DNA of 64,000 nucleotides, taken from Synechococcus sp. KORDI-100. Its GTDB lineage: Bacteria; Cyanobacteriota; Cyanobacteriia; PCC-6307; Cyanobiaceae. A program made the position numbers and the translations under genes. The notes under the pieces are model-generated. The model had not been told where the DNA came from and ran no database searches. It was given only the letters and a program-made list of their open reading frames with translations. Positions 1 through 64,000 of the stretch are shown in pieces (within the stretch, counting starts at the first letter, position 1; the number at the start of each line of letters is the position of its first letter). Location: assembly GCF_000737535.1 (NCBI RefSeq), contig NZ_CP006269.1, positions 248,001-312,000 on the forward strand, written 5' to 3'.

Positions 1-1
1 A

Positions 2-106
2 GAGGGTTTTTCTTACAACTCTGGAAGTAATCCTGATTTTTTAAATGTACAGCAGATTCGTGAAATGATCCGACAGCATGTGAATCCAGGATTTTCGCCT
101 CTTTAA
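2..106 (+). CDS. pseB: PseB, UDP-GlcNAc 4,6-dehydratase (C-terminal fragment; 5' end outside window)
   Basis: The first bases read as an open frame of 34 codons ending in TAA at 104-106. The peptide begins EGFSYNSGSNPDF and continues with NVQQIREMI, which looks like the C-terminal tail of PseB-type inverting UDP-GlcNAc 4,6-dehydratases (typical ending FSYxSxxN followed by an (I/L)RE helix). PseB makes the 4-keto sugar that the next gene aminates. The catalytic Rossmann part lies upstream of the window, so activity cannot be judged. It ends 5 bases before pseC, consistent with one operon. The identification rests on a short tail plus context. Confidence 0.72.
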   Translation, partial: EGFSYNSGSNPDFLNVQQIREMIRQHVNPGFSPL

Positions 107-111
107 CCCTT

Positions 112-1281
112 ATGGAATCTAAAATCTTGCCTTACGGTCGTCAATCTATATCCATAGAAGATATCGATGCCGTAGTCGATGTTTTGAGAAGTCCCTTTCT
201 AACCCAAGGGCCAGTTGTGCCAGCTTTTGAGCAGGCTATTTCTACTGAGGTTGGCTCAGAATTTGCTGTTGCCGCCAATAGCGCAACCAGCGCTCTTCAT
301 ATCGCATGCATCGCTTTGGGTCTTGGTCCTGGTGATTATCTATGGACCTCTCCAATTACATTTGTTGCTTCCGCAAATTGTGGTTGTTATTGTGGTGCAA
401 AGGTTGATTTTGTTGATATCGATCCGTCCACGGGTTTGATGAACATTCAGGACCTCGAGTTAAAACTCCAGAAAGCTGAAAAACTCGGTCGTCTACCTAA
501 GGTTGTTATTCCTGTGCATTTAGCAGGTGCTAGCTGTGATATGCGTGCGATAGGTCAACTGGCACGACGCTATCGCTTCGCTGTCATAGAGGATGCAAGT
601 CACGCAATCGGCGGTAAGTATCAGGGCAGACCAGTCGGATCTTGTGTTCACAGTGACATTTGTGTTTTTAGTTTTCATCCTGTCAAAATTATCACTTCTG
701 GTGAAGGTGGATTGGCCTCGACGAATGATCCAAAGTTAGCTCAATATATGTACGAGCTAAGAAGTCATGGGATTACAAAAGATTTGAATAGATTTGAACG
801 CATAGCACCGGGGCCTTGGAGCTATGAGCAACAGCACCTCGGTTTTAACTATCGCATGACCGATATCTCTGCTGCACTTGGTTTAAGTCAGTTAAAGCGC
901 TTGCATGAAATCTTGGCTGAACGTCATCGCCTTTATCAGCGTTACCTTAAAATACTTGCTGATCTTCCGATTCGCCTGCTACAGATTTCCGAGGAAGTTT
1001 ATTCGAGTCTTCACCTCGCCATAATCCGTCTCGATGATCCCAGTCCAAAACACCATCGACAAGTCTTCGAGGGTTTACGGGGGTGTGGGATCGGTGTCCA
1101 GTTACATTATTCTCCAGTCCATTTGCATCCGTTCTATAGGAGGCTTGGGTTTCAAGAGGGCGATTTTCCAGAAGCTGAGGCCTATGCTCGCAATGCTTTG
1201 AGTCTCCCCCTCTATCCAGGCTTGCAAGAGTCAGATCTGCAGCGTGTCGCTGATAGTCTCAAACTCGTATTACAGGCGTGA
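112..1281 (+). CDS. pseC: PseC, UDP-4-amino-4,6-dideoxy-N-acetyl-beta-L-altrosamine transaminase
   Basis: A 389-residue DegT/DnrJ/EryC1-fold aminotransferase, PLP-dependent and cytoplasmic, of the usual PseC length. The N-terminus (YGRQSI-DIDAVVDVLRSPFLTQGP) is characteristic of PseC. PLP contacts are visible: EDASHAIGGKY at about residues 160-170 (Asp161) and SFHPVKIITSGEGG at 187-200 with Lys192 as the Schiff-base lysine. It would aminate C4 of the PseB product. It follows the PseB tail by 5 bp and overlaps the next gene by 4 bp (GTGA), so it is translationally coupled. ATG at 112 is the natural start. This is one of the safest calls in the window. Confidence 0.9.
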   Translation: MESKILPYGRQSISIEDIDAVVDVLRSPFLTQGPVVPAFEQAISTEVGSEFAVAANSATSALHIACIALGLGPGDYLWTSPITFVASANCGCYCGAKVDFVDIDPSTGLMNIQDLELKLQKAEKLGRLPKVVIPVHLAGASCDMRAIGQLARRYRFAVIEDASHAIGGKYQGRPVGSCVHSDICVFSFHPVKIITSGEGGLASTNDPKLAQYMYELRSHGITKDLNRFERIAPGPWSYEQQHLGFNYRMTDISAALGLSQLKRLHEILAERHRLYQRYLKILADLPIRLLQISEEVYSSLHLAIIRLDDPSPKHHRQVFEGLRGCGIGVQLHYSPVHLHPFYRRLGFQEGDFPEAEAYARNALSLPLYPGLQESDLQRVADSLKLVLQA

Positions 1282-2168
1282 CACCTCAGATTTGCCTGGG
1301 AACTGCTCAGTTTGGCCTTGCTTATGGAATTACTAATGCTGGCGGTCAGGTTCTGGAAGCTTCAGTTGGAAACCTTCTGGCTCAGGCGGCTGCTAGTGAA
1401 ATCAGCTGGCTAGATACTGCTCAGGCCTACGGTAATGCAGAGTCAGTGCTTGGACGCCAATTGCCTAAGTCACACTCTTTCCGCCTGATCAGTAAGTTCT
1501 CAGCCCAGCCTCAGCCTGAGTTCTTGCCTCAGGATGTAAAGGCTTGGGAGCAGTCATTCTTTAAGAGCTGTCAGAGCCTTGGTGTTCAGGATCTTGATGC
1601 ATTTCTCTTGCATGAGCCAGCGGATTTGCTCAAGCCAGGCGGTCATCTTCTGGAGGCCTGGATGTTGAGCTTGCGCGAGCGTGGGGTTGTGAAGCGTATT
1701 GGTTTGTCTATCTACTCAGCTGAAGATCTTGATGGCGTCAATCCGTTGCTGCTCGATCTGGTTCAGTTACCGTTGTCGCTTTATGACCAACGCCTCCTTC
1801 AAAATGGTACTTTGGCGCATTTGCGCTCACGTGGTACGGCAATTCATGCTCGTAGCCTTTACTTACAAGGCTTATTACTTACCCCTGCCGCGAAATGGCC
1901 CTTGTGGGTCAGTGCTGAGGCGCGTTTCCATCAACAGTGCCTTGAGGCTCTCGCAGAGCAGCGAGGGTGCCAGTTGATTGACTTGGTCCTGGGTTTTGCT
2001 CGCGAACAGAGCGATCTGGAGGCCTTAGTGATTGGTTTATGCAGTGTTCAAGAGTTGAATGCACTGCTGAATATATGGCAAAAAACCTCCCCATGGCTAA
2101 AAGGTGAGTGGAGCACTTGGGCTCTGAAGGATCCCAGTATTCTCGACCCACGTTGTTGGCCACGTTGA
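1278..2168 (+). CDS. Aldo/keto reductase in the nonulosonate operon
   Basis: A 296-residue TIM-barrel aldo/keto reductase with a GTG start overlapping the pseC stop. It begins PQICLGTAQFGLAYGI, the typical first strand. The family catalytic pattern is visible: WLDTAQAYGNAESVLG (Asp and Tyr at about residues 46-50), a lysine in LISKFS, and the histidine in FLLHEP. It would reduce an aldehyde or ketone with NADPH. It is not one of the six standard Pse enzymes, so it probably modifies the sugar or its side chain, but the substrate is unknown. Its position between pseC and the acetyltransferase argues for a role in this pathway. Confidence 0.85.
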   Translation: MTPQICLGTAQFGLAYGITNAGGQVLEASVGNLLAQAAASEISWLDTAQAYGNAESVLGRQLPKSHSFRLISKFSAQPQPEFLPQDVKAWEQSFFKSCQSLGVQDLDAFLLHEPADLLKPGGHLLEAWMLSLRERGVVKRIGLSIYSAEDLDGVNPLLLDLVQLPLSLYDQRLLQNGTLAHLRSRGTAIHARSLYLQGLLLTPAAKWPLWVSAEARFHQQCLEALAEQRGCQLIDLVLGFAREQSDLEALVIGLCSVQELNALLNIWQKTSPWLKGEWSTWALKDPSILDPRCWPR

Positions 2169-2441
2169 ATGATGGAGGATTTCTTCTGTAACCCCTTAAG
2201 TGCTGTAGATTCTGCTTACCAGTTGAAGCAGATCAAGTTGATTTCAGTCGACAACGGTGTTCTAAGTGATCATGTGGAGAATGTGAGGACTTCTGGTTAT
2301 GGGGTATTCGCAGACCACTGGTTGCTTGGTGACATGCTTGCTGCAATATCCGTTGCTTTCGGAATCTTCTCCATCCATCGCCTTTGCGCCTCGATATTGC
2401 GTCTGTATTGTATCTGTAATACTCGTATTTTAGTTTTTTAG
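2169..2441 (+). CDS. Uncertain 90-residue reading frame between the reductase and pseH
   Basis: An open frame of 90 codons begins with ATG directly after the reductase stop. I recognise no family. It is rich in Cys, Ile and Leu near the C-terminus (GIFSIHRLCASILRLYCI), which could be one membrane segment or simply noise. No ribosome-binding site is visible beyond the reductase's own end. The 286-base gap is unusual in an operon whose other genes mostly overlap, so this may be a small gene, a leader for the next gene or decayed sequence. Treat as weak. Confidence 0.2.
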   Translation: MMEDFFCNPLSAVDSAYQLKQIKLISVDNGVLSDHVENVRTSGYGVFADHWLLGDMLAAISVAFGIFSIHRLCASILRLYCICNTRILVF

Positions 2442-2454
2442 GTGGAGTCTAATT

Positions 2455-2991
2455 GTGTTGCAGTCGTCCCGTCTGTTGTTAAGAGCTGTCGAATCTTCTG
2501 ATCTGAATTCGACTTACCTTAGTTGGCTGAATGATCCTAGGGTCAATCAGTTTCTTGAAACTCGCTTTTTTCCCCAGTCTATGGGAACTCTTCAGTCCTA
2601 TTGGCAAGCACATCACGATAATTCTGAAGTCCCCTGGTTCGCTATTTGTTTGTCAGCGGATGGCCGTCATATAGGAAACATTAAACTGGGTCCGATTCAT
2701 TGGCTTCATCGTAGAGCCGATATCAGCTTGTTTATTGGAGACCATGGGTGTTGGGGTAATGGTTTTGCCAGTGAAGCTATTGCCCTGTTGCGTGATTGGG
2801 CCTTCCAAGAGCTTGATCTGCAGAAATTGAATGCCGGGGTATATGAAGGCAATATTGGCAGCCGTCGCGCATTTGAGAAGTGTGGATTTGAATTGGAAGG
2901 GACTCTGCGGGAGGAAGTGGTGAACCATGGAAACCGCCTGGATATCTGGTGTCTTGGACTTCCACGCAGTCGTTGGAGCCCATCACGATGA
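2455..2991 (+). CDS. pseH: GNAT N-acetyltransferase, RimJ/RimL type, PseH-like
   Basis: A 178-residue single-domain GNAT enzyme. Motifs: SSRLLLRAVESSDL at the start, HIGNIKLGPIHWLHRRADISLFIGD (strands 4-5), the acetyl-CoA loop GCWGNGFASEAIALL at about residues 100-114, and KLNAGVYEGNIGSRRAFEKCGFELEG at the C-terminus. By context it would N-acetylate the 4-amino group of the PseC product. The start is GTG at 2455, preceded by AGGTGGAG at 2440-2447, a good Shine-Dalgarno; the next codon, TTG, encodes Leu. The end overlaps the next gene by 4 bp (ATGA). GNAT substrates cannot be read from sequence, so the PseH role is contextual. Confidence 0.78.
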   Translation: MLQSSRLLLRAVESSDLNSTYLSWLNDPRVNQFLETRFFPQSMGTLQSYWQAHHDNSEVPWFAICLSADGRHIGNIKLGPIHWLHRRADISLFIGDHGCWGNGFASEAIALLRDWAFQELDLQKLNAGVYEGNIGSRRAFEKCGFELEGTLREEVVNHGNRLDIWCLGLPRSRWSPSR

Positions 2992-5078
2992 CTACTCTCG
3001 GCATTGTTCAAGCTCGCACTTCATCATCGCGTTTGCCATCCAAGGTTCTTTTGCCGATCGGTAACAAGCCGATGGTTGTTTACCAGATGGATCGTCTAAA
3101 ACGCAGCACTTGCTTGGATCGTCTTGTTCTTGCGACCTCAGATGATAGCTCTGATGATTTATTAGCCAATGTGGTCAGCTCAGCAGGCTTCACGGTTTTT
3201 CGAGGCGATCTCAACGATGTATTGGGGCGTTTTCGTGCTTGTGCTGCTGAGGAGAACGCCACTACTGTTGTACGCCTGACTGGTGATTGTCCTCTCAGTG
3301 ATCCTGCCTTGATCGATGAGCTGGTTGAGGCTTTTCTAAATGGTGAGTGGGACTATCTGGCCAATTGCGCAAATGACCGGCAGCTAAGTGTTCCAGATGG
3401 CTTCGATGTTGAGGTGTTCAAAGCTGAGCTTTTGGAACGAGCTTGTCGAGAAGCCTCTCGCCCGTCAGAACGGGAGCACGTGACCCCGTGGTTCTGTACC
3501 GATATAGCGGGCTTGCGTTGGGGGCACTTTCGGCACCAGCCAATACGTCCTTACTACCGCGTAACAGTTGATGATTCGAACGATTTAGATGTTGTTCGTC
3601 AGATTGTTGCTGCTTTGGAGCCACAGAATCCTACTTTTGGTGTAGATGATGTGGTGTCGCACCTACAGCTACATCCAGAGCTAGCAGCTCGTAACTTGGC
3701 TACGGTTCGCAATGAAGGTTACTTAAGGTCATTGGCGGAAGATGCGGTAAAGGAGCAGCTCATGGCATCGGAACAGAAACAAGGTCAGAAGCTTTGGAAT
3801 CGTGCCAAGAGGGTGATTCCAGGGGGCAACATGCTCTTGTCAAAGCGGGCTGAGATGTTTTTGCCTGAGCAGTGGCCGGCTTATTTCAGCCGTGTTAAGG
3901 GCTGCCGTGTATGGGATCTTGATGGCCATGAGTTCATCGATATGAGCATTATGGGGATTGGGACCAATCTTCTTGGATATGGTCACCCCGAAATAGATGC
4001 TTCTGTTGCGGCCATCTTGGCAGCAGGGAATATGAGCACCCTCAACTGCCCGGAAGAGGTATGGCTGGCCGAACGTTTGGTGTCACTGCATCCTTGGGCT
4101 GATATGGCACGCTTCGCCCGTAGTGGTGGCGAGGCGAATGCCATCGCTATACGAATTGCCCGTGCTGCCACAGGCCGAGACACAGTGGCTATTTGTGGTT
4201 ATCACGGTTGGCATGATTGGTATCTAGCGACCAACTTGCAGAACGATTCCGGTTTGGCAGAGCATCTGCTTCCTGGTTTGGAACCTAACGGTGTGCCGCG
4301 TGGTCTCGCTGGAACAGTTCAGCCCTTCAGTTTCAATCGTCTGGATCAGCTGGAGAGCATTGCTTCAGCCCATGAGTTGGCGGCCGTGAAAATGGAGGTC
4401 CAGCGCAATAGCCCTCCAGATCCTGGCTTTCTCGAGGGTGTGCGTGAGCTTTGCACACGCCGCGGCATTGTCTTGATTTTTGATGAATGTACGTCTGGAT
4501 TTCGGGAAACCTTTGGTGGATTGCATCTCAAATATGGTGTCGAGCCCGATATGGCTATGTTTGGTAAAGCCCTTGGTAATGGCTATGCCATAACTGCCAC
4601 CATCGGACGGCGTGCAGTGATGGAAGCTGCCCAGAGCACGTTTATCAGCAGTACCTTTTGGACTGAGCGGATTGGTCCTACTGCAGCTCTGAAAACCCTT
4701 GAGGTCATGGAGCGTGAGCACAGCTGGGAGCAAGTCACGTCTATAGGCCTGCAGCTTCGTAAACGTTGGCAAGAGCTTGCTGATTGTCATCGTCTAAAGA
4801 TCATTCATAACGGTCTGCCAGCCCTTACAGGATTCGACTTCGTTAGTCCTCAGGCATTGGCTTACAAGACACTGCTCACCCAAGAGATGCTTAAGAGGGG
4901 TTACCTAGCTTCAACGAGTTGCTACACCTGTTTGGCCCACACTTCTGATGTGTTGGAGCCGTATTTTGATGCACTTGATCAGGTTTTTGCTTTGATAGCT
5001 CAGTGTGAGAGAGGTCGTTCGGTAGAACTGCTTTTGGAAGGTCCTGTTTGCCATGGTGGTTTCAAACGCCTTAATTGA
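2988..5078 (+). CDS. pseF: Fused PseF/SpsF-like CMP-sugar synthetase and class III aminotransferase
   Basis: A 696-residue two-domain protein. I start it at ATG 2988 (TTLGIVQARTSSSRLPSKVL) because this gives an ATGA overlap and begins at the nucleotide-binding motif; the frame stays open 13 codons further upstream. Residues 1 to about 240 are an SpsF/PseF-type cytidylyltransferase (QARxxSSRLPxKVL; VVRLTGDCPLSDPALID). Residues about 260-690 resemble glutamate-1-semialdehyde aminotransferase: RVIPGGNMLLSKR, ARSGGEANAIAIRIARA, FDECTSGFRETFGG and MFGKALGNG with PLP lysine Lys527. Domain 1 would activate the nonulosonate with CTP. Domain 2 is not part of the standard Pse route and may add or move an amino group. 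The fusion ties the two steps together. Confidence 0.82.
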   Translation: MTTLGIVQARTSSSRLPSKVLLPIGNKPMVVYQMDRLKRSTCLDRLVLATSDDSSDDLLANVVSSAGFTVFRGDLNDVLGRFRACAAEENATTVVRLTGDCPLSDPALIDELVEAFLNGEWDYLANCANDRQLSVPDGFDVEVFKAELLERACREASRPSEREHVTPWFCTDIAGLRWGHFRHQPIRPYYRVTVDDSNDLDVVRQIVAALEPQNPTFGVDDVVSHLQLHPELAARNLATVRNEGYLRSLAEDAVKEQLMASEQKQGQKLWNRAKRVIPGGNMLLSKRAEMFLPEQWPAYFSRVKGCRVWDLDGHEFIDMSIMGIGTNLLGYGHPEIDASVAAILAAGNMSTLNCPEEVWLAERLVSLHPWADMARFARSGGEANAIAIRIARAATGRDTVAICGYHGWHDWYLATNLQNDSGLAEHLLPGLEPNGVPRGLAGTVQPFSFNRLDQLESIASAHELAAVKMEVQRNSPPDPGFLEGVRELCTRRGIVLIFDECTSGFRETFGGLHLKYGVEPDMAMFGKALGNGYAITATIGRRAVMEAAQSTFISSTFWTERIGPTAALKTLEVMEREHSWEQVTSIGLQLRKRWQELADCHRLKIIHNGLPALTGFDFVSPQALAYKTLLTQEMLKRGYLASTSCYTCLAHTSDVLEPYFDALDQVFALIAQCERGRSVELLLEGPVCHGGFKRLN

Positions 5079-5094
5079 GAGTGTTTGTTGACTT

Positions 5095-5796
5095 ATGGCT
5101 ATGGAAGCAATGAATCAGGTCCTGGTAGTAGCTGCTCATCCGGATGATGAGGTGCTTGGTTGTGGCGGAACAATTGCTCGTCATGTTGATTCCGGTGATC
5201 AAGTTCAAGTTCTTATTGTTGCGGAGGGTTCGACTTCACGTTTGCAAAAGCGTGATCGAGTTCAAGTAGCTGATGAACTCTCAGTTCTTGCAAATGCTGC
5301 ACAATTGGCCGGATCAATCCTTGGTGTATCAGGTGTCGAACTCCTTGATTTTCCAGATAATCGTCTTGATTCTTTGGATCGCCTTGACCTTATCAAGTGC
5401 ATTGAGGAACGTATCATTCGTCATCAACCAGAGTGTATTTATGTCCATCACTCTGGTGACGTGAATGTCGACCACCGCCGACTTCATGAAGCGGTAGTTA
5501 CTGCATGCCGGCCTATGCCAGGAAATGTAGTAAGGCGTCTTCTAAGTTTTGAAGTAGCCAGTAGTACGGAATGGCAGCCACCGGGTTCTTCGCCACCATT
5601 TCAGCCCAATTGGTTTGTAGATATTTCTGAGCAGCTCTCGCGAAAGAAGCAGGCTCTAGAGGTATATAGCAGTGAAATGAAACCTTGGCCTCATGCACGT
5701 TCGATTGAGGCCCTCGAGCATTTGGCCCGATGGCGTGGTGCTCAAGTTGGGCTAGAAGCCGCCGAAGCGTTTTGCCTTCTGAGGTCAATTGTATGA
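5095..5796 (+). CDS. PIG-L/LmbE family N-deacetylase
   Basis: A 233-residue zinc-dependent deacetylase of the PIG-L family. The metal motif AHPDDE is at residues 14-19, followed by VLGCGGTIARH. Asp in LDFPDNRLDS and HHSGDVNVDHRRLHEA (later metal and catalytic histidines) complete the site. These enzymes remove N-acetyl groups from sugars. ATGs at 5095, 5101 and 5110 are possible; the last starts right at the conserved first strand. The gene overlaps pseG by 4 bp. Next to a GNAT and a formyltransferase-like domain it suggests that an N-acetyl group is removed and replaced. Confidence 0.85.
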   Translation: MAMEAMNQVLVVAAHPDDEVLGCGGTIARHVDSGDQVQVLIVAEGSTSRLQKRDRVQVADELSVLANAAQLAGSILGVSGVELLDFPDNRLDSLDRLDLIKCIEERIIRHQPECIYVHHSGDVNVDHRRLHEAVVTACRPMPGNVVRRLLSFEVASSTEWQPPGSSPPFQPNWFVDISEQLSRKKQALEVYSSEMKPWPHARSIEALEHLARWRGAQVGLEAAEAFCLLRSIV

Positions 5797-7919
5797 GTCG
5801 TTTTATATTTCGTTGTGACTCCTCGAATCTCATCGGAAGTGGACATATTGTTCGATGCCGAAACATTGCCCGCGAACTTGTAAAATCAGGAGCAGAAGTA
5901 ATCTTTATATGTAGACCACAGTCTGGCGATTTAATCAGGAGCCTAGATGAAGAATTTAATGTCTTATCTCTGCCACAAATATTGCCAAACTATAATTTAA
6001 ACGACCAATCTTTACATCTCTCTTGGCTTGGTTGTACTCAAATTGAGGACGCTACTGACTGTATAAATGCATTGCTCTCTCAAGATATTGATACCGCGAA
6101 TTGGTTGGTTGTTGATCATTATTCTCTGGACTCGCAATGGGAAAATATTATGCTTGGATATTTTTCTAGTAAAAGCAACTGTAAATTGCTTGTGATAGAT
6201 GACCTGGCGAATCGTCCGCACGAAGCAGATTTATTGATTGATCAAAATTTTTTCGGAAGTAAGACGCAGCAACGATATAAAAATCTAGTATCTACAAAAT
6301 GCAAGCTATTATTAGGACCAAGCTATGCCCTAATAGGACCTGAATACTCGCAGCTTCATTCTTTAGTGCCATTACGAATGAGTATGAATAGAATCCTTAT
6401 TTTTTTTGGTGGTTCAGATATAAATAATGGAACTTTAAAGGCCGTCAAGGCGCTTTTGTCTAAAGAATTTAGTCATATTTTTGTTGATATTGTTTTGGGA
6501 TTTAAGTGCAGCTCTCTTGAGGAAATTAATTCATTAATTAAGGATAAAATGAATTTTACTCTTCACACTGCGTTGCCAAGTCTAATTGGACTTATTGCAA
6601 GGGCAGACTTGGCAATAGGAACTGGTGGTATAACGACTTGGGAAAAAGCATGCCTTGACTTACCAAGTATCGTTATATCTGATGGTGAAAATCAAATTGG
6701 TTATAACAAGTACCTTCACAATCATCGATATACTTACTATTTAGGTGATATTGATCAAGTAAATCCTGATCAGATCAGACAAGCACTCAATTATGTTAGT
6801 TCACCACACTTTTTCCAGCCTGGTTCACAGTTGGTTGACGGATTAGGCGTTTTTAGAGTGATTCATGCATTACATGATCAACTATCCACGCATGGATGCA
6901 GAGTGCAATCTGCTAATAACAAATATTTCACAAAAGAATTTTTAAATAGCTATAAAAATCATATAAATTTAAACTGCAAATGTGAATCGTTTAAGCCATT
7001 AAGCTATGATTCATCGCACAATTATTGCGTATCTGATTTATCCAACTTACCACTATTTGTAATGAGGTTTTTAAATACAAGTTTATCCAATGCTTTGAAT
7101 TTAGTTGTTCGTGAAGAGCCTCATTATTCGTTTAATTGTGATAATAACTTTTCGCAATCATTGCTTGTTCAAGGTATATTCAGTGAGCACATTCGTAATA
7201 ATCACAAATTATCTAGTAAATATATCTACCATTGTTTGCAATCACCTACCCAGATTTTAAAATCTGGCCAATTACCTCCTTCCTGTATTTCTATATTGAC
7301 AGATCAATCTTCATGGATTAATAATTATCTCCCTAAATTAATCTTTTCACTCTGGGAACGTAATCATGCTGTTAGACTGATACATTCAGTTGACCAATTG
7401 TGCGAAGGCGATGTCTGCTTTGTTTTGAGTTTTAGTTCAATAATTAAGTCTCAGTTTCTCTCCCTTCATCGTTTTAATCTTGTTGTTCACGAAAGTGATC
7501 TACCCCAGGGGAAAGGTTGGAGTCCAATGTCTTGGCAAATCCTTGAGGGTAATAATTCAATTCCAATCTGTTTAATAGAGGCTAGCCACAATGTTGACTC
7601 TGGCTCTATATATCTTAAGGACCAAATTAATCTTGAAGGGCATGAATTGTCATCCGAATGGAGAAAAATGCAAGCGGCTAAAACAATAGAGCTTTGTTTG
7701 AGATGGTGTGATAATAATAATGACTGTATTATTAATAGTAAACCTCAGTATGGCAACTCGACCTTTTATAAAAAAAGGAAACCAGATGATTCTATGTTAG
7801 ATGTAAACTACACCATATCTGATCAATTTGATCTCTTAAGAATTGTTGATAACGAACACTATCCCGCGTATTTCCAACATCGTGGCCAAAAATACAAAAT
7901 TAAAATTGAAGAGTGTTAG
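5793..7919 (+). CDS. pseG: PseG hydrolase fused to a formyltransferase-like domain
   Basis: A 708-residue protein starting at ATG 5793, which overlaps the deacetylase stop (ATGA). Residues 1 to about 345 are PseG, the UDP-sugar hydrolase that frees 2,4-diacetamido-trideoxy-altrose: FRCDSSNLIGSGHIVRC (His18 in the GxGH motif), VVDHYSLDSQWE, VIDDLANRPHEADLLIDQN, ILIFFGGSD and ADLAIGTGGITTWEKACL. Residues about 500-680 resemble methionyl-tRNA formyltransferase: VVHESDLPQGKGWSPMSWQ near 565, then VDSGSIYLKDQINLEGHEL. The stretch at about 350-500 is unassigned. The classical formyltransferase Asn two residues before the His is Val here. Base composition turns AT-rich within this gene. The formyl function is inferred from motifs. 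Confidence 0.83.
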   Translation: MSRFIFRCDSSNLIGSGHIVRCRNIARELVKSGAEVIFICRPQSGDLIRSLDEEFNVLSLPQILPNYNLNDQSLHLSWLGCTQIEDATDCINALLSQDIDTANWLVVDHYSLDSQWENIMLGYFSSKSNCKLLVIDDLANRPHEADLLIDQNFFGSKTQQRYKNLVSTKCKLLLGPSYALIGPEYSQLHSLVPLRMSMNRILIFFGGSDINNGTLKAVKALLSKEFSHIFVDIVLGFKCSSLEEINSLIKDKMNFTLHTALPSLIGLIARADLAIGTGGITTWEKACLDLPSIVISDGENQIGYNKYLHNHRYTYYLGDIDQVNPDQIRQALNYVSSPHFFQPGSQLVDGLGVFRVIHALHDQLSTHGCRVQSANNKYFTKEFLNSYKNHINLNCKCESFKPLSYDSSHNYCVSDLSNLPLFVMRFLNTSLSNALNLVVREEPHYSFNCDNNFSQSLLVQGIFSEHIRNNHKLSSKYIYHCLQSPTQILKSGQLPPSCISILTDQSSWINNYLPKLIFSLWERNHAVRLIHSVDQLCEGDVCFVLSFSSIIKSQFLSLHRFNLVVHESDLPQGKGWSPMSWQILEGNNSIPICLIEASHNVDSGSIYLKDQINLEGHELSSEWRKMQAAKTIELCLRWCDNNNDCIINSKPQYGNSTFYKKRKPDDSMLDVNYTISDQFDLLRIVDNEHYPAYFQHRGQKYKIKIEEC

Positions 7920-7937
7920 ATTTGCTAATAGCTTTTA

Positions 7938-8981
7938 CTAATTGTTTTCAATTAAATCCCAAGATAATGGCGTACCTCTTTCAATATTTTTACTAGCTTT
8001 TTGTCCAAATATAGATTCTAAATGTTTCGGCGATATTCCGTACCCAGGCCTAATAGATGCAATATTTTGGCTTGTAAATTCCTCGCCCTTAGATATTGGC
8101 CTAATAATAAAAAGTGAGCGCGAAAAAAATCTTTGTTTTGCATTTCCACCAATATTGTAAAGACTTGAAGAGCCCAATGCTTCTGAGACTTGTCTTATCT
8201 TTTTAACCATTTCCTTAAAATCTTCCGCTGTCATTGAGAAGGATGAATCGGCTGATTCTATTTTTGCGTTGAGCATAAAATGTTTTTCTATAAATGTAGC
8301 TCCTAAGGCTGCAGCAGCTATTGGCACAGAATCCCCAATAGTATGATCGGATAATCCATACTCACAATTAAATACCGTTCCTAACGTCTTCATCGCTTTT
8401 AGATTACATTCACTATAACTTGCAGGATATGAAGAAGTACATTTAAGCAGTGTTATATTATAATTTAATTCATCATGGCATGTATTTACTGCATTTTGAA
8501 TTTCTTCTAGGGTTGCAATTCCGGTTGAAATTATAATTGGTTTTTTTGTTGCTGCAGCTTTTCGTATTAGCTGTAGATCAGTTATTTCAAAACTTGCAAT
8601 CTTGTAGGCTGGACAATTAATTGATTCGAGAAAATTGATTGAATCAACGTCAAAAGGCGAAGAAAAACAATGAATTCCGCAATTTTTTGCTGCTTTAAAT
8701 AAAGGCTCATGCCATTCCTTTGGTAAAAATGTTTCAACTTCTAATTCATATATTGTCTTTTTTGACCACAAAGAATCATTCGGTATTCTAAAATATTCAT
8801 TATCACAGTTAAGTGTAATTTTGTCAGGATCAACTGTCTGTAACTTTATAGCATCAACTCCACACTTGGCGGCAGTTTCTACACTTTTAATAGCCACTTC
8901 AAGATTTTGAGAATGATTAGCGGATAACTCAGCAACTATAAAGGGAGTCCGCTGGCGAGAAAATGAATCGGGAAATTTCAT
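7938..8981 (-). CDS. pseI: PseI, pseudaminic acid synthase (NeuB family)
   Basis: A 347-residue NeuB-family synthase that condenses phosphoenolpyruvate with the 6-deoxy diacetamido sugar freed by PseG. Residues 1 to about 270 form the barrel: FIVAELSANHSQNLEVA, VDAIKLQTVDPDKITLNC, CFSSPFDVDSINFLE, YKIASFEITDLQLIRKAA, LLKCTSSYPASYSECNL, YGLSDHTIGDSVPIAAAALGA and FIEKHFML. Residues about 290-347 are the SAF/antifreeze-like domain (RSLFIIRPISKGEEFT, IRPGYGISPKHL). It converges with pseG with only 18 bp between them and overlaps the upstream decarboxylase gene by 4 bp. PseI rather than NeuB or LegI is chosen from the neighbours. I saw no residue loss. Confidence 0.87.
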   Translation of the reverse strand: MKFPDSFSRQRTPFIVAELSANHSQNLEVAIKSVETAAKCGVDAIKLQTVDPDKITLNCDNEYFRIPNDSLWSKKTIYELEVETFLPKEWHEPLFKAAKNCGIHCFSSPFDVDSINFLESINCPAYKIASFEITDLQLIRKAAATKKPIIISTGIATLEEIQNAVNTCHDELNYNITLLKCTSSYPASYSECNLKAMKTLGTVFNCEYGLSDHTIGDSVPIAAAALGATFIEKHFMLNAKIESADSSFSMTAEDFKEMVKKIRQVSEALGSSSLYNIGGNAKQRFFSRSLFIIRPISKGEEFTSQNIASIRPGYGISPKHLESIFGQKASKNIERGTPLSWDLIENN

Positions 8982-10195
8982 TTTGTATCAGGAATTGTGT
9001 TGGAAAATAAGCTTTTCAAGTTTTTCCGAGAAGAAACTAAGAAGTCTTTCTCGCCGTTTAAAACAACTGATGCAGGGGGATATTTTATAAATGACATAGA
9101 TTGAGATTCACAATATGCTCCAACTGAGCCAATCTGGAAAATGTCATTCATATTGGGGGGTTGTAAAGCTACCTGTTCTGCAAGGCAATCAGATCCCATG
9201 CACAGCGGTCCGAAAATATCGAATTTGTCCTCATTAACTCGGACATTTCGATTATTACAGTTTTCAGAGATATTTCTTATTGGGTGCACTCGATATTGAA
9301 TCGAAGGCAAGATATTCTTGCCAGCGTCTATTATTATTCTATTTTTTTCTATACTTACTATGCTCGAAAGTAGAAAAACTGACTCATCTACTAGTGCTCG
9401 GCCAGGCTCAAGAAAAAGTCTACATTTAAACTTTTCAAGATATGGCTGTAATGCTGTACAGATAATTTCTGCATACTCTTCGATCTTAGGTACTTTCCAG
9501 TCCTCAGCTTTATAATTATTAAGTCGTGCCGACTCCGTAGGAAAACCACCACCTAAATTTAGGTATTTTAGTGAGATTGGTAATGACATGGCCACCGATA
9601 ACATTTGATTAGCAAATTGTTTATATTTATTCGTATCCAATATTGATGTTCCGGCGTGAATATGTAAACCAATTAGATTAATATAATCGGATTTATCTAT
9701 ATGCTTTAAGGCTGTCATCCAATTTTCACTATTAGTGTCAAACCCAAATCTTTTCCATGACTCATTGTCTGGTCTTATTCTTAGTGCAATTTCGCAGCTT
9801 TTATCTAGCTCGTTGGTCTTTTTTAAAATACGGCTCAACTCATCCAAATTATCTACCTGTATTATGTGCCCTCGTTGTATACATTGGCCCAGTTCATCTG
9901 AAGTCTTGGCAGGTCCATTTACAATGATCTTACCTGTAATTCCTAGCATTTCAAGCAAATCAATTTCAAATCCACTAATTATTTCAGGTGGAAATCCATT
10001 TTCGTTCAGGGTTTTTACTATCCATGGATTATAGTTTGTCTTTACTGAGTAATTTACAGTTGTCTTTCGCCAATGTTTTGTAAAACAATTTCTAAACGCG
10101 AGAGAATTTTCAATTAACTTTGCTTGATCGATACAAAAAAGAGGCGATCCATAGTCAGCCAACAAAGCTCTAGCGCGATCATAAGTTATATTCAC
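8978..10195 (-). CDS. Diaminopimelate-decarboxylase-like PLP enzyme (LysA fold type III)
   Basis: A 405-residue alanine-racemase/LysA-fold enzyme. PLP lysine Lys52 lies in VNYSVKTNYNPWIVKTL. Further family motifs are GLHIHAGTSI, LNLGGGFPTES, FLEPGRALVDESV and GPLCMGSDCLAE, whose CxxSD matches the catalytic Cys region of diaminopimelate decarboxylases. It starts at GTG 10195, overlaps pseI by 4 bp and the ATP-grasp gene by 17 bp, so the three are co-transcribed. A lysine-biosynthesis role is unlikely here. I infer that it makes an amine or amino acid used to decorate the nonulosonate; the true substrate is open. Confidence 0.82.
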   Translation of the reverse strand: MNITYDRARALLADYGSPLFCIDQAKLIENSLAFRNCFTKHWRKTTVNYSVKTNYNPWIVKTLNENGFPPEIISGFEIDLLEMLGITGKIIVNGPAKTSDELGQCIQRGHIIQVDNLDELSRILKKTNELDKSCEIALRIRPDNESWKRFGFDTNSENWMTALKHIDKSDYINLIGLHIHAGTSILDTNKYKQFANQMLSVAMSLPISLKYLNLGGGFPTESARLNNYKAEDWKVPKIEEYAEIICTALQPYLEKFKCRLFLEPGRALVDESVFLLSSIVSIEKNRIIIDAGKNILPSIQYRVHPIRNISENCNNRNVRVNEDKFDIFGPLCMGSDCLAEQVALQPPNMNDIFQIGSVGAYCESQSMSFIKYPPASVVLNGEKDFLVSSRKNLKSLFSNTIPDTK

Positions 10196-11222
10196 AGATC
10201 TCTTTGGAAACCCTCTTTATTATAGCACCCTCGTTTGCTATCGGTAAATTAAAGTTTGGCTTATTATTTACAATATTGATCAATTCTCCGATGATATCAA
10301 CTGAAAATGCATATGAAAATGCGAGCGCAGCAGATGGTCGTGGATTAACCTCATATATTTTCGGTTTGCCCTCATTATCTTTTGCACATTCAATATTTAT
10401 CATCCCGCTTACTTTGTACTTCTCAATGAATGAATTAATCAAATTTCTAATCTTTATGTCATCTACAATTTTGGCTTCGACAATCGCTCCGAAATTAGGT
10501 TTCAATCTTTCCTGTATTAGCGAGTATAAAACCCTTCCTTCGTAGCAGAGAACATCAATGTTATAATCCTTACCCGGGTAATATGGCATGCCAATAAAAT
10601 CTAGTTCTTTCCATTCTATGTTCATCCTTATCAGCATTTCAAGTGAAATGCGATTATTGGCCAGTCCAAGTAATGTTACTTGAGAGTCTGAATTTGCATC
10701 TACTAAATAAACTCCTCTTGAACCAGAAGCACGCGAAGGCTTGATGATAAACATTCTGGATGGGTATCCATACAACTTTGATGCTCTAATTAATGCTTTG
10801 TTCGATTCTATTAATACATGTTTATCTTTCGTGGCACAATTAAGTAGCCAATTATCGAAAAATCTATGCTTTGAACTGCATAACTCGATAAACGAATGAC
10901 TAGGCAGCAAGCATTTACAGTTTAGTCTTGATAGTTGATTTTTCATTTCACTAGTGGTTAATGCATAAGCCTCAACATCTGATAAAATAAGTAGATAATC
11001 AATCTTTTCTATACTAACAATTCTTAGAATTTCGGATGAGTATTGCTCTGGCTTTTCATGAGCGAATTGAACCGGATACCTTTTTTCAAGAAGGTTAGAA
11101 TCAATAGGACTCAATTTTGCATCGAATCCAATGAATCGATAATGCGTATTTTCCCGACTTAAATTTACTAGAATAGAGTCAATTATATAACTCGAACAAC
11201 AAGATATGCCAATTGTAATCAT
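10179..11222 (-). CDS. ATP-grasp ligase (carbamoyl-phosphate-synthase-large-chain-like)
   Basis: A 347-residue ATP-grasp protein. It begins MITIGISCCSSYIIDSILVN, an N-terminal Rossmann-like pre-ATP-grasp domain. The ATP-binding part has FIIKPSRASGSRGVYLVDA at about residues 155-173, DYNIDVLCYEGRVLYSLIQER and the metal-binding segment MINIECAKDNEGKPKIYEVNPRPS near residue 290. Such enzymes join a carboxylate to an amine using ATP. Next to a PLP decarboxylase and PseI it may attach an amino acid or amine to the sugar. It is probably the first gene of this minus-strand unit; 119 bases separate it from the dioxygenase upstream. Confidence 0.8.
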   Translation of the reverse strand: MITIGISCCSSYIIDSILVNLSRENTHYRFIGFDAKLSPIDSNLLEKRYPVQFAHEKPEQYSSEILRIVSIEKIDYLLILSDVEAYALTTSEMKNQLSRLNCKCLLPSHSFIELCSSKHRFFDNWLLNCATKDKHVLIESNKALIRASKLYGYPSRMFIIKPSRASGSRGVYLVDANSDSQVTLLGLANNRISLEMLIRMNIEWKELDFIGMPYYPGKDYNIDVLCYEGRVLYSLIQERLKPNFGAIVEAKIVDDIKIRNLINSFIEKYKVSGMINIECAKDNEGKPKIYEVNPRPSAALAFSYAFSVDIIGELINIVNNKPNFNLPIANEGAIIKRVSKEICEYNL

Positions 11223-11341
11223 CTATTAAAAGATCTACTCTAGCAGCCTTTTTAAAGATAGCGGGTTCCCACAAGCTTCAGTGCGATGACTTTGTGCAAT
11301 CCTATCTTTTCTTAGTATTCCCACTCATTGTATTCAGGACA

Positions 11342-12322
11342 TTATGCCGTTGTAAGGTTCTGACAAAAGGTGTTAGCAGTGTATAGAGGTTGCAATACTC
11401 TTCTAAAGCCATTCTTAACGCGTGTCCCTTTATGCCAACACCGTGTATCTGCAATAACGATTTCCCCTTGGTTACAAATAAGTGTCTTCCAGTCTTCACG
11501 AGCATAAAATTTTTCAATCTCTGAGTCGTCATACCTCGAATAACCCTTTGAAGTCATTATTTGCTCCATTAAATGTTTGGAGCTCGGCCAGTGAGACCTT
11601 GGTATGTACATATGTGGTCCATTATTAGGTCCTACACTTGTTAGAAAGATAAATATCTTTAGCCATCTTAAGCCATCTAGATCAAAATGAAACTTTTGTG
11701 CTGCTTCCCCTTCTTCCTCGGTTGATTGATAAGTGTTCCATAAGGATATCCTTGTAGCTTTAACAGGTGCCCCCAGGCTCATCGATACAATACTTTTCAG
11801 GACACTATCCGAGATTAAGTCTTGGACTGGATTATGCGTTTCAACCGATTTCAAGTCTGCCTCAGCCGTAATAGTCCCTTCTGGTGTTTCATATAGATAT
11901 CCTTCTTTATAAACAATTTCTTGGTTTGCCTTATTTTTGATCATAAATGTATGTTTGCATTGGTTGGCGAAATCATTAAGTTCCTTGATTGTAGCGCTTG
12001 TCAACCTTCGGGGAAATAATGCGTATCCTTCATCGACTATCTGATGGATTGTGGATGTGAATTCTTCAGATGTTAGTGACCATCTTTTTGACTTCAACGA
12101 AATTTGATTAACAATATTAAGTCGATTTCCATGAAACAATCTATGAAGGATTTCTTGAACTTCGCCACCACTTTCACAATACCTTTTTAGTAACTGAAGA
12201 TGAACTTGTTCAGTAGTTTTGTTATTTTTGAAGTTTTCATAATATTCTTTCTTGTAGATGTTGAATTCAAGATCACTGATGCCCAGTTCTTTTAGGCGTT
12301 TAGTTAATTTTGTATTTTCCAT
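11342..12322 (-). CDS. Phytanoyl-CoA dioxygenase (PhyH)-family Fe(II)/2-oxoglutarate oxygenase
   Basis: A 326-residue protein whose C-terminal two thirds is a PhyH-type double-stranded beta-helix. The iron-binding HxD is in KFHFDLDGLRWLKIFIFL, followed by NGPHMYIPRSHWPS (typical 'P.SH' turn), and the distal histidine is in ADTRCWHKGTRV. The N-terminal 90 residues are charged and unassigned. Members hydroxylate small molecules; in glycan clusters they often act on sugars or sugar-linked acyl groups. The gene lies 4 bp after the 582-residue gene upstream of it. The substrate is not deducible. Confidence 0.8.
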   Translation of the reverse strand: MENTKLTKRLKELGISDLEFNIYKKEYYENFKNNKTTEQVHLQLLKRYCESGGEVQEILHRLFHGNRLNIVNQISLKSKRWSLTSEEFTSTIHQIVDEGYALFPRRLTSATIKELNDFANQCKHTFMIKNKANQEIVYKEGYLYETPEGTITAEADLKSVETHNPVQDLISDSVLKSIVSMSLGAPVKATRISLWNTYQSTEEEGEAAQKFHFDLDGLRWLKIFIFLTSVGPNNGPHMYIPRSHWPSSKHLMEQIMTSKGYSRYDDSEIEKFYAREDWKTLICNQGEIVIADTRCWHKGTRVKNGFRRVLQPLYTANTFCQNLTTA

Positions 12323-12326
12323 GGCT

Positions 12327-14075
12327 TTATTTGTTTAATAGTGAGTCATGAAAAGAGGCCAAAAATGGTGTAAATAAGCGTGGATTTTGTATCTGTCGAA
12401 CCATGGATTTATGATCATTAATATCAATAATAGCAGTCATGCAGGAAATAAAATAAGATTTTGAGGCTTCTTTTCTGGTGACAATCCCTAATTCTTCGCA
12501 ATCTTCTTCTGTTGGCAAAGTTAGCATAGATAATGCAGCCTTAATACGATGATAATATTCATCTTTTGATTTTAGTTCGCTTGTATTACCCAATATGGAA
12601 TATGTTCCGGCACCTGGCATACATTTGTAGAATGTGTTGATAACAATTTTTCCTAACATTGACATTTCGAGACCAATTGAAGACCATCCATTTAAAATAA
12701 GGTCACTCTGCTCGCCAAGCCAATAGGATGATACAGAATCATTGGGTTCAACAATAATGCAATTTTCTAATCCATTAATTTCTTGTATTAAAGGATAAAT
12801 TAATTTATATTCTGGTGAAATCGTACCACCCCGATGATCTTTTCCAAGTCTAGGATGCATTCTAACTATAACCAAGCAATTGCTTTTGTATTCACTGTTT
12901 ATAAATTCGATTGTATCCTTAATCCACTCTTCCTGAGATTTAAATGGATTTGTATATAAATAGCTTATATCTGTTTCGTATTGATTAAATGTATATCCCC
13001 AAACATATACCTCGTCCATGCTGGATGTGTATATTGTAATGATCTTCATTCCCCGCGCTTTTGCGCTGCTTATCTTTTTCGATAGTTTTTCTAAATCACT
13101 TGATGTGGCATCATGTTTTGGGGAATAGCATTGTGCACCTCCTTCGCCAAACATCTTTTTCTTTATAATTGACTCAACAAATTTTGTGCTACTAGTGTTC
13201 AGCTCAAATGTATTAAATTTTTTTTGATTACTATTATTATACATTAGTATATTGTCACCTGGTGTGCCTTGAATCTTGACCAATCTCTCGCAATTCAAAA
13301 TTTCTTCTGCATACACCCCTCCAATACTTGGTATGTCAAAATACCTCGTCTTTATCCCAATAAGCTTACACGCTAGAAAGAAAATAGAACAGCCAGTGTA
13401 ATCTGACATACAAAAGCCATATGAAGACTTCCATGTATTAGATACTATTTCTATTAAAAGCCAAATATTAAACTTTATTGAATCGATTAATTTAGAGTAT
13501 AGGTACTCTTTTGGTGATTCTATAATGGTATTAAGGCACGCCTTATACGTCAGCCCTATATCCTTCATGCAGATTTCACTAATTTTTACCTTGTCTATGC
13601 TCAGATTTATCAGCTCCTTATCTTCGACAAATGAAAATACATAGTCTAACAAGTCAGCTATTTTACGTTTTTTCTCATCAACATTGCTTTTAATGTCTAA
13701 CTTGCCAAGCCGTGCTAACTCATTTTTGTCACAGTATAGATTTATGATTTGATTGTTTATTTCGTAGAATCTTACCGTGCTGTCTAATGCCGATAACCTT
13801 ATCTTATTTTCAACAGAACATAGAAAATGAGACAAAGGAAAATTTAGAAACTTTACTTCATAGCCTATTTCTGATAATTCTAGAGCTAGCTCAGCTTGTT
13901 TTTGAAAATGCGGAGCACAAAAAGAATCGCAACTAAAGAACAACGCGGTATTGTCTTGTTTCGAATTTCTTATGGGAGGTGGTGGTAGTGTTTCAAGGCA
14001 ATTGACTAAATAATCAATTTTTTTATGTATGCAGCACATCTCAAGAGAATTGATGATCTTTTCAATGTGTGTCAC
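12327..14075 (-). CDS. Unrecognised 582-residue protein, possibly a GT-B capsule-type transferase
   Basis: A large soluble protein with no safe family match. The middle part has a GT-B-like rhythm: FSCDSFCAPHFQKQAELALELSEIGYEV near residues 47-74, MKIITIYTSSMDEVYVWG at about 347, CLVIVRMHPRLGKDHRGG at about 400 and DLILNGWSSIGLEMSMLGK at about 457. HPRL and the late 'S.GxE...LGK' resemble capsule polysaccharide (KpsS/KpsC-type) or CDP-glycerol-transferase-like enzymes. The start is GTG at 14075. It sits just upstream of the dioxygenase gene in the same unit. A transferase role is an inference from these fragments only. Confidence 0.5.
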   Translation of the reverse strand: MTHIEKIINSLEMCCIHKKIDYLVNCLETLPPPPIRNSKQDNTALFFSCDSFCAPHFQKQAELALELSEIGYEVKFLNFPLSHFLCSVENKIRLSALDSTVRFYEINNQIINLYCDKNELARLGKLDIKSNVDEKKRKIADLLDYVFSFVEDKELINLSIDKVKISEICMKDIGLTYKACLNTIIESPKEYLYSKLIDSIKFNIWLLIEIVSNTWKSSYGFCMSDYTGCSIFFLACKLIGIKTRYFDIPSIGGVYAEEILNCERLVKIQGTPGDNILMYNNSNQKKFNTFELNTSSTKFVESIIKKKMFGEGGAQCYSPKHDATSSDLEKLSKKISSAKARGMKIITIYTSSMDEVYVWGYTFNQYETDISYLYTNPFKSQEEWIKDTIEFINSEYKSNCLVIVRMHPRLGKDHRGGTISPEYKLIYPLIQEINGLENCIIVEPNDSVSSYWLGEQSDLILNGWSSIGLEMSMLGKIVINTFYKCMPGAGTYSILGNTSELKSKDEYYHRIKAALSMLTLPTEEDCEELGIVTRKEASKSYFISCMTAIIDINDHKSMVRQIQNPRLFTPFLASFHDSLLNK

Positions 14076-14212
14076 TTGAAAACATACAGATATATGTTAT
14101 TTTATCATGTCTGGTTCTTAAAGCGTTTGCCAGCTTTCTTTCTTATAATAGACCTCTTTGTCTTTATTATTTAATTTATGCACGACATGTTTGTTCAATG
14201 TTTGAAAAAGAA

Positions 14213-15187
14213 CTAGTTATCAAGCCTTTTTGTCGCTTGATAGTAGCTCTTCATCATATTGAACTGCTTTTGTGTTAATGTCCCATTTCTTGCCGAATTT
14301 AGCATGATTAAGCACCACTTTAGTGCTATTAGTGGCTTGATATCGTAATAGCGCTCTACCCATGAATCTCTAATCTTCGAATAAAAATATTTGCATAGAT
14401 ACTGTATCAGCTTTGATTCTTCGTTTTTATTAAAAATATATTTTGGTTGGAGAACCCAGTCAGCAGCAAACTTGCTTAGGTCGTCTAGTCCCGCATATTC
14501 AAAATCTATAAAATACAGGCAATGATTATTTGCTAGAGTATTGTGTATGCCTACATCTGATGGGGATACAATTTGGTTCGTATGAATGTCGTTCCAATGG
14601 CTTAAATTCTTTATGCGCTTTATTAACTTGCAATTTATCTGTTCGTAATCTGGTTGCAAGATCTGTTCAACCCATTCTATTACATCCTCTTTTAATGAAT
14701 AGCTTGGGCAATTATTTTGGATGTACATTATGCGACGATTTATTGATTGGCTTATGCTATGCGTTGATCTGCATGATTCAGATGCAAACTGTAATCTTGG
14801 TTTTTTTTGAAATAAGTTTGTTTTGTTGATATCACTTATAAAAGAAGTAATTTGCATGAGGCTTTGATCATTGATTTTATTTAGTCTCTCGCCTTTGATC
14901 CAGCTTAATAAAGACCATCCATTTTGAATGTCTGAAGAGTGCAGTATTGGTGTTGTTTCTAAGTTTAGGCTTTTAGTATACTTTAAGAAGTTAACCTCAG
15001 TTAAGCACCTGTTTCTTGCATCTCCATTTCCAGGTAGTTGATACAGCTTTAAGGCGTACTCTGTATCGTTTTTGTCTCTAATGTGATATACCGCACTATT
15101 GATACCGCCTTCGACTTTAGAAATGGATGATACTTCTATTCCCTTTCTTGCTAATTTATGTATTGCTTGTGAAAGTCTAGAATTCAT
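14213..15187 (-). CDS. APH/choline-kinase-like phosphotransferase
   Basis: A 324-residue aminoglycoside-phosphotransferase-fold kinase. The N-lobe has ISKVEGGINSAVYHIRD and YALKLYQLPG with the ATP-binding lysine. The catalytic loop reads SPSDVGIHNTLANN at about residues 211-224, with the catalytic Asp and the metal-binding Asn in DxxxxN spacing; the usual preceding His is Ser. The metal-binding Asp is in YFIDFEYAGLDDLSKFAADW. It overlaps the HAD gene by 4 bp (ATGA) and is last in the operon running down from 21 kb. It may phosphorylate a free sugar or sugar alcohol. Confidence 0.77.
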   Translation of the reverse strand: MNSRLSQAIHKLARKGIEVSSISKVEGGINSAVYHIRDKNDTEYALKLYQLPGNGDARNRCLTEVNFLKYTKSLNLETTPILHSSDIQNGWSLLSWIKGERLNKINDQSLMQITSFISDINKTNLFQKKPRLQFASESCRSTHSISQSINRRIMYIQNNCPSYSLKEDVIEWVEQILQPDYEQINCKLIKRIKNLSHWNDIHTNQIVSPSDVGIHNTLANNHCLYFIDFEYAGLDDLSKFAADWVLQPKYIFNKNEESKLIQYLCKYFYSKIRDSWVERYYDIKPLIALKWCLIMLNSARNGTLTQKQFNMMKSYYQATKRLDN

Positions 15188-15795
15188 TTTGTTTTTAAGT
15201 CTAGGTCCTTTATCGTTTGCCAGTGTGTTAATTTATAGCTTTCATGGTATGCGTTATTGCACCTCTTTTTTGGGTCGTATAGGTATTTTTTAATGCTGTT
15301 CGGTAACATGTTTAAAATCTCAGGCAAATCATCGATATAATGCGTGCATTCAAGTTCTATTATTTTGCTTATTTTCGCTCCCTTGCTTTCCTCGAAGTAA
15401 ACATTCTTTTTTTTCAAGCTCAGTCCATCTGCCGAAAAGAATTTGTATTTTTCAAGCCAACTCCAGGCTGCTCGGTGCAGATCGAATGCAGGTCCTTTGT
15501 AGGGGGTTCGGGTTTTATGACTTACGATCACCATGGGTATCTCTCGCTGATGTATTTCATCGAGTGCTTCCAGCATGCCTTCAGCTGGCTCTGCTTCCAG
15601 AATCCTCAAGCCATACACTTCTCCTTGCAGAAGGGTGAATTGTTCGTCTCTTCCTTGGCTGCGGAGGTAATCGCGGATTGCTGTTTTGTCTGCAGGTACA
15701 GATTTTTCGATTAAGCCTTTTTCAACTGCCAGCTGGTGAAAGAGCTTGTCGTAGCGAACCAGGGTGTTATCAAAATCAAGGCCTAGGAGCGTCAT
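15184..15795 (-). CDS. HAD-superfamily phosphatase-like protein
   Basis: A 203-residue HAD-fold protein. Motif I is LGLDFDNTLVRYD at about residues 4-16 (nucleophile Asp in DxDxT form), motif II is MVIVSHKT near residue 90, and motif IV is HYIDDLPEIL near residue 153. It lacks the DRDGT signature of GmhB-type heptose bisphosphatases, so I do not assign it to that step. It overlaps both neighbours by 4 bp. A phosphatase paired with an adjacent kinase suggests handling of sugar phosphates in this operon. Confidence 0.75.
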   Translation of the reverse strand: MTLLGLDFDNTLVRYDKLFHQLAVEKGLIEKSVPADKTAIRDYLRSQGRDEQFTLLQGEVYGLRILEAEPAEGMLEALDEIHQREIPMVIVSHKTRTPYKGPAFDLHRAAWSWLEKYKFFSADGLSLKKKNVYFEESKGAKISKIIELECTHYIDDLPEILNMLPNSIKKYLYDPKKRCNNAYHESYKLTHWQTIKDLDLKTK

Positions 15796-16709
15796 AGCGA
15801 TTGCACCAGGTTGGCAATGGCAGAGGCATTCAGACCCTCACTTTCGCGTACATAGTTCTGATCTCCCAGCTGATGCACAAAGTGATCGCCAATACCCATG
15901 CGTTTGATTTCAATGGTGTTTATTTGCTGCTCAGAGAGCCACTCCAGCAGTGCTGAACCCAGTCCGCCGGTTTGATGGTGCTCTTCCAGGCTGATCCAAT
16001 GGCTGTAGCCCGCAGTCACACACTGATGCAGGAATTGGTGATCCAATGGTTTGATGCTGCCCATGCTGGCGATGGCCAGTTGGATGCCTTTCTGCTCCAG
16101 CAAGGTGCTGGCTTGCAGGGCTTCTGAAAGAATCGGACCGATGCCGAGTAGCAGAATTTTATTGCCTTGCTTCAGGAGATTTGCCTTGCCGATCCCCAGA
16201 GGTGCATGCTCAGCAAGTAGATCAGGTTCTCCTTTCTTCCCGATGCGGATGTAGGTGGGTTGGCCCTCGGTAATAGCTTGGCGTAATTGAGCCTCTAGCT
16301 CCAGTGAATCAGCTGGTGCACAGACCTGTAGGTTGGGAATGCTGCGCAGGATGGCTAGATCTTCGAGGGAATGATGGGTAGCACCGAGTTCGGCATACGA
16401 CAGGCCTGAGCCGGTTCCCACGATCACCACGGGTGCCTCGTGGTAGGCCACACCCGTGCGGATCTGCTCCAGACAGCGGGTGGTGGTGAACGGGGTGATG
16501 GTGTACACCACAGGCCGTAGGCCGCTCAGCGCCATGCCAGCGGCCATGCTCATCATGTTCGCTTCTGCGATCCCGCAATTGAGGAAGCGTGTTGGCGCCA
16601 CCTCCTTGTAGCGATCAAACATCCGGTTGCCGATATCACCCGAGAGCAGGCAAACATCGCTGCTTTCTTGGACGAGTTCTTTCATTACTCGGGCGAAGGC
16701 ATTTCTCAA
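15792..16709 (-). CDS. Transketolase, C-terminal (pyrimidine-binding) subunit
   Basis: A 305-residue two-domain protein equal to the second half of transketolase or DXS: a pyrimidine-binding domain (LLSGDIGNRMFD, RFLNCGIAEANMMSMAAGMAL with the activating Glu, TITPFTTTRCLEQIR) and a C-terminal transketolase domain (ILLLGIGPILSEALQAS, EEHHQTGGLGSALLEWL). It works as a heterodimer with the next entry. The apparent start is TTG at 16709, which overlaps the partner stop (TTGA); a later ATG would remove conserved residues. In this operon it would transfer a two-carbon ketol unit in sugar building, not run the Calvin cycle. Confidence 0.88.
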   Translation of the reverse strand: MRNAFARVMKELVQESSDVCLLSGDIGNRMFDRYKEVAPTRFLNCGIAEANMMSMAAGMALSGLRPVVYTITPFTTTRCLEQIRTGVAYHEAPVVIVGTGSGLSYAELGATHHSLEDLAILRSIPNLQVCAPADSLELEAQLRQAITEGQPTYIRIGKKGEPDLLAEHAPLGIGKANLLKQGNKILLLGIGPILSEALQASTLLEQKGIQLAIASMGSIKPLDHQFLHQCVTAGYSHWISLEEHHQTGGLGSALLEWLSEQQINTIEIKRMGIGDHFVHQLGDQNYVRESEGLNASAIANLVQSL

Positions 16710-17548
16710 AGCTGCACCTCCTGGAGCTCAGCCAGTGCTGCAGCCAGCTCGTCTGGGTTGGGGGTGCGGTAATGCCAGTTGTTGTCGTCTTCCATGAATG
16801 ACACCCCTTTGCCTTTAATTGTGTGGGCCACGATCACACTGGGCTTGCTGGTTTCTGTTCGTGCGGCAGCGAGTGCCTGGCCAATCGCTGCTAAATCATG
16901 GCCATCAATCTCCTGGGCATACCAGCCGAAGGCTTCCCATTTGGCCGCTAACGGTTCAAGGGCCATCACCTCTTGGCTGCGGTCTGTGGCCTGCCACTTG
17001 TTGTAATCCACAATGGCTGTGAGGTTATGGACGTGCTGGCCTGCCGCAAGCATGGCAGCTTCCCAAATGCTGCCTTCATTGCATTCCCCATCACTCAACA
17101 GGGCGTAGCAACGGCTGTCGATGCCTTGGATGCGTTGGGCAATTGCCATGCCAATGGCCATCGGTAGACCGTGACCCAGAGAACCGGTGGCTGCCTCCAC
17201 GCCTGGGATGTAGCCAGGTTTGGGGGGGTGCTCATGAAACACACTCCCAGGTTTTCCAAATTCAGCCAGGCGCTCAATTTCAAAAAAACCCCGTTCCGCC
17301 AGCACCTGGAACAGCACGGGTGCTCCATGGCCTTTGCTCAGCACAAAGCGGTCACGATTTGGGGCTTCAGGCTCCTGGGGGTCAATGCGCAGTTCTTGCC
17401 AATAGAGCGTTGTGAGTAATTCAACACAGGAGAGGCAAGAGCCCAGATGGGGAATACGGGCACGGGCTGAGGTTTCAATTGTGCGTCGCCGGATGGTGAG
17501 GGCTATCCGGTTCAGCGCCGCAGTGGACTCAGGAGCTGTGGTGGCCAT
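16706..17548 (-). CDS. Transketolase, N-terminal (ThDP-binding) subunit
   Basis: A 280-residue thiamine-diphosphate-binding half of a split transketolase. Visible features: AHLG-like RIPHLGSCLSCVELLTTLY, RFVLSKGHGAPVLFQVLAERG, ATGSLGHGLPMAIGMAIAQR, and the ThDP motif LLSDGECNEGSIWEAAMLA ending in IVDYNKWQ (GDGxxNEG...N in variant form, with Ser for the first Gly). Chloroplast-type and Calvin-cycle transketolases are single chains of about 670 residues; split forms are typical of accessory sugar pathways. Start ATG 17548 lies 4 bases after the SDR gene. GC-rich like its neighbours. Confidence 0.88.
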   Translation of the reverse strand: MATTAPESTAALNRIALTIRRRTIETSARARIPHLGSCLSCVELLTTLYWQELRIDPQEPEAPNRDRFVLSKGHGAPVLFQVLAERGFFEIERLAEFGKPGSVFHEHPPKPGYIPGVEAATGSLGHGLPMAIGMAIAQRIQGIDSRCYALLSDGECNEGSIWEAAMLAAGQHVHNLTAIVDYNKWQATDRSQEVMALEPLAAKWEAFGWYAQEIDGHDLAAIGQALAAARTETSKPSVIVAHTIKGKGVSFMEDDNNWHYRTPNPDELAAALAELQEVQL

Positions 17549-17552
17549 GGCG

Positions 17553-18503
17553 TTAGCGGTTGGCCTCCAGTTGCAGATGTTTCATCCATTTCACCGTGTA
17601 GCAATTCTCTCCATCGGGAAGTTCACTATTTCTGTAAGCAGTGGTGATCTCATCAATGGCGCTTTGAACACTGAATTGGGGCTGAAAACCAGTGGCCAGC
17701 AATTTGCTGGAATCTTGGCGGTAGGACCGTGGGTCGTTGGATTCGCTCACCATGATCTCGGCGCCAGTGCCCTGCTGCACCCGTTGGGCAATCTCAAGGA
17801 TTTTCAGATTTTCAAAACCGGCGTTGTAGCAACCGGAGGGCAGCTCTGGATGGGCGAGAAAGTGGAGATACACATTGGCCATATCCTTAATATGGATGTT
17901 GGGCCTGGTTTGGTCTCCGCCGAACACTGTGATTTTTCCATTCTTGAGTCCCTGGTAAGTGAGCATGTTGACGCTCACATCCAGGCGCATGCGGGGTGAT
18001 AAACCACACACGGTGGCTGGGCGGATGCAGTGCACCTGCATCTGATCTGCGTAGGAGAGGAACACCCGTTCCGCCACCATCTTGGTTTTGTTGTAAACCG
18101 AGATCGGTACCAGGGTGAGGTCTTCGGTGACCTGGGGCTCATCCTTCACGCCATACACACTGCCGGAGCTGGCGAAGATGAAGTGCTTTACGCTAGCGCG
18201 AACAGCTCGATCAGCTAGCTGCTGCCCTGCCAGCACATTCACCTCCCAACTCAAGGTGGGGTTGAGCTCCACCGCTGGATCATTGGCAATGTTCGCCAGA
18301 TGAATGATGGCCTCCACGCCATCGAGCGGGATGGCAGCGGTGTCACGCACATCCAGCTTGAGGTTGGTGAGCTGGGGGTGCTCCGGCAGGGCATTGCCAA
18401 ACCACTGGGTGTCGATGCTGATCACGCTGTGACCATCAGCCAGCAGCAGGGGGATCAGCACGGAACCCTTGTAGCCGCAGCCACCAGTAACGAGCAGTTT
18501 CAT
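17553..18503 (-). CDS. NAD-dependent epimerase/dehydratase (extended SDR)
   Basis: A 316-residue extended SDR. The dinucleotide-binding motif is LLVTGGCGYKGSVLIPLLLA at residues 3-22, with Lys in place of the usual Phe-Ile. The catalytic region shows FASSGSVYGVKDEP and SVYNKTKMVAERV with YxxxK. HIKDMANVYLHFL is the typical C-terminal 'H..D.A' motif. It probably acts on a nucleotide-activated sugar made by the kinase/nucleotidyltransferase two genes upstream. It overlaps the next SDR by 4 bp. The reaction (epimerisation, dehydration or reduction) cannot be fixed. Confidence 0.84.
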   Translation of the reverse strand: MKLLVTGGCGYKGSVLIPLLLADGHSVISIDTQWFGNALPEHPQLTNLKLDVRDTAAIPLDGVEAIIHLANIANDPAVELNPTLSWEVNVLAGQQLADRAVRASVKHFIFASSGSVYGVKDEPQVTEDLTLVPISVYNKTKMVAERVFLSYADQMQVHCIRPATVCGLSPRMRLDVSVNMLTYQGLKNGKITVFGGDQTRPNIHIKDMANVYLHFLAHPELPSGCYNAGFENLKILEIAQRVQQGTGAEIMVSESNDPRSYRQDSSKLLATGFQPQFSVQSAIDEITTAYRNSELPDGENCYTVKWMKHLQLEANR

Positions 18504-19522
18504 GACTTGTGCTGGTAACTCCAGGGCAGGGTCTTGAGGGTGGGCAGATTGGCATCCACCCAGGCCAGTGTCTCCTGAAGGCCCTGCTGCAGGCTGATTT
18601 GATCAGACCAGCCATGCACCTGGCGCATGGCTGAACTCTCGAGCAGGTAACTCTGATCCTTGCCGAGGCGTTCCTCGCTGCTCTGCACCAGTTCGTTGAA
18701 GTTGGCGCCAGCAAGGTGGCAGATCTGCTCCACCAGCTTCTTGATGCTGCAGCTCTCCTGGGTGGAGAGGTGCCATGTGCTGCCCGGTTCCCCTTCGGAG
18801 GCCAGCTGCAAGGTGGCGCGCACCACATCCTTGATATGGATGAAGGCACGCATGGAATGGCCGCCGCCATGGAGCTGCATGGGCTTACCGGTGCGGGCGC
18901 TCAGCAATGTGCGGGGAATGATGCGATAGAGCTGTTGGCCGGGGCCATACACATTGGCCGCGCGGGTGAACACCACCGGGAACCCATAGGCCTGATGGAA
19001 GCTGTGCAGGTGCAGATCACAGGCTGCCCGGCTTACGGCATAAGGGGTGCTGGGCGCGAAGTGGTTGTGCTCTTTGATCCAGCCACCATCGGTGCTGCCA
19101 TAAACCTCAGGCGTGGTGACATGTACGTATTTCTGCAGAAAGGGTTGCTGCCGCAGGGCATCGTGCAGGGCCACTTGGGCCACCACATTGGTGCGGTACC
19201 AGTGGGTGGGATTGAGCCAGCTTTCGGCAACCATGCCCTGGGCGGCGAAGTTCACCACGAGCTCGGGTTGCACCCGATTGATTAAGACCAACAGGGCGTC
19301 CAGTTGGCTGTTGAGATCAATGGCTTCAAAGGTGAAATTCTCCGCAGTGGCCAGGGGCGTGCCTCCACTTGCTTGCGGCCAGCGGTAAGGAAGGAAAACG
19401 GGATTGGGCTCTTCCGAGCGGCTCACCCCCCATACCGGATGGCCGGCGGCGAGGGCTTCAGCAACAAAGTGGCTGCCGCTGAAGCTGTTGGAACCGATGA
19501 CAAGGACTTTTTGCTTTGTCAT
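18500..19522 (-). CDS. GDP-mannose-4,6-dehydratase-like extended SDR
   Basis: A 340-residue extended SDR. The cofactor motif is VLVIGSNSFSGSHFVAEAL (GxxxFxG), then VNFAAQGMVAESWLNPTHWY, HVTTPEVYGSTDGGW, TPYAVSRAACDLHL (YxxxR/K region: Tyr-Ala-Val-Ser-Arg, so Arg stands where Lys is usual), FTRAANVYGPGQQLYRIIPR and FIHIKDVVRATL. It resembles dTDP-glucose and GDP-mannose 4,6-dehydratases. ATGA overlaps join it to both neighbours. The Lys-to-Arg change should be confirmed by alignment because the Ser and Tyr also seem shifted. Confidence 0.82.
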   Translation of the reverse strand: MTKQKVLVIGSNSFSGSHFVAEALAAGHPVWGVSRSEEPNPVFLPYRWPQASGGTPLATAENFTFEAIDLNSQLDALLVLINRVQPELVVNFAAQGMVAESWLNPTHWYRTNVVAQVALHDALRQQPFLQKYVHVTTPEVYGSTDGGWIKEHNHFAPSTPYAVSRAACDLHLHSFHQAYGFPVVFTRAANVYGPGQQLYRIIPRTLLSARTGKPMQLHGGGHSMRAFIHIKDVVRATLQLASEGEPGSTWHLSTQESCSIKKLVEQICHLAGANFNELVQSSEERLGKDQSYLLESSAMRQVHGWSDQISLQQGLQETLAWVDANLPTLKTLPWSYQHKS

Positions 19523-21006
19523 GGCTGCAAAACTTCCTCCAGGCTGCTACGCAAAGCATTTGCGCTGATTGGCGTGTTGCCCATGGTTTCAACGGCAAGG
19601 GCCGCCATGCAGCAGGCCAAAGCTGCACTAGGCATCATTGCCTGCCCACTTGCGAGTGCGGTGGCGAATAGAGCTAAAAGTGAATCACCAGCTCCTGCTA
19701 CATCTAGAGGATTCACGGACAAGGCAGGAAAGGCTTGGTTGCTAACCAAGCCATCGGGGTCACGGTCGTAAGCAATAAACCCTTCTGGACCAAGTTTCAT
19801 TACGAGGCGTTCACTTCCAGTGATCTGAAGCAGGCTCTGGCTCAGTTGTTCGAGACCGCTGTCTTTATCTTGTAAAGCAAAACGGGCTTCTCTTTCATTA
19901 GGGCAGAGCAGAGAAAAATTTTTGAACCGTGTCACTGAACCTACTTGACTGCTGCATTGTAGGTCTCCAAACGTTAGAAGATTATATTTTCTCGACAATT
20001 TTTGCACTGTTTTTAAGATATTAGGGGTGACTACGCCGTAAACAAAGTCTGAGATAATTATACCATCCGCATAACAGGCAAGCTCTTCTAATTTATCAAT
20101 GATTTCTTTTTCCACCTTCACATCTAGGTTCTTGTCCTCTAATCGACTCACGCGAAAAAGTTTTTGGTTTTCAACAACATATCTCTTTTTAAAAGTTGTT
20201 GGTCGTGTTGGATCTTGTACTATCCCGTTGCCTATGTCTTGATCCGAAAGAGTCTTAGTGACTGTTTCGGCATTTGCGTCATTGCCAACAACTGATACTA
20301 AATCACAATGTGCACCCAAAGCACTGATATGAGCTGCCACTACAGCTGCTCCACCAACAAAATCTTTTTTCTCTAATTCACGAACTACCACAACCGGTGC
20401 TTCAGCACTCATTCCTATAGCTTCACATGCTGCATATTGGTCGACAATTGTATCACCAACGACAATCAATCTCGCTTGCTTCCATGAATCTATTGAATTA
20501 GATAGTTGAGATACACTGATATTTTGTCGCCGACATGCATTTCGAAATAGCTCATGTCTCTGTTGTTTAAGTTCCCGTTCTGATGCACTAAGGAGATCTG
20601 CAGTGGCGTAATGAATCTCACCCGCATGGAATTGAATTTCCCCACCCTGCCTTTTTATAATATCAATCGTTTCATGAATTAAAGGCTTATTTTTGTACTC
20701 ATTGCCAAGAACTAAAATAGACGGTTGTAGACTTTTAATAGCGACATCTAACTCATCGCCTTCAAGAAGAAGAATTTTGTCAGCAATACCAAGAAGATTC
20801 AGCGCTTCCGCCCGTTCATCTTGGTTAAATGTATAATCTGCTTCAGTACTATCACCAATTAGTGCAATTATAAATTCTTCGCCTAGATTTCGAGCATGTT
20901 TAAGATACCGAATATGGCCCGGATGAATTGTATTAAAATGTCCGAACCCTAGGATACATTTTGGAGATGCAGAGACTTCACTCAGCGTAAAAAGATTATA
21001 TGTCAT
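19519..21006 (-). CDS. Bifunctional sugar nucleotidyltransferase/PfkB kinase (HldE-like, reversed domain order)
   Basis: A 495-residue fusion. Residues 1 to about 150 are a cytidylyltransferase-fold domain: FGHFNTIHPGHIRYLKHAR (HxGH) and VLGNEYKNKPLI. Residues about 165-495 are a PfkB/ribokinase domain: LIVVGDTIVDQYAACE, DFVGGAAVVAAHISALGAHCDLV, LLCPNEREARFA and NPLDVAGAGDSLLALFA with the catalytic Asp. Canonical HldE has the kinase first and the nucleotidyltransferase second; here the order is reversed. It would phosphorylate a sugar and couple it to a nucleotide. It is the first gene of the tightly overlapping unit reaching down to 14.2 kb. Confidence 0.85.
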   Translation of the reverse strand: MTYNLFTLSEVSASPKCILGFGHFNTIHPGHIRYLKHARNLGEEFIIALIGDSTEADYTFNQDERAEALNLLGIADKILLLEGDELDVAIKSLQPSILVLGNEYKNKPLIHETIDIIKRQGGEIQFHAGEIHYATADLLSASERELKQQRHELFRNACRRQNISVSQLSNSIDSWKQARLIVVGDTIVDQYAACEAIGMSAEAPVVVVRELEKKDFVGGAAVVAAHISALGAHCDLVSVVGNDANAETVTKTLSDQDIGNGIVQDPTRPTTFKKRYVVENQKLFRVSRLEDKNLDVKVEKEIIDKLEELACYADGIIISDFVYGVVTPNILKTVQKLSRKYNLLTFGDLQCSSQVGSVTRFKNFSLLCPNEREARFALQDKDSGLEQLSQSLLQITGSERLVMKLGPEGFIAYDRDPDGLVSNQAFPALSVNPLDVAGAGDSLLALFATALASGQAMMPSAALACCMAALAVETMGNTPISANALRSSLEEVLQP

Positions 21007-21145
21007 ATCAAAATATCGATAGAAGGCAGTGTTTTAGCAAGCATTCAACCGATTATAGACCAGTGCAAGAGTGACGATCTTTGCCTTCGTTAAGCAACCC
21101 ACCTATTCAAGTAACTTCAAGCTTGGCGTTTGTTCAAACTTGGCT

Positions 21146-21568
21146 CTAGCTTAAGTGATTTTTTAAATAAGTAAGATGTTCCTGATGGTTCATGTTTGCC
21201 AATGACTCATCAATCAAGATGAGGTTCTCAATTTCTTGTGCTGTTGTAGTGTCGTTCAATATTAAGCCTTCAACAGCAAAATGAAGGTTAATATTATTTG
21301 TCATGCAAAAAGAGTAAACATTACTCCTAATTGACGCGGATAAAGGAAGTTGCCAAACACTAAAAAATACAACATGAGGAAATCCTTCATATAGAGCAGC
21401 CCAAAGTTGACATTGTGATTCTGCCGATAATGCATATTCAGCACGAGAAAGAACAAAAGATAAGCCTAGAGAGTCACAATAACTTTTTATAATTCGATTC
21501 TGAATGTGCTGCGGAGCTCTGTTACCTCGAAATTCTCCACTGGCTATGTAGCCTCTTGCAAATTTCAT
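21146..21568 (-). CDS. Sporadic carbohydrate cluster protein, LIC12192-like (TIGR04323-type)
   Basis: A 140-residue protein of unknown biochemical function. The start MKFARGYIASGEFRGNRAP and the body (QNRIIKSYCDSLGLSF, ALYEGFPHVVFFSVWQLP) match my memory of the small family first named from Leptospira carbohydrate clusters. I chose ATG 21568; the frame is open to a TTG two codons further up. It lies 12 bp after a dioxygenase that belongs to a companion family, which supports both names. No catalytic residue can be proposed from sequence. Confidence 0.68.
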   Translation of the reverse strand: MKFARGYIASGEFRGNRAPQHIQNRIIKSYCDSLGLSFVLSRAEYALSAESQCQLWAALYEGFPHVVFFSVWQLPLSASIRSNVYSFCMTNNINLHFAVEGLILNDTTTAQEIENLILIDESLANMNHQEHLTYLKNHLS

Positions 21569-21580
21569 CGTCAAATGTGT

Positions 21581-22393
21581 CTAGTTTGCAGGATGTTTGT
21601 AATCGATACCAACTCTAGTACAAGTTTTTAGAGTAATCGGCATAAAATACTCACCTAGTTTTTTGTCCCAATACGGCGTATGAAGACCCTTGAACCTACA
21701 GTTAAGTGACCAGTGGGAACTATTTTCTTGGTTCAAAGCAAAGCCATGAGGTATAGATTGATCAAAGGCTAGTACGTCACCATATTTAATCGTGATCCAC
21801 GTAAGATTATCTTTTACTTTTTCGTACATATCGTCGGTATTTAGTTTTAGCAGACTCTTATCTTCACGAAGTTTTAGGTAGGTGTCTTTTTTCAATATAT
21901 ATAGACACATGCTGTTGGTACAGTTAACCAGTGGCGTCCATATATTTAACTCGTAAGGTGATACTCCATTCCAAGTATCTGCATGCATCGGTAGAACATC
22001 ATTTTTGTTGTGAGGAAAATTAATCGATAATCCTATACGTTTTTGCATTGCAAGCTCGTTTCCACAGAGTTGATAAATGATTTTTTGCGCTGCAAGATAA
22101 TAATGATGATTAAACTTAATGTTTCTGCTAATATTATTAATTACTGATAGCCGAAGATCGTTGCTTTCAGGGCCATCCATGAATGTGTGGAACTCTTCCA
22201 GATGATATTGTTTTGAGTTTACGGCTATTTTTTTCTTAAAAATAAATTCATTGGCTGCGTCATATATGAATTTCTTAACGATATCAAGATGCTTTTGATT
22301 GGCTTTCTCAATTACATATCCATCAGACATAAATCTGCTACATAAGGCCTTTTCCTCGTCTGACCTAAAGTCCCACAAGCCGAAATCATCCAT
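21581..22393 (-). CDS. Sporadic carbohydrate cluster 2OG-Fe(II) oxygenase
   Basis: A 270-residue protein if it starts at ATG 22393 (MDDFGLWDFRSDEEKA); the frame continues 23 codons to a TTG but that stretch looks non-conserved. The iron site is MHADTWNGVSPYELNIWTP (HxD) plus DQSIPHGFALNQENSSHWSLNCRF (distal His and the Arg that would bind 2-oxoglutarate). KRIGLSINFPHNKND precedes the HxD. The family travels with the small LIC12192-like protein and presumably hydroxylates or desaturates a sugar intermediate. It lies 12 bp upstream of that gene in the same direction. Confidence 0.75.
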   Translation of the reverse strand: MDDFGLWDFRSDEEKALCSRFMSDGYVIEKANQKHLDIVKKFIYDAANEFIFKKKIAVNSKQYHLEEFHTFMDGPESNDLRLSVINNISRNIKFNHHYYLAAQKIIYQLCGNELAMQKRIGLSINFPHNKNDVLPMHADTWNGVSPYELNIWTPLVNCTNSMCLYILKKDTYLKLREDKSLLKLNTDDMYEKVKDNLTWITIKYGDVLAFDQSIPHGFALNQENSSHWSLNCRFKGLHTPYWDKKLGEYFMPITLKTCTRVGIDYKHPAN

Positions 22394-22462
22394 CAAGTAA
22401 AACCTAACTCTAGCTAAGATAAATAATACAAGCAAGGATTTAACAGATTCTATGTTTGCCAA

Positions 22463-22695
22463 TACAAACTCTTAGTCATAGACTTTGACTTTAAGTCGCA
22501 AAAGCTACATAACTTTAAACAATACTCCAATGAGTTGGCTTACATTATTAATTCTTCGACGATCCGAGTCACATTTATTATCCCGAATCAATGGACATAC
22601 TGTCGCGATTATTGTCTGTAAAAGATAAATGAATGAAAGAAAACTGAAACTAATGATTATTGCAAGCAGCCACCCATCTCTTAAATATCAACATT
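22463..22695. other. Intergenic stretch, no gene seen
   Basis: An AT-rich gap between the pyruvate-kinase-like gene and the dioxygenase start, both on the minus strand. I saw no reading frame, tRNA-like fold or T-run hairpin here. It probably holds the promoter of the dioxygenase/LIC12192 pair, but no convincing -35/-10 pair could be picked by eye. Confidence 0.4.
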
Positions 22696-23757
22696 TTATC
22701 TGTTTCTGTTCAGCCAAAGCTTCATGGTCGGATCAGTGATTTCATTTCTGTCTAAATCAGCAAACAAGAGAGATGATCTACTCAAAGTATATTTGTGCAT
22801 TAATTCTCTTACGATTTCGGCGCAAAGTATAGGTTTATTGCCGATTGCAGTCTCGGCTGCGAGAACAATACCAGCAGCACCCATTTCAAGTGTACTGACT
22901 ATGTCATTGAGTTCTGCTCTAGTAGGAAGTTCTCCATCTATTAAGCTTTCCAGCACATTGGTGGCGACGTAACATGGAGTATCAAGCTTCCTCGCTGTTT
23001 GAATAATTCCTCTTTGCGCAAAAGGTATATCTAAAATACTCAGCTCTCTCGACAAATCACCCCTGTCTATCAAAATGCCATCTGACTCGCTACAAATAGC
23101 GTGTAATGCATGAATACTTGCTCGACTTTCTATTTTGCTAACTATAGTTGCCTCGTTAACTATTTTTCTTGCAAATTGTATTGCCTGTACTGACTTGCAA
23201 AAAGATATAAAAATATCTCGAATTCCGAGATCATTTGCAATTTTTAGTGCACTTATATCTTTGGGCGTAAAATCATCTAACTCAATTTCACGATTTAAAA
23301 TATCAACACCTTTATTTTTGCCAGCAGATCCTGCTGAAATACACTCACAAAAATATCCTTTATTTACCTTTTCTTTAAGCACTACTACTAGACCATTGAA
23401 GTCTATCCTTATTACATCACCAACCATTAGCTTTGAGATGACGTTTTCTGGAGATAGTGATATTGATTGTAGTTTTTTGTTATCCTGAAGGCCTGTTGAT
23501 TCCCCAATTAATACAATCTCTCCTACTTTGACATTAACATCATTTATATCGGGGCACAAATTAGTTCTAATTTGTGCCCCTTCTGTGTCAAGGGCTATCT
23601 TAATACCAAGTTTCTGGCCAATTTCATAGTATTTTTGTATATCTTTAAGCGCTGCGTGAGACATGTTGATTCTAAAAATATCTACACCCGCTTTTTTTAA
23701 ATCATTGAGCTTCTCCGGTGCTTCACAGGCTGGTCCAAGAGTGCAAATTATTTTCAC
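22696..23757 (-). CDS. Pyruvate-kinase-like protein lacking the C-terminal domain
   Basis: A 353-residue protein, well short of the roughly 470 or more of housekeeping pyruvate kinase. It keeps the A barrel and B domain: IICTLGPACEAPEKL, GVDIFRINMSHA, KIALDTEGAQIRTNL, the signature IVSKIESRASIHAL with the catalytic Lys, SDGILIDRGDLSREL, YVATNVLESL, LPTRAELNDI and LAAETAIGNKP. The C-terminal allosteric domain is absent, and MARGDLG, ATQMLESM and GETAxGxYP are each altered. It starts at GTG 23757. I think it is a pathway-specific paralogue that uses phosphoenolpyruvate or a similar enol phosphate. Confidence 0.8.
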   Translation of the reverse strand: MKIICTLGPACEAPEKLNDLKKAGVDIFRINMSHAALKDIQKYYEIGQKLGIKIALDTEGAQIRTNLCPDINDVNVKVGEIVLIGESTGLQDNKKLQSISLSPENVISKLMVGDVIRIDFNGLVVVLKEKVNKGYFCECISAGSAGKNKGVDILNREIELDDFTPKDISALKIANDLGIRDIFISFCKSVQAIQFARKIVNEATIVSKIESRASIHALHAICSESDGILIDRGDLSRELSILDIPFAQRGIIQTARKLDTPCYVATNVLESLIDGELPTRAELNDIVSTLEMGAAGIVLAAETAIGNKPILCAEIVRELMHKYTLSRSSLLFADLDRNEITDPTMKLWLNRNR

Positions 23758-23841
23758 AAATTACGCTTGCAGTTTATTCATGTTATTATATCAGAATACC
23801 TGGCCTTGAATTTATCAGACTTTGCGTCCTTCAATCCTTTT

Positions 23842-25203
23842 ATGAACAATGAAATGAAACATCAGAAATTTAATATGTTTGCTTTAGTTGTTGGTCCGGG
23901 AGCAGGAAGCAAATACCTTCATACATTACTTGATTCTCACCCCGAAATGTATGCAATACCAGGATATTGCATGATGTATTTTTACCCCCACTATTTCGAT
24001 ATTTACAAGTCTGTCAGGAGCAATTTTGATTTAATTAATATTCTCTTGGATCGGATTCCGCCAATCTACGATACAAGAATTATGCCTGGGAGTGAGACAC
24101 TTGACCAATTAGGCGAAGATGGTAACGAATACATGCATGTTGAAAAAAGATATTTTTTACAAAAGGTACTATCTTATCTACCCTCTTCTATTTTAGATAT
24201 TGCTTCATCAGCAGATGTTCTCTTGGCGCTACATAAGGCACATTTTGATTTTTTTTCAACGCTTATTTATAATAACAAGATGCCTAAAAATATTTTGTAC
24301 CATATTCACTGTGATGCTTATCTTCCGTTCTTGATGAAAGATTTTCCTGATTCAAAAATTATATCTATGATACGAATACCCTCAGTAAATATTTCAAGAA
24401 GACTTCGCTCAAGCATGCTGGAAGCAGACATTGTCAAATTAAATGCCCTGGATTATTATTTTGTAAAATCATCTGTCATCTCTAAAATATCATGCTATCA
24501 CTTTCGAGCTTTAAATTATTATGCAAAAGTAAGCACTGAAATATTTTTTGTAGATTACCAAGCGCTTGTGAATGACCAAATTAATATAGTCAATTCGCTG
24601 CTTAAACAATTAGGTTTACATGGCTTCTCTGATTCATGTCTCACTCCCACATTTGCTGGTAAGCCACATAAGCTCCGTTTCTATGAAAAACATCGTAATA
24701 TGACAATTGAGACTATAAATTCAAATAGTAAGTCTATTTCTTCAAAACCACGACTCATTTTAGACGCCATATATTCAGCGAAACTAGAAGGCCACTCAAT
24801 ACCCTTCATTATCAAGTTTAAATATATCCTGGAAACTTTTATGCTTAGAGATTATGAGAAAGCTGAATTAGCTCAGTTCTTTTCTTTATCTTCAATTTTT
24901 AGTTACTTCAATAATATTTCTCGTGTTGTGGCTTTATCTCCTCGCCAGTATGATTTTCTCCATGGCTATTTTCGTTTCAAATGGTCTACTCCACAGTCTT
25001 ATATTAAGATGGTTAATTTTTTGAATAAGCCACACTTAAACTCTGCCCTTTCAAATTTCCAAAAAACCAATTTAATCCTGTTTTATATTGCTATTTACTT
25101 TGTGTCATGTTTTGCAATTTTCCTATCTCTTTTTAAACGACGATACTATCAATTAATGCTACTATCGCTTGATCCAATTCAAAATGGTAGGCTAATCGAC
25201 TAA
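23842..25203 (+). CDS. Sulfotransferase-like protein with a C-terminal membrane segment
   Basis: About 453 residues from ATG 23842 (another ATG lies at 23854; the frame is open upstream to a TTG at 23767). The 5'-phosphosulfate loop is ALVVGPGAGSKYLHTLLDSHPEM, a PAPS-sulfotransferase pattern, and SKIISMIRIPSVNISRRL resembles the 3'-phosphate-binding segment. A hydrophobic run LILFYIAIYFVSCFAIFLSLF near the C-terminus suggests one membrane anchor. It would sulfate a glycan or protein. It diverges from the pyruvate-kinase-like gene and ends 4 bases into the convergent reductase gene. Confidence 0.66.
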   Translation: MNNEMKHQKFNMFALVVGPGAGSKYLHTLLDSHPEMYAIPGYCMMYFYPHYFDIYKSVRSNFDLINILLDRIPPIYDTRIMPGSETLDQLGEDGNEYMHVEKRYFLQKVLSYLPSSILDIASSADVLLALHKAHFDFFSTLIYNNKMPKNILYHIHCDAYLPFLMKDFPDSKIISMIRIPSVNISRRLRSSMLEADIVKLNALDYYFVKSSVISKISCYHFRALNYYAKVSTEIFFVDYQALVNDQINIVNSLLKQLGLHGFSDSCLTPTFAGKPHKLRFYEKHRNMTIETINSNSKSISSKPRLILDAIYSAKLEGHSIPFIIKFKYILETFMLRDYEKAELAQFFSLSSIFSYFNNISRVVALSPRQYDFLHGYFRFKWSTPQSYIKMVNFLNKPHLNSALSNFQKTNLILFYIAIYFVSCFAIFLSLFKRRYYQLMLLSLDPIQNGRLID

Positions 25204-26048
25204 TATTCGCTTTTGTCTGCATAAAGTATATTTTCAAATTGTGTTTGAGCTATATTGAGTTTTTGGAATAATTTCGCTGAATTCATCGATGTGTCATGTG
25301 GTACATCTAATTCAATGCCGAGCTCTTTTCTACTACAGCCCTTTATTTTACAATTAAGTTTGTGTATTTCCTTAAGTGCATGCATATACTCCACTCGTGT
25401 TTGATGGTTTGGTCCTCCACAGTTAAATATGCCTCCTTCAGCTTTGGCACTCAATTTGTCTAAAACTTTGTATAAATCACCAGCGTAAAGCGGCGAAAAA
25501 TATTGATCAGATGCCGCCACGATTTCCTTATTCTTCTTGATTAACTCCAATGTGTTGGTGTAAAAATTGTTGTTCAACTTTGTTGAGCATACTCTTGCTA
25601 TTCTTAGAACTGAATTGCTAGAAGACTGATCCATTACATTTATTTCACCCTTTCTTTTCTGTCTACCATACAAAGTTATAGGTAATCCCTTTAGCGAGTC
25701 ACTCTCTTTTGCAAGATGAATCTCACCACTATATACATAGTCAGTAGAGATATATATTAATCTTTTGTTGGCCCGTTTGCATGCTTTCGCGACATCCAAT
25801 GGAATGACTGTATTTACATACTGCGATAACTCTTTGTTTCTATTGCATTCTTTGTCGCTAGAAATAGCGCTTAATAAGCAAACACTTTCTGCATCTACCG
25901 TTGAGAATATTCTATTAAGTGTGTCAACTTCAAAATCTGGCAAAGTAATAATTGCATCTTCTGATCTGGAAGCGCTAATAAATAATCCTTTATCATCATG
26001 CGATGATATTAGTTTCCCGACATTTCCATTAATACCAATGACGAGCAT
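25200..26048 (-). CDS. RmlD-like nucleotide-sugar reductase (SDR)
   Basis: A 282-residue SDR. The N-terminus MLVIGINGNVGKLISS is a shortened GxxGxxG cofactor motif. LIYISTDYVYSGEIHL and TLYGRQKRKGEINV give the catalytic Thr/Tyr/Lys pattern of RmlD, and VLRIARVCS and GGIFNCGGPNHQTRVEYMH complete it. RmlD reduces a 4-keto nucleotide sugar. It is transcribed alone, diverging from the C-methyltransferase operon. The 80-base divergent gap contains TATACT at about 26091-26096, a possible -10 for the plus-strand unit. Confidence 0.78.
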   Translation of the reverse strand: MLVIGINGNVGKLISSHDDKGLFISASRSEDAIITLPDFEVDTLNRIFSTVDAESVCLLSAISSDKECNRNKELSQYVNTVIPLDVAKACKRANKRLIYISTDYVYSGEIHLAKESDSLKGLPITLYGRQKRKGEINVMDQSSSNSVLRIARVCSTKLNNNFYTNTLELIKKNKEIVAASDQYFSPLYAGDLYKVLDKLSAKAEGGIFNCGGPNHQTRVEYMHALKEIHKLNCKIKGCSRKELGIELDVPHDTSMNSAKLFQKLNIAQTQFENILYADKSEY

Positions 26049-26127
26049 GATCTGTTCGTTTTTTAGATTTTAACCTGTTCTTTCTAGTATACTTTATTTC
26101 TATTTGATATATTCATTTTATCTTTTC

Positions 26128-27429
26128 ATGGGTTCCTGCTATAATATTTATATTAGCTATTATGTTGTGCATCACAAGCGTAATGTTTGCAGATTGTGCG
26201 GTAGCGCAGATGTTAGCTGCATAATTCCCTTGAAGTCTGTACCAATTGGCGAACATTATAATTCTTCTCCTGACAGAGATGCACAACGTTACCCTCTAGA
26301 TATATATCAATGCAACCATTGTGATGCCGTTCAAACAATGGACGAGATTGATCCTGACTTCTTGTGGAAAGACTATACATATTTTTCAGGCCAGACTGAC
26401 AAAATTGTCGAACATTTTGAAGAGTTTAGCACAGACTTGATTATGAAGTATTTTCCTACTGATTGTATGCCTTACGTTCTAGACATAGGCAGTAATGATG
26501 GCTCTCTGTTGTTAGAATTTAAAAAACTGGGATGTAAAATTCAAGGAATAGACCCAGCTCAAACAGTAGTTTCAGCCGCATTACAGAAAGGAGTAGAGAC
26601 ATGTCTTGGCTTATTCAACCTAGAATCTTCTGAGCGATTTTTCGGTGATCGCAAGTTTGATTTGATAACCGCTTTTAATGTATTTGCGCATTCTGCGGAT
26701 ATGATTTCAATGGGTGCCGCAGTTGCTAAATGCCTTAGCAAAAATGGTCTATTTTGTTTTGAAGTACAGTATTTGACAGACATCATTGATAAGAAAATTC
26801 TAGGTACATTTTTTCACGAGCATATGATCCATTACTCTTACTATAGCGCGCAAAATTTCCTGTCTCAGTTTGGTCTTGGAATAATCGACTATGAACGTAA
26901 TAATATACAAAATGGTAGTATTATCTTTCATGTGGCTCATAAAAACTCTGACATGGCCTCTAGGCATACTAATCACGAAAAGCTTGGTAAGTTAGCTCTG
27001 GAAGAAACTAATTTCTTTGATGATCAGCGTTTATGGATTGATACTTTCAATACATCTCTCGTTGAAACTAAAGCAAGCTTTAGGAATTTTCTAGCTGTTA
27101 ACAATATTGAAACTTTGCCAGCTTACGGTGCAGCTAGATCAGGTCCAACATTAGCCATTCAATTTGGATTCGAAAACTATCTCTCATCTTTCTTTGATGA
27201 TCATCTATCAAAAGTCAATAAGTTTTCTCCGTTAAAAGGTTTACCAGTCTTTCCAACTTCACAGCTCGACGCTAACTTGCATCCTTTTGTCGTTATAACG
27301 GCTTATATTCATTATAAAAATATAATTCGTAAGCATCATGACTTCCTTGTTTCGGGAGGAATATTTCTATTAGTGTGGCCCAATTTTGAAATCATTACCA
27401 TCGACAACTATTCTGATTTCTTGGCATGA
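26128..27429 (+). CDS. SAM-dependent sugar C-methyltransferase (zinc-finger type)
   Basis: About 433 residues from ATG 26128; GTG at 26167 is an equally plausible start because the conserved zinc finger follows directly. Order of domains: CRLCGS and IYQCNHCDAVQ (putative zinc-binding Cys pairs), a class I methyltransferase domain with VLDIGSNDGSLLLEFKKLGC and GIDPAQTVV, and the C-terminal domain with AYGAARSGPTLAIQFG and FVVITAYIHYKNII. This is the TylCIII/NovU-like architecture that C-methylates keto sugars. It overlaps the next gene by 4 bp, starting a three-gene unit. Confidence 0.85.
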   Translation: MGSCYNIYISYYVVHHKRNVCRLCGSADVSCIIPLKSVPIGEHYNSSPDRDAQRYPLDIYQCNHCDAVQTMDEIDPDFLWKDYTYFSGQTDKIVEHFEEFSTDLIMKYFPTDCMPYVLDIGSNDGSLLLEFKKLGCKIQGIDPAQTVVSAALQKGVETCLGLFNLESSERFFGDRKFDLITAFNVFAHSADMISMGAAVAKCLSKNGLFCFEVQYLTDIIDKKILGTFFHEHMIHYSYYSAQNFLSQFGLGIIDYERNNIQNGSIIFHVAHKNSDMASRHTNHEKLGKLALEETNFFDDQRLWIDTFNTSLVETKASFRNFLAVNNIETLPAYGAARSGPTLAIQFGFENYLSSFFDDHLSKVNKFSPLKGLPVFPTSQLDANLHPFVVITAYIHYKNIIRKHHDFLVSGGIFLLVWPNFEIITIDNYSDFLA

Positions 27430-28457
27430 CTTTACCTCGTGTAGCATTTGTCGGTTGTGGTTTCGTTGCTCAACAGTGTCATTTGCCTTCATTTGCTTCC
27501 CTTGACTCATGCCTAATTACGCATATTGCTGATCCATGCATTGATTTAAGACAAAATATCTCCATGAAATATGGAGTGCAATTTCAGTTTAATGATCATA
27601 TGTCTTTACTTACCCATCAACCTTCAGGTTTTGATGCTGTTGTTGTCACTTTACCTAGAAAACTTACTTATAAAGTTGTCAGTGATTGTGTTGATTATGG
27701 CAAGTGGGTTTTAACTGAGAAGCCACTTAGTCTTAATTCAAATATAAGTAATAGCTTGCTGACTAAAGTTAAAAGTTCAAATGTCTCCGTTATGACTGGT
27801 TATATGAGGCAGCACGATGAAGGCGTGAATGCTTTTAGAAAAATCATCTGTGATCTTGGTACGGATTCTATTACTTCTATTAAGGCTCATTCTCATATGG
27901 GAAATTCCTACGCAAGCCCGTTTGGTGATATTAAAGGGTCCCAATTCACTCAGATAAATTATACTGAGCAAAAGTTTCCTGAATGGTTGCCCACTGATCA
28001 GTATTTTGGTTTTGAACAATTTCTTAATGTATTTTCTCATATCACTCATCTTGTTGAATATATCTTTGATTCACCTCTTACGCTCATATCTGCACAAGTC
28101 AATCAAAATGGCGAGGGTTTGATTTTATGCAATATATTAGATATACCTGTTTGCTTTGAGTTATTGCGTGGTCAACAACACGAATGGCGTGAGGGCATTT
28201 CCATTTTAACCAAGACAGAGCAGATATCCCTAGATTTACCACCTGCTTTCCTTCGAAATGTTCCTTCTACAGTAACTAGAAAGGAAGGTTCTAGCTCTAC
28301 GTGTATTTCTCAATACATCCCAAATTGGAGTTGGGCTTTTAGAAATCAAGCAATCGCATTTCTTGATTTTATTTCCTCCACCCCGTCCACCACGGATGTT
28401 GAGCGTGCCTTACGACAAGTGGTATTTGCCGAGAAGCTTTTTCAACATTTTATATGA
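27426..28457 (+). CDS. Gfo/Idh/MocA-family oxidoreductase
   Basis: A 343-residue NAD(P)-dependent oxidoreductase. VAFVGCGFVAQQCHLPSF is the N-terminal dinucleotide fold and VLTEKPLSLN the EKP motif with its lysine. The C-terminal part (TSIKAHSHMGNSYASP, FLNVFSHITHLVEYIF) has the histidine of the family's substrate site. It would oxidise or reduce a sugar hydroxyl or keto group. ATGA overlaps link it to the methyltransferase and to the following SDR, so the three likely make one branched sugar. Confidence 0.83.
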   Translation: MTLPRVAFVGCGFVAQQCHLPSFASLDSCLITHIADPCIDLRQNISMKYGVQFQFNDHMSLLTHQPSGFDAVVVTLPRKLTYKVVSDCVDYGKWVLTEKPLSLNSNISNSLLTKVKSSNVSVMTGYMRQHDEGVNAFRKIICDLGTDSITSIKAHSHMGNSYASPFGDIKGSQFTQINYTEQKFPEWLPTDQYFGFEQFLNVFSHITHLVEYIFDSPLTLISAQVNQNGEGLILCNILDIPVCFELLRGQQHEWREGISILTKTEQISLDLPPAFLRNVPSTVTRKEGSSSTCISQYIPNWSWAFRNQAIAFLDFISSTPSTTDVERALRQVVFAEKLFQHFI

Positions 28458-29287
28458 TTTGCAATGAACCCAAAATCTTGATTGTTGGTGGTACCAGTCA
28501 ACTTGCTAATTATTTCATTAATCATTCTATTTTTCCTTTTTTTGATGCCAGCAGAACCCAGTCCTCAACCATCTACTGTGATCTTGCCTACCTAGACACG
28601 CAGGTCTTTGACGAATATCGTTTTTCACATGCCCTGATCCTTGCTTCAATCACAAATATTGCCTATGTTGAATCTAACCCTGAGATTGCTTATAAGGTTA
28701 ATTATCAAGGCATCATTGAGTTAATAGATTATTTAAATGGCATTGGAACAAAGTGTTTATTTTTCTCCTCATCAACTGTGTTTTCAGGTTCTTCACGCAG
28801 CCAATCTGAAAATTCTCCAACACACCCAAATACATATTATGGTCTTCTCAAATGTATGGTTGAGGACCATATTAAATTGAATGAGCTCAATACTATTTTG
28901 AGGTTGACAAAAGTCTTCTCCAAGAATTCTATTTTACAGGATTGGTTCACTTCGATGAACTCCGGCTTTCCTGTCAATGCGTTTACTGATTTAAAAGTTG
29001 CCCCATTAATGCCTTCTAATGTATTCGCTTTAGTTAATCGTTGGATCTGCAACGATACAAATTCCTCTATTATTCATTGCACATCCGATACTGATTTAAC
29101 ATACTATGACCTTGCTAAAAGACTTTGTTTGGCCAAAAATCTACCTACCTCTGCTGTCATGGGTTCTCTTTCCCCAACTTCTATTATCTATAAACCGCAG
29201 TACGCCAACCTCACTTGCTTTAATCCATGTAGTATGACACTCTCCCTTGATGAGGTGCTTACTGAACTTTTTAACGGTATTATATAG
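28454..29287 (+). CDS. RmlD/SDR-type sugar reductase or epimerase
   Basis: A 277-residue SDR. ILIVGGTSQLANYFINH is the cofactor loop. CLFFSSSTVFSGSSRSQSE and NTYYGLLKCMVEDHI give the Ser/Tyr-x-x-x-Lys site, and TILRLTKVFSKNS follows. It is the last gene of the C-methyltransferase unit and ends 6 bp before the convergent methyltransferase gene. It may do the final reduction of the C-methylated keto sugar. Similar in plan to the minus-strand reductase at 25.2 kb but clearly different in sequence. Confidence 0.76.
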   Translation: MICNEPKILIVGGTSQLANYFINHSIFPFFDASRTQSSTIYCDLAYLDTQVFDEYRFSHALILASITNIAYVESNPEIAYKVNYQGIIELIDYLNGIGTKCLFFSSSTVFSGSSRSQSENSPTHPNTYYGLLKCMVEDHIKLNELNTILRLTKVFSKNSILQDWFTSMNSGFPVNAFTDLKVAPLMPSNVFALVNRWICNDTNSSIIHCTSDTDLTYYDLAKRLCLAKNLPTSAVMGSLSPTSIIYKPQYANLTCFNPCSMTLSLDEVLTELFNGII

Positions 29288-29293
29288 TCTACC

Positions 29294-29965
29294 CTATTCA
29301 AAGAATATAAAAGAGTAATCTCCTGTATATTCGTATTCATTGAAGATCCATTCCCACTCTTTTGTGTTATAGAACGATTCGCATGTTACTTGCCAATACA
29401 ATAAATTTGTTTTTTCTATCTCGTCTCGGTAACTTTCAACGCATATGTAGCTGTTTTTTTTCGTTACTCTTTGAATTTCACTTATTGCCTTCTTCAAGTC
29501 GTAAATACACAAATTGTGTAAGGTATTAATTGAAATTACAAAATCAAAGTAGTTGTCTGGCCATGGTAATTGAGTGCAGTTCCCTTGAAAAAGTCTGTTT
29601 TTTATCTCTTTTTTTCCATTTGTTATCGCGTATTCGGATATATCTAAGCCATATATCTCTTTTGGATTAATAATCTTACTTATATCATAAAGAAGGTACC
29701 CTTTTCCGCATCCTATGTCTAGTATTTTAGATCTTTCTGTTAAGCAATAGTGTGATACAAGTTTTTGGGCTAGCGATGCCCATCTTCCTTCAATATATTT
29801 ATAACCCCCATAACATATTCGTCTATCACCATCCCAATAATCAAAATCCCATTTCTTTGCAATTCTTGCAGCTTTTTCTTTTGGATATTCTCTGTCGTTT
29901 ACTCTTGCTAAGTAATTCCGGCTAGTGCTCTTGTGAAGCGCGCTCATGAAATCTATTTCTTTCAT
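29294..29965 (-). CDS. Class I SAM-dependent methyltransferase
   Basis: A 223-residue methyltransferase. Motif I is KILDIGCGKGYLLYDISK at about residues 79-96, followed by EIYGLDISEYAI (acidic residue for the ribose) and DNYFDFVISINTLHNLCI (motif IV region). The N-terminus (YPKEKAARIAKKWDFDYWDGDRRICYGGY) is typical of sugar-cluster methyltransferases I cannot name. It overlaps the SIS gene by 4 bp and is last in the heptose-type operon running from 33.3 kb. Confidence 0.78.
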   Translation of the reverse strand: MKEIDFMSALHKSTSRNYLARVNDREYPKEKAARIAKKWDFDYWDGDRRICYGGYKYIEGRWASLAQKLVSHYCLTERSKILDIGCGKGYLLYDISKIINPKEIYGLDISEYAITNGKKEIKNRLFQGNCTQLPWPDNYFDFVISINTLHNLCIYDLKKAISEIQRVTKKNSYICVESYRDEIEKTNLLYWQVTCESFYNTKEWEWIFNEYEYTGDYSFIFFE

Positions 29966-30573
29966 TTTAATGGCTTTATAGTACTAGGTTTGTTTTTATT
30001 TAACCATTGCATGCATATATGTGCAATGAGCAATTGGCTATCCTCTGCTATTTGCATATCGTTGATTGGTATGTGTATAGCATTATCTGCAATCTTCTTG
30101 CATCGGCCTCCGTCAAATGCCGTTATTACATAATTGCGCATTCCTAACTCCCTCGAGTATTTAATTGCCCTGACGATATTTTCTGAATTTCCACTGCCTG
30201 TAAGCGCTATAAGTACATCATTCTTCTGACCTTTTACTTGAAGCTGAAGCTTAAAAATATTTTCAAAACCCGTATCATTTGCTAAACATGTAATAATTGC
30301 AGGGTTTGATGGCAATGCCTCGACTTTTAACCCGGGTATAAAAGGTCCATTTCCACATGCACCTATTCCATAGTGAAAGTCGTTCGCTATGTGCAGTGCG
30401 TTTGCAGCACTTCCACCGTTTCCGCATATGAGAACTTGATTGCCTGATGTCCAGACCTCTAGAAGATCACTGGCAAGCTGTTGAACGGTTTCTAGAGCTT
30501 CATCTGTGAAACCCTCTTGTAGCAACTTCAGATAGCTGTGTGCTTCAGTCAAGAAGCTAGTTTGCATGTGCAT
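29962..30573 (-). CDS. gmhA: SIS-domain sugar isomerase, GmhA-like
   Basis: A 203-residue single SIS domain of GmhA length. The phosphosugar loop is LICGNGGSAANALHIANDFHYG at about residues 48-69, followed by DVLIALTGSGNSENIVRAIKY and NYVITAFDGGRCKKIAD; a C-terminal helix carries SQLLIAHICMQWL. GmhA turns sedoheptulose 7-phosphate into D-glycero-D-manno-heptose 7-phosphate. With the nucleotidyltransferase next to it this suggests an NDP-heptose branch. The FHYG stretch has few of the catalytic residues I would expect from GmhA, so isomerisation of another ketose phosphate is possible. Confidence 0.78.
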   Translation of the reverse strand: MHMQTSFLTEAHSYLKLLQEGFTDEALETVQQLASDLLEVWTSGNQVLICGNGGSAANALHIANDFHYGIGACGNGPFIPGLKVEALPSNPAIITCLANDTGFENIFKLQLQVKGQKNDVLIALTGSGNSENIVRAIKYSRELGMRNYVITAFDGGRCKKIADNAIHIPINDMQIAEDSQLLIAHICMQWLNKNKPSTIKPLK

Positions 30574-30587
30574 ACGATGGCTTTATT

Positions 30588-31307
30588 TCAATTTGGCCAG
30601 AGACTTCTTGCTAACGATAGCCTTTCTGGAGTGCCTATGTCTATATATGGGTGATCGGTATGTACTGTGTATATCCTCCCCTCTAAGTTTGGCAAAACCT
30701 CTGTGCTGAAATCGCTTATTTTGGCTGATGTCGTTTCCATATAATCAAGCAAATCCTTCTCAAATAAGTAAACTGCACCGTTAGCAATGTTCCCAGGTGG
30801 ATTTTTAGATTTCTCGTGAAATCTTTGTACAACACCGTTTTTATCTAGCTCTACAATTCCACACTCAGACGGATTTGGTGTGCTAAATGTAAGCATTGTT
30901 AGAAGACACCCTTTTGGCCTGTCTTGATGTGCCTCGATTAACGAATCGATGTTTAGAAATGCCATATTATCAACGTGAACCATCATTCCTGTTCCGCTCC
31001 CAAAAAATCGCCTATTTTCTATTAATGTTCCTGCCGTTCCTAGCAGCTCTTTCTCATGCGTAACCTTGATTGGCACAGATCCTTTTGATCTTCTTTGTAG
31101 AAAACTATTTACTTGCTCCGATAGGTAATGTGTATTTATAAGAATTTTGTCGCATTTAGCTGACTCCATCAACCTTAACCAATGCTCAAGTAATGGCCTT
31201 CCTCCAACTTCTACGAGGCATTTTGGTGTCTTATTTGTTATTGGTTGCAGTCTAGTTCCATATCCTGCTGCTAAAAGTAATGTTTTTACTCTGCCATTAG
31301 TGCCCAT
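30588..31307 (-). CDS. hddC: Sugar-phosphate nucleotidyltransferase, HddC-like
   Basis: A 239-residue nucleotidyltransferase. LLLAAGYGTRLQPITNKTPKCL is the nucleotide-binding signature at residues 10-31, followed by VEVGGRPLLEHWL, MVHVDNMAFLN (metal-binding Asp) and YIDIGTPERLSLA at the C-terminus. The combination with a GmhA-like isomerase fits D-glycero-alpha-D-manno-heptose-1-phosphate guanylyltransferase, but the sequence alone only shows the family. It overlaps the oxidase gene by one base and lies 14 bp before gmhA. Confidence 0.78.
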   Translation of the reverse strand: MGTNGRVKTLLLAAGYGTRLQPITNKTPKCLVEVGGRPLLEHWLRLMESAKCDKILINTHYLSEQVNSFLQRRSKGSVPIKVTHEKELLGTAGTLIENRRFFGSGTGMMVHVDNMAFLNIDSLIEAHQDRPKGCLLTMLTFSTPNPSECGIVELDKNGVVQRFHEKSKNPPGNIANGAVYLFEKDLLDYMETTSAKISDFSTEVLPNLEGRIYTVHTDHPYIDIGTPERLSLARSLWPN

Positions 31308-32536
31308 TAGACTTTCTCTATCAATTGTGCTTTCTCAAGTACTAAGTTAGCAAGACTCGAGCTAGCAGTAAACGCCGGGGAAATTGCATTGAGTATGTGA
31401 GTGCTGTTCTCTCTTGTTACACATAAAAAATCTTTTTCAATAGAACTATTCTTTGTATTGAATAGTTGAGGCCGGATACCGACTTTGGCGCTTTTCTCGA
31501 TATCACTAAGTTCGATATCCGGAACGAGCATTTTTGCTTGCTTAATCATTATAGGCTTAACAAATAACAAAAACTGTTCATGCATATATTGCCTGAAATT
31601 GTTGGAGTTGCATATATATTGACTGGCCATTGTTTTAATATTTGACAATGTCATGATTGGTTCGATATCTTCAAGCCAGTTATAATTTTCTCGACCTAGA
31701 GCAGGCGTTGCTGTTGGACCTATACTGACACATGGTATTTCATCACAACTTGGCGTAAAGTGCACACCTAGAAAGGGTAGATTCAAATCAGGCACCGGAT
31801 AAATGTTTGTTCTTATTTTTATAGAGCTTTTCTGAGTTACTGTCCAGTAGATTCCTTTAAAGGGAATAAGTTTCAACTCCTTTCCTACATCAAATTCTTT
31901 TGCAATCATATCAGCCTGAAGACCGCTGCAATTTATCAAGTGGCCGTATTGCAGATTTGATCCATCACCAAATTTGATTTTGTTTTTTTCAGCATCAACC
32001 CTGTATTTTTTCTGTCCTAGAAAAATTTCCACATCTAACTCTTCAAGCTCTTGAGCTAATCGACTAATTACTATTTTTGCATTCGTAACACTTGTGTTTG
32101 GGCTCCAAAGAGCTCTTCCTGTGGGCGTCTTTGCGTATGGGCATATTGTTGCCAGTTCCTCAGAATCAATTAATTTTACTTTTGCACCATTCTTTCTGCC
32201 ACGCTCAGCTAGCAAGTCTAGTTGGCTGTCTAAGTCGTCTTTTTGAGGAATAATTACTTTTCCACATTTGTTGATTGGTAGGTCTCTTTCGTCTATCCAT
32301 TTATGCAAAGCCTTCGATCCGGCAATCGAAATCTGAGCTTTAACTGATCCAGGCTCGTAATATATTCCAGCATGTAATACACCACTATTTCTTCCAGAAG
32401 TATGCATTCCAATTGCATCTTCTTTTTCAAGTATTGTAATGCTGGCTTTTGAATAATGGAGTCTTAATTGATTCCCTACCCATAATCCGACACTACCAGC
32501 ACCTATAATTACGAAGTCGCTATACTTATAAGCCAT
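31307..32536 (-). CDS. FAD-dependent oxidoreductase, L-2-hydroxyglutarate-oxidase-like
   Basis: A 409-residue flavoprotein of the DAO/LhgO fold. FVIIGAGSVGLWVGNQL is the FAD motif at residues 8-24, with TILEKEDAIGMHTSGRNSGVLHAGIYY after it, the LhgO-type signature including the 'SGRNSGV.HAGIYY' loop. NCSGLQADMIA and LPFLGVHFTP are further family features. It would oxidise an alpha-hydroxy acid or a sugar-linked equivalent. Its place between a methyltransferase and a heptose-type nucleotidyltransferase suggests a sugar-pathway use, not central metabolism. Confidence 0.82.
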   Translation of the reverse strand: MAYKYSDFVIIGAGSVGLWVGNQLRLHYSKASITILEKEDAIGMHTSGRNSGVLHAGIYYEPGSVKAQISIAGSKALHKWIDERDLPINKCGKVIIPQKDDLDSQLDLLAERGRKNGAKVKLIDSEELATICPYAKTPTGRALWSPNTSVTNAKIVISRLAQELEELDVEIFLGQKKYRVDAEKNKIKFGDGSNLQYGHLINCSGLQADMIAKEFDVGKELKLIPFKGIYWTVTQKSSIKIRTNIYPVPDLNLPFLGVHFTPSCDEIPCVSIGPTATPALGRENYNWLEDIEPIMTLSNIKTMASQYICNSNNFRQYMHEQFLLFVKPIMIKQAKMLVPDIELSDIEKSAKVGIRPQLFNTKNSSIEKDFLCVTRENSTHILNAISPAFTASSSLANLVLEKAQLIEKV

Positions 32537-32554
32537 CGGTTTACTTCCTCTTAG

Positions 32555-33256
32555 TTATTTTTTCGGGGTTACGCATAGTGCAAGCAAGTAATGGCACATT
32601 GCTCCAAATCCCGTGTGTAGTGTTTCATCATTTATACCAAATATAAACACATTTTCAAAAAAATCTGAAAGAAAAATCTTATAGTCTTCGCTACTCATAC
32701 AATTCACATGGCCGGCTTTAGATGCAGGACTTGCGTATTTTTGTGATTCTAGGCTAGGAATACCGCATACGAAAACACCTGAATCGACCAGAATTTCACT
32801 GCATTTCTTTGTAAAGTCTGCTGCTTCAGCTGGTTGAATGTGTTCCAGTACATCCAGACAATAAATCCCATCAAATGTCAACTTATTTTCACCTAGAAAA
32901 TCTATTTTCTCGTAATCACATGGAAATGATGCATTATGCAATTCAATATCTATATTCATCTGCTTTACTAGAGAACGTGCCGAATTATATAAACCTGCAT
33001 GTTCTTCTATGCATACAAGTTTGCCCACTTTATCGGCAACTATTGGAGCCCCTAGACAATCAGATGAACCAATCTCCAGAACTCGCCCAAGTCCTGCCAT
33101 CAATCGAGATACATGCTTATAGCGCGCGAATCTAAATAGTAACCTACTTGGATTAGCACAGTAATCACTCGCTGCATACTTACTGATAGCGAAACCCTCT
33201 TCTCTGAATTGATCATATTGTGCATATACCTCGTCCATTTTTTGATTGTTTGGCAT
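32555..33256 (-). CDS. Class I SAM-dependent methyltransferase
   Basis: A 233-residue methyltransferase. RVLEIGSSDCLGAPIVAD is motif I at about residues 56-73 (Gly-Ser-Ser in place of a richer glycine loop), KLVCIEEHAGLYNSAR binds the ribose, and GIYCLDVLEHIQPAEAADF is the motif common in sugar methyltransferases. It is probably the first gene of the minus-strand operon down to 29.3 kb, with 18 bp to the oxidase. Substrate unknown. Confidence 0.8.
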   Translation of the reverse strand: MPNNQKMDEVYAQYDQFREEGFAISKYAASDYCANPSRLLFRFARYKHVSRLMAGLGRVLEIGSSDCLGAPIVADKVGKLVCIEEHAGLYNSARSLVKQMNIDIELHNASFPCDYEKIDFLGENKLTFDGIYCLDVLEHIQPAEAADFTKKCSEILVDSGVFVCGIPSLESQKYASPASKAGHVNCMSSEDYKIFLSDFFENVFIFGINDETLHTGFGAMCHYLLALCVTPKK

Positions 33257-33714
33257 TTGTTACAGGTAATCTTTCATACATTATACCATTCCACCACAAT
33301 CCTCTGGCTTTTATTTTATTTCTTTTTCTAGTAAGTTATTAGTAGTTTTTCTTGATTCTAAACTTTGGAATTACTGATTTCAACAAGAGCTCTGCGTTTA
33401 ATTCTTGTACTGGTTGTTTCTATTGATATTATCGTGAGATTAACCTTTTTCTGCTTTAAGCTCTTTTGCAATATCCTATTTGCTATATCATTTTGATTTG
33501 TTTCTTTTCTACATTTTCCGCAATTTTTCAACAAATTATTCTTGGTCCATTTAATACTTGATAATTTTTTATTTCGCATTAAACCCGTATCAATCCCGAA
33601 ACCTTTGAATCCTTTCCTTCCCTTGACAATTATTAGCATGAAAATTGCTTCAAGATCTAGTTATTAAATTAAATAATTTTTTGTAGTATCAATAGTTTTC
33701 TTAGATTTTTGTCT
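33257..33714. other. AT-rich intergenic stretch
   Basis: A 458-base low-GC gap between two minus-strand genes. It contains one weak 93-codon open frame (described separately) and poly-T rich sequence, but no tRNA-like fold or clear terminator hairpin. It must carry the promoter of the methyltransferase/oxidase operon, although no confident -35/-10 pair stands out. The composition resembles decayed or recombined sequence. Confidence 0.4.
33358..33639 (-). CDS. Doubtful small basic protein, 93 residues
   Basis: A frame of 93 codons with many Lys, Arg and Asn (CGKCRKETNQNDIANRI in the middle). The composition is what AT-rich noncoding DNA gives when translated, and I recognise no family. The two cysteines (CGKC) might hint at a metal site, but no second pair follows. 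No ribosome-binding site is evident. More likely spurious than real. Confidence 0.18.
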   Translation of the reverse strand: MLIIVKGRKGFKGFGIDTGLMRNKKLSSIKWTKNNLLKNCGKCRKETNQNDIANRILQKSLKQKKVNLTIISIETTSTRIKRRALVEISNSKV

Positions 33715-35433
33715 TCAATTTATAATTAATGCGCTAAATTCCTGACTTTTCTTTGTCATCTGATGGATAAGAAGTCTGTCGCTGTCAAGTTTGATCTTAT
33801 CGAAAGTTTGTCTTGCATTTTTGAAAAATTCTTCTGAGTATACACAACTCATAAATTTCTTGACAGCATTCTTTATTACTTCACTATTTTGCTCTTTCCA
33901 TGTAATTCCCTGCCTAATTAATGCCGTCGCATCATGGCAACCACCTCTCGTTGCCTCTAAAATTTCATTAATTGATAATTCTCTACCATCCTTGTAGTAT
34001 CTCAATGGCACAATAACAGAGTATGGATTAAAAAATCCTCTTCTTGTCAAAGGGAAGTTTAAATATAACACTGGTATGTTAAATATTCCGCTTGCTGTCG
34101 CACCTCCGCCATAACCACCTACGATATAAAATTCACTCATTGCTAATAAATATATATCGTTTAAGTCACACTTGAACTTAGATCTATTATATTCAAAATA
34201 ATTTTTTGCATTTGTTTCCATTTTTGGTTGTCCTGGTTCTCCAGTTCTTATTAGATCTAAATCATATTTGTCTAATAAATCTGGCAGAAACTCATAATTA
34301 GAGGGGTGGCTATTTCTATCACTGTTTAAATGAATTTCCTCGTCTGGTTCTCTTTTATACGTATTATCTCTTAAATATAAGCAAGCGTATCGTTTACGGT
34401 GAGTGTATAACTGGCTCCCAAGTTCATTGGATGCTCTTTGCCAAAAATTCTTACTAACTTCTGTACACCTCTTGTATTCTTCCTCGTTATACATCCACTG
34501 CTCCGATCTTAGTTTATTCAACATATATGTATTGTCCAGTGTTGGTAGAAGCTCTTTTCTTTTAAATTTGTCACCCTTTATAAGTTCTCTATCTGTCTTA
34601 TACAATTTGACATTATTTCCCATTGCTTCGGCTTTTTCGATTAATAGTAAAGCCAGAGCACTATTTGCCACATTACTCGGACTCAAGAATATTTCATGGA
34701 TTTGATCAATATTTTTCAACGTGCTAAGCCTGATAAGATTTTCGTAGCAAGTTAGTAGGTGTCCAAAAGCATATAATGAGCTGCCTGTTCTTGTCCTGAG
34801 CTGATTACTCATATCCGCTACTTTTCTGTCTTGTACTTCCAGTACGTTCTTATTTTTTTCTGTTGTTGAGAATTCCCATGCAGTCCATAAGATACTCCTG
34901 ATATTGTCATCAAGAGAATCAAATTTATTTTGGACTGTTTCTAGTATAGAGGCAATAAATTTATTCCCCAAATTAGAACAAGCAAAGTTTTTGCATAAAA
35001 ATAATATATTTATCATTGCAACTATTGACATATTCTTGTTTACTTTTTCGCCATCTAAATAGATGTATTTTAAGCACTTGATACAATATTTAATGTTGAA
35101 CTGCAAACGCACTTTGAGTGTTTCTGCGATTTTTATATCTTGTGATCTTACGATTTGATATATCTCATTTAGTGATGTAGTGATATCCGTTTCATTCATT
35201 CTATTTGCATAATCCTCCATGCATTTCATCACTGCTTGTTGTGTGTCTTCAAAGTGATTTACTGGCTCTTTATTTGTTCCTTTCAATATCAAACTATGGT
35301 ATACGGATTCGTAATCAATAAGCCAATCGGCCACTACGTCAATCAAGTCAAATTTTCTAGCCAATTTGTGGAAGTCTCTGTGAGTTGAGCCTTTATCAGG
35401 TGCAAAAGTATCAATCAATGCTCCCTTATCCAC
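33715..35433 (-). CDS. TIGR04372-like glycosyltransferase
   Basis: A 572-residue protein starting at GTG 35433. The C-terminal half has the pattern I associate with TIGR04372 glycosyltransferases: YACLYLRDNTYKREPD near residue 350, then HLNSDRNSHPSNYEFLP, LDLIRTGEPGQPKMET, LNDIYLLAMSEFYIVGGYGGGATASGIFNIPVLYLNFPL in order, ending in RELSINEILEA. The N-terminal 280 residues are helical and unassigned. It is a cytoplasmic, GT-B-like enzyme; donor and acceptor unknown. It diverges from the SDR gene at 35.6 kb with a 144-base gap that must hold both promoters. Confidence 0.62.
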   Translation of the reverse strand: MDKGALIDTFAPDKGSTHRDFHKLARKFDLIDVVADWLIDYESVYHSLILKGTNKEPVNHFEDTQQAVMKCMEDYANRMNETDITTSLNEIYQIVRSQDIKIAETLKVRLQFNIKYCIKCLKYIYLDGEKVNKNMSIVAMINILFLCKNFACSNLGNKFIASILETVQNKFDSLDDNIRSILWTAWEFSTTEKNKNVLEVQDRKVADMSNQLRTRTGSSLYAFGHLLTCYENLIRLSTLKNIDQIHEIFLSPSNVANSALALLLIEKAEAMGNNVKLYKTDRELIKGDKFKRKELLPTLDNTYMLNKLRSEQWMYNEEEYKRCTEVSKNFWQRASNELGSQLYTHRKRYACLYLRDNTYKREPDEEIHLNSDRNSHPSNYEFLPDLLDKYDLDLIRTGEPGQPKMETNAKNYFEYNRSKFKCDLNDIYLLAMSEFYIVGGYGGGATASGIFNIPVLYLNFPLTRRGFFNPYSVIVPLRYYKDGRELSINEILEATRGGCHDATALIRQGITWKEQNSEVIKNAVKKFMSCVYSEEFFKNARQTFDKIKLDSDRLLIHQMTKKSQEFSALIIN

Positions 35434-35577
35434 TTGAATTTACATTTATGTCATTATCATACCACAGCTTATAATTTCCATTTCTTGGATTATAAAGAAG
35501 AATCAATGCATTTGCCGTTGACGACTTTGCGTTCTTTTGATTTATCAGTTATAAGTATTAAGTAGCAACTCTGTCTA

Positions 35578-36576
35578 ATGGTTTCCAACGCGATTGTGAC
35601 CGGGGGCTGCGGTTTTATAGGAAGCAATCTTCTTTTAGACTTGGTTCGTCGTGGTTTCACATGTTCATCAATAGATAGCATGATCCCTGAATATGGGGCA
35701 AATCTTAAAAATATTGAGTCAATGATTCATAATAGTTCCATTAATTTTAATATTTCTGATATTAGGGATTCTTCTTCATTGCAATGGTTGCTGAAGGATG
35801 CGCAATTGATTTTTAATCTCGCCGGCCAAACAAGTCATATGGATTCTATGAAAGATCCTTTTACGGACTTAGACATCAATGCCCGCGCCCAGTTGTCAAT
35901 TTTAGAGGTTTGTCGAAAAGTTAACCCCAGAATTCGTATTATCTTTGCCTCAACTCGTCAAATTTACGGTCGACCTCATTATCTTCCTGTTGATGAAGCA
36001 CATCTTCTACGACCAGTTGACGTAAACGGTATCAACAAGTTGGCTGGTGAAAATTACCACCTCCTATATTCTGAGGTTTATGGCATTCCTTCTACTGTTT
36101 TGCGGCTAACTAACACATATGGTCCCCGTATGCGAATTAGGGATTCAAGGCAAACATTTCTCGGAATCTGGATCAGAAACTTATTACTTGGTAAACCTTT
36201 TGAAGTCTGGGGAGGTTCGCAACTACGAGATTATACTTATGTTGATGATTGTATTTCTGCTATGCAGCTTGCTGCTACTAGTGAACAAGCAATTGGTCAG
36301 ATCTATAATCTAGGAGGTTGTGGCGAGCCTGTAACCCTTCTCCAAACAGCTGAAACCTTGGTTTCTGCTGCTCGAAGTCTTGATATCCCTATAGCTTCTA
36401 AGCCCTTCATCTTGCGTGATTATCCTTCAGAACACAAGAAGATTGATATTGGTGATTACTATGCTGATTACAGAAAAATTTCTCATGAACTCGGTTGGAA
36501 GCCTGAAGTCAGCCTCTTTGAAGGCCTTACGCGAACACTATCTTTTTATTCTTCCCAAATAGAGCACTATTTATGA
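35578..36576 (+). CDS. NAD-dependent epimerase/dehydratase with Asn-Gly-Ile-Asn-Lys in place of YxxxK
   Basis: A 332-residue extended SDR. IVTGGCGFIGSNLLLDLVRR is the cofactor motif at residues 5-24. NLAGQTSHMDSMKDPF, FASTRQIYGRPHYLP, LRLTNTYGPRMRI and RDYTYVDDCISAMQLA are family features. At the catalytic site the sequence reads VDVNGINKLAGENYH, so the Tyr four before Lys is replaced by Asn. I recall a sub-family with this VNGINK motif, so it may be a true variant. It overlaps the next gene by 4 bp. Confidence 0.8.
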   Translation: MVSNAIVTGGCGFIGSNLLLDLVRRGFTCSSIDSMIPEYGANLKNIESMIHNSSINFNISDIRDSSSLQWLLKDAQLIFNLAGQTSHMDSMKDPFTDLDINARAQLSILEVCRKVNPRIRIIFASTRQIYGRPHYLPVDEAHLLRPVDVNGINKLAGENYHLLYSEVYGIPSTVLRLTNTYGPRMRIRDSRQTFLGIWIRNLLLGKPFEVWGGSQLRDYTYVDDCISAMQLAATSEQAIGQIYNLGGCGEPVTLLQTAETLVSAARSLDIPIASKPFILRDYPSEHKKIDIGDYYADYRKISHELGWKPEVSLFEGLTRTLSFYSSQIEHYL

Positions 36577-37517
36577 ATACTTTAGTATCTGACCTTTTAT
36601 CTGCTGGTCGCCTCCAGGAGGCTGAATGGTTGATACGTCGTGGTGCTTCTGCACCTTTTGATCTAAGTGAACTTGCTCGACGGTTAGGGACTGACCTTGA
36701 TGTAAATTCCTTTTTTATCTCTCCGGGATATTACGCCCCTTTGACTAGTTGGGCTGACGCCCAGGTCTGTTGCGGTGAGGGCTATGAAGCGTCTTCAGTT
36801 GTTGAACAGTATAGGAATAATGCTAGTCAAGCATCGTCACCTTACGCGCTGGGCCAATCGATCGGTTCTTATGCCATTCGTCAGCTTGCGGCTCTTCAAC
36901 ATGTCTGGCTCTCCTTGGGTCGTCCTTGTCCCTTTCGTGTCTTGGACTTTGGAGGTGCGCTCGGAACTCACTTCCATGCCCTAGTAACACACTGGCCTTG
37001 GGGACCACTCCATTGGACGGTTTGTGAGACACCTGCTGTCGTATCTGTAGGTCAAGAAGAGTTTGGACTTCACTCTCCTCAAGGTCACCAATTGTGTTTT
37101 TCCTCCGACGTTCAGGCAGTTTTGAATGTAGGTGTTGATCTTGTTTTTGCTAGTTGCAGTCTTCAATATCTTGAGCATCTTCAGCCAATTCTTGACTTTT
37201 TTCGTTTAGCACCTTGGTTGTTGATCGATCGGGTCCCCCTTATTGACCACTCAACCGACCTGATTGACATTCAGGTTGTGCCCGCCAGCTACACTGATAC
37301 TCGTTATCCAGGTTGGAAATTTGCTGCTTCGAGCTGGTTGTCTCGGCTGAATAACACTGGCTTTGAGCTTGTGTTCCAGTGGCTAGTGCCTGAGGACCGT
37401 TGGTCCATCCTTGACCTGGACACTGGCAGTATGCGCTGGCAGGCTCATCATGACCATGGCTTTCTTCTTCGGCGAGAACATAACCTGCGCACCGATCAGA
37501 CCCTTATGAAGTTTTGA
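36573..37517 (+). CDS. Putative methyltransferase, TIGR04325/LIC12133-like
   Basis: A 314-residue protein. The SAM loop is RVLDFGGALGTHFHALVTHW, followed by WTVCETPAVVSVG, DLVFASCSLQYLEHL and LLIDRVPLIDH; the pattern DFGGALG with a downstream ASxSLQY segment is what I remember of the TIGR04325 methyltransferases from Leptospira-type carbohydrate loci. The C-terminal part has RYPGWKFAASSW. It is coupled to the SDR gene by an ATGA overlap. Directly after it lie two decayed genes, so it may be the last intact member of a longer plus-strand operon. Confidence 0.7.
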   Translation: MNTLVSDLLSAGRLQEAEWLIRRGASAPFDLSELARRLGTDLDVNSFFISPGYYAPLTSWADAQVCCGEGYEASSVVEQYRNNASQASSPYALGQSIGSYAIRQLAALQHVWLSLGRPCPFRVLDFGGALGTHFHALVTHWPWGPLHWTVCETPAVVSVGQEEFGLHSPQGHQLCFSSDVQAVLNVGVDLVFASCSLQYLEHLQPILDFFRLAPWLLIDRVPLIDHSTDLIDIQVVPASYTDTRYPGWKFAASSWLSRLNNTGFELVFQWLVPEDRWSILDLDTGSMRWQAHHDHGFLLRREHNLRTDQTLMKF

Positions 37518-37639
37518 GTGATTTATGAGTAATATACAAGTCCTACTTCGAGTCTTTCGGGTGTTATTTGATCAAATGTTGTATGAAGAGCAACAATAAC
37601 TGGCTGTACCACCTGGGAAAGGTTCTGAATTACCTAATC

Positions 37640-37939
37640 ACTTTCATTTTGGAAAGCTTGAATGTGGTTTTAACTTTTACCTCAAGCTACGACTCAGTGA
37701 GTTAATTGAGTGGTTCTAGCCCTCTCATGAACTTGAGTATTCCAACTATGACCTTGAGGACTACAACCTCTGGCATTTAGCAGGTTGTGTGAGCTCTATT
37801 AGTATCTTCTCTCTACAGTAGGCTCGGTATTGGATGCATGAGGTGCTGTACGACACTTACCCTGCATCAACATTTCAATCAGCTCACAGAGATGGCCCAC
37901 CACGTGATTGACATTGATTTGGATAGTGGCTTTGGATAA
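37640..37939 (+). pseudogene. Decayed glycosyltransferase, relative of the intact gene at 39.6-40.6 kb
   Basis: Reading from 37642 gives FHFGKLECGFNFYLK, then LSELIEW ending in TAG; after it YSNYDLEDYNLWHL; then, following a second TAG and a frame shift near 37860, EVLYDTLTLHQHFNQLTEM ending at TAA 37937-37939. The intact minus-strand glycosyltransferase at 39642-40574 has, in the same order, FGRFNVGWNSF, LNWWAEQCLNW, AEYNLDNYRL and QVYIDTLRQLSIKLAEM. Order and spacing of four blocks agree, so this is a truncated and frameshifted relative with internal loss. The first 120 bases after the methyltransferase stop may belong to it but are not recognisable. Confidence 0.65.
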
Positions 37940-38404
37940 ACGGCTGTTTGGTACGCCCTAGTGCTTATTTTAAAGCCTTGACTTGTGGTGGAAACAGTTG
38001 TGCATATAGGTCTTAGCAGTTGTGTCTTGGCGTCAGCGTTTCTTCGGAATACTGCTCAAGGACATCGAGGTCGATATTTTGGCACTGATATCGTCCTTCA
38101 TGCTGGTTGGTTTTTCCACGGTCGTTACCGATGAGTAGGTGAGATTCTTATAGGCGACTAAGTTGGAAGTGAAAGTCTTGAACGTGCAAGGGCCTGTTGA
38201 TTTGTTCGTTTATGTTCGGATCACTCTCCCGAGTATTAAGAATGAGTATATGCATGTATATTTTTCAAGTTGTCGAATTCAGCAGTTGTTCTTGGAGACA
38301 ATGCCCACGAGCCAGACAAGTTGTATGAATTTGCTTTTTCGACCAATCGGCGTTTTTATTCTTTTAGAGAAGGATGTCAATCATTGGTATCTGAGATCTT
38401 GTAG
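37940..38404 (+). pseudogene. Decayed class I SAM methyltransferase with multiple in-frame stops
   Basis: One continuous frame from 37940 to TAG 38402-38404 reads like a sugar-cluster methyltransferase interrupted by stops: VVETVVHIGLSSC, FLRNTAQGHRGRYFGTDI, GEILIGD, VGSESLE, SDHSPEY, FFKLSNSAVVLGDNAHEPDK, LYEFAFSTNRRFYSFREG. Stop codons lie at 37979, 38132, 38159, 38198, 38237 and 38243. There is no frameshift, so the decay is by base substitutions. The glycine loop, the GRYFGTDI block and the ILGDN-like block are typical of the family. A 98-codon open frame at 38163-38459 runs over it in another phase and is not a gene. Confidence 0.68.
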
Positions 38405-38471
38405 TGTGGCGACACTGGTAAAAATTAGGAATCTCACGCTCTGCGCTCTGATCTCTTAGTCGTATTCTGAG

Positions 38472-39638
38472 TTAAGTTTTTAAATCTATCAATGTATTGG
38501 TTAGACATTCTGAGACACGCTTAGCTTCGTGAATCTTCAGATGCGGTCCCATAGGCAATGACAGGATTTGTGGCAAGAGTTTCTCTGTGATGCTTAAACC
38601 AGCGGGATCAAGTCCAACCCAGGGTTTGTTGCGATAGGCCGGCATCTGGTGTGCCGCCTGCGGGTAATGCACCATGGTTCCAATCCCGAGATCCTTCAGT
38701 TGTGTACGAACGGCGTCACGTTTCCTTTCAGGTAGCTTCACCACAAATTGATGAAATACTGATCCTGCTAAGTTTGTCCCATCCTGAGGTAGTATCACTT
38801 TGTCTTGAGTCATTAGCTGTTTTATATATGACTTGGCAACGGTTTGACGACGGCTGTTCTGTTCTTCAAGATGAGAGAGTTTCACCCGCAGAATTGCAGC
38901 TTGCATTGGATCCAAGCGGCTGTTAATGCCAGGTTCTTCGCTGATCGCCGGTAGTTGCCAGCCGTATTGCCGGAGCTGCTTCATCCTTTTAGTCATCCTG
39001 CTGTCGTTCGTCGTCACCACTCCAGCATCCCCTAGTGCCCCCAAGTTCTTGGTGGGGTACAAGCTGAAGGCCGCTGCCACACCGAATCCCCCTACCCGTT
39101 TGCCACGCCAGCGAGCTCCATGGGCCTGGCTTCCATCCTCGATCAGCGGAATGCCACGGGCGTTGCAGAGATCTTGGATCATATCAAGATCACAAGGCTG
39201 ACCGTAAAGGTGAACGGCAATCAAAGCCTGGATCGGATCACCTTCGGCGGTCGCAGCCTCCAGGCATCGAACCGCACTGTCTGGACTCAGAGTAAAGCTC
39301 GCCTCGTCCACGTCGGCCAGGAACGGTCTGCACCCAGCCCGTACAATTGCTGCGATTGTTGCAACTGCGGTATGACTTGGTGCCAGCACCCTTGCCCCTG
39401 CTGGTAAATCCAAAGCTCGCAGGATCAGTTCGAGCCCATCGGTTCCGCTGGCGCATCCAATGGCGTGTTCGACGCCGCACCAATTGGCCCATTCCTCCTC
39501 AAATGCTTCAACTTCCTCCCCAAGGATGTAACGGCCTGAATACAGGACACGTCGGATGGCATCGTCAATCTCTGTTCTGAGTTCTTCAACAATTGCAGCT
39601 GGATTGTTCTGTGGAATGGTGGGTTGGATGGATTCCAT
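38472..39638 (-). CDS. DegT/DnrJ/EryC1-family sugar aminotransferase
   Basis: A 388-residue PLP-dependent aminotransferase. GCASGTDGLELILRALDLP near residue 60 binds the phosphate, LIEDGSQAHGARWRGKRVG carries the PLP-contacting Asp, and AAFSLYPTKNLGALGDAG holds the Schiff-base Lys at about residue 196. The C-terminal half has YGWQLPAISEEPGINSRLDPMQAAIL. It would add an amino group to a keto nucleotide sugar. It is read with the next glycosyltransferase (3-base gap) on the minus strand and ends in the decayed region. Confidence 0.88.
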   Translation of the reverse strand: MESIQPTIPQNNPAAIVEELRTEIDDAIRRVLYSGRYILGEEVEAFEEEWANWCGVEHAIGCASGTDGLELILRALDLPAGARVLAPSHTAVATIAAIVRAGCRPFLADVDEASFTLSPDSAVRCLEAATAEGDPIQALIAVHLYGQPCDLDMIQDLCNARGIPLIEDGSQAHGARWRGKRVGGFGVAAAFSLYPTKNLGALGDAGVVTTNDSRMTKRMKQLRQYGWQLPAISEEPGINSRLDPMQAAILRVKLSHLEEQNSRRQTVAKSYIKQLMTQDKVILPQDGTNLAGSVFHQFVVKLPERKRDAVRTQLKDLGIGTMVHYPQAAHQMPAYRNKPWVGLDPAGLSITEKLLPQILSLPMGPHLKIHEAKRVSECLTNTLIDLKT

Positions 39639-39641
39639 GAT

Positions 39642-40574
39642 TTACATCTCTGGATAACGAGCATTACCGCAGTCGATCGGTAAACCCATTTCAGCTAATT
39701 TTATGGAAAGCTGACGCAATGTATCGATGTAAACTTGATACGCCCAACTGATGACATCATTGCTGATTAAATCCCCACGGATTAATATTTTGTAGGACCC
39801 ATCCTGTTGTTCAAACAGCGCGTGCATGTGCCAGTAGATGATAGGATAGCCATTGGCTTTCGGTCCTTCCGCATCCCTGCTCAGCCTGTAGTTGTCCAAG
39901 TTGTACTCGGCAAGATTGATCCCCGGGTAATGGAGTATATGCACGCCTGAAAACTCTCGTTCGATCGTTGTGAGATAGCCTTGATCAGCAAATTTTTCTC
40001 CTTCGACGCGGTCGTAACACCAGTTGAGGCATTGCTCGGCCCACCAGTTCAGTGCTTGTTGCGCTGTGTGTGATCGATCGAAACTGTTCCAACCCACGTT
40101 GAACCGCCCAAAGGGCATGCGATCCATGTAATTCGGTGAGAAGCGATGTTCCACAAAGGCCATCGATGATGTCCCTATTTCGTCCCACAGAGGCGATGGT
40201 GAACTATGGAAATATAAGTCGCTGTCCAGATAGGTCGCACGTTTTGCTTCAGGCATTATTTCCAGTGCTAATTTTACAATCCATGGTGTTAGTGTAAAGA
40301 AATATTCAACTAGGCGACGATCTTTTTTCGCTTTTAGCAAGCGAGGCTCTTGAGATTCCAATTCATGTAGTGGGATTACCGTTAGGTCCGGTAAGGCCAG
40401 TTTATTGAGTATCGCCTCGCACCGCTCGCTTAATGCCAGCACAACAAGTTTGGCTCTGGTTGGCTTGGAGAACTTTCTCAGGCTGAGGTAAAGCGCCAGT
40501 CCTTTACGCAAATAGTTGTGGTCGAAATATGTGCAGTACAGCTCGATGGGACTGAAGTATCGCGTATGAGCCAT
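39642..40574 (-). CDS. GT-A glycosyltransferase with DxD motif
   Basis: A 310-residue GT-A-type transferase. The start is YCTYFDHNYLRKGLALYLSL; the nucleotide-sugar/metal motif ATYLDSDLYF has Asp117 and Asp119. Later blocks PFGRFNVGWNSFDRS, KFADQGYLTTIEREF, ILHYPGINLAEYNLDNYRLS and WHMHALFEQQ resemble small transferases found in many bacterial capsule loci. The family is not one I can number. A decayed relative lies at 37.6-37.9 kb on the other strand. It is the first gene before the aminotransferase. Confidence 0.76.
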   Translation of the reverse strand: MAHTRYFSPIELYCTYFDHNYLRKGLALYLSLRKFSKPTRAKLVVLALSERCEAILNKLALPDLTVIPLHELESQEPRLLKAKKDRRLVEYFFTLTPWIVKLALEIMPEAKRATYLDSDLYFHSSPSPLWDEIGTSSMAFVEHRFSPNYMDRMPFGRFNVGWNSFDRSHTAQQALNWWAEQCLNWCYDRVEGEKFADQGYLTTIEREFSGVHILHYPGINLAEYNLDNYRLSRDAEGPKANGYPIIYWHMHALFEQQDGSYKILIRGDLISNDVISWAYQVYIDTLRQLSIKLAEMGLPIDCGNARYPEM

Positions 40575-40606
40575 GATCCTACTGATTGAGGGCTTTTACG
40601 TTTTAG

Positions 40607-42175
40607 ATGGCGGTTTCCCAGCTTCCTGCTTTGATCGTCAGCGCCGATTTCCTGCCTGGTGGTGGCGTTCTCAATGGCCGGCGGTGGGCAGGCCAGCAGC
40701 TTCTTCGCGCCTGGGCTCGCTTGGCTGGCTCAGATCCCCTCACCCTGTTGATGGGTGACCCCGGGCAGGACTCCGCTGCTTTTCAATCTTTTGTCCGGGA
40801 AGCTGGGCATTGCGGTTGCTTCAAGGCTTTGCCGCTTTCTGATCCGAGACCGCTTGCCGCAGTTGGTGCTTTGTTCCTCTCCGACACGTCGATTGGTCGT
40901 TGGGCCCAGTGGCGTCGTCCGGCTTCTTCAGCAGCTTTTTCCTTAATCGGTCAGATCCACACCATTTCCACTCCTGCGGCGATTGAGCAGATTGAAGACC
41001 TTGTCTCTCAGCCACTTGAAAGCTGGGATGCAGTGTTTTGCAGTAGTACTGCCGGCAGAAATGTTGTGACCCGCTTGATGGAAGACCGAGAGGATCAGAT
41101 CTTGGGTCGTTGCGTCGGCAACCGTCAGGTCTTGCAATCGCGTCGCCCACAACTTCCTGTTGTCCCCTTGGCCTTGCCTGCTGCCGAGATTGCTCGATCT
41201 CTCCCCGACCGTCAGATGGCTCGTCAACAGCTTGGCCTGTCTTCAAATGAAGCTGTTGTCCTTTGGTTGGGCCGTTTGTCGATGCTGACGAAGTCAGATC
41301 CATGGCCTGCTTACCGAATCCTTCAGCGTGCTGCGGAATGTCTGCAACGCTCCATCACACTGATTGAATGTGGCCCTGATGACACCGAGGCGCAAGGGGA
41401 ACACTTTTCGGAATTGCGTTCTCTTTGCCCTCAAGTTCGCTTTGTCCGTCTGGGTGGTGCGCAGCCGGTCTCAGAGCAGGTGAAGCGAACGGCTATGTCT
41501 GCTTCAGACTTGGCTCTATTCTTGGTTGACAACCTTCAGGAGACCTTCGGTCTGGCTGTTGCTGAATCCATGGCCGCAGGACTTCCGGTGGTTGCTTCTG
41601 ATTGGGATGGTTTCCGCGATCTAGTGCGTCCTGGAGTTGATGGTTTTCTTGTGCCAACCCGTTTTGCTTCTACCGCAATTCATGCGTCGGTTCCTTTGGC
41701 ATGGCAGCAGCGCATTGGTTTAACTGAGTTTCCGGCGGTAGCGGGTGCTTTTGCCCAGTTGGTTCAAATTGATTTGGCAGCAGCTTGTGATGCTGTTCTC
41801 ACCTTACTTTCGAATCCAGGGCTGCGGCTTGCCATGGGGCGTGCAGCGCAACGGCGCGCCATCCGGTGTTTCGATGCAGAGGTCGTAGGACGCCAGTATC
41901 TCGATTACTTCGCTGAATTGGCGCAGCGTCGTGCCCATGCTCCCCAGGCTGCGCATATCCCGCAACCATCACCCATGTCCCTTGATCCGATCCGAGCCTT
42001 TGCTGGTTATCCATCAAGTGCCCCTTTAAGCGGTTTTACAGCTGAACCGCTGCAGCCACTGGTGCAGGCAGGTCGCGGTTTCCTATGGGGACTAATCCAA
42101 CAAGCAATGGATCAGCATCATTGGCCAGCGTTGCAGCAGGATCTCAGCAACAAGCACGGATTTCCTCAGATCTGA
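40607..42175 (+). CDS. GT4-type glycosyltransferase
   Basis: A 522-residue GT-B enzyme starting at ATG 40607. LIVSADFLPGGGVLNGRRWAG is the N-terminal acceptor-side loop, VVLWLGRLSMLTKSDPWPAY begins the donor domain near residue 220, and DLALFLVDNLQETFGLAVAESMAAGLPVVASDWDGF at about residues 305-340 contains the EX7E donor motif in the GT4 form. The last 80 residues are a variable tail. It is GC-richer than its minus-strand neighbours and opens a four-gene plus-strand unit that ends before the repeat protein. Confidence 0.82.
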   Translation: MAVSQLPALIVSADFLPGGGVLNGRRWAGQQLLRAWARLAGSDPLTLLMGDPGQDSAAFQSFVREAGHCGCFKALPLSDPRPLAAVGALFLSDTSIGRWAQWRRPASSAAFSLIGQIHTISTPAAIEQIEDLVSQPLESWDAVFCSSTAGRNVVTRLMEDREDQILGRCVGNRQVLQSRRPQLPVVPLALPAAEIARSLPDRQMARQQLGLSSNEAVVLWLGRLSMLTKSDPWPAYRILQRAAECLQRSITLIECGPDDTEAQGEHFSELRSLCPQVRFVRLGGAQPVSEQVKRTAMSASDLALFLVDNLQETFGLAVAESMAAGLPVVASDWDGFRDLVRPGVDGFLVPTRFASTAIHASVPLAWQQRIGLTEFPAVAGAFAQLVQIDLAAACDAVLTLLSNPGLRLAMGRAAQRRAIRCFDAEVVGRQYLDYFAELAQRRAHAPQAAHIPQPSPMSLDPIRAFAGYPSSAPLSGFTAEPLQPLVQAGRGFLWGLIQQAMDQHHWPALQQDLSNKHGFPQI

Positions 42176-42177
42176 GC

Positions 42178-42453
42178 GTGATTCATCCCCTGCGCAGTAA
42201 CGGTCTCCCTCTGGTTGCTCAGATTCGTCATCTCTGGATTCTCAGCCGTTGGAAGCGATGGCTTTTTCCGGCTCTATGCATGGTTCCCTACGCCGGATCA
42301 ATTATTTGGTTGCTTTCAAAGCAGCTGCTGTGGGTTGCCCAGCTCCTCTTGGCTCCTTTGGTCATGGGAGCAATTCTTGGACTCCTAACGCTTGCTTTGG
42401 CTAGAGCGGAGTTTCGGCAGTACTACAGAGGGAATCGGCGTCGCGAAGAGTAA
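42178..42453 (+). CDS. Small membrane protein, two transmembrane segments
   Basis: A 91-residue protein from GTG 42178, two bases after the glycosyltransferase stop. The same frame is open for 31 more codons upstream, but these overlap the glycosyltransferase and are low-complexity. Two hydrophobic runs are visible: WLFPALCMVPYAGSIIWLL and WVAQLLLAPLVMGAILGLL. The C-terminus is basic (RAEFRQYYRGNRRREE), consistent with a cytoplasmic tail. No family is recognised. It might anchor one of the adjacent glycosyltransferases to the membrane, but that is speculation. Confidence 0.55.
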   Translation: MIHPLRSNGLPLVAQIRHLWILSRWKRWLFPALCMVPYAGSIIWLLSKQLLWVAQLLLAPLVMGAILGLLTLALARAEFRQYYRGNRRREE

Positions 42454-42478
42454 CCTCAGATGCAGATAGGGCTTTGTT

Positions 42479-43408
42479 TTGGAACTCCCTTTAGCTGCGT
42501 GGACTGTTGCCGCTCCGTCAGAGGCAGATCGAGATCCTTTGATTCGGTTCTGGTTATCGGCGCCTGTAGATCTCCTTCCAGAGCTTTGGCAGGGCCCACC
42601 GGGAGAATCCACAAGAACGCTGGTGTCCCAGCTCAATCCGGCGTCTTCCTTCAGTTCTGAGCAGGTCAAGCTTCGAGATGAGATCGGAGCCCAACTGTCT
42701 CAATTTGGTCTTCAACATCCTTTGGCGCCACAGCTCTTGCTGGCCACTTTCTTGTTGTCGCCTGCTGGTTTATTTCAGGTTGCTGCTCCTGAGCAAAATC
42801 TCCCCCAATGGCTGCTCTCCTCTTATAGAGATCTTTACGAGAAAGCCCCAGCGGTTCAACCCACTCCTCAGGTGCCTCAGGATTCAGCTCCAGAGCCTGC
42901 ACAGGCATTCAACCTTCCAGAGCCTGATTTTGGTCCTTTCCCTGATTCACTTCAGGAACTCACCCAAAACCGGATTCACTTGAACCGGATGTTGGGGCTG
43001 GCGAACCTTTATTACATTGACCCCGAAGATCGTGAAATTGCATCGGAGCTTTTGTTGCTTCGCAGGGATCTGTCTCAGTTGATAAGAGCCTGCCCGGAGG
43101 AACAGCTTTCAGAGTTGTGGGCAACCGATATGGGAGAGCGCTATTGGGCAATGGTCCGATCGGGTGTACAACGCGAGCCTTTGGATCCCTTTGATGAAGC
43201 CCTAAAAAATGAAATCACCAGGCGGCTTCAACCCCAACAGGGTGGTGGCTTTGGCACCCCGGGCGCCTTGAATGCTTTCCTCGTCGCCATGCTGTTCTTT
43301 GAACCGGGAAGCATGCAGGTTGACGGGGCTTCATCGAAGCTGCCAGGCTGGCTTTTGCCCCATTATGAGCAAATCTTTTTGAAACCACTTGAAACGCCTC
43401 AAGCTTGA
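42479..43408 (+). CDS. Unknown 309-residue protein with an internal duplication
   Basis: It starts at TTG 42479 (no ATG or GTG in frame nearby). Two copies of one motif are visible: LLLATFLLSPAGLFQVAAPE then LPQWLLSSYRDLYE near residues 85-120, and FLVAMLFFEPGSMQVDGASS then LPGWLLPHYEQIF near 265-300. Between them is NLYYIDPEDREIASELLLLRRDL. I recall similar modules attached to cyanobacterial glycosyltransferases, where they may serve as a partner or membrane-association unit. It overlaps the next glycosyltransferase by 4 bp (TTGA), so the two products may act together. Confidence 0.65.
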   Translation: MELPLAAWTVAAPSEADRDPLIRFWLSAPVDLLPELWQGPPGESTRTLVSQLNPASSFSSEQVKLRDEIGAQLSQFGLQHPLAPQLLLATFLLSPAGLFQVAAPEQNLPQWLLSSYRDLYEKAPAVQPTPQVPQDSAPEPAQAFNLPEPDFGPFPDSLQELTQNRIHLNRMLGLANLYYIDPEDREIASELLLLRRDLSQLIRACPEEQLSELWATDMGERYWAMVRSGVQREPLDPFDEALKNEITRRLQPQQGGGFGTPGALNAFLVAMLFFEPGSMQVDGASSKLPGWLLPHYEQIFLKPLETPQA

Positions 43409-44646
43409 TCCGCACCGTGCGGATTCTGATATCTCATACAACTTATCCATCTCAATTCCGACGTCTGATTAGTGCACTCACGGCTCAGGGACATGAGTTG
43501 ATTTTCGTGGCTGGTTCTTCCGAGTGGCACGCTCCCGCAGCACCGCCTGGATTGAAACTGATTCAATATCAAACACTTCGCGATCAGCAGTACCAGGGTT
43601 GTCATCCATGGTTGCAAAGGTTCCAAGATGCAATTCAGGAGGGTCAAGCAGTTTTCGATGCTCTTATTGCTTTGCGAGACAATGGTTGGTGTCCTGACTG
43701 GATCATCAATCATGTGGGCTGGGGAAATGGCTTGTTTTTGAGCGACTGCTTTCCTGATGCGAAACGAATTGGTTTATTTGAGTGGTTTTATAACCCAGAA
43801 CATTCGGATGTTGATTTTCTTGAATCTGATCTTGTGTCAGCAGCCACTCGGCAGCGCTTGAGGATATGGAATGCGCAAACGTTGGTTGAATTGGCGGCTT
43901 GTGAGTACGCCGTTACACCGACCCGTTGGCAGCTGCAGCAGTTTCCTGCCTCATTGCGTTCGAGATTCAGGGTGATTCATGAAGGCATCGATTGGGAGCG
44001 GTTGCAGCAACTCAGATTCATGTCCCAGAGAGCTCTTTCGATGCTCCCAGATTTCGAGGGGTGTGAGGTTGTGACGTATGTGAGCCGTGGGTTTGATGAA
44101 TACCGTGGATTTCCGCAGGCGATGCGTTGCATAGAGCTGCTTCAAAAACAACGCCCAACTCTGCACGCTTTGATCGTTGGGGCCGATTGTGTGGCTTACG
44201 GATCCCCAAGAGCTGACGGGAGAAGCTGGGGGACATGGGCAAGGCAGGAGCTTCAACTCGCTCCTGATCGGACGCACTGGTTGGGATCGCTTCAAGAAGA
44301 GGCTTATCACGCAGTGCTCTCAGTCAGTGATGTTCATCTTTACCTCACGGTGCCCTTTGTTCTCAGCTGGAGTCTGCTGGAGGCTATGGCGGCCGGCTGC
44401 GCTGTAGTAGCGAGCGCTACGCCCCCCGTCGAGGAAGTCCTGCGTCATGGGCAATCAGGCCTTCTGGTGGATTTCTTCGATGCCAGTTTGCAGGCTGCCG
44501 CTGTCGTTCATCTTTTAGAGCAGCCTGACCTACGTACGGAGCTGAAGACGGAGGCGCAAAGGACTGCTCGGCTTTATTCATGTGAGGAAGGACACCGTCG
44601 CTGGTTGGAGCTTTTGGGTGTGGACACCCCTACAACCGTGTTTTAG
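43405..44646 (+). CDS. GT4-like glycosyltransferase
   Basis: A 413-residue GT-B enzyme from TTG 43405 (GTG at 43417 is an alternative that begins right at the first strand). ILISHTTYPSQFRRLISAL is the N-terminal fold, NHVGWGNGLFLSDCFP follows, and the donor domain has EVVTYVSRGFDEYRGFPQAM and VSDVHLYLTVPFVLSWSLLEAMAAGCAVVASATPP in GT4 style with the distal Glu. The plus-strand unit ends here: a 7-bp hairpin follows 4 bases after the stop. Confidence 0.82.
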   Translation: MIRTVRILISHTTYPSQFRRLISALTAQGHELIFVAGSSEWHAPAAPPGLKLIQYQTLRDQQYQGCHPWLQRFQDAIQEGQAVFDALIALRDNGWCPDWIINHVGWGNGLFLSDCFPDAKRIGLFEWFYNPEHSDVDFLESDLVSAATRQRLRIWNAQTLVELAACEYAVTPTRWQLQQFPASLRSRFRVIHEGIDWERLQQLRFMSQRALSMLPDFEGCEVVTYVSRGFDEYRGFPQAMRCIELLQKQRPTLHALIVGADCVAYGSPRADGRSWGTWARQELQLAPDRTHWLGSLQEEAYHAVLSVSDVHLYLTVPFVLSWSLLEAMAAGCAVVASATPPVEEVLRHGQSGLLVDFFDASLQAAAVVHLLEQPDLRTELKTEAQRTARLYSCEEGHRRWLELLGVDTPTTVF

Positions 44647-44650
44647 GCCT

Positions 44651-44671
44651 AGCCAGATGGTGCTTCTGGCT
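44651..44671 (+). terminator. Hairpin without T-run after the glycosyltransferase gene
   Basis: A perfect 7-bp stem, AGCCAGA at 44651-44657 with TCTGGCT at 44665-44671 and a 7-base loop, starts 4 bases past the stop codon. No T-run follows, so it is not a textbook intrinsic terminator. It may slow transcription or protect the transcript end, or form part of the repeat-gene promoter. Confidence 0.35.
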
Positions 44672-44779
44672 ATATAAGTAGGGTCCCAGTTTCCATGTGG
44701 TGCTGGGAACACGCCGCCCCCTTGGTGGGTGCGGTTGTGAGGAGATCCACGTACCCACCAAAGCTCTCACCTCTTCCCG
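44672..44779 (+). promoter_or_regulatory. Structured leader and possible promoter of the repeat-protein gene
   Basis: A -10-like TATAAG lies at 44673-44678 but no clear -35 sits at the right distance. Downstream are two inverted repeats: TCCCAG 44684-44689 with CTGGGA 44703-44708, and a perfect 9-bp pair TTGGTGGGT 44722-44730 with ACCCACCAA 44753-44761. GTGAG 44737-44741 and CTCAC 44766-44770 could pair across the second stem as a pseudoknot. The purine-rich GAGGAGAT at 44740-44747 is 33 bases from the ATG, too far for a normal ribosome site. Translation control is possible but untested. Confidence 0.35.
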
Positions 44780-47083
44780 ATGAGTTCCTCTTACACCAAC
44801 ATCGAAGGGACGAGCACAGCAGACCTTCTGCTGGGCTCAGGTTCCTTGGATTCCGTTGTCGCCCTCGCTGGTGATGACACCATCCAGAGCGTTGGCGGCA
44901 CTGACATTGTCGATGCTGGCGCTGGCGCTGACTCACTTGCCATTGACAGCTCAACATCAGCTGGTGCCTCTTTTTCTGGAGGAACCGGTGATGACACCCT
45001 CTCGGTTTCGAAAGCTGTTGCTGGCGGTGCTTTCAAAGGAAATGATGGCAACGACACTCTCATTTTCTCAAAAGCTTTCGCTAATGGCTCTGCGAAGGGC
45101 GCCAAAGGCATCGACAGTCTCAATTTCGCTGGCACCCTGAACAGCGCAACTGTTTATGGCGGAGCCAGCAATGACACCCTCAATTTTGCGGCAGAAGTCA
45201 ATAACTCTGTCATCTATGGAGGAGGTTTGGGTGACACCAGCACTGATGGTGCTGACACAATGATTTTCGGCCTAACCCTTGGAAATACGACAGTTTCCGG
45301 AAACGGTGGTGCTGACTCCTTAGTTTTCACCGATAACGTTGCTAATTCCAAGCTTGGTGCTGGCCAAGGTAGTGACACTCTTTCTGTCACTAGCGGCAAG
45401 ACACTTACCAATGTCACCGTTCAAGGTGGAACTGGAGCCGACACGCTTTTACTTAAAACGGTAAGAGGTTCTACAATTTATGGTGGATCCGCTTCAAATA
45501 CATCGACTGATGGAGCCGATTCTCTCGAGTTAGGTACTTCTGGTATTGCATACTCCAATAATTATTTGCAGGCCAATGCAGGTAATGACACAATTACAAT
45601 TACTACCGGAGCTACTACTGATGTTTTAAAATCAACTATTCTTGCTGGAGCAGGGGAAGATACATTATCAATTGCTGGAACTGGAACACTCAGCAAAGCT
45701 CTTATTCAAGGTGCAAAAGGAAATGATACATTCAGTATTGCTAAAACCACCATCAGCAATGCGTCTATTTACGGTGGTAGTTCTTCAATCACTCAAACTG
45801 GACAAGATAGTCTTGACATGAGTGCTGCGACTGCTTTAAGCATTGTAGAAGTCAAAGGTTCTCTTGGTAACGACACTGTCTTGCTAGGAGCTAACGGCAT
45901 TACTTCAGCAACTTCTGTTACTGTTCAAAGTGGTGCTGGAAAAGATTCTCTAGATATACACACAGGTGCTACCACAACAGGTCTGATCAAAGGTGGGGGT
46001 GGCAACGACACAATTTCTGTTGATGCAGGGACAACAACTGCAAACACCAAATTCAGCGTATTCGGTGGTGCTGGAACTGATTCCATTGTTCTAACGAATA
46101 TCAATGGTGGAACTGTCTACGGAGGCACATCTGCAACTGACACCACGACAGATAACGACTTTATTGATTTTGCTGGAACTGCGTCTTCGGCAGCTATTTA
46201 TGGAACTTCTGGTGTAGATTCGCTCGCCTTTGCGGGTAATGTTGTTTCTGCAAGTGTCTATGGAGCTGCGGGTAATGATTCAATATTCCTAACCGCCGCC
46301 GCAACCGCAAAAAATACTACATTTGAATTAGGCGAGGGAGATGCGAACATCTTTGACAACCACATAACTTCTCAAGCTAATTTTGTTAGTAACACCGTTA
46401 TAGGTGGTGCTAGCAACGACACGATTTCATTTACTGGTGCTTCTACTTCACAGATCACTTTTGGAGCTGGAAATGATTTTGTTACCTCCATGGGAGCCTT
46501 TGCTTCATCTACTCTCACTGGAGGTCAAGGAAATGACTCTATAGTTATTTCGACTACCTCTACCTCTGACAGCATCAAGCTCGGTGCTGGACTTGATTCT
46601 CTCGTGATCACTGGAGCAGTGATTGGTGACACGATCAATGCGGGTAGTGGCAACGACTCAATCGGTTTTGGAGCTCTCGTATCAAGCTCTTCAATCATTG
46701 GTGGTTCAGGTAACGACAGTCTCACTTTCGCTACTGCTCAAGGATCAAGTGCTGGCGCTGGAACGACTTACTACTTCGGTACTGACGGTGGAGCTGACAC
46801 CATCTATATGGGTAATATGTTCACTACGGGTGAAGCTACAGGAGCTAATCCTCTCACAGTCGCTTATTCAGATGGATTCGGAGCATCTGCAGCGAGTATT
46901 ACATTCGTTGCAGCCGATACTGCTGCAAGTATCACTGTAGGCTCATCACAGTTGTATGTTGTTGGTTTGACAGCTGGTGCAGTGGGTGGAGGTACTGCAG
47001 GTATCACTGCTAAGAACTTCGGTACAGCTGCTCCGGTACTTTTAACGACGGTTTCAAACTCTACTATTACAAGTTTTGGTTGA
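44780..47083 (+). CDS. RTX-like beta-repeat surface protein, probable type I secretion substrate
   Basis: A 767-residue, Cys-free, acidic protein made almost wholly of Gly/Asp/Ser/Thr repeats of about 22-27 residues. Many units contain one RTX nonamer (GGTGDDTLS, GGGGNDTIS, GGQGNDSIV, GGSGNDSLT) followed by a beta-strand-like stretch, so a parallel beta-helix is likely. There is no N-terminal signal peptide, which fits C-terminal type I secretion; the last 60 residues leave the repeat pattern and end in STITSFG. Ser and Thr make up 18 of the first 60 residues, and N-D-S/T recurs at least eleven times. The ABC/HlyD genes lie 7 kb downstream. It is followed by an intrinsic terminator, so it is monocistronic. 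Confidence 0.8.
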   Translation: MSSSYTNIEGTSTADLLLGSGSLDSVVALAGDDTIQSVGGTDIVDAGAGADSLAIDSSTSAGASFSGGTGDDTLSVSKAVAGGAFKGNDGNDTLIFSKAFANGSAKGAKGIDSLNFAGTLNSATVYGGASNDTLNFAAEVNNSVIYGGGLGDTSTDGADTMIFGLTLGNTTVSGNGGADSLVFTDNVANSKLGAGQGSDTLSVTSGKTLTNVTVQGGTGADTLLLKTVRGSTIYGGSASNTSTDGADSLELGTSGIAYSNNYLQANAGNDTITITTGATTDVLKSTILAGAGEDTLSIAGTGTLSKALIQGAKGNDTFSIAKTTISNASIYGGSSSITQTGQDSLDMSAATALSIVEVKGSLGNDTVLLGANGITSATSVTVQSGAGKDSLDIHTGATTTGLIKGGGGNDTISVDAGTTTANTKFSVFGGAGTDSIVLTNINGGTVYGGTSATDTTTDNDFIDFAGTASSAAIYGTSGVDSLAFAGNVVSASVYGAAGNDSIFLTAAATAKNTTFELGEGDANIFDNHITSQANFVSNTVIGGASNDTISFTGASTSQITFGAGNDFVTSMGAFASSTLTGGQGNDSIVISTTSTSDSIKLGAGLDSLVITGAVIGDTINAGSGNDSIGFGALVSSSSIIGGSGNDSLTFATAQGSSAGAGTTYYFGTDGGADTIYMGNMFTTGEATGANPLTVAYSDGFGASAASITFVAADTAASITVGSSQLYVVGLTAGAVGGGTAGITAKNFGTAAPVLLTTVSNSTITSFG

Positions 47084-47112
47084 CTTCATCTAACCAACTT
47101 CTTAAATATCAG

Positions 47113-47137
47113 GAGGGGTTTACACCCCTCTTTTTTT
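47113..47137 (+). terminator. Rho-independent terminator of the repeat-protein gene
   Basis: GAGGGGT at 47113-47119 pairs perfectly with ACCCCTC at 47124-47130 around a 4-base loop, followed by seven T residues at 47131-47137. It lies 30 bases after the stop codon and is the clearest terminator in the window. Confidence 0.9.
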
Positions 47138-47185
47138 ATGGATTTTAGTATGAGGAGAACACATCCTGATATGATATGAGTCTAT

Positions 47186-49345
47186 ATGAAGAATCTTGTG
47201 TTTAAAGAACTCCTTGAATGGCCAAATGAACTAAATGCCGAAGAAGGTGATCTATTTGATCTAGGCGACGATCTGAAGAGGTGTATTTCGCTTGATCGCC
47301 GATCTGAATTTCACGAGATGGAATCAATTTTGCTAGCAAATATGCCAAATGATAAAAATGGCGACTATTATTTTTTGTTTGCTTATTCCTTATTTTGGAG
47401 AAAAAATTACTCTCAATTTCTTTCTGTAAGCCAAATTCTAATCAAAAAATTTCCAAAGAGGGAAGGATTTATAAATATTATTAGTGCTCTTCAAGAATTA
47501 CTTAAGGGAAATCATGAGAAATCACGCTCAATATTGTCGTCAATCACTTTATATCCAGCCAAAGATGAAATGGGACCTTTAATCTATTTGATTACTGCCT
47601 ATTCATTTTATGCTCAAGGCAAACTTGAAAAAGCATCTACTGTATTGCTTCTGAATTCTAGATCTTCAGACTGTATAGAGGGTGTTTTATTACAAGCCAA
47701 GATCCTAAGAGCAAAATTTGATTATGATTCTTCTATCAGTTTACTAGATTCTGCTATACAAAAAGCGCCTAACAATATTCAACTTGTTTTAGAATTAATT
47801 ACGATTTTACACGCCGGCAAAAGAGGCGATCGTATTCTTTCAGATGTCAAGAAAGCGTTATCACGTTTCGGTTTTAGATCCTCACTGCTGAGTCATCTTG
47901 CTCCGCTTAAATTATTGCAGCGTGAACCTGGCCGTGCTCTAAGAGCTTGTTTGCAGGAAAGAGCACATTGCTCTATTACAGATATATTGCCTAAGGCAAG
48001 TAATCTCTTCGTGGCGTATGAGCATTCTGGTAATGTAAATTGGTCAATCAATATTAATCCAGAATCTATTCTTCCACTAGCACAAGATCCAGATTTTTAC
48101 GCAAATAGATGTTTGCAATTAGCTAGTTGTGGCGAAAGTCACTTATCAGTTCAGCAAGCGAAAATGATATCCAAGAATTTTTTGGTTCTATCTAAGAAAC
48201 CATTCTCTTATTTTTTTGGCAATGTAAATAAAACATTACGCATTGCTTGGCTTACTGGGGACTGTACAAATCATCCAGTTGCACGATTTTTGTTAGGTAT
48301 TTTTTCTGCTTCAATAGGATCTTTTAAACATTGTCACACCGTAGTATCAACAGTTGACCATGGTAAATCATCTTGGCTTCAGCATTTTGATTCTCTTGAT
48401 GGTATTAAAACATTTCAATTCTCACAAAAGGATTCAGCTAATGCTCGTTTAAAATATTTGCGTTCTTTACAAATAGATATTGCAATTGATTTAAGTGGTT
48501 GGACCGGAGGTAATAGTCTCCAGCTTTTCAAGGAAAGATTTGCTGCTGTTCAAGTCAATTATCTTGGTTATTTTGCGAGTGCTGGGTTTGATTCAATGGA
48601 TTTTTGGCTTGGTGATCGATATTTATTTCCTAACCCCTGTCTAGAGTTTCGTTCTGAGGCCATTTACCGCCTCTCCCGCCCGTTCATTGCTTGGCAGCCC
48701 ACGCCCTCAATGCCGGAATATCATTCATCAGTCTCTGCGCCGCCAGATGGTCCTTTAAGGATAGGGACTTTTAATCATAATCGAAAATTTTCGAATACTA
48801 TTCTGAAGATCTGGGGAAAATTATTAGAAAAATTGCCGGATACAAAAATTATTTTTAAAGCAATTAATAGAGATGATCCGCATACGCAAGAGTTGCTCAT
48901 AAGACGCTTTTTAAGAGCAGAGATTGATCCAAATAGGATTGAGTGGTTACCAATCACGAAGTCCCCTGTAGAACATCTTGAACAGTATTCAAAATTAGAT
49001 CTTGCATTGGATTCTTTCCCCAATGGGGGGTGTACCACAACCTGTGAAGCTCTTTGGATGGGAGTTCCCACCGTAACATTGTCTGGTAATTCTTACGTAT
49101 CACGTATGAGCACATCAGTGATGTGTGCTGCTAACTTAAGTGAATTTGTAGCAAACTCTCCAGATGAATATGTCAATATTGTTTGCCAACAAGCTTCCGA
49201 TCTAGATGGCTTTCGATCTAAACGTCTTTTCAGGCGAAATAAATTTGAATGTAGTGATCTTGGGAATGCAAAAGATTTATTGATGCATTTGGAGGCTTCT
49301 TTTGATGAAATGATAAAGATAAAAAAAGAGATTATGTCAAATTGA
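47186..49345 (+). CDS. TPR-GT41 glycosyltransferase (SPINDLY/OGT type)
   Basis: A 719-residue protein. The first 300 residues are helical TPR-like repeats (EGVLLQAKILRAKFDYDSSISLL is one of the clearer units). The GT41 part starts near 350 with LRIAWLTGDCTNHPVARFL, then QVNYLGYFASAGFDSMDFWL, GTFNHNRKFSNTILKIW, and DLALDSFPNGGCTTTCEALWMGVPTVTLSG near residue 610. These match the UDP-binding C-lobe of bacterial OGT-like enzymes, which modify Ser/Thr (or Asn) of proteins in the cytoplasm. It lies 102 bases after the repeat-protein gene in the same direction and converges with a second GT41 gene (2-base gap). Confidence 0.85.
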   Translation: MKNLVFKELLEWPNELNAEEGDLFDLGDDLKRCISLDRRSEFHEMESILLANMPNDKNGDYYFLFAYSLFWRKNYSQFLSVSQILIKKFPKREGFINIISALQELLKGNHEKSRSILSSITLYPAKDEMGPLIYLITAYSFYAQGKLEKASTVLLLNSRSSDCIEGVLLQAKILRAKFDYDSSISLLDSAIQKAPNNIQLVLELITILHAGKRGDRILSDVKKALSRFGFRSSLLSHLAPLKLLQREPGRALRACLQERAHCSITDILPKASNLFVAYEHSGNVNWSININPESILPLAQDPDFYANRCLQLASCGESHLSVQQAKMISKNFLVLSKKPFSYFFGNVNKTLRIAWLTGDCTNHPVARFLLGIFSASIGSFKHCHTVVSTVDHGKSSWLQHFDSLDGIKTFQFSQKDSANARLKYLRSLQIDIAIDLSGWTGGNSLQLFKERFAAVQVNYLGYFASAGFDSMDFWLGDRYLFPNPCLEFRSEAIYRLSRPFIAWQPTPSMPEYHSSVSAPPDGPLRIGTFNHNRKFSNTILKIWGKLLEKLPDTKIIFKAINRDDPHTQELLIRRFLRAEIDPNRIEWLPITKSPVEHLEQYSKLDLALDSFPNGGCTTTCEALWMGVPTVTLSGNSYVSRMSTSVMCAANLSEFVANSPDEYVNIVCQQASDLDGFRSKRLFRRNKFECSDLGNAKDLLMHLEASFDEMIKIKKEIMSN

Positions 49346-49347
49346 AT

Positions 49348-51513
49348 TTAATAATTCTCAACTAGGTTTTTATACAACGTTTCTAATTCATTTGTTAGCC
49401 GCTTGCCATCTGCAAATGGAGAATTACAGACTATTTTTCGTAGTTCTTCTCTGTCAGCATTAGACCGTTTTCCATTTAAGTAGGCATATATTGCAATATT
49501 GATGTACTCTTGATCATTAGAAGCAATCCATTTTCCTAAGCCACAATAATAAAGAATGCTGGAACTAAGTCTGCCGATCATTTCAGGTCCAGCTAAGGAT
49601 ATCACCGGGACTCCCATCATGATTGCATCACAGGTTGTTGTAGCACCGCCATATGGAATTGGATCTAATGCCACATCAATGTCTGAATACATCTTTAAGT
49701 GCTTTTCTTGTGTTGTCACTTCGGGAACAATAATAAGTCGTTTAGTATCAAGACCATGATCTCTAAATTGAGTGCGTACTCTTTCTTGCTCCTTCTTTTC
49801 GCTGAGACTAACACTTTTAATCATGAGCTCACTTGAAGGAGTTAAATTCATAATATTGACCCACAGCTTGATGGTTTGTGATGTTAACTTCCGATTATGA
49901 TTAAAACTTCCGAATCTAAATCTTCTTGGCTTGTTTTCCCTAGTGGAAATAGCTGGGAAATCTTTGATACTGTCATAGGCCATATAGCCTCCATTCAACT
50001 TATAAAGATTATGTGCAGATCTGTTGACCGGATCTAATGATCCAAAAATAATCTCATCACCTATCCATCCGTCGATTGCTTCGAGGTAAGTAGGTGCTGG
50101 ATACCCAAGATAACTGAGCTGTATGGGTACTGGTTTGCTTATAAGCCCGTCAATTCTACTTAAGTTTGTATATCCTCCTAGTTCAACAAGGATGTCAAGA
50201 CCTAAACTCCTAATGTGTTTATCAATTTGCTCAGATGTTTGACCCTTTAAATTAATCCAGTGAAAACTTTCCTTTTTTATTTGCTCGTTGATCTCATCAT
50301 ACTTGCTGCCTGTATCAATAATATATGCTTTAAAAATTTTCTTGTTATGATTTTTGATGATTGAACGCATAAATCGACCAACAGGATGATTACATAAATC
50401 GCTTGAAAAATAGGCAATTTTTATGATATCAAAAATTTTATTTTTTTTCTTTGAATTAGGCATGCATTTTGAAGCTCTTCTACTATTCGCTTCCCATTTC
50501 TTTGCTATTTCGTTGAGTTGTACAGGTTCTAAAAGATGGTATCCACTGCATGTACATTGCAAATGAAACATGATGCACGAATTTTCGATTGTTCTGTTTT
50601 TAATCGAATCCAATATAATTTGTTTACTCTTTTTGTGTTGTCCTCGTTCCGCTAAACTATGAGCCAATGCTTGCAGTAGATCACTATTGTTGGGGGCAAT
50701 AAGTAAGCCTTTTTGAATTATTTTGTGACTTGCATATGGTTGCCTTAGAGCTCTTAGGTCGGCTGCAAGATTTCGCCAGTGAATCCAATTTATTTGCTTT
50801 TTATTGCACAATTGAATATTTAATTTTGCTGCAAGTAAGTAATTTTTTTCTACATGAAGAATAGCTGCCTCAGCCGTTGCTATTGAATCGCTCTCTCTTT
50901 CTTCTTTGGTTAATGAATTAATTAAACCTCGAGCTTTTATGATGTCACCTGTTAATCTTAAAAGTGTGATTCTGTTTCCCGTAATTCTTAGGTCATTTTT
51001 ATCAATTTGTTGTGCATGCTCATAGGCTTTTAATGCATCATCGTTTTTATTTAGTAAGCTATAGCAAACACCAATATCCATCCAATTATCAACGCACCTA
51101 GGTTTAGCCTCTGCAATCATTTCAAACACCTTTAGTGCTTCACTGGGCTTTCTTTTGTAAATTAGTATTTTCCCCTGATATTTTGCTATGTCAAGATTAT
51201 TATTAAATTTAGGATTGTCAACAAAAGGTTTGATTGTCGCTTCAACTTCTTCAACTAATTGCATCTCGCAAAAAAAATTTGCCGCGTTCATCCTAAAAAT
51301 GAATGACTTATTGAATATACTTAACCACTTCTGGTAGTGAGAATGTGCTTTCTGAAATTGACCTGTAGATCTAAATAATGCCCCAAGATTAATGATATCA
51401 TCGATATTCGCGTTGCTGGCTATTAGCTTGCTGTAAATTGTTTCGGCTCGTTTGTAATCACCTTTTTGGTGTGCCGCCAATGCTTCCTGTCTGAGTGAGG
51501 TATAGTCTTCCAA
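49348..51513 (-). CDS. Second TPR-GT41 glycosyltransferase (SPINDLY/OGT type)
   Basis: About 721 residues if it starts at TTG 51513 (EDYTSLRQEALAAHQKGDYKRAETIYSKL); the frame runs open a further 50 codons into the divergent neighbour but that part looks non-coding. TPR units fill the first 330 residues (GDYKRAETIYSKLIA, GQFQKAHSHYQKWLS). GT41 features: IAYFSSDLCNHPVGRFMRS, QLSYLGYPAPTYLEAIDGWI, FGSFNHNRKLTSQTIKLW and DVALDPIPYGGATTTCDAIMMGVPVISLAG. It is related to the neighbouring GT41 protein but far from identical. Two copies beside one repeat protein suggest different acceptors, donors or sites. Confidence 0.84.
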   Translation of the reverse strand: MEDYTSLRQEALAAHQKGDYKRAETIYSKLIASNANIDDIINLGALFRSTGQFQKAHSHYQKWLSIFNKSFIFRMNAANFFCEMQLVEEVEATIKPFVDNPKFNNNLDIAKYQGKILIYKRKPSEALKVFEMIAEAKPRCVDNWMDIGVCYSLLNKNDDALKAYEHAQQIDKNDLRITGNRITLLRLTGDIIKARGLINSLTKEERESDSIATAEAAILHVEKNYLLAAKLNIQLCNKKQINWIHWRNLAADLRALRQPYASHKIIQKGLLIAPNNSDLLQALAHSLAERGQHKKSKQIILDSIKNRTIENSCIMFHLQCTCSGYHLLEPVQLNEIAKKWEANSRRASKCMPNSKKKNKIFDIIKIAYFSSDLCNHPVGRFMRSIIKNHNKKIFKAYIIDTGSKYDEINEQIKKESFHWINLKGQTSEQIDKHIRSLGLDILVELGGYTNLSRIDGLISKPVPIQLSYLGYPAPTYLEAIDGWIGDEIIFGSLDPVNRSAHNLYKLNGGYMAYDSIKDFPAISTRENKPRRFRFGSFNHNRKLTSQTIKLWVNIMNLTPSSELMIKSVSLSEKKEQERVRTQFRDHGLDTKRLIIVPEVTTQEKHLKMYSDIDVALDPIPYGGATTTCDAIMMGVPVISLAGPEMIGRLSSSILYYCGLGKWIASNDQEYINIAIYAYLNGKRSNADREELRKIVCNSPFADGKRLTNELETLYKNLVENY

Positions 51514-51529
51514 TGTTTTAGCCCAACAT

Positions 51530-53281
51530 GTGACCAATGCAGATTTGGCACTTTGCGATGACGCAGGTGACCAGCTAATCATCCTATCAAACAATACAGT
51601 TAAAGACAACCAACGCTTTGTTCGGCATGTCGATGCGCGTCTTGTCTCAGATCCAGATATCAATTGGTATTTATGCTTAGTGCTTCATTATTGGAGGCTT
51701 GAAGACTACAAGACTTCGCTGCATTATTTGAATCTTGCTGACGAATTGGGTGGTCAAACTCATGCTTTAGCGCTTCAAATGCGTGGTATGGTTTGTCGGA
51801 AAATTCCAGGCATGCAGGTTGAAGCACGTGATGCGTATCAAAAAAGTATTGACATTAATCCAGCCCAAAATGATTGCTTATACAATCTTGCAAATCTAAT
51901 CGTGGATGACGATCCTCTCCTTGCTACAAAATATTATCATCAATCTATAAAATTGCAGCCCGTTATGGCGTCTGCTTGGCATAATCTTGGCAAGGCGTAT
52001 TTAGATCTAGATTTTTTTGATCAAGCTTTTTTTTGCCTAAAGCATAGTTTAGTTTTGGATCCTGCGGTTGCAGATACATGGTGCAATTTAGGCCTTGCAT
52101 ACCTTGCTTCTCAGGCTTATGTCTCTACTGAGAAGTGTCTACGCTATGCAATATCTCTTGACGCCAATCATTCTCAGAGCTTTATTAATATGGGTAGCGT
52201 GATGATGGATGTTTTGGGTCCGGAAGAGGCTCTTTGCTTTCTGCAAAAGGGTGTTGAATTAGAGTCAAGTTCAGCCAACTCTTTATGGAATCTTGCGCTA
52301 GCATATTTGCTTTTAGGTGATTATTCAAAAGGATGGAAATATTATGAAGCTCGCTTTGCGACAAAACAATTTTCATTGTCTGACATCCCATCATCTTTAC
52401 CTTCCCCTATTTCGATAGAGGATTGTCCGAAAATGCCTGAGCCACCAATGCTTGTTTGGTGTGAACAAGGAGTTGGTGATGCAATTCAATTTATAAGGTA
52501 TATTTATCTTCTTGATGCTGTAGGGATTAATTATGTTGTGCGAGCTCGTGAATCGCTTGTCGAATTGTTCAGAACTTGGCTCCCCATTGGTGACTGTATT
52601 ATCGATGAAAATTCTGTGTCTGATGTATATGCAAAATCTCCTCATATAGCTTTAATGAGTTTGCCGCGTCTGTTTGGAACGACTGTCGAAACAGTCCCTG
52701 CTTATGTGCCGTATTTTTCTGCGTTGAACCCGACTCCTAAACAATTGCAGGTCTTGCCTGCCCCTGGTGGCTTATCCGTGGGTGTTGCCTGGGCTTCGAA
52801 TCCTGACAACAAATCGATGTACCGCCATAAGAGCATTCCCCTTGAGTTGTTGATGACGCGTTTGCTCAAGCTTGTTTCGCTAGACCTTGTTAATCTTCAT
52901 TCACTTCAGGTTGGTCAAGATGCTGGTCAAATTGCTTCATGGGTCGATGGTTACAGAATAGTCGACTGGAGTAGTAAGCTTAATAATTTTGCTGATACGG
53001 CTCACGTTGTTGCTCAAATGGATTTAGTCATTAGTGTTGACACGGCAGTTGCACATCTGGCTGGAGCGCTTAACGTACCAACTTGGACCTTACTTCCTTT
53101 TAATTGTGATTTTCGATGGATGCGTTCTAGGTCTGATACACCTTGGTATCCTTCAATGCGACTGTTTCGTCAAGAAAATCTGGGGAATTGGCAGTCAGTT
53201 GTGGATCAACTAGATTACACTTTTGACAAGTTATTTGCTCTAAATATTGATGATTTATATCTTGCTAATCTAGCCTCTTGA
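51530..53281 (+). CDS. TPR glycosyltransferase with GT9-like C-terminal domain
   Basis: A 583-residue protein. Residues about 30-275 hold TPR units (MASAWHNLGKAYLDLDFFDQ, ADTWCNLGLAYLASQAYVST, ANSLWNLALAYLLLGDYSKG). The C-terminal domain (about 305-583) begins PPMLVWCEQGVGDAIQFIRY and has LSVGVAWASNPDNKSMYRHK, QMDLVISVDTAVAHLAGALN and PTWTLLPFNCDFRWM, the heptosyltransferase-like pattern of TPR-linked glycosyltransferases. It is the first gene of the secretion operon (3-base gap to the parvulin), so it may act on the secreted protein. The proposed ATG 51530 is 16 bases from the divergent TTG. Confidence 0.83.
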   Translation: MTNADLALCDDAGDQLIILSNNTVKDNQRFVRHVDARLVSDPDINWYLCLVLHYWRLEDYKTSLHYLNLADELGGQTHALALQMRGMVCRKIPGMQVEARDAYQKSIDINPAQNDCLYNLANLIVDDDPLLATKYYHQSIKLQPVMASAWHNLGKAYLDLDFFDQAFFCLKHSLVLDPAVADTWCNLGLAYLASQAYVSTEKCLRYAISLDANHSQSFINMGSVMMDVLGPEEALCFLQKGVELESSSANSLWNLALAYLLLGDYSKGWKYYEARFATKQFSLSDIPSSLPSPISIEDCPKMPEPPMLVWCEQGVGDAIQFIRYIYLLDAVGINYVVRARESLVELFRTWLPIGDCIIDENSVSDVYAKSPHIALMSLPRLFGTTVETVPAYVPYFSALNPTPKQLQVLPAPGGLSVGVAWASNPDNKSMYRHKSIPLELLMTRLLKLVSLDLVNLHSLQVGQDAGQIASWVDGYRIVDWSSKLNNFADTAHVVAQMDLVISVDTAVAHLAGALNVPTWTLLPFNCDFRWMRSRSDTPWYPSMRLFRQENLGNWQSVVDQLDYTFDKLFALNIDDLYLANLAS

Positions 53282-53284
53282 CAT

Positions 53285-54001
53285 ATGTCTTTTAATCACG
53301 AACTGACGGATCAGCGAATTATCAAACTTGTTTCCCGCTTGGGCCTTGCTTCTAGTCTTTATCGTTGCTTAGTTGAGGAAGAAATTGTTAAATTGGTGTC
53401 TTTAGATGAAGATTGGATTGATCATCAGCTCCCAAGTTTTCTTGGAGAGATGGATCTCACGACATTTCTTAGAACAAACCGTTTAACCCAAGAGGATCTT
53501 CTTTTCAAGGTGAAAAGAGATGAATCGCTGCGACGCTTTTCACATTATCAATTTGGGTCTGGATTAGAAGACTATTTTTTAAGAGACAAGGAATTGCGTG
53601 ATCAAGTCGTATACTCTCTCATTAGAGTATCGGATCCAGGCTTGGTGAGAGAAATATGGATCAGGCTTGAAGAGGGGGAAATGACCTTTCAGCAGGCGTC
53701 GTCTGCCTTTGGCGAGGGTCCAGAAGCTCGGCATCAAGGCCTCTATGGACCGATGGCTGTGGGAGCGCTTCAACCGATTGAACTAGCCACGATTGTTCGA
53801 AATCTCAAGCCAGGAGAAATTATGAAGCCTCGTCAACTTGGTGATTGGCACTTAATCATCCGATTGGAGCAGCTGCATCCTGCACGCTTGGATGATGCAA
53901 TGGTTAACACACTCTTGAATGAACAATTGGAAGCTCTCCTTCAGAGCCGTGTTACACGCCTTCTTGCAGGTGAAACATTGGAGCCTTTATCTTACGAATA
54001 A
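53285..54001 (+). CDS. Parvulin-type peptidyl-prolyl isomerase-like protein in the T1SS operon
   Basis: A 238-residue protein without signal peptide. The N-terminal 120 residues are helical, SurA-like (LTTFLRTNRLTQEDLLFKVK). The C-terminal 100 residues resemble parvulin: EIWIRLEEGEMTFQQASSAFGEGPEA in order, then GLYGPMAVGALQPIELATIVRNLKPGEIMKPRQLGDWHLIIRLEQL with the typical 'GD.G.....L.PGE...P....W.I..' rhythm. It sits between the TPR glycosyltransferase (3-base gap) and the ABC exporter (4-base gap). It probably helps keep or fold the type I substrate. A cytoplasmic site is inferred from the lack of a signal. Confidence 0.72.
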   Translation: MSFNHELTDQRIIKLVSRLGLASSLYRCLVEEEIVKLVSLDEDWIDHQLPSFLGEMDLTTFLRTNRLTQEDLLFKVKRDESLRRFSHYQFGSGLEDYFLRDKELRDQVVYSLIRVSDPGLVREIWIRLEEGEMTFQQASSAFGEGPEARHQGLYGPMAVGALQPIELATIVRNLKPGEIMKPRQLGDWHLIIRLEQLHPARLDDAMVNTLLNEQLEALLQSRVTRLLAGETLEPLSYE

Positions 54002-54005
54002 CATA

Positions 54006-56999
54006 ATGGATTCAACAACAACATTCCAAGCGCTCTTAGCTCGTTTTTCTGCCTTCCAGCATCTCACGCCAGATGAGTTGCACTGGCTGTCTTCTTGTGC
54101 AATACCTTTTAACGCTACGACCGGACAAGAAATTCTCGTAGACAACAGACTTCCGGAATACTGCTTCTGTCTTGTTGAGGGGCGTGGTCGTCTCTTGCAC
54201 CGTGATGCTGGCTTGGGGAGGCCAATTACGTTAGCTCTTTGTCAACCTGGTGATTTGGTCGGTTGGGCTGGTTTAGTTCGTCGGCATCCCTGCGAATGGT
54301 TTACAGCAGCGGACTCGACTAAGCTCATTGGTATTAAGGCAGAGGATTTTTATGAGCTAGAGAGTCGTTCAGATTCATTTCGTCGTTGGTTGGACTCTCA
54401 GTCTTCGCCAGCGGAGTTGATTCAGGTGATGCGTCCTGCACTCAATAAGCGACCAAAAGCCAAACCAACAGAGAGAGAAGTACTACGACGTTTGTTGCCG
54501 TCGATTGATGTCGTTGCGGCAGATACTTTGAGAATTCTTCCGGAAACGTCTGGTGTGATCTGGCTCTGGAATTGTGAACTTGAACGTTACAGGTGTCGCG
54601 TTGGTGAACTTGTTAATCCTGAGGAATTGGCTTTAATCCCTCAAGGTGAGCGTCTCCGATTAATGCGATGCTCTGAGGAGGCATGGAACCGTGAGCTTGA
54701 GAATCAAGTTGAATCGTCAGCAGAAGATGCACCTTTATCCACTGGAATATTAGATGCGGGCCACAGATATGAGGACATGCTGGTACCCGACCCAAAAGGG
54801 CTTGCGTCAGTTACCCCAGGCGAAAGCTCTGCTTCTTCACTGCAACTTAATGGGCGTCAGATTCCCGTTATTACGGGTATTGGTCCCGTGGCACAGACGT
54901 TGGCATGTCTCGAGATGTTGGCTCAGATGTATGGCGTTCCTTTTCGTCGGGATGTTGTTGAACGAGCCTGCCGAGATAATTTGCAAGATCGTGTAGCGAC
55001 TCTCGAGGTTCTTGGCAATTTATCTACTATTCTTGGTTTTACTGGTCAAATTTGTACGCTTCCGGAGGCTCAGATTGTTCGTTTACCGTTCCCATGTTTT
55101 GCTATCTATCTCAAGCAACCTGTAATGATTCATGCTTTAACAGGCAATCATCTCAAGGTTGTTTTACCTGAGCATGGTCCTTGCATGCTTCCGCTGGATG
55201 ATCTTTTGGACAAAGGAAGACTAGTTCGATTACTACTCTTAACGCCAGGTCGAGACGCTCAGCGTAAAAAGTTGTCTTTAGGTTGGTTTTTGCCTCAAAT
55301 CAAGAAATATCGTCGAAGTTTAATCGAAGTTCTGGTTGCTTCTCTTATACTCCAGCTGTTGAATCTTGCACAGCCTTTAGTCTTGCAACAGATTTTTGAT
55401 AAGGTGATAGGGCAGCAGAATCTCGATACTCTTTATACACTTGGATTTGTATTGTTAGGGGTAAGTTTATTTCAAGGTTTGTTGGGTGCTATACGTACTT
55501 ATCTCTTTGCAGACACCACAAATCGTATCGATATTGCTCTTGGCAGTGAAGTGATTCAGCATCTGCTCAGGCTACCTTTGCGTTACTTTGATCGTCGTCC
55601 AGTTGGTGAATTGCAGACGCGTTTAGCTGAGTTAGGTAATATTCGAGGCTTTCTAACAGGCAGCTTGTTAACACTTGGTATCGACGCGATTTTTTCCTTG
55701 ATTTATATCGCTGTCATGCTTTTTTATAGTGGGGTCTTGACTGCTGTATCTCTGGGTGTCATTCCCCTATATCTTGGCCTCACGTTTATCGCATCGCCAG
55801 CTATCCGTGGACAATTAAGAAAAGCCGCTGAAAAAAATGCAGCTACCCAGGCTCTTTTAGTGGAGTCTTTGAATGGTGTTCAGACGATTAAAGCTCAGAA
55901 TGCAGAAAATGCTGTGCGATGGCGTTGGATGCAAAAATACTCAACTTTTATGGCAGAAAGTTTTCGTACACTTTTAATTGGTGTTACAACGGGAACTGTT
56001 GCTGATTTTTTAACGCAACTCACGTCATTGTTGACTCTTTGGGTTGGTGCTTATCTAGTTATACAAGGTGAATTAACGATCGGACAATTGATTGCTTTTC
56101 GCATTATTTCAGGCTATGTTATTGGTCCACTGCTAAATATTGCTACCAGCTGGCAAAGTTTTCAGGGAGTCGCTCTCTCCATCGAGCGACTCAGCGATGT
56201 AGTTGACGCTGCTCCAGAAGGCGGAATGTCCGATATGGACCAATTACCTCTCCCGACTGTTGCTGGAGAAGTCATTTTTGATGAAGTGGATTTCCGTTTT
56301 AATGAAGGATCCTCCCTCGTTGTAAAACAAGTTAGTTTTCAGGTTCAAGCAGGAGCTTTTATTGGCATTGTTGGACGAAGCGGAAGCGGAAAAAGCACAA
56401 TTATGAAACTTGTCCCTCGATTTTATGAGCCAGACAGTGGTCGGATTCTTATCGATGGATTTGATATTGCTAAATTGCAGCTTTCCTCTGTTAGGCGGCA
56501 GATTGGTATTGTCCCGCAAGACAGCCTCTTATTTGAGGGTACGATCAGAGACAACATTTCAATTACTGCTCCCGACGCAACAAGCGAGGAAGTTGTTTAT
56601 GCCGCTCGAATCGCCTGTGCCCACGAATTCATCATGGAATTATCAGATGGTTATGCTACTCGTATTGGTGAACGTGGTGCAGGTCTATCTGGTGGGCAGC
56701 GTCAACGAATAGCGATTGCCCGTGCAGTTCTTCAACGACCTAAACTTCTAATATTGGATGAAGCTACTAGTGCTTTGGATTACATCACTGAGCGTCAGGT
56801 CTGTCTTAATCTTAAAAAGGAGTTTGAGGGTTCAACGGTCTTTTTTATAACACATAGGTTAAGTACCATTCGTTCTTCCGATCGGATTTTGATGATGGAG
56901 TCTGGATCACTTGTTGAATCCGGCACTCATCATGAGCTTCTGGAGCAAAAAGGTCGGTACGCTGCACTCTACGCTCAGCAGGAAACAGATCTTGGCTAA
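54006..56999 (+). CDS. Type I secretion ABC transporter with cNMP-binding-like and C39-like domains
   Basis: A 997-residue HlyB/LapB-type exporter starting at ATG 54006, 4 bases after the parvulin stop. Order: a cyclic-nucleotide-binding-like domain (residues about 10-150; CLVEGRGRLLHRDAG, LCQPGDLVGWAGL), a linker, a C39-like domain (about 285-430), six-helix membrane part (about 435-730) and the ATPase. Walker A GRSGSGKST is near 790, signature LSGGQRQRIAIARA and Walker B LLILDEATSALD follow, then ITHRLSTIR. The C39-like domain has ITGIGPVAQTLACLEML, so no catalytic Cys, and NHLKVVL keeps a His; it should be a docking domain, not a protease. It works with the HlyD protein encoded next. Confidence 0.9.
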   Translation: MDSTTTFQALLARFSAFQHLTPDELHWLSSCAIPFNATTGQEILVDNRLPEYCFCLVEGRGRLLHRDAGLGRPITLALCQPGDLVGWAGLVRRHPCEWFTAADSTKLIGIKAEDFYELESRSDSFRRWLDSQSSPAELIQVMRPALNKRPKAKPTEREVLRRLLPSIDVVAADTLRILPETSGVIWLWNCELERYRCRVGELVNPEELALIPQGERLRLMRCSEEAWNRELENQVESSAEDAPLSTGILDAGHRYEDMLVPDPKGLASVTPGESSASSLQLNGRQIPVITGIGPVAQTLACLEMLAQMYGVPFRRDVVERACRDNLQDRVATLEVLGNLSTILGFTGQICTLPEAQIVRLPFPCFAIYLKQPVMIHALTGNHLKVVLPEHGPCMLPLDDLLDKGRLVRLLLLTPGRDAQRKKLSLGWFLPQIKKYRRSLIEVLVASLILQLLNLAQPLVLQQIFDKVIGQQNLDTLYTLGFVLLGVSLFQGLLGAIRTYLFADTTNRIDIALGSEVIQHLLRLPLRYFDRRPVGELQTRLAELGNIRGFLTGSLLTLGIDAIFSLIYIAVMLFYSGVLTAVSLGVIPLYLGLTFIASPAIRGQLRKAAEKNAATQALLVESLNGVQTIKAQNAENAVRWRWMQKYSTFMAESFRTLLIGVTTGTVADFLTQLTSLLTLWVGAYLVIQGELTIGQLIAFRIISGYVIGPLLNIATSWQSFQGVALSIERLSDVVDAAPEGGMSDMDQLPLPTVAGEVIFDEVDFRFNEGSSLVVKQVSFQVQAGAFIGIVGRSGSGKSTIMKLVPRFYEPDSGRILIDGFDIAKLQLSSVRRQIGIVPQDSLLFEGTIRDNISITAPDATSEEVVYAARIACAHEFIMELSDGYATRIGERGAGLSGGQRQRIAIARAVLQRPKLLILDEATSALDYITERQVCLNLKKEFEGSTVFFITHRLSTIRSSDRILMMESGSLVESGTHHELLEQKGRYAALYAQQETDLG

Positions 57000-58245
57000 A
57001 CAAGTAGAAAAGATCGATCAGCCCTCAGCAGCTTTACAGCCATGGGAGGGTAGTACTTCTTTCATTCGTCAAGGGCGTCATTGGTCCTCCGCCCTCATTT
57101 GGCTCTGCAGCTCCTTAATGGGCGTTACGTTGATTTGGGCCTTTACTGCCAAAATTGATCAAACAGTGACCGTACGAGGTCGATTACAACCGGCAGGTAG
57201 CGTCAAAAGTGTCGAATCACCTAGCGCGGGTGTTGTTAGCAAAGTGTATGTGCAAGATGGCGATTTAGTTTTAGCTTCGTCTCCTTTGTTCGATGTCGAA
57301 GCTAAGGGATTGTCGAGCCGTCGAGAGGCCATTCAAATTACGCAAAGACTTTTGCGTTTGCAGGTTTCAACACTTAACGGCGTCTTAGAAAGCGAAGGTG
57401 ATCCAAGGCGGTTCCCACCTTTACCGGATTTACCGCAGATACAAGATGCAAATTTGCAACAGCAACTTGCTACCGCACGACAGCAAACGCAGCAAATAAG
57501 ATCGCGTCTTATTCAAATTACTAATCAGCTCTCAAGTCGTCGTGAGACCCTTAAGTTGCAAGAGACGATTGCAAATGATATCAAGCCTCTGCATGACATT
57601 GGTGCTATGGCTCGAAATCAGTATTTGCAGCAACTTAATCAAATGCAGATTATTAAGTCTGAGATTTCATCTTTAGAGGAGGAGCGTCAGAAGGTATTGG
57701 GCGAGGCTGCTGCACAGTTGAATCAGGTCAATCGTCAATTGATCAATCTTGAGGCAGAGCTGGTGGCTCTTAAGGAAACAATTAGTTATCGAACTGTTCG
57801 GGCACCTATTGATGGACAAGTGTTTGATATTTCAATCGATCAATCTACAGTCGTAAGTGCTGACCAAGTGATGATGAAGTTGATCCCGGATAATGATCTT
57901 CAGGCTTCAGTTGATATTACCAACAAAGATATCGGCTTTATGAGTGTAGGTCTCCCTGCAACTGTTTCGGTAGATTCCTTTCCTTCAGGCGAGTTTGGAT
58001 ATATCAAAGGAGAACTAAAATCACTTGGTTCGGACGCTTTGCCACCGGATCAAGAACATCCAACATGGTATTTTCCTGCAATTGTTTCCTTAGAACAGCA
58101 AATTGTTGAAAGTGGAGATCAGCCCCTCAATTTGCAAAGCGGAATGTCTGTTAGTGCTAATATCAAATTGCGTTCTAGGCCAGTCATTACGTTAATAACT
58201 GATTTGTTCACCAGGCAACTCGATGGACTAAAGCGTTTTCGATAG
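56992..58245 (+). CDS. HlyD-family membrane fusion protein of the T1SS
   Basis: About 417 residues from TTG 56992, which overlaps the exporter stop by 8 bases; the frame is open to ATG 56911 but that would run 89 bases into the exporter. One membrane segment SALIWLCSSLMGVTLIWAF lies at about residues 34-52, then a lipoyl-like half VRGRLQPAGSVKSVESPSAG, a long coiled coil with many Gln and Leu (about 120-270), the second half TVRAPIDGQVFDISIDQSTV, and a beta-barrel end SVSANIKLRSRPVITLI. It bridges the exporter and an outer-membrane TolC-like channel. No TolC gene is in the window. Confidence 0.9.
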   Translation: MAKQVEKIDQPSAALQPWEGSTSFIRQGRHWSSALIWLCSSLMGVTLIWAFTAKIDQTVTVRGRLQPAGSVKSVESPSAGVVSKVYVQDGDLVLASSPLFDVEAKGLSSRREAIQITQRLLRLQVSTLNGVLESEGDPRRFPPLPDLPQIQDANLQQQLATARQQTQQIRSRLIQITNQLSSRRETLKLQETIANDIKPLHDIGAMARNQYLQQLNQMQIIKSEISSLEEERQKVLGEAAAQLNQVNRQLINLEAELVALKETISYRTVRAPIDGQVFDISIDQSTVVSADQVMMKLIPDNDLQASVDITNKDIGFMSVGLPATVSVDSFPSGEFGYIKGELKSLGSDALPPDQEHPTWYFPAIVSLEQQIVESGDQPLNLQSGMSVSANIKLRSRPVITLITDLFTRQLDGLKRFR

Positions 58246-58250
58246 TTTGT

Positions 58251-59390
58251 TTATTTATTAAGAACTTTTAGATATAGACGTTCAGTCATATCCACAGTTC
58301 TTTCCCAATTGAACTGTTCGATCACCTTTCGCTTCATCGCTGTTGGACGTTTAGATCCACGTCCTGCATTCCAAGCTTTTACGACTGCTTCACTAATGCT
58401 TAAAGGATTTCCTGGATCGCAATACCAAGCCTCCCCTTGGAGGTATTCGAGTTCATGGCCGAAAGTGCTTCCAACAATTGGTGTTCCACTTAAGGATGCC
58501 TCCAAGCTGACCAGTCCGCATGTTTCCATCCAACTAGGAAGCACGTGAACTGCTGCAGAGGCGTAGGCTGACGCTAATAAAGGCTGAGAAAGATGTGGAA
58601 AGATATGGAGTCGGTCACCTGCAATTTGTTTGCAGAGTTCCGAATAAGCTGGCCAGTTTTTTGTACTACCCACGAGTACAATTGGGTATGTTGTATTTCG
58701 CAACGCCCAACATAGCATGGCTTGATTTTTGGCCGGTTCGATTCGACCAGCTTGCATGACAAATGGTGTGTTGATTCCACTGTATTGTTGAAACTGTGTC
58801 GGATCAGCATCTAGAAAAATTGACGAATCAACACCATAATGAGCAATCTCGAAGCAGTCACCACTCCAATGAAGGTCGCTTCGGATACTTTGAAGCTCTA
58901 GCCAACTGTTTGGTAGAAGACCGTCAACTTGATCTAATAATTTAGATGTTTCAGAGAGTGAACCTACATCAAAACTACTATGGCCATTTGCATGGATTTC
59001 ACCATCGTCAGTGTGTACCACTAAGGTTCTTTCCTTCAGACTGCTAAGTAAGCCGACAATATTGTTTACTTCTTTGTTAACTGCTTCTTGCAGTATTGAA
59101 TTGGCTCCACGACTTCCCCAAAAAGCTCTTCCAATGTTAATCCATATCGGAGACACTACAATAGGAACACCCTGAGCTTGGCAAGATGCAACCTGCTGTT
59201 TAAATGATGATGTTACCCGACAATTAAAAATATGTACCAAGTCGAAACCCTTTGCAAGTGGTCGATCAGTATTTTGTTCTACGACATAATGTCCTCGTTG
59301 CCGAAGACGTTTTGCAGTTTCTCGTATTTGAACGCCGTCTCCTCCACCCCATTCACCTGCTGTTCCATGGTTAATAAGTAGGATCTTCAT
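58251..59390 (-). CDS. GT4-family glycosyltransferase
   Basis: A 379-residue GT-B enzyme. MKILLINHGTAGEWGGGDGVQ is the N-terminal loop. The donor domain starts NTPFVMQAGRIEPAKNQAML near residue 208 and has VHVLPSWMETCGLVSLEASLSGTPIVGSTFGHELEYL with the EX7E motif. It converges with the HlyD gene (5-base gap) and overlaps the next minus-strand gene by 4 bp (ATGA). The fold is clear; donor and acceptor are unknown. Confidence 0.86.
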   Translation of the reverse strand: MKILLINHGTAGEWGGGDGVQIRETAKRLRQRGHYVVEQNTDRPLAKGFDLVHIFNCRVTSSFKQQVASCQAQGVPIVVSPIWINIGRAFWGSRGANSILQEAVNKEVNNIVGLLSSLKERTLVVHTDDGEIHANGHSSFDVGSLSETSKLLDQVDGLLPNSWLELQSIRSDLHWSGDCFEIAHYGVDSSIFLDADPTQFQQYSGINTPFVMQAGRIEPAKNQAMLCWALRNTTYPIVLVGSTKNWPAYSELCKQIAGDRLHIFPHLSQPLLASAYASAAVHVLPSWMETCGLVSLEASLSGTPIVGSTFGHELEYLQGEAWYCDPGNPLSISEAVVKAWNAGRGSKRPTAMKRKVIEQFNWERTVDMTERLYLKVLNK

Positions 59391-60478
59391 TTTTTGAGGC
59401 TTAACTTACCTTTACAGTTTAGACCCATGCCCTTAAGCATTTTGACACGTTTACTGACTAACCAATTCAGCTTATCCTGTTTTTGCCATATTTTTTCTAG
59501 CAACCATCGATGCCACCGGCTCTGCGCTGTGCATTCCCAGCCATAGTTGTGAATATGCTGTTGAGCATTTTTTAGAATATTTATTCTCTCAGTTTCATTC
59601 GTGTATATTCTTCTCGCCTTTGTGACGATATCTTCAGTATTGTCAACCCAGCACCCAACGTTATTATTTAGAGTTACCCTATAAAGTTCTGGTCCGGCAA
59701 CTAGAACAACTCCCTCTTCTGTACATTCTTGCCACTTAACCACTGTTTTGCAACGGTTTTTTTTGCCTTTTTCTAGTGGTGATAGTGCAATCTGACATGT
59801 TTTAAGAAGGTTGCGATACTGTAAGTATGTTAGCAATGGATGGTGTGTGATTCGTTTGCTTGGAAGTGCAGATTTTAATGCTTGGTCATTAATTATTTCT
59901 AAGTGGATATTGTCCTCCTCCTCTAGCCAATTTTTAAGTGAGGGGATCAGGCTCAGATGTTCTTTATGGCGATTTTGATTTGCAATCAATATTTTTATTT
60001 TTTCCCCCTTTGAAGGACGATGGTTAAGGATGACATTACTACGTTGACTTTTTCCTATACAATTATCTAGCGTAAAAACAATTGGATTGTATCCGAAAAA
60101 TTCTTTGGCAAGCCAACTGTTGCTTGTGATGACACCATGACTGAACCGCAATATGGCATAATCTTGTTGCTTTAACTTACCTCTTTGTGCTACGTTGAAT
60201 TGCTCAAAATGATCATCTAGATCGACAAGTAGAATGCAATTGCGTTTCATAAACCATTCCAGATGTTCCAGCATAATTTCTTTACTTTCCGGTAGAGGTC
60301 TTTGCCACACCACAATGCTATCTTTTCGTGTGCACTGATTCAAACGAAAAGGCCTTTCGTGAATGATGCAGTCCACTCCACTTCTCTGAAGTGCTTCGTA
60401 AGGTCGGCGGATCCTTACTTCGTCGTGAATTCCTGGTGAGTTTAGTAATACGTCTATTTTCACTCCTGGTTTCTGCAA
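59387..60478 (-). CDS. GT-B glycosyltransferase-like protein
   Basis: A 363-residue protein. IDVLLNSPGIHDEVRIRRPYEAL at the N-terminus and CILLVDLDDHFEQF near residue 135 resemble GT-B enzymes related to GT4; GEKIKILIANQNRHKEHLSL starts the donor domain near 180 and LSPLEKGKKNRCKTVVKWQE near 255 is the 'P..D.....K..E' type donor motif. The C-terminal 60 residues are basic. It overlaps the adjacent GT4 gene by 4 bp, so the two probably act in sequence. It diverges from the plus-strand pair, starting at 60489 with a 10-base gap. Confidence 0.7.
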   Translation of the reverse strand: MQKPGVKIDVLLNSPGIHDEVRIRRPYEALQRSGVDCIIHERPFRLNQCTRKDSIVVWQRPLPESKEIMLEHLEWFMKRNCILLVDLDDHFEQFNVAQRGKLKQQDYAILRFSHGVITSNSWLAKEFFGYNPIVFTLDNCIGKSQRSNVILNHRPSKGEKIKILIANQNRHKEHLSLIPSLKNWLEEEDNIHLEIINDQALKSALPSKRITHHPLLTYLQYRNLLKTCQIALSPLEKGKKNRCKTVVKWQECTEEGVVLVAGPELYRVTLNNNVGCWVDNTEDIVTKARRIYTNETERINILKNAQQHIHNYGWECTAQSRWHRWLLEKIWQKQDKLNWLVSKRVKMLKGMGLNCKGKLSLKK

Positions 60479-60488
60479 TGATGCGTCA

Positions 60489-61379
60489 ATGAAAAAAGCT
60501 GTTGTCAGTCTTGCTGTTGGGGATCGGTGCCTTGTCCCTTGGAGACACTACCTCTCAGGTAATTGGTCGTCTTGGTGTCATCACAATGGTTACGAGCTTG
60601 TCATATTCCAATCACCCTTGGATCATAGTCCACTTGCTGACGGTCGTTCGCTCGCGTGGCAAAAGCTATTGGCGATGTCTTCTCCACGACTGTTGAAGTA
60701 TGATTTCGTTTTTTGGTTAGATGCAGATGTTCTGATTTCTCCTTTAGCACCGGACCCTTTTAGATATTTTCGGGAAGGGCAGATATTGATGGTCCGTGAT
60801 GTTGGTTCTCCACTATCTGATGAACCTCATTGGTTCAAAGAGGCTTGGAGCCGCATTCTTTGTAAGTCATTAGAGCAAAATCATGTCACTGTAAATTCCT
60901 TTTTGCCTGATCCATCTGTACTTTTTAGCTATTATCAATTATGGGGATTTAGTTCATTGAAGCGCCCCTTATATAATACGGGTTTTGTAGGCTTTTCCCC
61001 ATCGTGTCACATGTCCCTGTTCAGTGACATCTATCATCGATGGTCTGATGGAGGTATAGGTTCTCTACATGAGATGATTCCATTAAATCTTGAGGTTATA
61101 CAGCGTCGATTGATTACAGAAGTTCCACACTGTTTTAATCAATTAATTGGAGTGCACCATGCTGTTTGGAAGAGTTTACCTATGCAGATGCAAAAGTTTC
61201 ACTCTATTCATTCACCCAATCAATTGACGAGCAACGAGTTTTGTTTGCATATGCTCTCATCCTCTCCCTTTTTACATTTTGCTGGTGCTCACAAGCTGAT
61301 GATTGATTTTTTTCAATATTGCGAATCAAATCCATCGCTAGCAACGAGGTTATCTCTAGGACCCGTCCAAAACTTATGA
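60489..61379 (+). CDS. GT-A glycosyltransferase, GMA12/MNN10-like
   Basis: A 296-residue GT-A-type enzyme. RYDFV-like strand YDFVFWLDADVLISPLAPDP has the DxD pair at Asp78/Asp80, and SLAWQKLLAM before it is typical of the GMA12/MNN10 galactosyltransferase group. LYNTGFVGFSPSCH and GVHHAVWKSLP follow in the order expected for this fold. It is coupled to the next gene by an ATGA overlap. Domain recognition is moderate; acceptor unknown. Confidence 0.72.
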   Translation: MKKAVVSLAVGDRCLVPWRHYLSGNWSSWCHHNGYELVIFQSPLDHSPLADGRSLAWQKLLAMSSPRLLKYDFVFWLDADVLISPLAPDPFRYFREGQILMVRDVGSPLSDEPHWFKEAWSRILCKSLEQNHVTVNSFLPDPSVLFSYYQLWGFSSLKRPLYNTGFVGFSPSCHMSLFSDIYHRWSDGGIGSLHEMIPLNLEVIQRRLITEVPHCFNQLIGVHHAVWKSLPMQMQKFHSIHSPNQLTSNEFCLHMLSSSPFLHFAGAHKLMIDFFQYCESNPSLATRLSLGPVQNL

Positions 61380-62512
61380 ATCGATATTGTGGCCAGGATC
61401 TTGGAACATCTCCCCATTTGATCGTTCTGGGCTCATGTAAGGTTGGCAATTTTGTTGTTAGTACTCCTGTTTTAAGAGGTTTGAAAGCCCGTTTTCCATC
61501 CTCAACTCTTGGTTTTGTTGGTTCTGAGGTTACACGCGACTTCGAGCTAGCTATGGATCAAATTGATTGGCGAGAAAGTTGGGATAGAAATTACTCTGGA
61601 GCTGCTTCTACTCTATTTTGTTCGATTGAAGAACATATTTCTTCGCATGGTTCTGTTGATCTTGTGATTAATCTCGATGGATTCAATCCCGTGACATGTG
61701 TTTTGGCAGCCTTACTTCAACCAAAGTATGTTCTAGGCGGATCATTAGATTCTGATTTGCGTCGTTCTTTGCCATGGGGTGAGTTGTCTGCACAGAAGTT
61801 TCTTGCAGACAACGATTGGGATAGCTCTGATTTTCTTGCTCGTTATCATGGGTTTTTTAGTTCAAACTATATCGGTGAATTATTTGTTAAATTGGCTTTC
61901 GTACAAGAATATGTCGATTCTAGCGATATTATTCTTCCTTTTGTGGCTCCAAATTTTACTGTTCCAGACGTACTTATACACTGTACTACTGCACGTTCTG
62001 CAAAGATTTGGCCCTTTGCGTATTGGAAGATTGTTATTGAGTTTTTGGAAGGGAATGACATGACCATTGGCTTAGTTGGTAGTCCTCCCAGGTTGCAGAC
62101 TGAGACCTATAATTCTGGAGATGGAGAAGAGTTTCTTTTAGCGAATAGTTCTTTAATTGATCTACGTGGTAAGACGTCTTTAATCCAATTGGCCGGCGCT
62201 TGTCGTGCTGCTCGAGCTGTTATCAGCGTTGATGCAGGACCACTGCATATTGCTGCTGCAGTAGGCACTCCAACCTTTGCCATTGTAGGTAATGATAGTG
62301 ACGCGATTGGTGCAAGTCCGATTAGGTTATGGATGCCACGTTGCGATAATGTTTCTCGCTCAGTCTCGCCATATACTTGTGATCGATGTGCATCTAACCA
62401 TTTTCGTAACGACGAATGTCTTGTAGACGGTCATCCTTGCATGTCAATGATGTTACCAAATCAGGTGATTAATTGGTTGATCAATACATTCTCACTCATA
62501 CAGGAATCATAG
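61376..62512 (+). CDS. GT9 heptosyltransferase-like glycosyltransferase
   Basis: A 378-residue GT-B enzyme from ATG 61376, overlapping the previous stop by 4 bp; the frame is open 19 codons further upstream. LIVLGSCKVGNFVVSTPVLRGLKARFPSSTL at the start and RAVISVDAGPLHIAAAVGTPTFAIVG near residue 300 are the two best GT9/heptosyltransferase blocks. The C-terminal part has a cysteine-rich tail (TCDRCASNHFRNDECLVDGHPC), unusual for the family and possibly metal-binding. It converges with the next gene with a 17-base overlap. Confidence 0.8.
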   Translation: MNRYCGQDLGTSPHLIVLGSCKVGNFVVSTPVLRGLKARFPSSTLGFVGSEVTRDFELAMDQIDWRESWDRNYSGAASTLFCSIEEHISSHGSVDLVINLDGFNPVTCVLAALLQPKYVLGGSLDSDLRRSLPWGELSAQKFLADNDWDSSDFLARYHGFFSSNYIGELFVKLAFVQEYVDSSDIILPFVAPNFTVPDVLIHCTTARSAKIWPFAYWKIVIEFLEGNDMTIGLVGSPPRLQTETYNSGDGEEFLLANSSLIDLRGKTSLIQLAGACRAARAVISVDAGPLHIAAAVGTPTFAIVGNDSDAIGASPIRLWMPRCDNVSRSVSPYTCDRCASNHFRNDECLVDGHPCMSMMLPNQVINWLINTFSLIQES

Positions 62513-63410
62513 ATAATAATGTTTTTATATGGTTTTCAAAATGTATCGCCATCTCTTTGCTTTTGAAATATTTCCAACATGCGTGATTTCCGATAGCCTC
62601 CTCGTGAAATTTTGCTTCACATGCAAAGCTTTGCGCAATCTCTATTGGAGTCGATTCGAATATTTGGTTGATGTATCTACTAAAAAATAAATCTTCGGGT
62701 TCGTTGTCGTCTGTTTCTTTACCAAATTTTCCGATTAATTTCTTCATTGCATCTCTGTGTCTAATTGATAAGCCTCCATTACCAACAAGATTTGGATATA
62801 AAGATTTATTGGGTTTGTTATGTACCGCGGATTCGTACTTGTAAAAGTTCTTGATTTCGCGATATTTATTTCTTTCGCTGTAAATTTCTATAATCTGCGA
62901 AGGTATGAAGGGAGCGCCTAGATATGGCAGTTCAAAATAGAATTCTTGAATTGGCTTGATAATTAATGCGTCTGTTTGACTAATAAGTAATTTATTCTCG
63001 TCAAAGTAATTCCAGAACGATCTGTCTTTGAGCATTTTGCTGTATTCATATATATTATCAATTCTAAAGGATTCTTTGATTTGCTCTACTTCGATAATGT
63101 CAACGTGAATTTTTTCTCCAAGCTTGCCGATCGTATCTTGTGCTGAGCTTTTACTTTGATTATCGCAGACTGCATAAATATGTGTGCCTACGGGACACAT
63201 CGTAGCTGTGTTAGCGATTGTAAAAAGCCATTGGCTATTGATTCTATTGTCGATAATGATCGCACCATATTCGTTATATCCTTTTATTTTAGCATCTGCT
63301 TGAAAATCAATATGTGGGAATAATTGATCGAGAGAAAAAACGCAATGATTGATAAATAGCCTTTCTCTATAGTCTATGATCAGCTTGTGTTTGCTCTCTT
63401 TGTCCATCAT
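62496..63410 (-). CDS. DUF5672-like putative glycosyltransferase
   Basis: A 304-residue protein. LLISQTDALIIKPIQEFYFELPYLGAPF (in short blocks) near residues 136-163 and LVGNGGLSIRHRDAMKKLIG near 210, then EPEDLFFSRYI and FACEAKFHEEAIGNHACWKYF, follow the DUF5672 order, whose members look like GT-A transferases with a QTD in place of DxD. It overlaps the upstream gene by one base. Function in glycan assembly is inferred. Confidence 0.72.
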   Translation of the reverse strand: MMDKESKHKLIIDYRERLFINHCVFSLDQLFPHIDFQADAKIKGYNEYGAIIIDNRINSQWLFTIANTATMCPVGTHIYAVCDNQSKSSAQDTIGKLGEKIHVDIIEVEQIKESFRIDNIYEYSKMLKDRSFWNYFDENKLLISQTDALIIKPIQEFYFELPYLGAPFIPSQIIEIYSERNKYREIKNFYKYESAVHNKPNKSLYPNLVGNGGLSIRHRDAMKKLIGKFGKETDDNEPEDLFFSRYINQIFESTPIEIAQSFACEAKFHEEAIGNHACWKYFKSKEMAIHFENHIKTLLSMIPV

Positions 63411-64000
63411 TATTTTCCCAGAGTTGTAGTTTCGAAACTATGTCTTTGCCATAGGTTGTCTTGATGACGAACCATTAGGAATCGGTAATGCTCTGGTACT
63501 GGCTTCATAATTTTAAAGACTGGTAGTAGTAATCCGCTTGCAGCTTGCTCTAGAGGCCCTGAAAGTGTAAAGTCAGATACCCAATTCTTTTCTGTCCAAT
63601 AGTCTCTTAGCTTGAGTGCTTGATGTTGTGTTAGGAAATAACAGCCTGAATGAGGGTTGGTTGCTCTATAAAACTGTTTATCACCAAGTGGCCACGGGAT
63701 CGTGATCTTTTCACCCGTATCCCAGAATAAATCTGGCCGTCCACCATCTGGATCTCCAGAAAGGATGACATCTCCACGTCCTGGAATTGTTTCGCATCGA
63801 TGTGGCAAAAACGACAAGCTACCACCACTGCCATTGATCAAGTAATGAATTTTTTGAAAGAATTCTGTGTCTTCAATAACTAAATCATCCTCCATGTAGC
63901 AAATCATGTCATATTCGTGGGCTTGTTCAATGATACTTCGTGAGGCAACCATTGGCATTTGCTTGGCATCCTCTAGTTCGATGTTTACGATATTAATTGC
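63410..64000 (-). CDS. Glycosyltransferase-like protein, 5' end outside window
   Basis: The frame is open to the right edge, so the protein starts beyond 64000. The visible 196 residues begin AINIVNIELEDAKQMPMVA and have YDMICYMEDDLVIEDTEFFQKI, a GT-A-like acidic metal motif (EDD), then NPHSGCYFLTQHQALKLRDYW and EHYRFLMVRHQDNLWQRHS. The C-terminal part is complete. An ATG at 63958 exists but would split the conserved N-terminal block, so it is probably internal. It is read just before the DUF5672-like gene. Confidence 0.7.
   Translation of the reverse strand, partial: AINIVNIELEDAKQMPMVASRSIIEQAHEYDMICYMEDDLVIEDTEFFQKIHYLINGSGGSLSFLPHRCETIPGRGDVILSGDPDGGRPDLFWDTGEKITIPWPLGDKQFYRATNPHSGCYFLTQHQALKLRDYWTEKNWVSDFTLSGPLEQAASGLLLPVFKIMKPVPEHYRFLMVRHQDNLWQRHSFETTTLGK

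Follow-up and report, generated by a model that had tools for sequence, protein, structure and literature searches.

The model we propose for the genes at positions 14213-21006 of the window, by which we mean the whole 64,000-nucleotide stretch of Synechococcus sp. KORDI-100 DNA analysed here, is that they belong to a surface-glycan operon in which an NDP-4-keto-heptose would receive a two-carbon branch to give a nine-carbon branched nucleotide sugar, a reading that, built on sequence comparison, we consider probable rather than assured. The GmhA-like isomerase (SIS) would take sedoheptulose 7-phosphate as its substrate, the kinase half of NTK would phosphorylate C1, a nucleotidyltransferase would activate the sugar, and SDR2 would then create a ketone at C4 and pass the hydride to 2-oxoglutarate, the resulting L-2-hydroxyglutarate presumably being re-oxidised by the LhgO of the operon. 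The split transketolase (TK-N and TK-C) would transfer a C2 ketol unit onto the ketone at C4, leaving a tertiary alcohol and a ketone on the branch, which might be tailored by the methyltransferase MT29 together with an alcohol dehydrogenase in most cyanobacterial relatives or with the 2OG-oxygenase/SpoChoClust_1 pair in the window. HAD and APH would act in the service of the transketolase step; our guess is that HAD would dephosphorylate the ketose donor and APH re-phosphorylate the leftover aldose. All of the chemistry is predicted, from the individual steps to the C4 position and the donor. That this would be the first transketolase to act on a nucleotide-bound keto-heptose and give a C4-branched nonose, with a donor-stripping HAD, an aldose-salvaging kinase and an oxidant-regenerating LhgO, and with the branch switched between ketol and acetyl from strain to strain by a cassette swap in one slot, is a more tentative proposition, possible but on balance doubtful.

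The gene content and order, the exchange pattern and the residue changes on which the model is based were observed directly. The seven open reading frames, all on the minus strand, were confirmed as a real gene set. The 4-bp overlaps described in an earlier note on this DNA involve all seven genes but not every junction: five of six have one (four ATGA, one TTGA), and SDR2 and TK-N are instead separated by a 4-bp gap. The domain calls of that note hold: CTP_transf_like followed by PfkB, the reverse of the HldE order, two extended SDRs, the transketolase halves and a weak APH (Table 1). The search for the seven-gene set that it had suggested returned the full order in six of the eight relatives fetched at length (L014 is without APH, and in L017 HAD is displaced), and because of this recurrence the arrangement is not due to chance. 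As a unit the seven genes are nevertheless too narrow. They are part of a larger operon, split in the window by about 6.8 kb, to which the isomerase, a second nucleotidyltransferase, LhgO and the methyltransferase (29294-32536) as well as two genes at 21146-22462 belong. In relatives, the genes directly before the seven-gene set are usually those of LhgO, nucleotidyltransferase, GmhA-like isomerase, methyltransferase and alcohol dehydrogenase; in the window the inserted stretch holds pyruvate-kinase-like, sulfotransferase, RmlD-like and other genes, and SpoChoClust_1 and SpoChoClust_2 occupy the place that the alcohol dehydrogenase has in other cyanobacterial relatives, such as G112 (L013). 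In cyanobacterial loci NTK, SDR1 and SDR2 are flanked on one side by MDR, or by the oxygenase pair, and on the other by TK-N. The gene calls at all these loci rest on profiles built from the same loci, and the scan of genome contigs used the best 80 of 223 matches.

Table 1. Features of the operon and of the stretch that interrupts it in the window.
Feature	Assignment	Coordinates	Strand	Basis
NTK	nucleotidyltransferase-PfkB kinase fusion, reversed HldE order	19519..21006	minus	Pfam CTP_transf_like 22-108, PfkB 178-478
SDR1	extended SDR, dTDP-glucose 4,6-dehydratase-like	18500..19522	minus	TIGR01181, PDB 6bi4, motifs
SDR2	predicted Cj1427-like NDP-heptose C4-dehydrogenase	17553..18503	minus	PDB 6vo6/6vo8, motif
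TK-N	transketolase N (ThDP-binding) subunit	16706..17548	minus	Transketolase_N, 6yak, catalytic residues
TK-C	transketolase C subunit, altered sugar-phosphate pocket	15792..16709	minus	Transket_pyr, Transketolase_C, 6yaj
HAD	HAD-family phosphatase, tied to transketolase	15184..15795	minus	invariant motifs, model, co-occurrence
APH	APH/choline-kinase-fold kinase, tied to transketolase	14213..15187	minus	Pfam APH, invariant motifs, model
SpoChoClust_1	LIC12192 family	21146..21574	minus	TIGR04323 73.7 bits, cut-off 55
SpoChoClust_2	2OG-Fe(II) oxygenase	21581..22462	minus	TIGR04324 246.5 bits, cut-off 150
Inserted stretch	not part of the operon	22696..29287		not at this place in same-genus G112 (L013)
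MT29	class I methyltransferase of the operon	29294..29965	minus	Pfam
SIS	GmhA-like phosphoheptose isomerase	29962..30573	minus	gmhA TIGR00441 110.5 bits, PDB matches
NTP	PF00483 sugar-1-phosphate nucleotidyltransferase	30588..31307	minus	PF00483 120.1 bits
LhgO	L-2-hydroxyglutarate oxidase	31307..32536	minus	NF008726 303.7 bits, cut-off 299

The kinase-SDR core stays the same while the enzyme behind it changes: time and again a pyruvate-dehydrogenase-like E1 pair stands in place of the split transketolase. Among the 41 fetched loci with SDR2 on the NTK strand, the first gene past the SDRs is TK-N in 12 (among them L067, whose second subunit is short), and in 7 it is E1 (fused in L030); DegT-DegT-E1 follows in two, DegT-DegT-HAD/APH-TK-N in two and other arrangements in 18. 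A ThDP enzyme stands beside the likely keto-sugar former, SDR2 being followed directly by TK-N in the window and in 12 further loci, and by E1 in 7. In an NTK tree of 31 rows (the window and 30 of the 85 distinct NTK loci, hand-picked for sugar-operon context, with the duplicate contigs L012, L014, L015, L017 and L018 dropped), the TK label changes 10 times, six of them forced by supported branches (the shuffled mean is 10.5), and the E1 label 11 times, eight of them forced. The NTK of L030 clusters with that of the window's genus, although the locus is assigned to a Blastopirellula bin. PDH E1 alpha or beta models recognise the E1 proteins of six loci, in nine of ten cases with scores short of the curated cut-off, and the seven genes looked at downstream of five E1 pairs include none of E2 type. 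Exclusion between TK and E1 is not strict: L061 has both, and L117 has an E1 alpha-like gene (235 bits) adjoining APH, which counts against the model. Since the E1 type is a known two-carbon sugar-branching enzyme, the exchange in one slot is a clue to the function of the pathway, and together with the likeness of SDR2 to Cj1427 it supports the sequence of events proposed earlier: formation of a nucleotide sugar, its oxidation to a keto sugar and a two-carbon extension.

The occurrence of HAD and APH points to the transketolase in the same way. HAD is found at 17 of the 85 distinct NTK loci, always alongside a transketolase: at 16 of the 23 loci with a full-length TK pair and 1 of the 13 of short type, against none of the 18 with E1 alone and none of the 31 with neither. 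Among the tree rows, HAD accompanies 15 of 17 TK and 0 of 11 E1 rows, APH 14 and 0, and MT29 16 and 5. Of 13 Prochlorococcus genomes, a set chosen by hand like the 12-genome set of the same presence checks, seven hold both HAD and this TK and six hold neither. These co-occurrences bear out the suggestion that the phosphatase and the kinase belong to the transketolase step; the absence of a called HAD at 7 of the 23 full-length TK loci, one of which (L068) does have HAD in its genome, counts against a branched nonose. HAD gave no Pfam or NCBIfam match, but the HAD motif residues do not vary between the window and 16 relatives, and the structure matches of its AlphaFold model (pLDDT 93.4) are HAD phosphatases; APH matches Pfam APH weakly (23.5 bits, cut-off 23.2), keeps SxSDxGxxN and DFE in all 17 rows and was modelled with a pLDDT of 86.5. 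The structure matches of both models leave the substrate unfixed. HAD was also considered as a substitute for GmhB, which is unlikely: the E1 loci L027, L028 and L032 retain SIS and NTK in genomes where no HAD was found.

The transketolase itself is of the split kind, TK-N giving 145 bits with Transketolase_N and, as best PDB match, the split transketolase 6yak, and TK-C giving 129 bits with Transket_pyr, 65.8 with Transketolase_C and 6yaj as best match. Under TIGR00232 (cut-off 682.25) the subunits reach 158.6 and 67.5 bits, and a separate full-length transketolase elsewhere in the genome reaches 971.7. The catalytic ThDP residues are kept across 41 TK pairs (36 distinct, the others being five duplicate-contig loci), with the exceptions of L048, which is cut, and L064, where one His is Gln. 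Ser345, His416 and Asp424 (human numbers), which we take to form the sugar-phosphate pocket of transketolase, are replaced in the window by R, G and L, a pocket that is not that of a canonical transketolase; the R474 column and the Ser345 column of the genome's own transketolase were left out for unreliable alignment. Loss of His416 and Asp424 was rejected as proof of a ketone acceptor, and the two changes are not diagnostic, because five fetched catabolic split transketolases, which lie beside FGGY kinases and are presumably of the apulose 4-phosphate type, have lost both residues too (Ser and Leu there). These five, whose TK-N is 43-48% identical to ours, sit in sugar-utilisation loci and, like 6yaj, keep the phosphate-binding Ser345, whereas it is changed in 41 of 41 TK pairs of our set. 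The epsilonproteobacterial loci L047, L049-L051 and L053-L055 were first taken for the same pathway, but radical SAM proteins lie near the TK pair of L051 and the second subunit of L050 is only 169 aa long and matches no family, so that all 13 short-type loci were set apart as another two-subunit transketolase; L071 alone of the 13 stands in the tree and L067 alone in the TK-N slot count.

The sugar-activating enzymes, like SDR1, fall below the cut-offs of heptose or sugar models. NTK scores 199.8 bits with rfaE_dom_I and 53.7 with rfaE_dom_II, both below cut-off, and departs from HldE in its reversed order and its 174.5 bits against a 521-bit cut-off; its best PDB match is 4e84, the HldE kinase domain, and it is probably a sugar 7-phosphate kinase joined to a sugar-1-phosphate nucleotidyltransferase. 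SIS, the sole TIGR00441 match in the genome, is below the cut-off of 209, and each of the 15 PDB entries it matches is a phosphoheptose isomerase or DiaA; NTP has 78.1 bits with the HddC model (cut-off 300). Of the GDP/ADP-heptose set, the isomerase, kinase and nucleotidyltransferases are thus present below cut-offs, and a search of the genome for the GmhB phosphatase with one model, TIGR01656, gave nothing over the cut-off. A heptose bisphosphate step with no phosphatase above that cut-off counts against a branched nonose, as do two nucleotidyltransferases for one sugar, which the model leaves unexplained. Nor is the reversed HldE supported as a mark of the pathway, since at 31 of the 85 distinct NTK loci the fetched DNA contains no transketolase and no E1.

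Oxidation had been ascribed to both SDRs, of which only SDR2 looks like an oxidase. SDR1 (185 bits with TIGR01181, cut-off 365; best PDB match 6bi4) carries TPEVYG and YxxxR, lacks the usual active-site lysine and is of unsure role. The closest solved relative of SDR2, by the clear margin of 115.5 bits to 76.4 for the runner-up, is 6vo6/6vo8, which we take to be Cj1427, and the motif SPR[ML]RLD, also present in 6vo6, is found in 35 of 46 SDR2 rows; we infer a Cj1427-type NDP-heptose C4-dehydrogenase. LhgO, which passes its equivalog cut-off narrowly, is the sole match in the genome, and an LhgO-like gene (at least 100 bits) occurs at 18 of 41 SDR2 loci against 0 of 45 other loci, a co-occurrence for which the Fisher test counts related loci as independent. 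LhgO would, we propose, recycle L-2-hydroxyglutarate, the co-product of SDR2; that 2-oxoglutarate is the hydride acceptor is hinted at by the neighbouring LhgO alone. LhgO was not found within the fetched DNA of 23 of the 41 SDR2 loci, which counts against a branched nonose. The heptose C4-dehydrogenase Cj1427 does yield L-2-hydroxyglutarate, and the GDP form of NDP-4-keto-heptose has already been made enzymatically (PMC10680097).

Could the genes around the transketolase have another task? A self-standing HAD-APH-TK-methyltransferase module for another substituent, merely sharing an island with the heptose genes, would be consistent with the loci where HAD, APH, TK and MT29 lie apart from NTK (L102; L116, where APH is not adjacent; L117), at L102 on pDCAR1 beside pseB/pseC, and with L062, where the module comes with no SDR2 in the fetched stretch. 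Yet the genomes of L116 and L117 also hold NTK and SDR2, at L031 and L036, the pseB of L102 is a keto-sugar former beside the module, NTK-SDR1-SDR2 lie inside the module in cyanobacterial loci, and E1 takes the TK slot behind the same core, and we judge this explanation rather improbable. Lincosamide octose synthesis is the model for a scheme of which we think still less, in which the transketolase would make a long-chain ketose phosphate such as that of octulose, from which SIS, NTK and HAD would produce an ordinary, unbranched higher-sugar nucleotide. Isomerase, kinase, phosphatase and nucleotidyltransferase are indeed the usual set for aldose activation, but the E1 alpha/beta pair that replaces TK in L027, L028 and L032, with SIS, NTP and NTK retained, would not yield a ketose phosphate; HAD tracks TK rather than NTK, and Ser345, a phosphate-binding residue, is changed, all of which makes the scheme very unlikely.

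Ordinary heptose or pentose synthesis from standard substrates, the outcome named in the earlier note as fatal to its proposal, would account for the GmhA-like and HldE-like parts; what has been found so far speaks against it, with a canonical full-length transketolase elsewhere in the genome and no phosphatase over the TIGR01656 cut-off. The spread of the genes is patchy (HAD occurs in 10 of the 201 genomes of the family, and SDR2, at E 1e-60, in 3 of the 34 of the genus, the strain itself being counted each time), and the LPS of marine Synechococcus WH8102 and CC9311 is, in the part of PMC4515613 available, without heptose; we regard this explanation as the least credible, with hardly any weight left to it.

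The branching of an NDP-4-keto-heptose, the reading we prefer, has known counterparts. ThDP enzymes of the aKADH2 type make C2 branches on keto sugars (PMC12247030), and sugar-ketone branches are later reduced, methylated or transaminated (PMC12247030, PMC4753412). As with aKADH2 (AviB1/AviB2, Pau11/Pau12, KbDH-alpha/beta) and YerE, a ThDP enzyme would add a unit, of two carbons in aKADH2, to a sugar ketone, and the E1 pairs of our relatives are of the PDH E1 type like aKADH2; unlike them, so far as these sources go, the sugar is probably a heptose and not a deoxy sugar of antibiotics (aKADH2) or LPS (YerE), and the place of E1 is taken at other loci by a split transketolase. Two-subunit transketolases in glycan loci, called known in the earlier note, are less established than that: according to a 2025 review, ketone-accepting split transketolases are just proposed (miharamycin, amipurimycin; 13 Streptomyces sequences), none being characterised in vitro, and Rif15 of rifamycin is the sole two-subunit transketolase with a ketone acceptor characterised in vitro that we found. 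Ours would share the ketone acceptor with these enzymes, which in the sources available serve Streptomyces or Amycolatopsis antibiotics and have no tie to heptose, HAD or APH. Rif15 attacks its ketone with dihydroxyacetone as well as with phosphorylated donors, no phosphatase being present in the assays, and this counts against our guess for HAD and APH. The capsule heptose pathway of Campylobacter jejuni (GmhA, HddA, GmhB, HddC, Cj1427) resembles ours in the GmhA-like isomerase, the nucleotidyltransferase, the predicted C4-dehydrogenase and 2-oxoglutarate as its likely oxidant; in that pathway epimerisation and reduction of the ketone come next (PMC10680097), whereas ours continues with a two-carbon enzyme, has a kinase of PfkB type and includes LhgO in the operon.

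If the model holds, uncharacterised ketone-accepting split transketolases would gain a Gram-negative surface-glycan setting and a predicted acceptor, NDP-4-keto-heptose, and a 2-oxoglutarate-dependent sugar dehydrogenase would have a built-in recycling loop. The model also predicts that some very abundant marine phototrophs carry branched nonoses, plausibly as part of a variable surface identity. Natural strain pairs with the same core beside TK or E1 make the question of branching directly testable. The literature searched gave no mention of LIC12192 or of the sporadic carbohydrate cluster, an NCBIfam name known to us from its models alone, which the window recalls in having TIGR04323 and TIGR04324 both over cut-off. 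A TK-N match is also found in 37 phage records, every one below 60% identity.

The best reading of the operon is that a two-carbon unit would be transferred to an NDP-4-keto-heptose, yielding a branched nine-carbon sugar. The genes give good evidence for the branching role, heptose as the sugar is proposed with moderate confidence, and the donor of the transketolase and the roles of HAD (putative phosphatase) and APH (putative kinase) are guesses. As reported in PMC6002545, Rif15 is a two-subunit transketolase able to attack a ketone, though its donors were phosphorylated ones, or dihydroxyacetone, and no phosphatase took part.

All seven genes grouped by the earlier note were found on the minus strand: NTK (a fusion in which the family search places the nucleotidyltransferase first and the PfkB kinase second), the extended SDRs SDR1 and SDR2, the split transketolase (TK) subunits TK-N and TK-C, HAD and APH; family matches were also obtained for the SDRs, both subunits and APH. 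Five junctions overlap by 4 bp and SDR2 and TK-N are separated by a 4-bp gap. The boundary drawn around these genes has to be moved outwards, since the unit is larger: NTK is usually preceded by an LhgO-like oxidase, a PF00483 nucleotidyltransferase, a GmhA-like isomerase, the methyltransferase MT29 and the zinc alcohol dehydrogenase MDR, in this order, one of them being absent, or past the end of the fetched DNA, in some relatives. HAD relatives occur in 10 of the 201 genomes of the host family, its own included; long DNA was fetched for eight of the nine others, and the search for the seven-gene set proposed earlier recovered the complete order in six, the deviating relatives being L014, without APH, and L017, with HAD displaced.

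In the window, whose genome is a single contig of 2.789 Mb, the MDR position is occupied by two genes, for a 2OG-Fe(II) oxygenase and for a protein of the LIC12192 family, as in the same-genus genome G112. Both exceed the cut-offs of the NCBIfam 'sporadic carbohydrate cluster', and a literature search for this cluster name or LIC12192 found no paper. Between the halves of the window operon, at 22.7-29.3 kb, lie other genes spanning about 6.8 kb, a split that G112 lacks. No description of such an operon appeared among the titles and abstracts of the literature matches listed. In G+C content the TK and SDR genes stand out as what looks like a richer block flanked by replaced ends.

Positions of the features discussed, in the window or in loci (L) fetched from relatives
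Feature	Position	Remark
LhgO, PF00483 nucleotidyltransferase, GmhA-like isomerase, MT29	29294-32536	window's copies of the first four upstream genes
SDR1	18500-19522	
G+C of 55-60% per kb	16001-20000	adjoining kilobases 43% and 39%; farther out 33-38%
Pyruvate-kinase-like protein, 353 aa	22696-23757	in glycan island; 226.9 bits, cut-off 306
PseI	7938-11222	stretch comprising PseI, above cut-off (445.8 vs 340), and beside it a diaminopimelate-decarboxylase-like protein below cut-off and a further ORF
Fused E1 alpha-beta	L030:3007-5103	
TPP_enzyme N/M/C protein	L027:16176-18026	after E1 beta and a methyltransferase
Second split transketolase of plasmid pDCAR1	L021:2689-4457	
E1 alpha-like gene	L117:6618-7583	235 bits
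HAD-APH fusion protein	L038:12470-14107; L042:12944-14524; L043:14642-16252; L067:1690-3348	

The branching role is argued from what follows the SDR genes. Genome contigs were searched with a profile of the NTK alignment, the best 80 of 223 loci being kept. Three Prochlorococcus contigs, L027, L028 and L032, carry the same operon as far as SDR2, past which a pyruvate-dehydrogenase-like E1 alpha and E1 beta pair replaces TK-N, TK-C, HAD and APH. Pyruvate dehydrogenase E1 models pick up the E1 proteins of L020, L027, L032, L034, L040 and L059, of which nine out of ten score under the curated cut-off. The alphaproteobacterial orders are NTK-SDR2-DegT-DegT-E1 alpha-E1 beta in L040 and NTK-SDR2-DegT-DegT-(HAD-APH fused)-TK-N-TK-C in L042 and L043. 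Among the matches listed, 41 loci carry SDR2 on the NTK strand. Directly after the SDRs come TK-N (12 loci), E1 (7, the fused gene of L030 among them), DegT-DegT-E1 (2), DegT-DegT-HAD/APH-TK (2) or another arrangement (18). On a tree of 31 hand-picked NTK rows the TK label changes 10 times (at least six forced by supported branches) and the E1 label 11 times (at least eight forced), and neither shows greater clustering than shuffled labels. By the slot exchange and these label changes, the TK and E1 types are repeatedly swapped behind one NTK-SDR core. E1-type aKADH2 enzymes are reported to build C2 branches onto keto sugars (PMC12247030), and such a branch may later be reduced, methylated or transaminated (PMC12247030, PMC4753412). 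The dehydrogenase, methyltransferase and DegT genes of these loci fit such later steps. L027 carries another ThDP enzyme type, of the TPP_enzyme N/M/C superfamily, to which YerE-like branching enzymes belong.

Gene content ties the putative phosphatase and kinase to the transketolase. Among the 17 TK and 11 E1 rows of the hand-picked tree, HAD accompanies 15 and 0, APH 14 and 0, MT29 16 and 5, and MDR or the oxygenase 14 and 4, respectively. In phylogenetically independent pairs HAD was never opposite, significance not being reached with six pairs (median p 0.0625). The 85 distinct NTK loci among the matches listed, taken without selection by hand, comprise 23 with a full-length TK pair, 13 short-type, 19 with E1 (including L061, where E1 and TK occur together) and 31 with neither; HAD is present in 16/23, 1/13, 0/18 (E1 alone) and 0/31. 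Thirteen chosen Prochlorococcus records of 0.9 to 1.8 Mb, sizes suggesting that some are incomplete, have both HAD and this TK (seven) or neither (six), and among chosen non-Prochlorococcus genomes HAD occurs in 7/8 with TK loci and 1/4 with E1 loci, in this one as a weak and partial match. In L116 and L117 a TK-HAD module lies away from the NTK locus of its own genome; the E1 alpha-like gene of L117 adjoins the APH of this module, so the ThDP types TK and E1 can be neighbours.

HAD gave no match in Pfam and NCBIfam, but D7, D9, N10, T11, S92, H93, K141, D155 and D156 are conserved without exception in the window protein and 16 relatives. Its model (pLDDT 93.4) resembles deoxyribonucleotidases and other HAD proteins, and that of APH (86.5) resembles choline kinases, LicA, aminoglycoside and macrolide kinases and homoserine kinase. 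In L047, L049, L050, L051 and L053-L055 the pair is a different transketolase of two subunits, the second of them short; in L050 this subunit (169 aa) had no family match. The pair of L051 has a GalE-like SDR close by, as well as radical SAM proteins.

Transketolase residues were surveyed in 41 locus pairs from 36 distinct contigs, in human numbering with positions taken from alignments and with the catalytic and phosphate-binding roles that we presume for them. Asp155, Asn185, His258 and Glu366 are kept in all 41 pairs, and His37 and His77 except in one truncated protein and one Gln. His416 is replaced by Gly and Asp424 by Leu or Ala in 40/41, the exception at both, on pDCAR1, retaining His416 and Asp424; Ser345 is changed in 41/41. 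Catalysis thus looks intact and phosphate recognition altered. Unlike the operon TKs, the solved split transketolase 6yaj has Ser345, His416 and Asp424; five plasmid split transketolases beside FGGY kinases have Ser345, but their residues 416 and 424 are Ser and Leu. Since the catabolic split transketolases are also changed at 416 and 424, the operon TKs differ from them by the Ser345 change only. A separate full-length transketolase (971.7 bits) is encoded elsewhere in the genome.

As to the sugar, the closest solved structure to SDR2 is 6vo6/6vo8 (115.5 bits; runner-up 76.4), which we take to be Campylobacter Cj1427. The isomerase is GmhA-like and the kinase half of NTK HldE-like, all under equivalog cut-offs, and no phosphatase for the bisphosphate step exceeds the cut-off of TIGR01656, the one model used, in the genome. 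In SDR1, Arg, His or Gln replaces the YxxxK lysine in 29/31 rows, the window included. NCBIfam assigns the FAD gene to L-2-hydroxyglutarate oxidase (LhgO; 303.7 vs cut-off 299), the genome's only match; among the matches listed, whose loci are related, LhgO-like genes of at least 100 bits occur in 18/41 SDR2 loci and 0/45 others, and at 250 bits in 14/41 and 0/45. The product is probably destined for a strain-variable surface glycan, since the LPS of two studied marine Synechococcus strains is without heptose, according to PMC4515613. The PseI stretch of the window is a possible separate nonulosonic-acid unit.
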